Source: a virus. From it: a DNA stretch of 25,592 nucleotides. Positions 1 through 25,592 of the stretch are shown one piece after another. The notes below the pieces were generated by a model. The model ran no database searches, was not told the origin of the DNA, and saw only the letters and a program-made list of their open reading frames with translations. The stretch is from positions 1-25,592 of IMG/VR virus record IMGVR_UViG_3300013116_000078; one strand, given 5' to 3'. A program made the translations under genes and the position numbers. The number at the start of each line of letters is the position of its first letter. The stretch's first letter is position 1.

Positions 1-42
1 GGCGTGTGTTTTTTTCCGTGTTTTTATTCGATTGGGTGGCGT

Positions 43-495
43 ATGGTTCGAGGGCGTAAGAGAACACCAACAGAAATTGCGCGTTTGCGTGGATCGGCTA
101 AAAAAGACCCGCAGCGTATCAATCATAATGAGCCACAGCCGCAGCGGAAAAAGCACCGGAAACCGGCATGGATAAAAGACAAACACGCGAAAGAGGCCTA
201 CACGTATTATGTTAACCTCTTAGATGAATTAGGCGTCGTAACTGTAGCCGAGCGGGTAGCAATGGAACAATTAGCCGTAGCCTATGCAAATTGGAGGCGG
301 TGCCAAGAGGCCAGCGACCGGGAGGGAATAGTCGTAGATGGTAAGCGCAACCCAAACGATATAGCCGCGCGTGACTGGTATGACCGCCTATTAAAAATAT
401 TAGTAGAATTCGGCCTTACACCGTCGAGCCGTACGCGGATAGTCGTAAACAAACCGTCTGAGGCCGTTAAAGCCATCAACCCCCGCCAGCGATGA
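43..495 (+). CDS. terS: Terminase small subunit, P27 family
   Basis: This 150-aa protein is the DNA-recognition subunit of the packaging motor; it binds the phage packaging site and delivers DNA to the large subunit. The N-terminus is basic, with the MVRGRKRTPTEIARLRG pattern typical of P27-family small terminases, followed by a helical region (YYVNLLDELGVVTVAERVAM) and a C-terminal segment ending in LTPSSRTRI, also typical of the family. I chose the ATG at 43 because GGGTGG lies a few bases upstream; an in-frame GTG at 4 would add 13 untypical hydrophobic residues. The stop overlaps the terL start (ATGA), so the two are translationally coupled. The family call is from motif and position; binding specificity is not visible. 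Confidence 0.88.
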   Translation: MVRGRKRTPTEIARLRGSAKKDPQRINHNEPQPQRKKHRKPAWIKDKHAKEAYTYYVNLLDELGVVTVAERVAMEQLAVAYANWRRCQEASDREGIVVDGKRNPNDIAARDWYDRLLKILVEFGLTPSSRTRIVVNKPSEAVKAINPRQR

Positions 496-2132
496 CCGAC
501 AAAACAACTAAACGCTGGATATTCAACGAAGCCGACGAAAAGGCCGCAGCGAATGGCTATTTTATTGAGGAAGAACGCGGCGAGCATGTTTGTAATTTTA
601 TAGAATCCCAACTATGCCTATATGAGGGCGATTATGCCGGCAAGCCTATTCGGCTTATGGATTGGCAGGTAGAGATGTTTTATCGGCTGTTTGGCTGGGT
701 ATCTCACAGCGAATTCTACGATAGAACGATTAGACGGTTTCGGATTGCTAGCGTATGGCTACCAAAGAAAAACGGGAAAAGTCCAACCGGCGCCGCCGTA
801 GGTTTATACCTAATGGCTGCGGATGGTGAACCCGGCCAACACATTTACAGTTGCGCTCGCGATATGAAACAGGCGCGGATTGTACACAAAAATGCTTGCA
901 TGATGGTGGAGCAATCGCCGGCGCTTAGCCAAGTTTGCATGATTAACAATTCAACGGGCGTTATTAGCTATGAGCCGACGCATTCAAACTATCAAATTGT
1001 TGCCGGTTCTAACCATCAATCGCTAGAAGGGTTAAACGGTTCTACTATCGTTGATGAAGTCCACGTAGTAGACAGTAGAACGGCGCACGCAATAGAACAC
1101 GCCGGCATTAGCCGTAGCGAATGGATGCGTTTTGAAATATCGACCGCCGGTAATAATCTCGTAGGCTATGGCCGTAAACAATGGGAATATGGCGAAAAGG
1201 TAAACGCGGGCGAGATAGACGACGACGAATTCTTTTTTTTAAAGTATGCCGCCGATTCTACGCTGACCGATGATGAGCTGATGAGCCCCGAAGTATGGAA
1301 AACGGCTAATCCGTCAATGGGGACGATCATCAGTGAGGCCGAGTTCAAAAAGTCGATGACGCGCGCGCAGCGTAGCCTGACCGACTGGCAAAACTTCAAA
1401 ATGTACCGGTTGAACATTTGGTCGACGTCGTTTAGTCCGTGGCTTAAAAAATCAGATTGGGATAATTGCCGAGTTATATTTGACGAAGACGAATATTTAG
1501 GGCGCGAGTGTATCGGAGGCCTAGACTTGAGCCGTACCCGCGATATGACCGCTTTCGTGTTAGTGTTTGATGAGGGCGGCGGTAATTACGCCTGTTTGCC
1601 TTATTTTTTCTACCCAGAAACAGCCGCAAAAGAAAACGACCACTTAGCCCCATATTTACAATGGGCGGCTGATGGTTACCTAGATTTGATACCTGGCGAC
1701 GTAATCGACTACAACACCGTAGAAAATCGCATAGCCGAGTTAGCCGAAAAGTTTATAATTACCGAAATAGTGTACGACCGCTTATTTGCTGAAGATTTAA
1801 CCACGAGGCTAGAAAATCAGCTGGGTTGTTTAAAAACAAACTTCCCACAGACGATCATGCACTTTGCGGGGCCTACGGCCGAGTTAGAACGATTAGTTAT
1901 TAGCGGCAATTTGCGCCACAACAATAACCCGATTTTGAATTGGCAAGCGCAAAACGTCACAATTAAAACCGATCCAAACAACAACAAACGGCCTATAAAA
2001 CCCAGCAGCGACAATCCGGCAAAGATTGACGGAATGGTAGCCCTAATAATGGCACTTGGTAGAAGCATTGCGGAAGCGGAACCGATGCCTACTTACGATT
2101 ATTACGACAATAACCCGATCGAGTTAATGTAA
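492..2132 (+). CDS. terL: Terminase large subunit
   Basis: This 546-aa protein is the ATPase and nuclease of the packaging motor, acting at the portal vertex. Walker A is PKKNGKS (residues 91-97) and Walker B is STIVDEVH (184-191, D188/E189). The C-terminal RNase-H-like nuclease domain shows the expected acidic residues in GGLDLSRTRD (D345), EIVYDR (D429) and PAKIDGMVA (D513). The length is normal for the Terminase_1 (HK97/phiC31-like) group. The ATG overlaps the terS stop, and the portal gene starts directly after the stop. An HNH endonuclease at 25197-25541 is a likely partner in genome cleavage, as established for HK97-type packaging machines. All catalytic residues look intact. Confidence 0.97.
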   Translation: MTDKTTKRWIFNEADEKAAANGYFIEEERGEHVCNFIESQLCLYEGDYAGKPIRLMDWQVEMFYRLFGWVSHSEFYDRTIRRFRIASVWLPKKNGKSPTGAAVGLYLMAADGEPGQHIYSCARDMKQARIVHKNACMMVEQSPALSQVCMINNSTGVISYEPTHSNYQIVAGSNHQSLEGLNGSTIVDEVHVVDSRTAHAIEHAGISRSEWMRFEISTAGNNLVGYGRKQWEYGEKVNAGEIDDDEFFFLKYAADSTLTDDELMSPEVWKTANPSMGTIISEAEFKKSMTRAQRSLTDWQNFKMYRLNIWSTSFSPWLKKSDWDNCRVIFDEDEYLGRECIGGLDLSRTRDMTAFVLVFDEGGGNYACLPYFFYPETAAKENDHLAPYLQWAADGYLDLIPGDVIDYNTVENRIAELAEKFIITEIVYDRLFAEDLTTRLENQLGCLKTNFPQTIMHFAGPTAELERLVISGNLRHNNNPILNWQAQNVTIKTDPNNNKRPIKPSSDNPAKIDGMVALIMALGRSIAEAEPMPTYDYYDNNPIELM

Positions 2133-3809
2133 ATGCAACAAACGTACATTATCAACCCCGGCCAAGACGCGCGAGCAATCGAAAACCCTAACATCCCGCT
2201 GAGCAGTCCCGAAATATGGAACGAGGTTTTCGGCGACCAGACGACAAGCGCGGGTATTACGGTCAACCCGCAAAAGTCGTTAACGATCGGCGCAGTGTTT
2301 CAGGCGGTAAACCTAATCAGCGGGGACGTGGCAAAGTTACCTCTAAACGTTTACCGGCGCCGGCCTGATTTAGGCGTTAAAGGCCGCGAGGTTGACGAAG
2401 CTCACCCAGCGCAAACGCTCGTAAAATATCGCCCTAACGCTGAAATGAGCGCGTTCAAGTTCTGGCGGCGGTTAATGACTCACGCGCTTATATGGTCTAA
2501 CGCCTACGCATTGATTGAGCGTGACCCAATGGGCAACCCTATCGCTTTGTTTCCGCTGTTGCCGGATCGTACAGCACCAGCCAGAACAAAAGACGGCGTT
2601 TTATATTACACAAGCGAGATAGACGGCGAATTACACGGCTTTGCAGCGTCCAATATTCTACACATCGAACAAATCAGCATAACGGGTGAATCAGACTGCC
2701 AAATGGTTTACAAAGCCCGCGAAGCGTTCGCGCTAGCGTTGGCGGCCGAGCAGTTCGCGTCTAAATACTTCCGTAACGGTGGCCGAATCGGTGGAATCTT
2801 AGAAGTGCCGCCTGGCATGACTAAACAAGGAGCCGATAACCTAGAGAGCGGCTTTCGTAAAACATACGATCAGTTAGACGCGGCGTTCAAGTCAGTAATT
2901 TTGCGAGACGGTGCCAAGTTCCATCAGGGACAATTCACGCCGGAACAAACTCAAATGTTAGGCGCTCGGCAAGAACAGGTAAAAGAAATAGCCCGCTGGT
3001 TTAATATTCCACCGCATAAGCTCGGCGACGACTCAAAAGCGTCTTATAACAGCCTCGAGCAGGAAAACCGAGCCTATCTAAACGGCTGTTTATCGCATTG
3101 GCTAAAGACTATCGAGGCTGAATGTTACCTAAAATTGTTAACGCCCGCCGAGCAGGAACAAAACAGCCGATTTATAGAGTTTAACGTTGCCGCGTTAGTA
3201 GCCGCCGACATTGCGACACAGTACGGGATATTCAGAACGGGTATTGAGGCCGGTATTTTGTCACCTGACGAAGTCCGAGCTATGCAGAACCTAAACCCAC
3301 GGCCTGACGGTCTGGGGTCTAAGTATTTACGGCCTCTGAATATGGAATACGCGGATCAGGAACCAGAACCGCAAGAAACACCGGCAGAAATGGAGCCAGC
3401 CGAGCAAATCGTCGAAGAATCAGACGACGACTTACGATCCACAGCCAAAACCGTATTAGATGACGCTGTAGAACGATTTACAGCCTATTTAGTACGCAAA
3501 GTGAACCGAGAAGCAAAGCAAAAAGCCGCCGGCCGCTTTGTTAACTGGTTAGAGGTAGGCTATCAAGACGAAATAACAGGCTTGCACAAAGAAATAACGC
3601 CGGCCGCTATGGTTTATGCTGGATTAACACAGCGCGACGCAACCGAACTAATCGAAAGCATAACCAAACGCCTGTTTTATGGGTTATCGGCCGAGATAGA
3701 GCAAGTGTTAAACACGGCAGACGGCGATCAGATGCGCGCGGCACTATCAGCCGTTACCAAGTCATTTAAAACTAATGTAATCGCGTTTTATAGCGAGGTG
3801 ATAAAGTGA
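2133..3809 (+). CDS. Portal protein, HK97 family, with C-terminal extension
   Basis: This 558-aa protein forms the dodecameric portal ring through which DNA enters the capsid and to which the tail connector attaches. Residues 1 to about 409 look like a standard HK97-type portal core, including KYFRNGGRIGGILEVP, the ARQEQVKEIARWFNIPPHKLG segment in split form (ARQEQVKEIARWF, then PPHKLGD) and YNSLEQEN. Residues 410-558 are an extra tail: an acidic Pro/Glu linker, then a helical domain (VLDDAVERFTAYLVRKV ... AVTKSFKTNVIAFYSEVI). Long portals of this kind exist in other phages, so the extension is not unique. The gene begins straight after the terL stop without a clear ribosome-binding site, suggesting coupling. 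Its stop overlaps the protease start. Confidence 0.95.
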   Translation: MQQTYIINPGQDARAIENPNIPLSSPEIWNEVFGDQTTSAGITVNPQKSLTIGAVFQAVNLISGDVAKLPLNVYRRRPDLGVKGREVDEAHPAQTLVKYRPNAEMSAFKFWRRLMTHALIWSNAYALIERDPMGNPIALFPLLPDRTAPARTKDGVLYYTSEIDGELHGFAASNILHIEQISITGESDCQMVYKAREAFALALAAEQFASKYFRNGGRIGGILEVPPGMTKQGADNLESGFRKTYDQLDAAFKSVILRDGAKFHQGQFTPEQTQMLGARQEQVKEIARWFNIPPHKLGDDSKASYNSLEQENRAYLNGCLSHWLKTIEAECYLKLLTPAEQEQNSRFIEFNVAALVAADIATQYGIFRTGIEAGILSPDEVRAMQNLNPRPDGLGSKYLRPLNMEYADQEPEPQETPAEMEPAEQIVEESDDDLRSTAKTVLDDAVERFTAYLVRKVNREAKQKAAGRFVNWLEVGYQDEITGLHKEITPAAMVYAGLTQRDATELIESITKRLFYGLSAEIEQVLNTADGDQMRAALSAVTKSFKTNVIAFYSEVIK

Positions 3810-4435
3810 AAAAACAATTTCCAAACCAACGAGCCGTGAGCGTAGAAACACGGGACGACGGAACTAATGTAATTAGCGGCTATGCGGCCGTCTATCATCG
3901 AGCAGACGACGCGGGGACACAGTACGAACTCATGCCAGAATATTTCGAACGCATTAAGCCGGGAGCGTTTGACCGCGCACTAGCTGAAGGCCAAGACGTT
4001 AGGGCGTTATTCAATCATGATCCTAATCACGTGCTAGGCCGTTCAAAATCTGGAACTTTAAGAATGACCGCCGATAGTGTCGGTTTGCGTTACGAGGTAG
4101 ACCTACCCAACACGCAAACAGCGCGCGACTTAGCCGAAAGCGTGAAACGTGGCGACGTTAGCGGTTCGAGTTTTGCTTTTAGTGTTACCAAAGAAGGCCA
4201 AGAAATAGAACGATCCAAAGACGGCAACACCTATCGAAACATTAAGGACGCTAATTTATATGATGTGTCTGTTGTAACCTATCCCGCGTACGAATCGGCT
4301 ACTAGCGGCATTAGAACCGCCGAGAATGTAGAGGAAGCACGCGCAGCGCTTGAGCGTTGGGAAAGCGAGCAAAACGGGGCTATTGACGCCGTTAGAGTGA
4401 AGCTAAGAAAAATTAAGTTTGACCTAGAGGGCTAA
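3806..4435 (+). CDS. Prohead maturation protease, HK97 family (peptidase U35)
   Basis: This 209-aa serine protease processes the capsid precursor inside the prohead and then degrades itself. Family features are GYAAVYHRADD, FERIKPGAFDRAL, then ALFNHDPNHVLGRS carrying the presumed catalytic His (H71), SGSSFAF carrying the presumed catalytic Ser (around 119-122), and YDVSVVTYPAYESA. The start is a GTG at 3806 overlapping the portal stop, with GAGGTG at 3795-3800 as ribosome-binding site. Length and gene order (portal, protease, capsid) match HK97-type phages. The expected substrate is the N-terminal delta domain of the next gene. Confidence 0.95.
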   Translation: MKKQFPNQRAVSVETRDDGTNVISGYAAVYHRADDAGTQYELMPEYFERIKPGAFDRALAEGQDVRALFNHDPNHVLGRSKSGTLRMTADSVGLRYEVDLPNTQTARDLAESVKRGDVSGSSFAFSVTKEGQEIERSKDGNTYRNIKDANLYDVSVVTYPAYESATSGIRTAENVEEARAALERWESEQNGAIDAVRVKLRKIKFDLEG

Positions 4436-4446
4436 ATACCCATAAT
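4419..4446 (+). promoter_or_regulatory. Candidate promoter for the major capsid gene
   Basis: TTGACC (4419-4424) and CATAAT (4441-4446) are separated by 16 bases; each matches the sigma70-type consensus at 5 of 6 positions. The -35 lies inside the end of the protease gene and the -10 just after its stop. Transcription would start near 4453 and give the capsid gene a leader of about 140 nt that contains the structured RNA described separately. The promoter consensus of the real host is unknown. Confidence 0.55.
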
Positions 4447-4503
4447 TAGAAACGTCGGCGAAACGCTAAGAAGTAACCGTCACCATAAATAAAGTGAAAC
4501 CGC

Positions 4504-4590
4504 AGAGGCTGTATCTTTATTGCTCAAACAGGCAATATAGGTGCAGCCTTTTTCAATGCACCTAATAAACGTAATTTATAAAGGGTGCAT
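4504..4590 (+). promoter_or_regulatory. Structured leader RNA of the major capsid gene with alternative helices
   Basis: Helix A pairs AGGCTGTA (4506-4513) with TGCAGCCT (4542-4549), one wobble, and encloses a second stem TATTGC (4518-4523)/GCAATA (4532-4537); five T's follow at 4549-4553, as in an intrinsic terminator. Helix B pairs TAGGTGCA (4538-4545) with TGCACCTA (4557-4564), a perfect 8 bp that cannot coexist with A. Helix C pairs ATGCACCT (4556-4563) with GGGTGCAT (4583-4590), one wobble, covering the ribosome-binding site, and cannot coexist with B. The layout fits an attenuator or translational switch. Pairing was found by eye, without folding energies. Confidence 0.55.
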
Positions 4591-4593
4591 ATT

Positions 4594-5907
4594 ATGTCTA
4601 TCGACAAAATGCAAGACTTGCAGGAAGAGCGCAACCGCTTAGCCTCGCAAATCCAAGAGCTTGGCGAACGTCAGGCCGACTGGTCAGCAGAAGACCGCGA
4701 AAAATGGGACGTTCTGAATTCGGAATATGACCGAGTTGACGAAGAACGAAACGCAACACAGGAAGCGCTAAACGTAGCCGCTAAACTCGACGCCCTAAAA
4801 GGTGCCGAAGAGCGCGCAAACTACGAAGCAGAAAAAGCCGGAGACGGCCGAGTTACCGAAGCTGTTAAACGTGACGCCATGCGAGCATGGGCATTGTTCC
4901 AATCTGGGGTTAACCTCAGCCCTGAACAACGCGAAGCCGCTCACCGTTGCGGGGTCGATCCTCGACAAAGCTATTTTGAATATAACCTACGAAGTAACGC
5001 GCCGCGTTATTCTCACAACGGTTACGGAAAAGAGCTACGAGCGCAGGCCACTAGCCCAGCATCAGCCGGGGGTAACTTGATTCCTGAAGGTTTTTCAGCC
5101 GCTCTTGAACAGGCTTTGCTTCAATACGGCGGGATTCGTCGAGTTGCTAACGTTATGCGTACGGCTTCCGGTAATGATTTACCAATGCCAACCGTTAACG
5201 ATACTAGCAATAAGGGCGCTTTGCTTGCTGAAAATACTCAGGTTTCAGAGCAAGACGTCACCTACGGTAGCGTGACGCTTGGGGCCTACAAACTGACCTC
5301 TAAGCTTGTGCGTATTTCCTCCGAGTTGATGCAGGACAGCGCGTTTGATATGGGAAGCCAGCTAGGTTCCCTTATCGGCGAACGTCTCGCACGTGGAGCG
5401 TCAGATTACTTTGTTACTGGTACCGGTTCTAGCGAGCCACAAGGTGTAGTAACTGGGTCGAGCTTAGGCGTAACAGCCGCAAGCGCAACCGCTGTAACTT
5501 TTGATGAAATCATCGACCTAATCAACAGCGTAGACCCAGCCTATCAGGCGTCAGCATCTTTCGGCCTTGCAATGAATAACAGCACTAAGGCCGCTATTCG
5601 CAAGTTGAAAGATTCTAACGGTCAATACCTGTGGCAAGCTGGATTAACTGCAAGCGACCCCGATACCATTCTTGGAAAGCCTGTAGTCGTTCTACAAGAA
5701 ATGGCAGACATCGCTACCGGCGAAAAAACCATTTTGGCTGGCGATATGTCTAAATTCGTTATCCGCGACGCGGGCCCGGTCAGATTGGCTCGTATGGATG
5801 AACGCTACAGAGACTACGACCAGACCGGATTCGTAGCCTTTGCACGTGTCGATTCTATCGTGATCGACGCAGGCACTAACCCAATCAAACACTTGATCCA
5901 AGCGTAA
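4594..5907 (+). CDS. Major capsid protein, HK97 family
   Basis: This 437-aa precursor builds the icosahedral shell. Residues 1 to about 147 form a charged coiled-coil delta/scaffold domain (MQDLQEERNRLASQIQELG), expected to be removed by the upstream protease near KELRAQATS (about 146-154). The HK97-fold body follows: AGGNLIPEGF, YGGIRRVANVM, LTSKLVRISSELMQDSAFDM, YFVTGTGSSEPQGV and FVAFARVDSIVI. I chose the ATG at 4594, which is 8 bases after the AAGGG ribosome-binding site (4581-4585); a GTG at 4585 overlaps that site and is unlikely. The gene has its own promoter and a structured leader, fitting the need for high expression, and its codon use appears richer in C-ending codons than its neighbours. 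Confidence 0.96.
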   Translation: MSIDKMQDLQEERNRLASQIQELGERQADWSAEDREKWDVLNSEYDRVDEERNATQEALNVAAKLDALKGAEERANYEAEKAGDGRVTEAVKRDAMRAWALFQSGVNLSPEQREAAHRCGVDPRQSYFEYNLRSNAPRYSHNGYGKELRAQATSPASAGGNLIPEGFSAALEQALLQYGGIRRVANVMRTASGNDLPMPTVNDTSNKGALLAENTQVSEQDVTYGSVTLGAYKLTSKLVRISSELMQDSAFDMGSQLGSLIGERLARGASDYFVTGTGSSEPQGVVTGSSLGVTAASATAVTFDEIIDLINSVDPAYQASASFGLAMNNSTKAAIRKLKDSNGQYLWQAGLTASDPDTILGKPVVVLQEMADIATGEKTILAGDMSKFVIRDAGPVRLARMDERYRDYDQTGFVAFARVDSIVIDAGTNPIKHLIQA

Positions 5908-5917
5908 GGGGTTAGAT

Positions 5918-6133
5918 ATGAAGGTTGAGCTGTTAGTTAGTCGCGCCGGCGTTGGTTTTACGCAGAATTGCGGGGACATAATCGACGTAAGCGACGACGA
6001 AGCGCAGCGCCTCATTGATAGCAATCAGGCAAAAGCTGTTAGCGGTCGAAAGGCCGCTAGCAGTAAGCCTGCTATTGAGGCCGCTGTTAAAAAGAAGCCA
6101 CGAGCGCGAAAGCGAAAGCCGGTAGATGAATAA
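5918..6133 (+). CDS. Small protein after the capsid gene, function unknown
   Basis: This 71-aa protein starts ten bases after the capsid stop with GGGG upstream. The N-terminal half (MKVELLVSRAGVGFTQNCGD, then IIDVSDDEAQRLIDSNQAK) looks like a small beta fold ending in a helix, a pattern common in short proteins encoded right after HK97-type capsid genes. The C-terminal half is Lys/Arg/Ala-rich and ends KKKPRARKRKP, probably disordered and able to bind nucleic acid. The 3' end overlaps the next gene by 8 bases. A role in the head or head completion is inferred from position only. Confidence 0.75.
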   Translation: MKVELLVSRAGVGFTQNCGDIIDVSDDEAQRLIDSNQAKAVSGRKAASSKPAIEAAVKKKPRARKRKPVDE

Positions 6134-6737
6134 TTACGCAATAAAAACAATTACAGCGGCGACAGACTACCCGATAGATAGCACCGAGGCGAAGGCTCAT
6201 ATGGCTATTGATGACAGTACGTTTGACACGCAGATAAATGATTTTATTACAGCGGCAACGGCTTACATTGAAAACCGTACAGGCCGCCAAATATGCACGG
6301 CAACCTATGAATTGATTTTAGATAGGTTCCACAGTGTAAACGGTCGAATTTATCTACCAAAAGGCCAACTGCAAAGCGTAACCAGTGTTAAATACAAAGA
6401 CGGCGACGGGGTGGAGCAAACCCTAGCGAGTTCCGAATATATCGTAAGCGATAGCCGAGAGCCGGCGTTTATAGAGCCAGCATATTCTAAAAGCTGGCCT
6501 ACCACGCGGTTAGAATCCGACGCTGTCAGGGTTCGCTTTGTTTGCGGTTATGGGGACAGTGACGTAACGCCCGAAGCTATAAGTCAGGCGGCGTTATTGT
6601 TAGTAGCCCATATGTTTGAACACCGTGAGGCGGTTGTATTTAATGCCAGCCCGCAGGAAGTGCCGATGGCTGTAGAGGCCCTGATTAACCAATACCGTTT
6701 AGGAGACGACTACACGTGGTACGATCAGGAACGCTAA
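6126..6737 (+). CDS. Head-tail connector protein, HK97 gp6-like
   Basis: This 203-aa protein probably forms the adaptor ring under the portal. Its N-terminal half carries the family pattern: PIDSTEAKAHMAIDDSTFD, then an INDFITAATAYIENRTGRQI helix pair, followed by a beta region (LILDRF, IYLPKGQLQSVTSVKY). The C-terminal helix AISQAALLLVAHMFEHREAV matches the helical end of gp6-like connectors, and the QEVPMAVEALINQYR ending is typical. At 203 aa it is longer than minimal gp6 proteins of about 100 aa but normal for the long connector group. It overlaps both neighbours, consistent with coupled translation in the connector operon. Confidence 0.9.
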   Translation: MNNYAIKTITAATDYPIDSTEAKAHMAIDDSTFDTQINDFITAATAYIENRTGRQICTATYELILDRFHSVNGRIYLPKGQLQSVTSVKYKDGDGVEQTLASSEYIVSDSREPAFIEPAYSKSWPTTRLESDAVRVRFVCGYGDSDVTPEAISQAALLLVAHMFEHREAVVFNASPQEVPMAVEALINQYRLGDDYTWYDQER

Positions 6738-7042
6738 GGCACCGCGTGCAATTGCAAAGCCGAGCGACAACAGTAGACGACGCCGGCCAGCACATAGGCA
6801 CGTGGTCAACTTATCGCACATGCTACGCCGAAGTTATCGACAAAGGCGGCGCGGAAAAGATACGCGGCCAGCAGGTAGACGCTACGGTTTCGCATGTAGT
6901 GCGGATCAGATACCCACAGGGCACGTTTCCAACGCCAGAAAACCGCGTTGTTTACGATAGCCGAAATTTACACATTGAAAGCGTACAACGTCGAGACACG
7001 CACGAGCGCGAAGTCTGGCTGTATTGTCGGGAGGATGTGTGA
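6716..7042 (+). CDS. Head closure / head-tail joining protein
   Basis: This 108-aa protein resembles the SPP1 gp16 / Phage_H_T_join family, which closes the portal channel and docks the tail. The pattern GTLRHRVQLQSRATTVDDAG, then WSTYRTCYAEVIDKGGAEK, and the ending RNLHIESVQRRDTHEREVWL is characteristic, as is the length. The GTG start at 6716 follows AGGAG (6701-6705) by ten bases and overlaps the previous gene by 22 bases. The stop overlaps the next start by one base. The family call is by eye but well supported by order. Confidence 0.9.
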   Translation: MVRSGTLRHRVQLQSRATTVDDAGQHIGTWSTYRTCYAEVIDKGGAEKIRGQQVDATVSHVVRIRYPQGTFPTPENRVVYDSRNLHIESVQRRDTHEREVWLYCREDV

Positions 7043-7605
7043 TGGCTGTAAAAGAAAATATAGGCTTTAACGTCGATATGGACGTTGACCAGTCCGACCT
7101 AAACGACTTTTACAAACGATTAAAAGCATTAACGCCAAGCCTACGGCGCGAGGTGGAGCGTAAAGTTATTACAGCAGCGGGTAGCGGTTACAAGTCCTAC
7201 CTAAAGAAAGAGACACCGATGAGCCGCAAAACCGGAACATCAAGCAAATGGAGCGCATCGACTAAGGCAAAACGTGGAGCAACAAAAGACGCCCTTAAAC
7301 GTTCGGTAATTGCTAAGAAATCTACGAAATGGAACGATCCAAACAAGTGGCGAAAGGCTGGCGTTATCGGCGTTACCGTTGGCCATGCTTACAGAAATAA
7401 CGACGTTATAGGGCCACACGCGCATTTGGTAAACGCCGGTCACAAGGCGTATTACTGGAGCGACAAAGACAGCGGCCAGCGGGTACTCGGCAGCGGATAC
7501 CTGACGAAAGCCCAAAAAGCTGGAGCGCAGGCAGCGGGCGCAAAAATGAAAGCTAAGAGCAAGCAAGCCCTAGAGGTAGCAATCAGAAAGGCGGCCAGTA
7601 AATGA
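7042..7605 (+). CDS. HK97 gp10-like tail-completion protein
   Basis: This 187-aa basic protein belongs by position and pattern to the HK97 gp10 family, which helps join the tail to the head. Visible features are MDVDQSDLNDFYKRLKAL near the start, the SYLKKETPMSRKTG segment, and the HAHLVNAGHKAYYWSDK segment that corresponds to the conserved 'H...G' region of the family. The ATG at 7042 follows GGGAGG (7029-7034) with good spacing; an upstream in-frame TTG at 7024 is unlikely. It overlaps the previous gene by one base and the next by four. The high Lys content suggests contact with DNA or an acidic partner. Confidence 0.85.
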   Translation: MAVKENIGFNVDMDVDQSDLNDFYKRLKALTPSLRREVERKVITAAGSGYKSYLKKETPMSRKTGTSSKWSASTKAKRGATKDALKRSVIAKKSTKWNDPNKWRKAGVIGVTVGHAYRNNDVIGPHAHLVNAGHKAYYWSDKDSGQRVLGSGYLTKAQKAGAQAAGAKMKAKSKQALEVAIRKAASK

Positions 7606-8024
7606 GCGCAGTCTGCAGCGGTCTTAGAACCTACCTATTGACGATAACCGACGTAACGGATTTAGTCTCAACGCGGATCAGGCCAGACGCCCTAGCGCAG
7701 AATGAGACGTTTCCGGCGGTAGTCCTGAGCGAAACACGCAGCGACCACATGCACACTATCAGCGCATCGGCTGGTTTTGTTGAATCGCTGGTAGAGGTGG
7801 CTTGCTTTAGTTCAACACGGCTACAAGCCGAAAGCGTAGCGGAAGCAGTTCGGCAGGCATTACAAGGATACACAGGCACGGCCGGCAGTGAGTCGGTTAA
7901 AAGTTGCATTTTAGAAAGCCGAGACAGCGGGTATTTAGTACCTAACGACGGAAGCGACGACGGCCTATATGTAACATCATTAGACTTTAGAATCGTATTT
8001 ACGGAATCAATTCCGACATTTTAA
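7602..8024 (+). CDS. Tail terminator / tail-completion protein, DUF3168-like
   Basis: This 140-aa protein fits the DUF3168 family, which includes tail terminator proteins that cap the tail tube at the head end. Typical pieces are MSAVCSGLRTYLLTITDVTD, then IRPDALAQNETFPAVVLSE, a strand/helix segment ESLVEVACFSSTRLQAESVA, and a final strand VTSLDFRIVF. It lies between the gp10-like gene and the tail tube gene, exactly where this protein is expected. The ATG overlaps the preceding stop. Family assignment is from pattern and position. Confidence 0.87.
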   Translation: MSAVCSGLRTYLLTITDVTDLVSTRIRPDALAQNETFPAVVLSETRSDHMHTISASAGFVESLVEVACFSSTRLQAESVAEAVRQALQGYTGTAGSESVKSCILESRDSGYLVPNDGSDDGLYVTSLDFRIVFTESIPTF

Positions 8025-8039
8025 CAAGGAGCTTTTACA

Positions 8040-8423
8040 GTGGCTTTACAAACTGGAAACGGTGTTACCATCGTGTTTGGCACCAGCGGTTTCACCGCAA
8101 ATTACACACGAATCGGCGGTACCGAAATGAGCCGCGAAAGCATCGAAACTACGCATTTAGGAACAAGCGATTATAAAACGTTTGTTCCCGATGACCTGAT
8201 TGACGGCGGCGAGTTTAGCTGTGAATTCTATTGGGACCCGGCTTTTACTACGTTTCCTCCGATCAGCGCAGACGCGGAAACAATCACAATAACCTACACA
8301 ACAGGCGAAACGCTGAGCGGTTCCGGGTTCCTGACAAGTAGCACAGGGCCAGACGCTGAAAACGGTTCTTTGTTGTCAGGTGAATTTAGCATTAAATGGG
8401 CAGGACAACCGACCTACGCCTAA
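8040..8423 (+). CDS. Major tail tube protein
   Basis: This 127-aa beta-rich protein is the likely building block of the tail tube. It starts MALQTGNGVTIVFGTSGF, with further pieces IETTHLGTSDYKTFVPDDL and DGGEFSCEFYWDP, and ends GEFSIKWAGQPTYA, as in short siphovirus tail tube proteins. The start is GTG at 8040, eight bases after AAGGAG. It lies between the terminator-like gene and the tail chaperone genes. It is near the lower end of the size range, with no C-terminal Ig-like domain. Confidence 0.88.
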   Translation: MALQTGNGVTIVFGTSGFTANYTRIGGTEMSRESIETTHLGTSDYKTFVPDDLIDGGEFSCEFYWDPAFTTFPPISADAETITITYTTGETLSGSGFLTSSTGPDAENGSLLSGEFSIKWAGQPTYA

Positions 8424-8442
8424 AACCTAGAAAGGGGATAAA

Positions 8443-8700
8443 ATGAAAGTATCATTCGAACCACACCCAAACGAGTCGGTTGACGACGTTCAAAAGATTT
8501 TATTAGACGGTGTTCACGTTGGTTACTGTGGCACGAAAACCGGCCGGCCTATATGTTTTATAACGCCGGTATCCGGTGACGTGTCGAAGTTAGTCAAAAA
8601 GGCGGTAGCAGAAAACGTCGGCGAAGCGTCGAGCGTTAACCAGCCGCCCGAATCGGTAGAGATTGAAGGGGTAGACGATGACCATAGCGACGAAGAATGA
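8443..8700 (+). CDS. Small acidic protein of unknown function in the tail module
   Basis: This 85-aa protein has a strong ribosome-binding site (AAAGGGG at 8431-8437). Residues 1-45 look like a small beta fold (VQKILLDGVHVGYCGTKTG, then RPICFITPVSGD), followed by a helix (VSKLVKKAVAENVG) and an acidic tail ending DDDHSDEE. The last 23 bases overlap the chaperone gene. I do not recognise a family. Its place between tail tube and chaperone suggests a role in tail assembly, perhaps an accessory chaperone, but this is inference only. Confidence 0.72.
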   Translation: MKVSFEPHPNESVDDVQKILLDGVHVGYCGTKTGRPICFITPVSGDVSKLVKKAVAENVGEASSVNQPPESVEIEGVDDDHSDEE

Positions 8701-9058
8701 TTTATTTTCAAGAGCCGGCCGACGGTTTAAGACTGTAGAAATTGCAGATTTGACGTTTCGTATTAAATCACTAAGCGAAGCCGAAAAAAGCAGGTTCGAA
8801 CGCGCAGTCGTAAACAAGAAAACCGGACAGGTTAACATTGACGCGCGGCGACGCCTAATCATAACTATGTTAGTTGATGACAAAGGAGAGCCGCTGTTGA
8901 CGTTGGCTGATATGGAGGCTTTAGGCGAATTAGACGGGGCAATTATTGCCGCCCTGTTTGATGCGTGTAGTGATTTTGCAGGTTTCGGTGATAATGAGAT
9001 AGAGGAACTGGAAAAAAACTGCGAAACGATAGCCGCCGCCGTTTCGCCTACAAGCTAG
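8678..9058 (+). CDS. Tail assembly chaperone, short form (gpG-like)
   Basis: This 126-aa protein, made without frameshifting, is the probable equivalent of lambda gpG: it coats the tape measure protein and recruits tail tube subunits. It begins MTIATKNDLFSRAGRRFKTV and is rich in charged helices. The ATG at 8678 follows GAAGGGG (8665-8671). The identification rests on position between tail tube and tape measure and on the slippery A AAA AAC near the 3' end, after which the -1 frame continues as a clear T-domain. The stop is TAG at 9056-9058. The sequence alone is poorly conserved, as is usual for this family. Confidence 0.85.
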   Translation: MTIATKNDLFSRAGRRFKTVEIADLTFRIKSLSEAEKSRFERAVVNKKTGQVNIDARRRLIITMLVDDKGEPLLTLADMEALGELDGAIIAALFDACSDFAGFGDNEIEELEKNCETIAAAVSPTS

Positions 9059-9336
9059 GCCTAGCCTTAGGCGTTTGGGACGTCCCCCAAATGCTTGAAG
9101 ATATGCCGGCGGAAACTTTCGACGAGTGGATAGCGTTTTATCACGTGGAACCGTTCGGCGAAGAATGGCTACAGACTAGCTACCTTTGTTCAATAGTGTT
9201 AAACCTATTGGCAAAGAACAAAAGCGACCTGTTAGAGCTAGATGCGTTTGTTCCAGAATTCAAACGCAAAAAGAAAAAACAGGTTATAGACGACCAGTAT
9301 ATTAACGCGATGAGGTACGGTAAAAAGAATGGCTAG
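8678..9336 (+). CDS. Tail assembly chaperone, long frameshifted form (gpGT-like)
   Basis: This is the product of a -1 ribosomal frameshift, join(8678..9019, 9019..9336), about 219 aa. After the slip at A AAA AAC (9013-9019) the reading continues as LRNDSRRRFAYKLGLALGVW and on into MLEDMPAETFDEWIAFYHVE and PFGEEW, the hallmark of T-domains in siphovirus tail chaperones. The new frame stays open without a start codon until 9091, so the join explains how this segment is translated. The T-domain recruits tail tube protein to the gpG-bound tape measure in lambda. The stop at 9336 overlaps the tape measure start. Confidence 0.88.
9013..9047 (+). promoter_or_regulatory. Programmed -1 ribosomal frameshift site
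   Basis: The slippery heptamer A AAA AAC lies at 9013-9019 in the correct phase (GAA AAA AAC in frame 0). Directly after it, GCGAAACG (9021-9028) and CGTTTCGC (9040-9047) form a perfect 8-bp stem with an 11-nt loop. The spacer is a single base, shorter than the 5-9 nt usual for stimulatory structures. CGCC within the loop could also pair with GGCG at 9070-9073 to make a pseudoknot. Confidence 0.85.
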
Positions 9337-10729
9337 CATCGGATCAATAGCCGCTACGTTTGTAGCTAAAACTGCACCTTTTGAATCAGGCGTTAAACGT
9401 GCGCGCGGTTCTATGGACTCGTTCGGGAAGTCTGTAATTAAAACAGCCGCAAAGATTGGCGCGGCGTTAGGTGGTATCCAGTTTTTTAAGACTGGGATAG
9501 GATTAGCGGCTCAATTAGAGCAAGATATTATCGCCATTAAAGCGTTTACGGGGTCACTAGAAAGCGCTAATGCACTGATCGAACAGCTAACAGAATTTGC
9601 TGCTAAAACACCGTTCCAATTAAAAGAACTAATAGGGTCAACTAAACAGCTTTTAGCGTTTGGCGTTAGTGCCGATAAAGTGAAAGATACTTTATTTGTG
9701 TTAGGCAACCTAGCCGCAACGGCAGATGCTAACATCGGCGACCTAGCACAGATTTTTGGCAAGATTAAAAGCCAGGGCAAACTAATGGGAGAAACGCTAA
9801 ATCAGTTAGCTGAGCGTGGAATCCCTGTTATTAGCGCCTTAGCCGATCATTTCAAAGTACCCGAAGAAGCCATCCGGGAGATGGTTAGTGCTGGGCAAAT
9901 TTCATTTAACGATTTTGAAGCCGCTATGAATTCTTTGGCGGGCGAGGGGGGGCAGTTCGGCAACGCAATGGCCGAGCAAGCCGACACGTTAAAAGGTAAA
10001 TGGTCTACGTTTAAAGATGCTATTGAAAAACTATCAAGAGAAATAGGGCAGGCGCTAATTCCTGTGATGAAAGATTTGCTAAATGTCGGGTTTGTGGTCG
10101 TCGAATGGATACAAGGGCTAGACATGGATACCGTTAAATTTACGGCGTCCGTAATTGCAGGCGTAGCAGCGTTTGCTTTAACGATAAAAATAATTGGTAA
10201 AGTAGCGAGGGTTGTTAAAACCTTTATTACGACGTTAAGAGCATTAGCAGCAGCTAAAGCCACGGCAATGGCATTTAGCGGGCCGGCTGGCTGGGCTATG
10301 TTAGCAGGCGCAGGGATTGCAGCGGCTGGCGCGGTTGTTGGTATTAACGCGGCATTTGATTCTATATCTGGCGGCGCAGACAAAGCGACTAACGAAATAG
10401 ACAGGTTAGCTAACAGCACTCAAAATATGGAGGCTGTAGCGGCCGGAACCGAAAAAATAGGCGATGTCGCCGAAAAGAACACAAAAAAGCTAGAGCAGGA
10501 AAACAAAGAGCTAGAAAAGATGGCTGAGCGGCTAGACATCATAGCAAACCGCGCAGGCGTAGGCGTTGCAATACGTGGAACCGTACAAGCGGCCGAGGCT
10601 AGGACGCATGCAATAAAGAATCTAGAAAAACATCAGGTAGCGCAGTTAAAAGCGCAACAAGAAGCTAACAAGCATTTAGCAAATATTGAAAACAACACAG
10701 GCAAACAGCCGGCAATAGTGGGTATATAA
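9329..10729 (+). CDS. Tape measure protein (short)
   Basis: This 466-aa protein sets tail length and occupies the tube lumen. The N-terminal half carries the tape-measure domain: GIGLAAQLEQDIIAIKAF, TPFQLKELIGSTKQLLAFGV, GKLMGETLNQLAERGIPVI, then ISFNDFEAAMNSLAGEGGQF. Hydrophobic stretches at about 265-285 and 315-340 (AAGAVVGINAAF) could insert in the host membrane during ejection, and a charged coiled coil (KNTKKLEQENKELEKMAERL) follows. At about 1.5 angstrom per residue, the known rule of thumb, the tail would be near 70 nm, which is short for a siphovirus. It overlaps both neighbours by a few bases. Confidence 0.93.
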   Translation: MASIGSIAATFVAKTAPFESGVKRARGSMDSFGKSVIKTAAKIGAALGGIQFFKTGIGLAAQLEQDIIAIKAFTGSLESANALIEQLTEFAAKTPFQLKELIGSTKQLLAFGVSADKVKDTLFVLGNLAATADANIGDLAQIFGKIKSQGKLMGETLNQLAERGIPVISALADHFKVPEEAIREMVSAGQISFNDFEAAMNSLAGEGGQFGNAMAEQADTLKGKWSTFKDAIEKLSREIGQALIPVMKDLLNVGFVVVEWIQGLDMDTVKFTASVIAGVAAFALTIKIIGKVARVVKTFITTLRALAAAKATAMAFSGPAGWAMLAGAGIAAAGAVVGINAAFDSISGGADKATNEIDRLANSTQNMEAVAAGTEKIGDVAEKNTKKLEQENKELEKMAERLDIIANRAGVGVAIRGTVQAAEARTHAIKNLEKHQVAQLKAQQEANKHLANIENNTGKQPAIVGI

Positions 10730-11829
10730 TGGCAGTAACAAGCGTAAAGATTTTACATGACGGGTGGACGGGATCAGGAACCGTCGGCGCCGGTGTTACG
10801 TTTAACGTTATCTACCAAGTAGAAGTAGACGACCGGAACGACGGGCCTGATGTTTTGCTAAGTGCCGACGACGGGACAACGCGCGTTCCTAGGCCGGGCG
10901 ACTCTTACCAAGTAGGGAACGATTCAGACCCGTTTTCATTTGTAAAAAGCGTTAGCCCATCGCCAGTAGCTGAAAAAGTTTGGAATGTTACCGTAGTATT
11001 CAGCCCGTTAGAGCCGGGCGAAAGCGAAGACGGGCCGGAAGGCCAACAGCCGAATGGCTTAGACCCAAACAGACGACCTACAGACAACCCATTAGACGAA
11101 AAAGTTGTTATATCTGTTTCTAGTGTAAACGCAAAACGTGCAGCAACAGCTTCGGCTTACATCGGACAATTAAACGTACAGGGGTTAAACGTGGGGTTTG
11201 ATGCAACGGGTTTTATACCAGGGTCTCCTAAAGTTGCGTTAACGACATCGCCAGACGGTAAAGGCGGTATTAGAGATAAAACACCAATCACAAACAGCGT
11301 TTTTACACCGTTTGACCCGCCGCCGGAAATTGATTATTCACAGGTGCGCGTTTCTATTAATATGAATTTAAAGTTCGCGCCGGTCGGCTGGCTAGATTTT
11401 GTAAATTCTGTTAATGCTCAACCGATATCATTTACGGACGGTTTTAATATGTTAGCCGGCGCTCAGCCTTTCGCCTGTAGATGTATGGCGGTTAGCTACA
11501 GCGAGCGAATTAAAAACGGGGTATTCTTTTGGTCAACTGACATAGAATTTTTAATAGATAATCTGTTTACGCATCGCCTTGACATACTAGACCGAGGGTA
11601 TTGTGAAACCAGCAATAAAAAGGTCAGCGAAGCGACGACGAAAAATAATATTGTAGATGAAAACGGGTTACCGTTAGCTGACCCCGTTTTATTAGACGGA
11701 AAAGGTAAGCAGTTAAATATAGAAGTTTCGGACGGCGTGTATTTACGATACGCAGTTTACCCCGAGTTCAATTGGAATTGGTGGGGAATAAGCAACCCGC
11801 AAGCCTTACAACATAGGATGAATAACTGA
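10729..11829 (+). CDS. Minor tail / tail-tip protein, function unknown
   Basis: This 366-aa protein follows the tape measure with a TAATG overlap, where the distal tail (Dit-like) or tail-tip hub is expected. The N-terminal third is beta-rich (AGVTFNVIYQVEVDDRNDGP), followed by a Pro/Asp/Asn-rich linker (about residues 95-125) and a larger domain with KVVISVSSVNAKRAATASAY, INMNLKFAPVGWLDFVNSVN and MAVSYSERIKNGVFFWSTDI. The ending FNWNWWGISNPQALQHRMNN is Trp-rich. I do not recognise a named family but similar architectures come to mind from planctomycete-associated phages. Structural function is inferred from position. Confidence 0.78.
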   Translation: MAVTSVKILHDGWTGSGTVGAGVTFNVIYQVEVDDRNDGPDVLLSADDGTTRVPRPGDSYQVGNDSDPFSFVKSVSPSPVAEKVWNVTVVFSPLEPGESEDGPEGQQPNGLDPNRRPTDNPLDEKVVISVSSVNAKRAATASAYIGQLNVQGLNVGFDATGFIPGSPKVALTTSPDGKGGIRDKTPITNSVFTPFDPPPEIDYSQVRVSINMNLKFAPVGWLDFVNSVNAQPISFTDGFNMLAGAQPFACRCMAVSYSERIKNGVFFWSTDIEFLIDNLFTHRLDILDRGYCETSNKKVSEATTKNNIVDENGLPLADPVLLDGKGKQLNIEVSDGVYLRYAVYPEFNWNWWGISNPQALQHRMNN

Positions 11830-12644
11830 TGGCTGATATAATTTGGACTAACGGCAACGCTGACGGCGATTGGGCTAATACGGCTAACTGGCTCGGCGGT
11901 GCGATCCCAGCGGCTGGGGATAACGTTTACTTTACGAGCGAATATATCGGCGACGTAACAACGAACCTAGACAGAACCGCTGATGGTACGCTAGGTAATC
12001 TAATTGTCGAGGAAGGATACAGCGGCAAAATTGGAAGTAAGGCCGGCTATTTAGAATTAATATGCGGCGGGGTAACGTTTGACGGTTCCGGCTTATGCTT
12101 TATCGACGTCAACACGTCGGCAATAGATATAACGGTTACAGGCACCGCTAGAGCGGCCACAGGACAACAGGGGCTTTACCTGAAAGGCTCGGCTATTGAC
12201 GAATTAAACGTTACAGGCGGCACCGTAGGCGTAGCGGCTAGAGCTGGGGAAACAGCAACAGTAGCCACGATTAACGTAAACGGCGGTACCGTAAACGCTG
12301 GCTCAGGTGCAACCCTGACGACGTTAACGGGGTACGCTGGGGCTATGAATAGTAAAGCCGGCCTAACAACCGTTAACCTAATTGGCGGCAACGCAAAGGT
12401 AGAGGGCAACATTACAACGGCTAACCTAGAAGCCGGCGTTTTAACTTACAACGGGTCTGGAACAATTACGACATGTAACGTTCAAGGCGGCACGGTTGAT
12501 TGTTTTGCAACTGCACTGGCTCGCACGATTACGACGTTAAACATTAAGCCCGGCGGCGGTATTATTTACGATCCGGACGTTGTAACTGTTAGCACATTAA
12601 CGAGCAACGGAAACCCCATAAATATAAGTTCTACCGATGCCTAA
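11829..12644 (+). CDS. Beta-repeat surface or tail fibre-like protein
   Basis: This 271-aa protein begins MADIIWTNGNADGDWANTAN, then WLGGAIPAAGDNVYF. This W-G-W-NW-G-P-DNV pattern is common in repeat-rich surface proteins of Planctomycetes and Verrucomicrobia. The remainder is Gly/Thr/Val/Asn-rich with irregular repeats of the type LNVTGGTVGVAAR, INVNGGTVNAGSG, VNLIGGNAKVEGN and CNVQGGTVDCFA, spaced about 20-40 residues apart. That periodicity suggests a beta-solenoid. It starts at the previous stop (TGATG). A role in the tail tip, such as host-surface contact, is inferred. No catalytic motif is visible. Confidence 0.78.
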   Translation: MADIIWTNGNADGDWANTANWLGGAIPAAGDNVYFTSEYIGDVTTNLDRTADGTLGNLIVEEGYSGKIGSKAGYLELICGGVTFDGSGLCFIDVNTSAIDITVTGTARAATGQQGLYLKGSAIDELNVTGGTVGVAARAGETATVATINVNGGTVNAGSGATLTTLTGYAGAMNSKAGLTTVNLIGGNAKVEGNITTANLEAGVLTYNGSGTITTCNVQGGTVDCFATALARTITTLNIKPGGGIIYDPDVVTVSTLTSNGNPINISSTDA

Positions 12645-13254
12645 AGGGTTTATGCTGACGGCTGAAGCCGTCCGAAAAATAAAAGCGGATCACGAAAGCC
12701 TGCGCCTAAGAGTTAGAGAGCTAGAAGGTAAGGCAGCGCGCGCACCGTCTCAAGTAGCTATAGAGAACATGATTTATGTTAAAGTTACGGAATTGGTAAC
12801 CCCAGCGGAAGACGGCGTTTTAGGGACTGGTAAAGCCGTTGTTCAGGAATTCGATAAAGAAGACAAAACCGTAGGAAACCAAACGCGGCGGGAGGAGTAC
12901 GGCGGCCCTGACGAAGATAGAGAAATAGACGTTTATAACGAGTCGCAAATACCGGTATTTGTTAATTCTATCGTTCTTTGTTTTCGAGACGTTAAGAGCG
13001 GCCTGTTTATTTTAGAGCCGATACAAACAGCAATAGGCAAGGCGCCTAACGGAATCAGCGCGCGCAGCGGAACCAGTGCAGGCAGTGGACAGGTAGATTT
13101 TTATTATTTATCGGATGGTGCGCTTACCTATAGCGGCTACGGATTAACCGCATATAATATTGCGGATGGAGCGGTAGCCGGCGGCCAGTACGTAATGATC
13201 AAGCGCAACGCTAACGGCAATAATTGGTACGTAGATATGGCAGAGTGCGAGTAG
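12637..13254 (+). CDS. Tail-module protein with N-terminal coiled coil, function unknown
   Basis: This 205-aa protein starts MPKGFMLTAEAVRKIKADHE and continues into a short coiled coil (LRLRVRELEGKAARA). A beta-rich middle (MIYVKVTELVTPAEDGV, then EIDVYNESQIPVFVNSIVLC) and a C-terminal domain (GISARSGTSAGSGQVDFYYL) follow. I recall proteins of this layout next to tail genes in planctomycete-associated phages and prophages, but no function is known to me. It overlaps the previous gene by 8 bases, and the next starts directly after its stop. Trimerisation through the coiled coil and a link to tail fibres is a plausible inference. Confidence 0.75.
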   Translation: MPKGFMLTAEAVRKIKADHESLRLRVRELEGKAARAPSQVAIENMIYVKVTELVTPAEDGVLGTGKAVVQEFDKEDKTVGNQTRREEYGGPDEDREIDVYNESQIPVFVNSIVLCFRDVKSGLFILEPIQTAIGKAPNGISARSGTSAGSGQVDFYYLSDGALTYSGYGLTAYNIADGAVAGGQYVMIKRNANGNNWYVDMAECE

Positions 13255-14841
13255 ATGCTATCTAGATTTAATTCGGGGTGCGATTGTGACTGTTGCATTG
13301 TTTACCGGTCAGAATTCTGCAAGCATTGGCATCAATCCGTTTTTGAGCGGCGATACTTTGGCAATATAGACGGCCATCCATCACGTATGAACCTAAACGG
13401 CGGTACGTTTGATCAAGAGGGCGTATTTATTGAGGATGGCGTAGGCGTTAATCCAAAGGTCTGGGAAATTCGTAATGATGCTTGCAATCAAAATTTAAAT
13501 GATTGTGAAGATAACGTTGATCCCAAAGATTATACGTACAGTGCTAGTCACTATTTAACACCAACGACTAATGTAGCAAACACCTATTTAAAAACTAAAG
13601 TAATCGCTAACAAATTTAATTGGTGGATGTATACCTTTTGGGACACCTGCGATTCAAATGACGGCAGCCATTGCTGGGACGCGACAGAAAGCGAGCCGGT
13701 CAGCAACCAAAAAATGGTTTTTATCTTTGATTATGTAGACAAAGATAATTGGGTAGGCATCGAGGTAGAATATGCGCCGGATTTTGACATTACACCCGGT
13801 GCGGTACAGAGTATCTTTAAAGCTAAAGGCCGCCAAAATACCGAGGGCGTTCTGTCAGATTTAACGGAAGAAACAACCCTTGATCTAGGCATTAATGATA
13901 ACAAAATAAATGTTGGCATAGATATTTTCGTTGATAACAACAGCGACTGCGGCAATATAGATTTTGTTAATATGCAATTCCAAAATGTTGAATTTAGTTT
14001 TGGTTACACGCCCAAAAACGGAGACTATATTGCATTAGTGCAAAGCAGCAATTCCGGCGTTGTTGATACGATCACTTGTGATTCGCAAGAATACACAATT
14101 GGCGGCGGATTTGGGATCTACAACTGGGTCCATCAGTACATGGAATCGGAGCAAGCCGGATGCGCAGAATTGCCGGAGGCGACTTGCTGCGATTGTTTTA
14201 TTCCGGCTGAAATGGACGTAACTTTATCGGGGTTTTCAGATGATGATTGTGGTTGGTGCGATACGGAATTAGACGATACGTTTACTTTGATTTATCGGGG
14301 GCAAAGAGACGTTTTACACGTGCCATGCGACGAAGACCCTCCCTATTATCGGACGTGGTGTGAATGGGGCTATTTTTACAGCGAATACGATACTGCAACC
14401 TGCGAAAAAGAAAAACCGTGGCCGCATGGGGGAAATACCGACGTCTCTATTTACACAATGCGCCTACGAGTTAGGCATTACGAATATTTAGACCCCGACG
14501 CTGTAACAAACTACCGCTCTGATTGGATCTTTGAAATTGTTTTAACACATCCTAACGTAGGCGCCCCAGATTATTTTCTAGAAACTAACCTTTGTCATTA
14601 TCACTGGAAATACACGCAGGATCATGGAACCGAATTAACGAAAAACTGCAATTTAACAGGGTCAGAAGAATTTGAATATCTTGATGCTTTTGAAGGTGAA
14701 GACGATTGTGTTGACGAAGACGAATTTCCTTATTATGGGTGTTCTATGTCATACCAATCAGGTCTGGAGCTGCTAACATATGAAGTAGATTTTGATGATT
14801 GGTGTGAAACGATGGGGAGTGTAACGGTAGAGCGTGGTTGA
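13255..14841 (+). CDS. Cysteine-rich tail-tip or receptor-binding candidate
   Basis: This 528-aa acidic protein contains 25 cysteines, four of them in the cluster CDCDCC near residues 9-14 and others in ATCCDCF and DDDCGWCD. It is rich in Asp, Glu, Tyr and Trp and poor in Lys. A middle segment (KMVFIFDYVDKDNWVGIEVE, LGINDNKINVGIDIFVD) looks like a beta-sandwich of the lectin/laminin type. Cysteine density of this kind suggests metal binding or disulfides formed outside the cell. The gene is more A/T-rich than its upstream neighbours. It starts directly after the previous stop, and position after the tail-tip genes favours a host-contact protein. No family is firmly recognised. Confidence 0.75.
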   Translation: MLSRFNSGCDCDCCIVYRSEFCKHWHQSVFERRYFGNIDGHPSRMNLNGGTFDQEGVFIEDGVGVNPKVWEIRNDACNQNLNDCEDNVDPKDYTYSASHYLTPTTNVANTYLKTKVIANKFNWWMYTFWDTCDSNDGSHCWDATESEPVSNQKMVFIFDYVDKDNWVGIEVEYAPDFDITPGAVQSIFKAKGRQNTEGVLSDLTEETTLDLGINDNKINVGIDIFVDNNSDCGNIDFVNMQFQNVEFSFGYTPKNGDYIALVQSSNSGVVDTITCDSQEYTIGGGFGIYNWVHQYMESEQAGCAELPEATCCDCFIPAEMDVTLSGFSDDDCGWCDTELDDTFTLIYRGQRDVLHVPCDEDPPYYRTWCEWGYFYSEYDTATCEKEKPWPHGGNTDVSIYTMRLRVRHYEYLDPDAVTNYRSDWIFEIVLTHPNVGAPDYFLETNLCHYHWKYTQDHGTELTKNCNLTGSEEFEYLDAFEGEDDCVDEDEFPYYGCSMSYQSGLELLTYEVDFDDWCETMGSVTVERG

Positions 14842-15826
14842 TTGTATTTTTAAAAAGTCTGGCAATATTTACCAGTGTTCAAATTGTGGAGCTACTAAAA
14901 AGAAAGCAACCCGCAGAAATTGCAGCCTAAAAAAAGGTTTTGGTGATACCGTCGCAAATATCACAAAAGCAGTCGGCGTTAAGGCGTGCGGCGGTTGTAA
15001 CAAACGACGCGCAAAACTGAATAATCTAACAGCAACGCCGGCTTATAGAAACGCCCGGTTAATACGTACCGCCGAGCTAGTGAAAGATTCTATAAAACTA
15101 GCTGAGCAGGTGCCGCCAGAAGTAGACGGCGTTTGCGGGATACCGCGCAGCGGGATGATACCGGCCAGCGTAATAGCGGCCCATTTGCATTTACCGCTAT
15201 ACACCTACCACAAAGGGCAGGTTAAAAACGTCGGCAAGGGATCACGGCTAAACAATACGGAAGCACAAAATATATTATTTGTAGATGATACGACGATGAT
15301 GGGTAGCACACTAAAAAAGCTGGAAAGCGTCAAGGGATTGAAGGCTAGCGTGTACGTTAATCCGCACAGCCCGCGCAAGCCTGACCTATACACAAAAGAA
15401 TTAGAGCCGCCGCACTTGTTAGAGTGGAACCTGTTTAATAGCGGCTTTTGTAAAAATATGGCTTTTGACATGGACGGCGTCATATGCCATGATCAGCCGC
15501 CGGAGCTATGGGGTAAGCGGGTAGAGCGCCCGCGATACTTGCCGAGGCGTAGCCCGGTAACAATAATAACGGCAAGGCTAGAACGCGACCGACTGGCTAC
15601 CGAATCATGGCTGAAGGATCACGGGGTAACCGTTGAAAAGCTGGTTATGTTTCCCGGCACTGAGGTTGACAGATTGCAACCGAAAGCAGTTAGCGAGTAT
15701 AAGGCCAAAGCGTTTAAGGCGTCCGGCAAAGATTGGTACGTTGAAAGCGATAGCATACAGGCGCGAGAAATAGCAGAATTAACAGGCGCGTGGGTTATTT
15801 GCACAGAAAACAGTAAGGTTTATTGA
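14834..15826 (+). CDS. Zinc-finger / phosphoribosyltransferase / HAD hydrolase fusion
   Basis: This 330-aa protein has three parts. Residues 1-65 hold Cys pairs (CSNCGA at 15-20, CGGC at 52-55) that could bind zinc. Residues 70-190 look like a type I phosphoribosyltransferase: GIPRSGMIPASVIA (102-115) and the PRPP loop LFVDDTTMMGST (148-159). Residues 205-330 look like a HAD phosphatase: FDMDGVICHD (D212, D214), ITAR (T246) and WYVESD (D306). All key residues appear present, so both enzymes may be active, for instance on a base or nucleoside monophosphate. The GTG at 14834 overlaps the previous gene by 8 bases. The substrate is unknown. Its position among tail and lysis genes is unexpected for a metabolic enzyme. 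Confidence 0.85.
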   Translation: MVDCIFKKSGNIYQCSNCGATKKKATRRNCSLKKGFGDTVANITKAVGVKACGGCNKRRAKLNNLTATPAYRNARLIRTAELVKDSIKLAEQVPPEVDGVCGIPRSGMIPASVIAAHLHLPLYTYHKGQVKNVGKGSRLNNTEAQNILFVDDTTMMGSTLKKLESVKGLKASVYVNPHSPRKPDLYTKELEPPHLLEWNLFNSGFCKNMAFDMDGVICHDQPPELWGKRVERPRYLPRRSPVTIITARLERDRLATESWLKDHGVTVEKLVMFPGTEVDRLQPKAVSEYKAKAFKASGKDWYVESDSIQAREIAELTGAWVICTENSKVY

Positions 15827-16062
15827 TGGTGGGCAGAAAGAAAAGATATAGAGATAAAGACGGTCAATTTATCTATACGCATGAGGAACGCCAAGCGGTT
15901 ACCAAAAAAGCTAGCCGTCAGGAGTATAAGCTGGATAAAATAGATGCTAAGACGGAAAAGGCCAAAGCGGTCGCGTCGAAGCGTAAATGGACGGCGATTT
16001 TGGTAATCGCAGGCGTGGCCGCCTTTGGCCTATTCTCGTTAAAAGGATGTTTGCCAATATGA
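15826..16062 (+). CDS. Small protein with C-terminal membrane segment
   Basis: This 78-aa protein begins with a strongly basic, charged stretch (MVGRKKRYRDKDGQFIYTHE), continues as a Lys/Ala helix, and ends with a hydrophobic segment WTAILVIAGVAAFGLFSL (about 55-72) followed by KGCLPI. It would be anchored in the inner membrane with the charged part in the cytoplasm. I chose ATG 15826, which overlaps the previous stop (TGATG), over a TTG three bases earlier. It lies just upstream of a holin-like gene, so a role in lysis, such as a pinholin or regulator, is possible but unproven. Confidence 0.65.
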   Translation: MVGRKKRYRDKDGQFIYTHEERQAVTKKASRQEYKLDKIDAKTEKAKAVASKRKWTAILVIAGVAAFGLFSLKGCLPI

Positions 16063-16244
16063 AAAAGTGGTATCAGTCAAAAACCATATGGTTTAACGTG
16101 TTGACGTTTGTTGTATCATCTTTGACCGCTCTTGTTAATGGTGAGTGGATACAAGAAAACCCAGAAAGTGCCGCGATAGTATCGGGCGCGATTGCTATAA
16201 TAAACATCGTTTTACGCAAGATCACGAAAGACGAAGTAAAATAA
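16059..16244 (+). CDS. Holin-like small membrane protein
   Basis: This 61-aa protein starts MKKWYQSKTIWFNVLTFVVS, then continues through a short polar loop (NGEWIQENPESA) into a second hydrophobic segment AAIVSGAIAIINIVLR, with a charged end KITKDEVK. Two membrane segments, a short loop and a charged C-terminus match small phage proteins annotated as putative holins. The ATG at 16059 overlaps the previous stop, with AAAAGGA upstream; longer in-frame starts at 15987 onward would overlap the previous gene heavily and are unlikely. If it is a holin it would open the inner membrane at lysis. No endolysin was recognised nearby. Confidence 0.7.
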   Translation: MKKWYQSKTIWFNVLTFVVSSLTALVNGEWIQENPESAAIVSGAIAIINIVLRKITKDEVK

Positions 16245-16907
16245 ATGGTAGCGAAACCCACAGCTTCGAAAATATGTCGCCCGCCTAGCTTTTTGATAGA
16301 CGGTACTAGCGAATCAGCGCCGGTTTCATTGACTGAAATAACCGAAGTCATAGCGGCGTCGTCTGATGATGGATTTATTCGGGAAGAGTTTTATTACGGA
16401 TCGCCGTCTACTACTGCTTTTACGTCAACAAATGACGAGATGAAAGTTGGGCATGAAGACAACGACATGGGGCTAGTTAAATACTTCTGGAGCTTCTTGC
16501 GGTTTACGACCATAGATATTCCGCAAGGATCAACGATTGCATCGGCAAAAATTCAAATGAAGTATTCCGGGTTTCACAGTAACAGCGTTGGCGAAACTAT
16601 TAAAATATCCGCCGAAGATGTAGACGATGCAACGGCACCTACGAACACGTCAGACGTTATCAATGCAACACTGACAACAGCTAATGCTACTTGGACTATC
16701 CCGAGTATGACAACGAACGTTTATTATGATTCGCAGGACATAACCAGCGTTATACAAGAGATAGTCAACCGCGCCGGCTGGACAGCTAACAACGATATAA
16801 ATATTATCCTACACGACGCCAGCACTAGCGCCGACTGGTACGCGCGGTGGTGGAGTCACAACAAAGGCGCAGCGCACGCGCCAAAAATGGTCATTAATTA
16901 TTCTTAG
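16245..16907 (+). CDS. Beta-sandwich adhesin or decoration-like protein (DNRLRE-like)
   Basis: This 220-aa protein has an N-terminal linker (about 1-45) and a beta-sandwich domain. The pieces SFLRFTTIDIPQGSTIASAK, IQMKYSGFHSN, DITSVIQEIVNRAGWTANND and INIILHDAS follow the plan of DNRLRE/CBM96-type domains found in extracellular polysaccharide-associated proteins: a repeated 'LRF.. IP.G..I..A.L' strand pair followed by a helix with a conserved W. It starts right after the holin-like gene stop. A virion surface role, perhaps binding host glycans, is inferred. No catalytic residues are evident. Confidence 0.72.
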   Translation: MVAKPTASKICRPPSFLIDGTSESAPVSLTEITEVIAASSDDGFIREEFYYGSPSTTAFTSTNDEMKVGHEDNDMGLVKYFWSFLRFTTIDIPQGSTIASAKIQMKYSGFHSNSVGETIKISAEDVDDATAPTNTSDVINATLTTANATWTIPSMTTNVYYDSQDITSVIQEIVNRAGWTANNDINIILHDASTSADWYARWWSHNKGAAHAPKMVINYS

Positions 16908-16916
16908 AGGTAGAAG

Positions 16917-17228
16917 ATGTACACCTACGATAAAGTTTTTACGACGCAAACAGCTAACGGCTCGACTAGCTCGCTAAATTGGGACGGCCGCGAGGGTCAG
17001 GTGATGGCTTCCGGTACTTGGGACGGAGCAAACCTACAATTAGAAGTAAGTCCGGACAGCGGCACTACGTGGATCAGCGTCGGCGACGAAGGAAAGCTAG
17101 AAGCAGACGGGGCGTTTAATTTTAGCCTGAACCCTTGCAACGTTCGTTTAACTGTAGCCAGTGCTGGAGCTTCAACCAGTCTAAACGCTTGGATTACATC
17201 CGAAGAATACGGCAGCGCCAAAGTATAA
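16917..17228 (+). CDS. Small beta-rich virion-like protein
   Basis: This 103-aa protein begins MYTYDKVFTTQTANGSTSSL and contains EGQVMASGTWDGANLQLEVS and PDSGTTWISVGDEG, the pattern of small beta-sandwich proteins often found in phage virion modules. It ends in a strand segment (NVRLTVASAGAST). AGAGGTAG lies upstream of the ATG. It is the last gene of the long structural operon before a strong hairpin at 17250-17282. A decoration or tail-accessory role is inferred from position and composition. Confidence 0.72.
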   Translation: MYTYDKVFTTQTANGSTSSLNWDGREGQVMASGTWDGANLQLEVSPDSGTTWISVGDEGKLEADGAFNFSLNPCNVRLTVASAGASTSLNAWITSEEYGSAKV

Positions 17229-17249
17229 CGCGAGAACCTCCGAAGGGTA

Positions 17250-17282
17250 GCCGGCGGCGTGGGTTTCGATCCGCCCGCCGGC
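17250..17282 (+). terminator. Strong GC hairpin between structural operon and next gene
   Basis: GCCGGCGG (17250-17257) pairs perfectly with CCGCCGGC (17275-17282). Past a one-base bulge, GTGGG (17259-17263) pairs with TCCGC (17270-17274) with two wobbles, leaving a 6-nt loop. Four T's follow only after GAC, so it is a weak intrinsic terminator at best. It ends ten bases before the ATG at 17293 and may act as an RNA processing or stability element instead. Confidence 0.5.
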
Positions 17283-17292
17283 GACTTTTACT

Positions 17293-17526
17293 ATGCAAGA
17301 AGACATAAACGAAATAAAGCTACTATTAGAACGCCTCACAGCCCGCCTAGAGCCTATCTGTAAGCTACACGAGGGAAACGGTCTGCCGCCGCTAGGAACG
17401 CGGCAGGCGCTCGCTGAAGACCGTATAGAGAAGATGGAAGACCAAAACAAATGGTTAGCCCGTAGCACGTTTACGGCGTTAGCTGGGGCGGTCGGTTCTA
17501 TCGTCTGGCACTTGCTCACAAAATAA
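17293..17526 (+). CDS. XhlA-like small membrane protein
   Basis: This 77-aa protein has an N-terminal coiled coil (MQEDINEIKLLLERLTARLE), a middle linker, a second amphipathic helix (AEDRIEKMEDQNKWLARS) and a C-terminal membrane segment (FTALAGAVGSIVWHLL) ending in TK. The plan, coiled coil plus C-terminal membrane anchor preceded by a Trp, resembles XhlA-type accessory lysis proteins, which act with a holin. There is no clear ribosome-binding site; the ATG follows a strong hairpin by ten bases. Together with the holin-like gene at 16059-16244 it supports a split lysis module, but the function is not proven. Confidence 0.65.
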   Translation: MQEDINEIKLLLERLTARLEPICKLHEGNGLPPLGTRQALAEDRIEKMEDQNKWLARSTFTALAGAVGSIVWHLLTK

Positions 17527-17572
17527 ACATGGGTGTTTTTTGAATATTCGTGTTTTCTTTATGGGTTTATTG

Positions 17573-17601
17573 TTGACAACTGGCAACAGACAGTCGATAT
17601 T
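17573..17601 (+). promoter_or_regulatory. Candidate promoter with perfect -35 box
   Basis: TTGACA (17573-17578) is a perfect -35 box; GATATT (17596-17601), 17 bases downstream, matches the -10 consensus at 4 of 6, and TATTAA (17598-17603) is an alternative with 19-base spacing. It lies in the gap between the XhlA-like gene and the gene at 17672, with a terminator after that gene, so it would make this gene an independent unit. Confidence 0.5.
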
Positions 17602-17671
17602 AATAATCCCCGAGGGGGGCGGCGGGAAGCCGAAAGCAAAACCTGAAATCTTAAAACTGAAAGCTAAAACG

Positions 17672-18181
17672 ATGAAAACTGAAAAACATTACGAAGCACT
17701 GACACGAATCGCTAAAAGTAATTTTGAAGCATATACCGAAATGGTCGATCAATACGAAACAGCCGATGATTGTCGCGATTCATTTTGTGGCAACACTGGC
17801 GATACGGTTCGCGAAAACGTTAAAGGTTGGGATCAGGAGGACGTTGACTATGCGGTCGGCACATACATTAATCTAATTCGTGAATACCGAGAAAAGTTAG
17901 CTGACTTTGTAGCTATTAAAAGCGACGGCGAAATCGTTGACAATAGCGGTTTAACTTGGGATCAGCAAGTCAAATGGTACGACGCTGTGGCAGGTGTTGC
18001 CCTAACAGCGGAATTTGACGGCTTCGGCTATGTAGGAGAAGAATTTTACGGCGATGAAAGCCTAATAGACACAATCAAAAACAGCGAGCTATTTTTGAAG
18101 CTCAAATGTTGCATTGAAGAAAACGAAATCGACCGTCTAAACAAACTCAACGGCGTTGATTCTAGCGGGTACGCACAGTAA
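17672..18181 (+). CDS. Acidic protein of unknown function in its own transcription unit
   Basis: This 169-aa acidic protein begins MKTEKHYEALTRIAKSNFEA and looks helical throughout, with pieces AVGTYINLIREYREKLADFV, LTWDQQVKWYDAVAGVALTA and FLKLKCCIEENEIDRLNKLN. I do not recognise a family. I chose the ATG at 17672; an in-frame TTG at 17540 would put the promoter and GC-rich leader hairpins inside the coding region. The gene sits between a perfect -35 promoter and a clear terminator, so it is probably expressed separately from its neighbours, like a moron or early host-takeover gene. Its acidity could suit a DNA mimic or protein inhibitor; that is speculation. Confidence 0.75.
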   Translation: MKTEKHYEALTRIAKSNFEAYTEMVDQYETADDCRDSFCGNTGDTVRENVKGWDQEDVDYAVGTYINLIREYREKLADFVAIKSDGEIVDNSGLTWDQQVKWYDAVAGVALTAEFDGFGYVGEEFYGDESLIDTIKNSELFLKLKCCIEENEIDRLNKLNGVDSSGYAQ

Positions 18182-18200
18182 CGAAGTCGAACTAAACCCC

Positions 18201-18218
18201 GCCGCCCTTCGGGGCGGC
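18201..18218 (+). terminator. Intrinsic terminator with TTCG tetraloop
   Basis: GCCGCCC (18201-18207) and GGGCGGC (18212-18218) form a perfect 7-bp stem closed by TTCG, followed by ATATTTTA. This is a convincing Rho-independent terminator, with a short, interrupted T tract, ending the unit that starts at the promoter near 17573. The same GGGCGGC appears in that unit's leader at 17617-17623, so the leader could pair with the left arm. Confidence 0.8.
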
Positions 18219-18236
18219 ATATTTTAACGGTGACAC

Positions 18237-18419
18237 ATGCTAAACAAAATAGAAGACAAACGCGAGCGGCTCGGCCTATCTATCGCAGAAGCGGCAGACA
18301 AGGCGGGGCTATCGCGTAGCGGTTGGCACCGGATCATCAAAGGCGAACGGACGCCGAAATTACAAACCTTAGAAGCAATGGCCAAAGCTGTTGGATTAAA
18401 ATTAAAAGTAGAGATTTAG
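18237..18419 (+). CDS. XRE-family helix-turn-helix regulator, small
   Basis: This 60-aa protein is almost only a Cro/CI-type DNA-binding domain: MLNKIEDKRERLGLSIAEAA leads into DKAGLSRSGWHRIIKGERTP, the classical helix-turn-helix, and then LQTLEAMAKAVGLKLKVEI. Without a dimerisation or cleavage domain it resembles a Cro-like repressor rather than CI. It is the first gene after the terminator at 18201-18218 and heads the DNA-metabolism module. Its operator is unknown; the palindromes at 25077-25091 and 25122-25142 are candidates. Confidence 0.88.
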   Translation: MLNKIEDKRERLGLSIAEAADKAGLSRSGWHRIIKGERTPKLQTLEAMAKAVGLKLKVEI

Positions 18420-18423
18420 AATT

Positions 18424-18984
18424 ATGAAACATGAAAACATGAGCGTAGCAGTAATTAAAATCCCCGAACAAGTCAAAACGCTAGGGGCTGAGTTAGCAGA
18501 GGATCATGTGTCGCTATTTGACGACTTGAGCTACGAGCGAGCCGTGACGGAGTTAATGTGTGACTGGGCGTTTTCAGAATGGCTTGTCAGAAACCGTGTT
18601 TATCATGAATGGGACTCAGAATGGGGAAGCGAGTTTACATGTGAGGCAATGTATACCGGCCAGCTAATTGGCTTAAAAATTCACAGCATTTACGCGGGTA
18701 AAGATTTTGACCCAGCAAGCGAAGGCATCAGGACGTCATTTTACGATGTACACATCAATACAGATATTGATTGCCACGTGCTTGTTAGGTACGACGGGCA
18801 AAATGCCTATATTTACGGATGCGCAGCGGCTGAGCATATTAAGCAAAAGGCGAATATCTGGGAACTACGGCCGATGATCCTACAGCTTGAAGCCGACGCG
18901 CTACCAGTGGGGGCTGACCTACTACTTGCAGGCTTGGGACGTACCGAGGAAGAACAACACCCGCTAGACGGGCTTTTAGATTAG
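18424..18984 (+). CDS. Conserved-looking protein of unknown function, possibly nuclease-fold
   Basis: This 186-aa acidic protein follows the XRE gene by four bases. It contains LFDDLSYERAVTELMCDWAF, a mixed segment YTGQLIGLKIHSIYAGKD, and strands FYDVHINTDIDCHVLVRYDG and AYIYGCAAAEHIKQKA. The 'H-INT-D .. VLVRYDG .. AYIYG-A' ending recalls phage proteins with a restriction-endonuclease-like core, but the catalytic D-x-K triad is not convincing here. The C-terminal part is Leu-rich and acidic. It precedes the Sak4-like recombination gene, so a role in DNA processing is possible. Low certainty for function, high for being a gene. Confidence 0.78.
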   Translation: MKHENMSVAVIKIPEQVKTLGAELAEDHVSLFDDLSYERAVTELMCDWAFSEWLVRNRVYHEWDSEWGSEFTCEAMYTGQLIGLKIHSIYAGKDFDPASEGIRTSFYDVHINTDIDCHVLVRYDGQNAYIYGCAAAEHIKQKANIWELRPMILQLEADALPVGADLLLAGLGRTEEEQHPLDGLLD

Positions 18985-18992
18985 GGGCTATT

Positions 18993-19202
18993 ATGAGCGA
19001 CTTAAACACGATATTAAATAACTTAGACAAGGCCGGATTCAAGGTCAGGCCGTTAAAACCTACTATTTACCAATTTGAGGGGATTAAAAATGAGCAGATT
19101 AAAAGCAGTGAAACCAGAAGCAAGAGGGAGCCAGCGCGCAAAGATAATAATAAGCGGCGGGGCTGGAGTTGGAAAAACCTATTTTGCCTTAGACTTTCCT
19201 AG
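18993..19202 (+). CDS. Small ORF overlapping the Sak4-like gene, doubtful
   Basis: This 69-aa reading frame has a good start (GGGG, then ATG at 18993) and a plausible N-terminal half, MSDLNTILNNLDKAGFKVRP, which reads like a short helical protein. Its second half overlaps the next gene by 113 bases in another frame and is highly basic (KREPARKDNNKRRGWSWKNL), as expected of a chance read-through. It may be a real small gene whose original stop was lost, or a leader peptide for the downstream gene. Not a recognised family. Confidence 0.4.
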   Translation: MSDLNTILNNLDKAGFKVRPLKPTIYQFEGIKNEQIKSSETRSKREPARKDNNKRRGWSWKNLFCLRLS

Positions 19203-19962
19203 CGTTTATTATATCGACGTTGAAGGCTCGGCCGAGCGTAGCCACTACGCCGAAAAGCTAGCGAAAGCGGGCGGGGCGTACTTTGGAATCGACGAAGGAA
19301 GCCAGAGCCTAAAAGAGGTTACCGAGCAGGTTATCGGGCTGGCTACCGAGGATCACGACTTTAAGACCGTCGTGATAGACAGCTTTAGTAAATTGTATTC
19401 TATCGCGTGTTTTGAAGCCGAGGAGCGAGTCGGTAACGATTACGGAGCGGACAAGAAAGAAGCTAACAAGCCTACCCGGAAGCTATTACACTGGCTCGGC
19501 CGGCTGGATATGAACGTTATTCTAATCTGTCACCCGGCTGACAAATGGGAAAAAGGCGAGGTCATAGACACGACGTTTGACGGAATGAAAAAGCTAGATC
19601 ACGAGCTAGACCTATGGCTAGAAGTCACCAAAGAGGGCAAAAGCAGGAAGGCTAGAATCCGCAAGAGCCGGCTAGAGGGGTTCGAAGGTGGCGAAAAGAT
19701 ACCGTTTAGCTTTGACGAATTCAGCGAGCGTTACGGGGCTGACCATATCAGCGCGAAACGTGAAAAACTGCACGAGGTCGCAACCGACAAACAGGTTAAC
19801 GAGCTTAGCGCTCTTACTGTAGAGGCTGGGATAGGCCGCCAGACTATCGAAGATTGGTTAAACCACGCCGGCGTCGAAACGCTTGACCTAATGCCAGCCG
19901 ACGCCGTTAAAAAGTGTATAGCACATTGTAAAAACAGGATTAAGTCTAATGGTGCCAGTTAG
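19090..19962 (+). CDS. Sak4-like RecA-family ATPase (AAA_24)
   Basis: This 290-aa protein is a RecA-like NTPase of the Sak4/AAA_24 type, which supports single-strand annealing recombination in phages, usually with an SSB. Walker A is GGAGVGKT (23-30) and Walker B is KTVVIDSFS (92-100). YYIDVEGSAER and NVILICHPADKWEKGE are also typical of the group. A C-terminal segment (ATDKQVNELSALTVEAGIGR ... WLNHAG) forms a small helical domain of the sort attached to phage recombinases. I chose ATG 19090 with GAGGGG seven bases upstream. An SSB-like gene follows at 20134, and a resolvase-like nuclease at 22562, completing a recombination set. Confidence 0.9.
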   Translation: MSRLKAVKPEARGSQRAKIIISGGAGVGKTYFALDFPSVYYIDVEGSAERSHYAEKLAKAGGAYFGIDEGSQSLKEVTEQVIGLATEDHDFKTVVIDSFSKLYSIACFEAEERVGNDYGADKKEANKPTRKLLHWLGRLDMNVILICHPADKWEKGEVIDTTFDGMKKLDHELDLWLEVTKEGKSRKARIRKSRLEGFEGGEKIPFSFDEFSERYGADHISAKREKLHEVATDKQVNELSALTVEAGIGRQTIEDWLNHAGVETLDLMPADAVKKCIAHCKNRIKSNGAS

Positions 19963-20182
19963 CCGCAATCTAACCGACAAACTAAAGGTGGCCGACTGGG
20001 TAGGGTTCGATCCTGTCTATTTACAAGGGCTGACACTATCCCAGATCGACCGCAAGATATACAAAGAATTTAAGATAAGAGTCGGCCGCCGGTCACTCGT
20101 TGAAATACTCAATTTTTATAAGGTGCAATACAAATGCAATTTGATCCAAAAGACGTTAGCGAACAGCCAGAACGAAAACTAA
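19949..20182 (+). CDS. Small basic protein, function unknown
   Basis: This 77-aa protein overlaps the end of the Sak4-like gene by 14 bases and the start of the SSB-like gene by 49 bases. Its core, LTLSQIDRKIYKEFKIRVGR, then SLVEILNFYKVQYK, looks like a helical DNA-binding segment of helix-turn-helix type. I cannot name the family. The long overlap with the next gene makes the last 15 residues suspect, but the distinct basic fold and correct start support a gene. It may help load the recombination proteins. Confidence 0.6.
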   Translation: MVPVSRNLTDKLKVADWVGFDPVYLQGLTLSQIDRKIYKEFKIRVGRRSLVEILNFYKVQYKCNLIQKTLANSQNEN

Positions 20183-20607
20183 TAGCCGAGGGGGAATATG
20201 ATTTTGAAGTTATCGACGCCGAGAATACAGTCTTTGAAACCGATGGCGAAGAACATAAGCAGATTAAGCTAAAACTACGTATATTCTGCGATGAAGGAAC
20301 TATTGTTCTCAATACGTGGGTAGGTTACCCGGTCAACAAGCTGTGGCGGCTTCGGGACTTTTGCCGGTGCGTAGGGCTTGAGAAAGCGTGGGAGTCAGGC
20401 CAAGTAACGCCCGATGATTGTCTAGGTAAAGCCGGTGAATGTGTCGTTGGTATCTGGAAAGAACGAAACACGATTAGAAAGTTTTTGCCAGAAAACCAAG
20501 AGGTAGGAGACTCTAAGCCTAAGAAGTCAAAAGGCGTTAAAACACCCGCTGACAACTTCTACAGCGACATTGACGAAGCATCCAAAGAAGATGATTTTCC
20601 ATTTTAA
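20134..20607 (+). CDS. Single-stranded DNA-binding protein-like (DUF669-like)
   Basis: This 157-aa protein resembles DUF669/SSB-like phage proteins. It begins MQFDPKDVSEQPERKLIAEG, with beta strands in GEYDFEVIDAENTVFE and IKLKLRIFCDEGTIVLNTWV, then LRDFCRCVGLEKAWESG. It ends in an acidic tip (DEASKEDDFPF) like the DDDIPF tip by which bacterial SSBs recruit partner proteins. It directly follows the Sak4-like gene, the usual partner. It would coat single-stranded phage DNA during replication and recombination. A terminator-like hairpin pair follows. Confidence 0.85.
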   Translation: MQFDPKDVSEQPERKLIAEGEYDFEVIDAENTVFETDGEEHKQIKLKLRIFCDEGTIVLNTWVGYPVNKLWRLRDFCRCVGLEKAWESGQVTPDDCLGKAGECVVGIWKERNTIRKFLPENQEVGDSKPKKSKGVKTPADNFYSDIDEASKEDDFPF

Positions 20608-20616
20608 GACAGTCGG

Positions 20617-20641
20617 CCGGCGCTAGTAGAGGTGGCGCCGG
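20617..20641 (+). other. Hairpin after the SSB-like gene
   Basis: CCGGCGC (20617-20623) pairs perfectly with GCGCCGG (20635-20641), leaving an 11-nt loop; only three T's follow. It lies five bases before the stronger terminator at 20646-20679, making a tandem hairpin pair. Confidence 0.55.
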
Positions 20642-20645
20642 TTTC

Positions 20646-20679
20646 GCGTCTGGCGGTGTGTTGCCGTCAGGCGCTTTTT
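20646..20679 (+). terminator. Intrinsic terminator just upstream of a ribosome-binding site
   Basis: GCGTCTGGCGG (20646-20656) pairs with CCGTCAGGCGC (20664-20674), 11 bp with two G-T wobbles and a 7-nt loop, followed by TTTTT (20675-20679). It looks like a strong Rho-independent terminator. It ends only 13 bases before the ATG at 20693, leaving just room for AGGAGGGG and no promoter between. Confidence 0.8.
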
Positions 20680-20692
20680 AGGAGGGGTAAAC

Positions 20693-20962
20693 ATGATATC
20701 AGAAACTGAACACGAAAACCTAGCCGAGGCAGTTAGAAACGCATTAAACGACGTTTCGCACGGCTTAAAGGTGGTTAATGACGTATTAACCGATTCACGG
20801 TTTAAAAAGGCTAATAAACGAATAGAGCTAGCCACACGGGCAACGCTGGAAAACTATCAAGATCAGTTAAACATCAGCAAAATAGCACTTTCGTTAATCT
20901 TGCGAGATATTAGCACCGATAAGAAGTACAAAGCCGACCGCAAACTCTCGACGGTTGGCTAA
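20693..20962 (+). CDS. Small helical protein between two terminators, function unknown
   Basis: This 89-aa protein has an excellent ribosome-binding site (AGGAGGGG). It reads as almost all helix: MISETEHENLAEAVRNALND, VSHGLKVVNDVLTD, then IELATRATLENYQDQLNISK and IALSLILRDIST. No family is recognised. Its gene is enclosed by terminators at 20646-20679 and 20972-21011, with no visible promoter after the first. Its level would therefore depend on read-through, or the promoter is hidden inside the hairpin region. Placement between SSB-like and replication-initiator-like genes suggests a replication or regulatory role. Confidence 0.72.
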   Translation: MISETEHENLAEAVRNALNDVSHGLKVVNDVLTDSRFKKANKRIELATRATLENYQDQLNISKIALSLILRDISTDKKYKADRKLSTVG

Positions 20963-20971
20963 CTGGGTTTA

Positions 20972-21011
20972 GGCTCATCCACAGGGGTTGTTTGGTGGAT
21001 GGGCCTTTTTT
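20972..21011 (+). terminator. Intrinsic terminator before the replication gene
   Basis: GGCTCATCCAC (20972-20982) pairs with GTGGATGGGCC (20995-21005), 11 bp with one wobble and a 12-nt loop, followed by six T's (21006-21011). This is the strongest terminator in the window. The ATG of the next gene is at 21028, leaving only room for its ribosome-binding site. Confidence 0.88.
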
Positions 21012-21027
21012 ATTTGGAGGGGGAGAG

Positions 21028-21822
21028 ATGCAAGGATTCATAAAACTACATCGCAGGCTGTTAGAGTCAGAGGCATTTGAAGACCCGCGACTATTAAAAA
21101 CGTGGCTGTGGATATTGTGCCGAGCAAACTTTAAGCCGGTGATCCTGAACGATGGAACCCAGCTAAAAACGGGCGAGTTTGCGACCAGTTACAACCGCGC
21201 AGCACTAGCGTTAAACTGCACGCCGAACACTGTAAGAGCGCATTTTAGGCGTTTGTCAAAAATGGGGCAAATCTACACACGGTCTAACACACGGTTTACC
21301 GTCGTAAGTGTCTGCAATTACAGTAGTTACCAACATACAGACGGCGAAAGTTACACACCACCTGCACAACCAACTAATACACCAATTGAGTTACCAACTG
21401 CACAGCCGGCTGCACACAGAAGAAGAAAACAAGAAAACAAGAAAACAAGAAAAGGGGGTTTTGTTTTTTCTGGTAGTGAAAAGAGACAAGAGGCACTAGC
21501 CAAGTGGAGCGAGTACAAAGGCAATAGCTACACCGACCAGCAGAAAGAGGCCCTTCAAAAATCCTTAGACGGTTTAACAGACGCCGATGTAGAATTGAAG
21601 GTTAATAGGGCGATTGCTTCAGGCTGGAAAGGCCTCGGCGACCTGACGCCAGAAATACGAGACAACCCACAGCCGGCGAAGGCGTGGCGAAATAACGAAC
21701 GGAAACGCGCGGAAGTCCACGACCTAAGAAAACGAATAGAAGCGGCGCGGAAAGCCGGAAGTACTGAAACAGTTAAAGCACTACAAAAGGAGTTAGAAGC
21801 ATATGCGAGCGAGATACTGTAA
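21028..21822 (+). CDS. Replication initiator-like protein (helix-turn-helix, DnaD/O-like)
   Basis: This 264-aa protein begins MQGFIKLHRRLLESEAFEDP, then LLKTWLWILCRAN, the usual opening of phage replication initiator or replisome-organiser proteins with an N-terminal winged helix (AALALNCTPNTVRAHFRRLS). A Pro/Thr/Gln linker and a basic stretch (RRRKQENKKTRKGG) lead to a C-terminal domain with AIASGWKGLGDL, like the 'I..GW.G' ending of DnaD/DnaT-type proteins. I chose ATG 21028 after GGAGGGGGAGAG; in-frame GTG 20992 lies within the terminator. It probably binds the origin and loads a host or phage helicase. Short direct repeats in its own linker region may mark the origin. Confidence 0.82.
   Translation: MQGFIKLHRRLLESEAFEDPRLLKTWLWILCRANFKPVILNDGTQLKTGEFATSYNRAALALNCTPNTVRAHFRRLSKMGQIYTRSNTRFTVVSVCNYSSYQHTDGESYTPPAQPTNTPIELPTAQPAAHRRRKQENKKTRKGGFVFSGSEKRQEALAKWSEYKGNSYTDQQKEALQKSLDGLTDADVELKVNRAIASGWKGLGDLTPEIRDNPQPAKAWRNNERKRAEVHDLRKRIEAARKAGSTETVKALQKELEAYASEIL
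21275..21453 (+). repeat. Direct repeats inside the replication gene (origin candidate)
   Basis: ACACACGGT occurs at 21275-21283 and 21287-21295, 12 bp apart. CTGCACA occurs at 21362-21368, 21398-21404 and 21410-21416. AAGAAAAC is tandemly repeated three times at 21423-21446 plus a partial copy to 21453. In lambda the origin lies in the linker of gene O with iterons followed by an A-rich stretch; the arrangement here is similar. The repeats also encode a low-complexity linker, which could explain them. Confidence 0.4.
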
Positions 21823-21997
21823 GCCCGGCGAGAATAAGCGGGTTAGGATCATCACTAATAACGTGGATGCACTGGCAAAGCTAGATAAAACATTAGACGG
21901 TCAAGGGTTCCATCAGGTAGGATTGGTTCGGTTTTTGTTGCACCTAATTACGGCAGGACGCCGAAAGCGGGCAAAAATTGATAGTCCTAGAAAATGA
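21803..21997 (+). CDS. Small basic protein, function unknown
   Basis: This 64-aa basic protein overlaps the end of the replication gene by 20 bases; AAAAGGAG (21785-21792) precedes its ATG. MRARYCKPGENKRVRIITNN leads to VDALAKLDKTLDGQGFHQVG, then LVRFLLHLITAG and a basic end (RRKRAKID). It could be a small helix-turn-helix or ribbon-helix-helix DNA-binding protein, but no pattern is decisive. Its last 20 bases overlap the next gene. Confidence 0.65.
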   Translation: MRARYCKPGENKRVRIITNNVDALAKLDKTLDGQGFHQVGLVRFLLHLITAGRRKRAKIDSPRK

Positions 21998-22565
21998 AAA
22001 GCTGGTAATCCTAACGCCGCCGGGAACGGAAGCGGACACGATTCACAGGGCTATTTGTTCTAGACGCGGTGCCTACTGGGTTTTAGGCACTAACGCGAAT
22101 CAGTGGGTAGACGAACACACTAACCGAATACCCGATAAATGGCTGAGTTACGAAAGGGCTATGGTAGTCCGTAACCCGTTCACTAGAATGCTAGCTCTAT
22201 TTGACCACTACAATTTACAGCGCGAAAGGGTTATTAATTCTAAGCCCTACACGCTAGCGGAGTTTATAGGCAATCTTGCAAGGTTAGACTGGTTTTATAG
22301 CGAGAATATAGCCGACTGGGTGAGCTTTCACGAGCCGGTAAAGCTAATACACTATGAGACAATCAACAAAGACCTAAAAAACATGGCCGGCATAACAACG
22401 CGGCTAAAGCTACCAAAGCGGGATAACTGGCGTTATGAGTGGTACAAAGCCGGCGCTGACCTAATAATCTATTACCGAGCGTACGCCGTGCAAGATGTGT
22501 TCAGATATGGCTACGCCGAAAAGGTAATTAGCGAGGCTGAGGCTAGATTAATGGGGAACCAATGA
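21978..22565 (+). CDS. Sulfotransferase-like protein
   Basis: This 195-aa protein resembles the PAPS-dependent sulfotransferase fold. VILTPPGTEADTIHRAI (10-26) corresponds to the PAPS 5'-phosphosulfate loop, and AMVVRNPFTRMLALFDHY (61-78) to the 3'-phosphate-binding strand and helix of Sulfotransferase_2-type proteins. ADLIIYYRAYAVQDVFRYGY near the end matches the usual C-terminal 'Y..D...FGY'. The Lys normally present in the first loop (PKTxGT) is replaced by Pro, so activity is uncertain. It begins with TTG at 21978; no in-frame ATG fits. It could modify a host or virion glycan or a small molecule. It overlaps both neighbours. Confidence 0.72.
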   Translation: MIVLENEKLVILTPPGTEADTIHRAICSRRGAYWVLGTNANQWVDEHTNRIPDKWLSYERAMVVRNPFTRMLALFDHYNLQRERVINSKPYTLAEFIGNLARLDWFYSENIADWVSFHEPVKLIHYETINKDLKNMAGITTRLKLPKRDNWRYEWYKAGADLIIYYRAYAVQDVFRYGYAEKVISEAEARLMGNQ

Positions 22566-22930
22566 CCAACAGCAAACAAAAAGGGAAACGCGGCGAATTG
22601 GAATTGTGTCGAGTACTTGAGCGGTGCTTACCGGGTACAAGCTGGCGACGATCCCAGCAGTTTTGCGGGGTAGCTGGCGACGCTGATTGTGTAGGGGTGG
22701 ACGGCTTACACGTTGAATGTAAACGGGTAGAGTCAGGCACAAAGACCGTTTACAAGTGGTTAGAGCAGGCGGTTAGCGACGCGAAAAACACTGATGTCCC
22801 GATTGTATGCCATAGGGCAAACGGGGAGGACTGGGTTGGAATCGTGTATTTAGAAGATTTAGAGCAACTTTACAAAGTTTTACGGGGGATATTTGATGAA
22901 CGAAAAAGAGATATTGAAAAGGCTGATTGA
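22562..22930 (+). CDS. Holliday junction resolvase-like nuclease (PD-(D/E)XK)
   Basis: This 122-aa protein looks like the archaeal-type Hjc resolvase or phage PDDEXK nucleases. KQKGKRGELELCRVLE holds the conserved N-terminal Glu, SQQFCGVAGDADCVGVDGLH the catalytic Asp, and HVECKR the E-x-K element. The length fits. It would resolve recombination and replication junctions before packaging, completing the set with the Sak4-like and SSB-like genes. The ATG overlaps the preceding stop. The last 35 bases overlap the next gene. Confidence 0.85.
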   Translation: MTNSKQKGKRGELELCRVLERCLPGTSWRRSQQFCGVAGDADCVGVDGLHVECKRVESGTKTVYKWLEQAVSDAKNTDVPIVCHRANGEDWVGIVYLEDLEQLYKVLRGIFDERKRDIEKAD

Positions 22931-23672
22931 CGATCAGGCAAAAATAAAAGATTTAGAAAAGCAAATAACCACGATAGAAGATGAATGGTGGAGGCTTGCA
23001 GATAAAAATAGAAAGCTCGTCAAAAAAGCTATATATCCAGATGTAAACGCTATACATGAATTGACGCCACACGCTAAAGAGCAAGTCAATTTATATACAG
23101 ATAAGGAGGAGTGGTCTTTTTACGTGCGAGTTACTTCGACGCGTTGGGGTAATATCGGTTATTCGTCATCACGCATGGAGCCGGGGGTATCATTATGGCC
23201 AAATGTAAAAGGCGTATTTTTAGATAAAGACTTCCAAGACAAAAGAAGCTGGACCTCAGACGTGCCTATTTATTTTTTAGGTGAAAAAGCGTCAAAGAAA
23301 AAAGCTAATGACGGCAAAGCAAAGCCTACTTGGGTTTATGTGATGATCGACAAAAATACCGGGCTTTACAAGATTGGCCGTAGTGTTAAGCCAAAAGCAA
23401 GAGAGCGAACCTTACAAAGCGAAAAACCGACTATAGAAATGCTGTTTTGTCACGAAGCGATCAATCACGATGAAAAAATATTACATGACATGTTTGCTGA
23501 AAAGCGTTATCGCGGTGAGTGGTTCACGCTAGATCATTTAGACCTAAGCAAAATAAAAAGATATTTCGAAACAAAAAAAACGTTTTTACCAAAACACGAC
23601 AGAGAGGTTTTAGACCGCGACGTTTACGAATTTATAGAAAAATACAGGTGTGAAAATGTTGAAGCTGAATGA
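22896..23672 (+). CDS. GIY-YIG-like protein (T5orf172 / MUG113 type)
   Basis: This 258-aa protein starts with a coiled coil (MNEKEILKRLIDDQAKIKDL) and a middle region of unknown fold. The C-terminal domain (about 145-225) has the T5orf172/MUG113 pattern: TWVYVMIDKNTGLYKIGRS, then ARERTLQSEKP, LHDMFAEKRYRGEWFTL. This group is related to GIY-YIG nucleases. The gene is visibly more A/T- and Lys-rich than its neighbours, suggesting recent acquisition. I chose ATG 22896 after GGGGG. It could be a nuclease aimed at host DNA or a mobile element remnant; function is not established. Confidence 0.78.
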   Translation: MNEKEILKRLIDDQAKIKDLEKQITTIEDEWWRLADKNRKLVKKAIYPDVNAIHELTPHAKEQVNLYTDKEEWSFYVRVTSTRWGNIGYSSSRMEPGVSLWPNVKGVFLDKDFQDKRSWTSDVPIYFLGEKASKKKANDGKAKPTWVYVMIDKNTGLYKIGRSVKPKARERTLQSEKPTIEMLFCHEAINHDEKILHDMFAEKRYRGEWFTLDHLDLSKIKRYFETKKTFLPKHDREVLDRDVYEFIEKYRCENVEAE

Positions 23673-23886
23673 CTTAAAAGCAAGATTGAGAAATAGCGTG
23701 GAGAGTAAACACGGCACCGATTACCTTGCAGATTGCAACCAATGCGGCGCAAAGCCTACACGCGGGTGGAGCTTTCGCGGGGCGTTTTTGGGCTGTGAGT
23801 GTAGCGTACTAACGAACGGATCAGGCGGCGGTTGGGGAACATTAGAGGCAGCATGGCAGACACTACAGGGGGCAAGCAATGAGTAA
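23656..23886 (+). CDS. Lar-like restriction alleviation zinc protein
   Basis: This 76-aa protein contains CNQCGAKPTRGW, GCECSV and an ending TLEAAWQTLQG. The plan, CxxCG..P, a second Cys pair, then 'EAA..W', matches Lar-family proteins; in the Rac prophage Lar relieves type I restriction. Four cysteines could hold one zinc. I chose the ATG at 23656; a GTG six bases earlier is possible. It overlaps the previous gene by 17 bases and the next by 8. An anti-restriction role is inferred by family resemblance. Confidence 0.68.
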   Translation: MLKLNDLKARLRNSVESKHGTDYLADCNQCGAKPTRGWSFRGAFLGCECSVLTNGSGGGWGTLEAAWQTLQGASNE

Positions 23887-24094
23887 ACGAAACAAACCGC
23901 CGGCGCATTATGACTTTAAAATTCAAGTCTGGGACGTCATCTATGATTGGGGGCTATGCTTTTGGCTTGGCAATGTCGTTAAATACGTATGTCGAGCCGG
24001 CATTAAGAAGGGCGAAAGCGAACTATCAGACCTGAAAAAGGCGCGAGATTATCTTAATGAGCGAATCGACCAGATAGAGGCTAGAGACTCATAG
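23879..24094 (+). CDS. DUF3310 protein
   Basis: This 71-aa protein matches DUF3310 (often annotated as phage nucleotide kinase-like): HYDFKIQVWDVIYDWGLCFW, then LGNVVKYVCRAGIKKGESEL and LKKARDYLNERI. The conserved 'HY....I...D.......GN..KY..R...K' pattern is complete. The real activity of the family is not settled; a link to nucleotide or DNA metabolism is assumed. Its 3' end overlaps that of the minus-strand metallophosphoesterase by 14 bases. Confidence 0.9.
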   Translation: MSKRNKPPAHYDFKIQVWDVIYDWGLCFWLGNVVKYVCRAGIKKGESELSDLKKARDYLNERIDQIEARDS

Positions 24095-24755
24095 GCTCAA
24101 AAACAGCGTGTTTACCGTCGATCACGACGCCACAGCCAACTATAGGCTTTTGGTTAAACTTTCGGCCATAGCTCATAGCTAACGTGTCTACATCGACGCC
24201 ACAGCCTACAGATAGGCCAAATATTAGTTGGTTCTCATTAGCGTAATAGGTGACGCCGGCCTGACCGTGTAAATGGCCCTGTACCCAGCTAGTAAAGTGT
24301 TCCTTAGCGTTTTTGAGAGCGGCACCGATACCGCCTTTACCTCGATCCCCATGAGCATAAAAAACGCCGTCGATTGTATGGGTACTGAACCTAGGCCGCC
24401 AATCCCAGTTAGGTGTATTCCAGACGTCGCCATAGTTGCGTAATAGCTGAGGCGGTATCCCTATAGTTACGGCTTTACGTTTGGGGAGGCTGTCATGATT
24501 GCCAGTCATGACAACGGCACGCGGAAACGCCTTATATAGTGCGCCTACTTGTCGTTTTGCTTGCTCATATTCAGCAAGGGCAGACGGTGCCGAGGGTTCT
24601 TTCTCATGATAACTAATAGCCGACCAGTCCACGACGTCGCCTATATGCACCACCTGTTTACACTTCCAAGCCGCATTAATATCTCTAAGGAAATCTATAT
24701 AGTCATCACGCATAGCTGGGGCGTGAGTATCCCCGATCACAAGAACGTTAGCCAT
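24081..24755 (-). CDS. Calcineurin-like metallophosphoesterase
   Basis: This 224-aa protein carries the full metallophosphoesterase set: GDTHAP (D9, H11), HIGDVVDW (D40), TGNHDS (N86, H87), AHGD (H135) and QGHLHG (H161, H163). These residues hold two metal ions. It is the only minus-strand gene and converges on the DUF3310 gene with a 14-base overlap. AAAGGG stands nine bases or so before the ATG. It would have its own promoter in the region to its right (24756 onward). Substrate could be a nucleotide, nucleic acid end or phosphoprotein; the sequence does not tell. Confidence 0.92.
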   Translation of the reverse strand: MANVLVIGDTHAPAMRDDYIDFLRDINAAWKCKQVVHIGDVVDWSAISYHEKEPSAPSALAEYEQAKRQVGALYKAFPRAVVMTGNHDSLPKRKAVTIGIPPQLLRNYGDVWNTPNWDWRPRFSTHTIDGVFYAHGDRGKGGIGAALKNAKEHFTSWVQGHLHGQAGVTYYANENQLIFGLSVGCGVDVDTLAMSYGRKFNQKPIVGCGVVIDGKHAVFEPMSL

Positions 24756-24800
24756 TAGCTACCCTTTCGCATTAGATAGATTAATTCTAATTAGCGAGCG

Positions 24801-24827
24801 TTTACGGTTCTACGTAATTTATATAAT
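24801..24827 (+). promoter_or_regulatory. Candidate promoter with perfect -10 box
   Basis: TATAAT at 24822-24827 is a perfect -10 box; TTTACG (24801-24806) is a weak -35 at 15-base spacing. It would read rightward to the HNH gene, through the repeat array. The AT-rich stretch here could also serve the leftward metallophosphoesterase gene. Confidence 0.35.
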
Positions 24828-24862
24828 CTACATATCCCCTCAGCGGCGGTCGGTTGTCTCTT

Positions 24863-24902
24863 ACCTAACCCCTCGGCCGGCCGTCGCTACTTTATGTTAG
24901 GT
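24863..24902. repeat. Inverted repeat enclosing a 10-bp GC palindrome
   Basis: ACCTAAC (24863-24869) and GTTAGGT (24896-24902) are perfect inverted arms. Between them lies CGGCCGGCCG (24874-24883), a perfect 10-bp palindrome. A short GC palindrome near an HNH gene could be a cohesive-end site, or the whole could form an RNA hairpin or protein-binding site. Confidence 0.45.
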
Positions 24903-25034
24903 GGCTATTAAAGGGTTAATAGGTGGCTACTTTGGGGTTATTCGGTGGGCTTTGGTGGACTCTGGTGGGCTCAAAGGGGGGCTTTGGGGGGCTGAGCTGG
25001 GTATTACTGGGTCATTTACTGGGTATTACTGGGT
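24899..25034 (+). repeat. Helically phased G-rich repeat array
   Basis: AGGTGGCTA occurs at 24899-24907 and 24921-24929, 22 bp apart. GGTGGGCT-type units start at 24944, 24954, 24964, 24976 and 24986, and CTGGGT units start at 24997, 25007, 25019 and 25029. Steps are 22, 22, 10, 10, 12, 10, 11, 10, 12 and 10 bp, so the G clusters face about the same side of the helix. Eight runs of three or more G's also give G-quadruplex potential on the + strand. Confidence 0.7.
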
Positions 25035-25076
25035 GTATTGTCGTGCATACTTTGGTGCGCACAAGTGCATATTTTG

Positions 25077-25091
25077 CTAATAATTTATTAG
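25077..25091. repeat. AT-rich palindrome
   Basis: CTAATAA (25077-25083) and TTATTAG (25085-25091) are perfect inverted arms around one base. It may be an operator or an easily melted segment of an origin. Confidence 0.5.
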
Positions 25092-25094
25092 TTA

Positions 25095-25186
25095 CGTTGC
25101 TTAGGCGTTGCGTTGCATTGATATAAAACATCGTGTTTTATAGGGCTAAATAACAATTGTCGTTGCGTTGCGTGTTGCGTTGCATG
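25095..25186 (+). repeat. CGTTGC repeat clusters
   Basis: CGTTGC occurs at 25095-25100, 25106-25111, 25111-25116, 25161-25166, 25166-25171 and 25178-25183, with TGTTGC at 25173-25178. GCGTTGCAT is shared at 25110-25118 and 25177-25185, and again inside the HNH gene at 25387-25395. The two clusters flank the palindrome at 25122-25142. Confidence 0.6.
25122..25142. repeat. Perfect 21-base palindrome, operator candidate
   Basis: TATAAAACA (25122-25130) and TGTTTTATA (25134-25142) are perfect 9-bp inverted arms around TCG. It lies 54 bases before the HNH start and is a good candidate operator, for example for the XRE protein at 18237, or a hairpin in the HNH leader. Confidence 0.6.
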
Positions 25187-25196
25187 AAAGGTAAAT

Positions 25197-25541
25197 ATGG
25201 GATTATGTGCCTACTGTATGCGTCGTAAGTGTAGCTGTACTACTACGCGACGCATTAAAAAGACATGGACTACCCCTGAGGGTACCCCCCTAGACTACAA
25301 CCAAAGACGGGGCAGCGCTAACGCTAGGGGTTACAATCGGCGCTGGCGTAAGGCTCGCGAGACATGGCTAGCAAGGCATCCGCTATGCGTTGCATGTAAG
25401 GCAAAGGGTCGAACTATGGCGGCCAATGTAGTCGATCATATTAAGCCACATCGCGGGGATAGTGCGCTATTTTGGGACACCGAAAACTGGCAAAGTCTTT
25501 GCAATAAATGCCATAACTCCAAGACTGGCAAGGGTTTATAG
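25197..25541 (+). CDS. HNH endonuclease, packaging-associated
   Basis: This 114-aa protein has two N-terminal Cys pairs (CAYC, CSC) and the HNH core: HPLCVACKAKG (C64, C67), VVDHIKPHRGD (H81), LFWDTENWQSLCNKCHNSKT (N97, C102, C105, H106). It matches phage HNH proteins of the HK97 gp74 type, which sit beside terminase and are required for specific cohesive-end cleavage. If the genome is circular or concatemeric in the cell, the next gene is terS. AAAGG precedes the ATG. The HNH core appears complete. Confidence 0.93.
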   Translation: MGLCAYCMRRKCSCTTTRRIKKTWTTPEGTPLDYNQRRGSANARGYNRRWRKARETWLARHPLCVACKAKGRTMAANVVDHIKPHRGDSALFWDTENWQSLCNKCHNSKTGKGL

Positions 25542-25592
25542 ACTAAATAGGGGTAGGGGGGTATTATTTATAGGGGCGTTTAGGCTGTAGAC
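25542..25592 (+). other. G-rich end segment after the HNH gene
   Basis: The last 51 bases hold no gene but contain three TAGGGG motifs in 32 bases, one extended to six G's. In HK97 the cohesive-end site lies between the HNH and terS genes, so this segment, with positions 1-42, could be part of it. I see no clear palindrome. Confidence 0.3.

Follow-up and report, generated by a model that had tools for sequence, protein, structure and literature searches.

Mutually exclusive RNA helices ahead of a phage capsid gene, a candidate two-level switch conserved among uncultured relatives

An uncultured marine phage, known from a record of 25,592 bases that is called the window here, carries between its protease and capsid genes a leader of mutually exclusive RNA helices. 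One of these, helix B, recurs with changed sequence in 29 clusters of relatives without leader similarity. We propose that the leader is a two-level switch in which helices A and C would be the off state and helices AT and B the on state, a model to which we give about an even chance of being right. On/off control of the most abundant protein of the phage by a conserved leader is, judging from the sequences, probably real and so far undescribed. The features on which the argument is built are the following.

3806-4435, + strand: prohead protease gene (open reading frame; PF04586, E 5.6e-48), its end overlapped by the promoter -35
4419-4446, + strand: sigma70-type promoter, TTGACC-N16-CATAAT (sequence; promoters of relatives in the same position)
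4454-4481, + strand: hairpin P1, CGG-c-GAA-acgctaaga-AGUA-a-CCG, first of a tandem GAA/GUA pair (pattern, relatives)
4488-4521, + strand: antiterminator candidate AT, AAUAAAG-u-GAA-accgcagaggc-UGUA-u-CUUUAUU, second tandem hairpin (7 of 7 pairs)
4504-4551, + strand: helix A, terminator-like hairpin of 13 pairs plus an inner 7-pair stem (folding, pair check)
4538-4545, + strand: helix B left arm, within the 3' arm of A (pair check, conserved complementarity)
4549-4553, + strand: U-run after helix A (sequence)
4556-4590, + strand: helix C, hairpin over the ribosome-binding site, 4556-4563 with 4583-4590 (pair check; fold of the region after A, z -3.57)
4557-4564, + strand: helix B right arm, 3' of the U-run, which doubles as helix C left arm (pair check, growth series)
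4580-4585, + strand: Shine-Dalgarno (SD) candidate AAAGGG, partly within helix C (sequence)
4594-5907, + strand: major capsid protein gene, HK97 fold family (open reading frame; PF05065, E 2.5e-62)

The terminase, portal, protease and capsid genes of the window stand in the usual order according to open reading frames and profile matches, and 158 bases separate the protease end at 4435 from the capsid start at 4594. Elsewhere in the window, an HNH endonuclease-like frame, recognised from its translation, lies at the right end (25197-25541); joining the genome ends would bring it next to the left-end small terminase, so that the record may be a near-full genome. A long frame on the minus strand (24081-24755) is metallophosphoesterase-like by its sequence, the other long genes being on the plus strand, and a frame in the late region (14834-15826) resembles, by its sequence, a phosphoribosyltransferase fused to a phosphatase-like domain.

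An earlier note on this DNA had described helix A as 4506-4513 paired with 4542-4549, with an inner stem of 4518-4523 and 4532-4537 and five T's behind it, helix B as 4538-4545 with 4557-4564, and helix C as listed above. All of these pairings were reproduced, with 8 of 8 pairs at the exact coordinates for A, 6 of 6 for its inner stem, 8 of 8 each for B and C, and the five T's at 4549-4553. Helix A turned out to be longer than first noted, with 13 pairs between 4504-4516 and 4539-4551, and at -27.1 kcal/mol it is a stable hairpin followed by a U-run, as an intrinsic terminator should be. Furthermore, the region 4447-4620 folds far better than its shuffles (z = -5.7, 0 of 200), and when 10,000 dinucleotide shuffles were examined, 5 contained overlapping helices arranged like A, B and C, while 502 other stretches of the window had none.

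Relatives were collected by capsid searches in IMG/VR, where leaders were recognisable in close relatives, down to 59% identity, and wholly different in sequence in distant ones, at 45-57% and below. Removal of near-duplicates left 99 leaders; 49 have a strong hairpin and T-run 5' of the capsid start, and 43 of the 49 are terminator-like, which group into 29 clusters that lack leader similarity. Since these leaders were chosen for the T-run, the proportion with a U-tailed hairpin is not itself a result. Among GTDB genomes a first capsid scan gave no relative and a second gave only relatives of 28-47% identity, none of them with A and B. A DNA search of annotated phages returned no match, and no such leader was found in six cultured relatives (Rhizobium 16-3, RHph_Y3_1, Labrenzia LagS-V1, SfV, Halomonas QHHSV-1 and Synechococcus Ssp-JY37), whose protease-capsid gaps are about 8-95 nt by annotation.

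The promoter that the earlier note had placed upstream of the leader is present at 4419-4446, where it is the top-ranked of 11 promoter-like sites in positions 1-12000. Eleven is also the number expected from shuffles, so that the match by itself is within chance and its support comes from the relatives: at the matching place the promoter was better than in shuffles (p<0.05) in 15 of the 29 clusters, and several clusters have a perfect TTGACA with a -10 element at or near TATAAT. In one group (L071-L075 and L122) the promoter directly 5' of the capsid leader reads TTGACA-N16-TATACT or TATAAT and the hairpin tip is AAACCCCAAAGUUU.

Downstream of the promoter lie the tandem hairpins P1 and AT. 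AT (4488-4494 with 4515-4521) is a fourth helix, absent from the earlier note, whose 3' strand lies inside the 5' strand of A and which competes with A from upstream. In the window and close relatives AT is thus an earlier-made hairpin that uses the terminator 5' arm, as attenuators have, and we regard it as a better antiterminator candidate than B. Its architecture (stem-GAA-N11-UGUA-stem) resembles that of P1 (stem-GAA-N9-AGUA-stem), so that both may be called loop-E-like; GAA opposite AGUA, as in P1, is how a bulged-G or loop-E motif would read in sequence. The P1 helix is retained with changed pairs in seven relatives (L003, L012, L020, L021, L023, L024 and L025) and the AT helix, again with other pairs, in five: L003 has CGAC..GC/GC..GUCG, L025 has CGAU..GC/GC..AUCG, L012 and L021 have CUAAAGC/GCUAUAG with one A-A mismatch, and L023 is the fifth. 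In L003, whose capsid is 99% identical to that of the window, the AT strand and the inner stem of A are altered together. The GAA/GUA pattern was found in 17 of the 49 leaders, mostly in the closer group, against 6.9 expected, a count that is no clean test because the pattern had been seen in some leaders beforehand. In its strict form the pattern is also present twice in tandem in L154, L160 and L210. Over all 29 clusters the pairing of the upstream region with the 5' arm was not significant (z -0.96), which indicates that AT belongs to a subgroup. A search for the GAA/GUA hairpin elsewhere in the window gave one weak match, within the terminase gene (566-600), which was judged to be chance.

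Tandem hairpins directly 3' of a promoter and 5' of a terminator are also what would be expected if the 5' hairpins acted on the polymerase in processive antitermination, as HK022 put RNA does, or if a Q-like protein did so at the promoter; A would then be the first terminator that the polymerase has to pass, and B, by holding on to the 3' arm of A, would keep the antiterminator RNA in its fold. The put RNA has two stem-loops in about 70 nt, and one copy of it lies just 3' of its promoter (PMC9378689). However, no strong plus-strand terminator that would need read-through was found past the capsid gene within 1-12000, and many clusters with A and B show no tandem hairpins. We consider processive antitermination unlikely, if slightly less so than the other alternatives.

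The two-level switch gives AT and B different tasks, and the order of transcription separates them. In a series of growing RNAs, P1 and AT make up the minimum structure for 3' ends at 4524-4536 and A takes over from 4542-4548 onwards, and the right arm of B, which lies 4-11 bases past the U-run, is complete only at 4564. B therefore cannot prevent termination and can act on read-through RNA only, and the claim that B blocks the terminator fails, as its right arm is not yet RNA when termination would be decided and A is already the minimum structure. The other part of the claim, that A plus C is off and B is on, stands as the best reading. Under it, RNA would start near 4453 from the promoter at 4419-4446, and P1 would fold first, followed by AT. 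In the off state the 3' arm of A would displace AT, and the A hairpin and U-run would end transcription; in any leaked RNA A would stay folded, leaving 4557-4564 free for C to cover the ribosome site, with poor translation as the outcome. In the on state a factor, which could be a protein, a small molecule or a modified RNA polymerase, would hold AT so that the polymerase passes the U-run, and B would then capture the 3' arm of A and, by occupying the left arm of C, expose the ribosome site. B would be a relay through which translation depends on what becomes of A, and not an antiterminator. The computation bears on the helices, on their mutual exclusivity and conservation and on the order in which they are transcribed; termination, ribosome masking, the switch and a signal for it are inferred from these.

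Energies computed for the window weigh against the model. The ensemble energy of the A plus C state is -53.6 kcal/mol and that of the AT plus B state -36.3, a gap of about 17 kcal/mol in favour of A plus C, so that B would hardly form unaided, and reaching it would take a factor or kinetic trapping. When AT was forced alone, the best structure included B; the predicted probability that the SD is open was 0.84 in the AT plus B state, compared with 0.50 in the A (C) state. When B was forced alone on the same stretch it was just 0.63, so that the full effect depends on AT as well. For L012 the A and B states come out at the same computed energy (-47.3 and -47.6), and L021 has a gap of 4.5 with openness of 0.19 vs 0.78.

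Termination would not be the whole function of these helices, since close relatives hold A with B or near-B without a U-run. The U-run is kept in L001-L011, L021 and L024, broken in L025 and absent in L012-L020, L068 and L023, where helix A is retained with B or with near-B, which consists in those close relatives of 4 of the 6 core pairs and an inner GCC/GGC helix. L012 (positions 2841-3000) forms with L013-L020 and L068 a sister clade that has kept helix A and near-B and lost the U-run. These relatives suggest that the A/B pair is valuable apart from termination, in favour of a role in translation or processing. A rival reading, in which an RNase III-type cut within A frees its 3' arm and B becomes a protective 5'-terminal hairpin that opens the ribosome site, would account both for B being downstream of A and for the relatives that have A and B but no U-run. 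It leaves unexplained the U-run right after A in most relatives (a count biased by the selection of leaders for a U-run), as well as the promoter just upstream and the conserved AT hairpin, and we regard RNA processing or stability as an improbable explanation.

Evidence for the relay comes from helix B itself, defined across the 29 clusters as the pairing of the 3' arm of the U-tailed hairpin with the stretch between the U-run and the start codon. Its mean energy is -18.3 kcal/mol, compared with -12.4 when partners are swapped (z -10.2; 0 of 20,000 permutations), and by cluster the mean z is -2.01 with 16 of 29 at p<0.05. Among 79 other terminator-like hairpins of the same loci the mean z was -0.22 and 6 reached p<0.05. 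Pairing of the upstream region with the 3' arm gave z +0.4; the control of the 5' arm against the downstream stretch was not clean (z -3.2), of which partly palindromic arms may be the source. In 86 capsid loci of cultured phages and bacterial genomes terminators were few and helix B was found at none.

The arms themselves differ widely: UGCCGGCAG/CUGCCGGCA in L160, GUCGGCGA/UCGCCGAC in L172 and GUCGGCGA/UCGUCGAC in its relative L182, GCUGGUGA/UCAUCAGC in L232 and GCUGGUGA/UCACCAGC in L235, CAGCGGU/ACCGCUG in L122 and CAGCGGC/GCCGCUG in L075, and UGCCGACG/CGUCGGCA in L053, whose capsid identity is just 28%. In the close family, where arms were picked by hand because automatic alignment misplaces them, the six core pairs are GGUGCA/UGCACC in the window, GGUAUG/CAUACC in L021, GGUACG/CGUAUC in L023 and GGUGCA/UGCGCC in L025, and with one mismatch CGCGCA/UGCGCU in L024 and GGUGGG/CGCACC in L012; both sides have changed at 4 of the 6 positions. 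The alternative pairings proposed in the earlier note are therefore conserved in homologues, where the mutually exclusive helices are kept with compensatory changes.

A plain leaky terminator followed by an ordinary hairpin near the start codon, with no switching, would agree with the wide margin of stability that A has over the other states of the window, but helix B is absent at the other terminators of the same loci and at the pre-capsid terminators of bacterial genomes, and its conservation with changed sequence in 29 clusters makes this account quite improbable. Weakest of all is an operator array in DNA, in which the A, B and C arms are alternating-orientation half-sites for a repressor of the capsid promoter and RNA folding is a side effect: the arms of a DNA inverted repeat also remain complementary, so that conservation alone cannot tell RNA from DNA, and the G-U excess beside the perfect core, no higher than chance, is uninformative on the matter, but sites 60-140 bases 3' of the promoter start, extending past the U-run into the ribosome site, an A helix that extends to 13-22 pairs and arm sequences that have changed even in L003, despite its 99% identical capsid, render it very improbable.

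The ribosome-site hairpin that the earlier note had proposed recurs in relatives, more weakly than B. Compared with the starts of other genes at these loci, regions after A have the more stable folds (mean z -0.86 vs 0.00, p = 0.004); compared with capsid starts that lack hairpin A, their advantage is marginal (p = 0.07). Over the clusters, predicted SD openness rises from 0.43 in the A state to 0.54 in the B state (p = 0.014). As far as folding can tell, the window clade does have helix C (z about -2.5 to -3.6), as do L053, L155, L160 and L098 among others; it is not universal, being weak or missing in L122, L168, L024 and L025. Where it forms, it is predicted to hide the SD in read-through RNA, as in TRAP-type control. 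In another group (L175, L176, L190 and L192) a near-invariant GCGAAACGCtATAGCGCGGTAGCTGC stands at the hairpin base about 100-120 nt 5' of the capsid start, and the ribosome-site hairpin varies with apparently compensating pairs (AACC/GGUU, CACU/AGUG, AACCU/AGGUU).

Searches of known RNA families placed the leader in none of them. Rfam covariance models gave no match in the window at the gathering score, and a permissive search of the leader and its relatives (E up to 3-10) gave no credible match. A leader-peptide attenuator was also considered and rejected, as a 23-codon open frame of the window type is broken in L211/L003 and L153 and is not conserved. No description of such a capsid leader was found in the literature collection searched, which is weak evidence of novelty. 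Explanations of how tailed phages make so much capsid protein generally invoke promoters and gene order; in many uncultured lineages the capsid gene would here be directly preceded by a conserved RNA device that none of the RNA family libraries searched contains. If this is true, RNA switching would be added to phage late gene control, and helix B would be a marker with which such leaders can be found without sequence similarity. A bolder and doubtful extension is that the tandem GAA/GUA hairpins are a receptor for an infection signal (capsid protein, a metabolite or polymerase state), with the A/B/C relay setting capsid transcription and translation, as a new family of viral switches in a large group of uncultured phages.

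Among known systems, lambda pR' has the 6S RNA leader and terminator tR', a promoter-proximal terminator before the late genes, and the phage leader similarly has a promoter-proximal terminator-like hairpin before a late gene. Late control in lambda is exerted by the Q protein at promoter DNA, and a conserved helix B or C is no part of its description. P1 and AT are two stem-loops at 4454-4521 and, as in HK022 put RNA, such tandem hairpins stand just after a promoter and before a terminator; put is described as acting on RNA polymerase, with no terminator-arm overlap or ribosome-site switch in the part of the account consulted (PMC9378689). The activity ascribed to put is suppression of distant terminators through the zinc-binding domain of the polymerase beta' subunit. 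The Bacillus subtilis rplJL L10 attenuator offers a parallel in that it too lies in the leader for an assembly protein made in large amounts; it is autoregulated and belongs to a ribosomal protein operon, the gene here being that of a capsid protein (PMC4538822). The nearest functional precedent, by analogy, is the leader of the B. subtilis trpEDCFBA operon, where TRAP sets both termination and an SD-hiding structure (PMC12288461). As in the TRAP-controlled leader, a single phage leader would combine termination with an SD-hiding hairpin in read-through RNA (PMC12288461); unlike the trp leader, it showed on reading no (G/U)AG repeats of the kind that TRAP binds, it precedes a capsid gene, and one short segment, the right arm of B, links its terminator hairpin to its ribosome-site hairpin.
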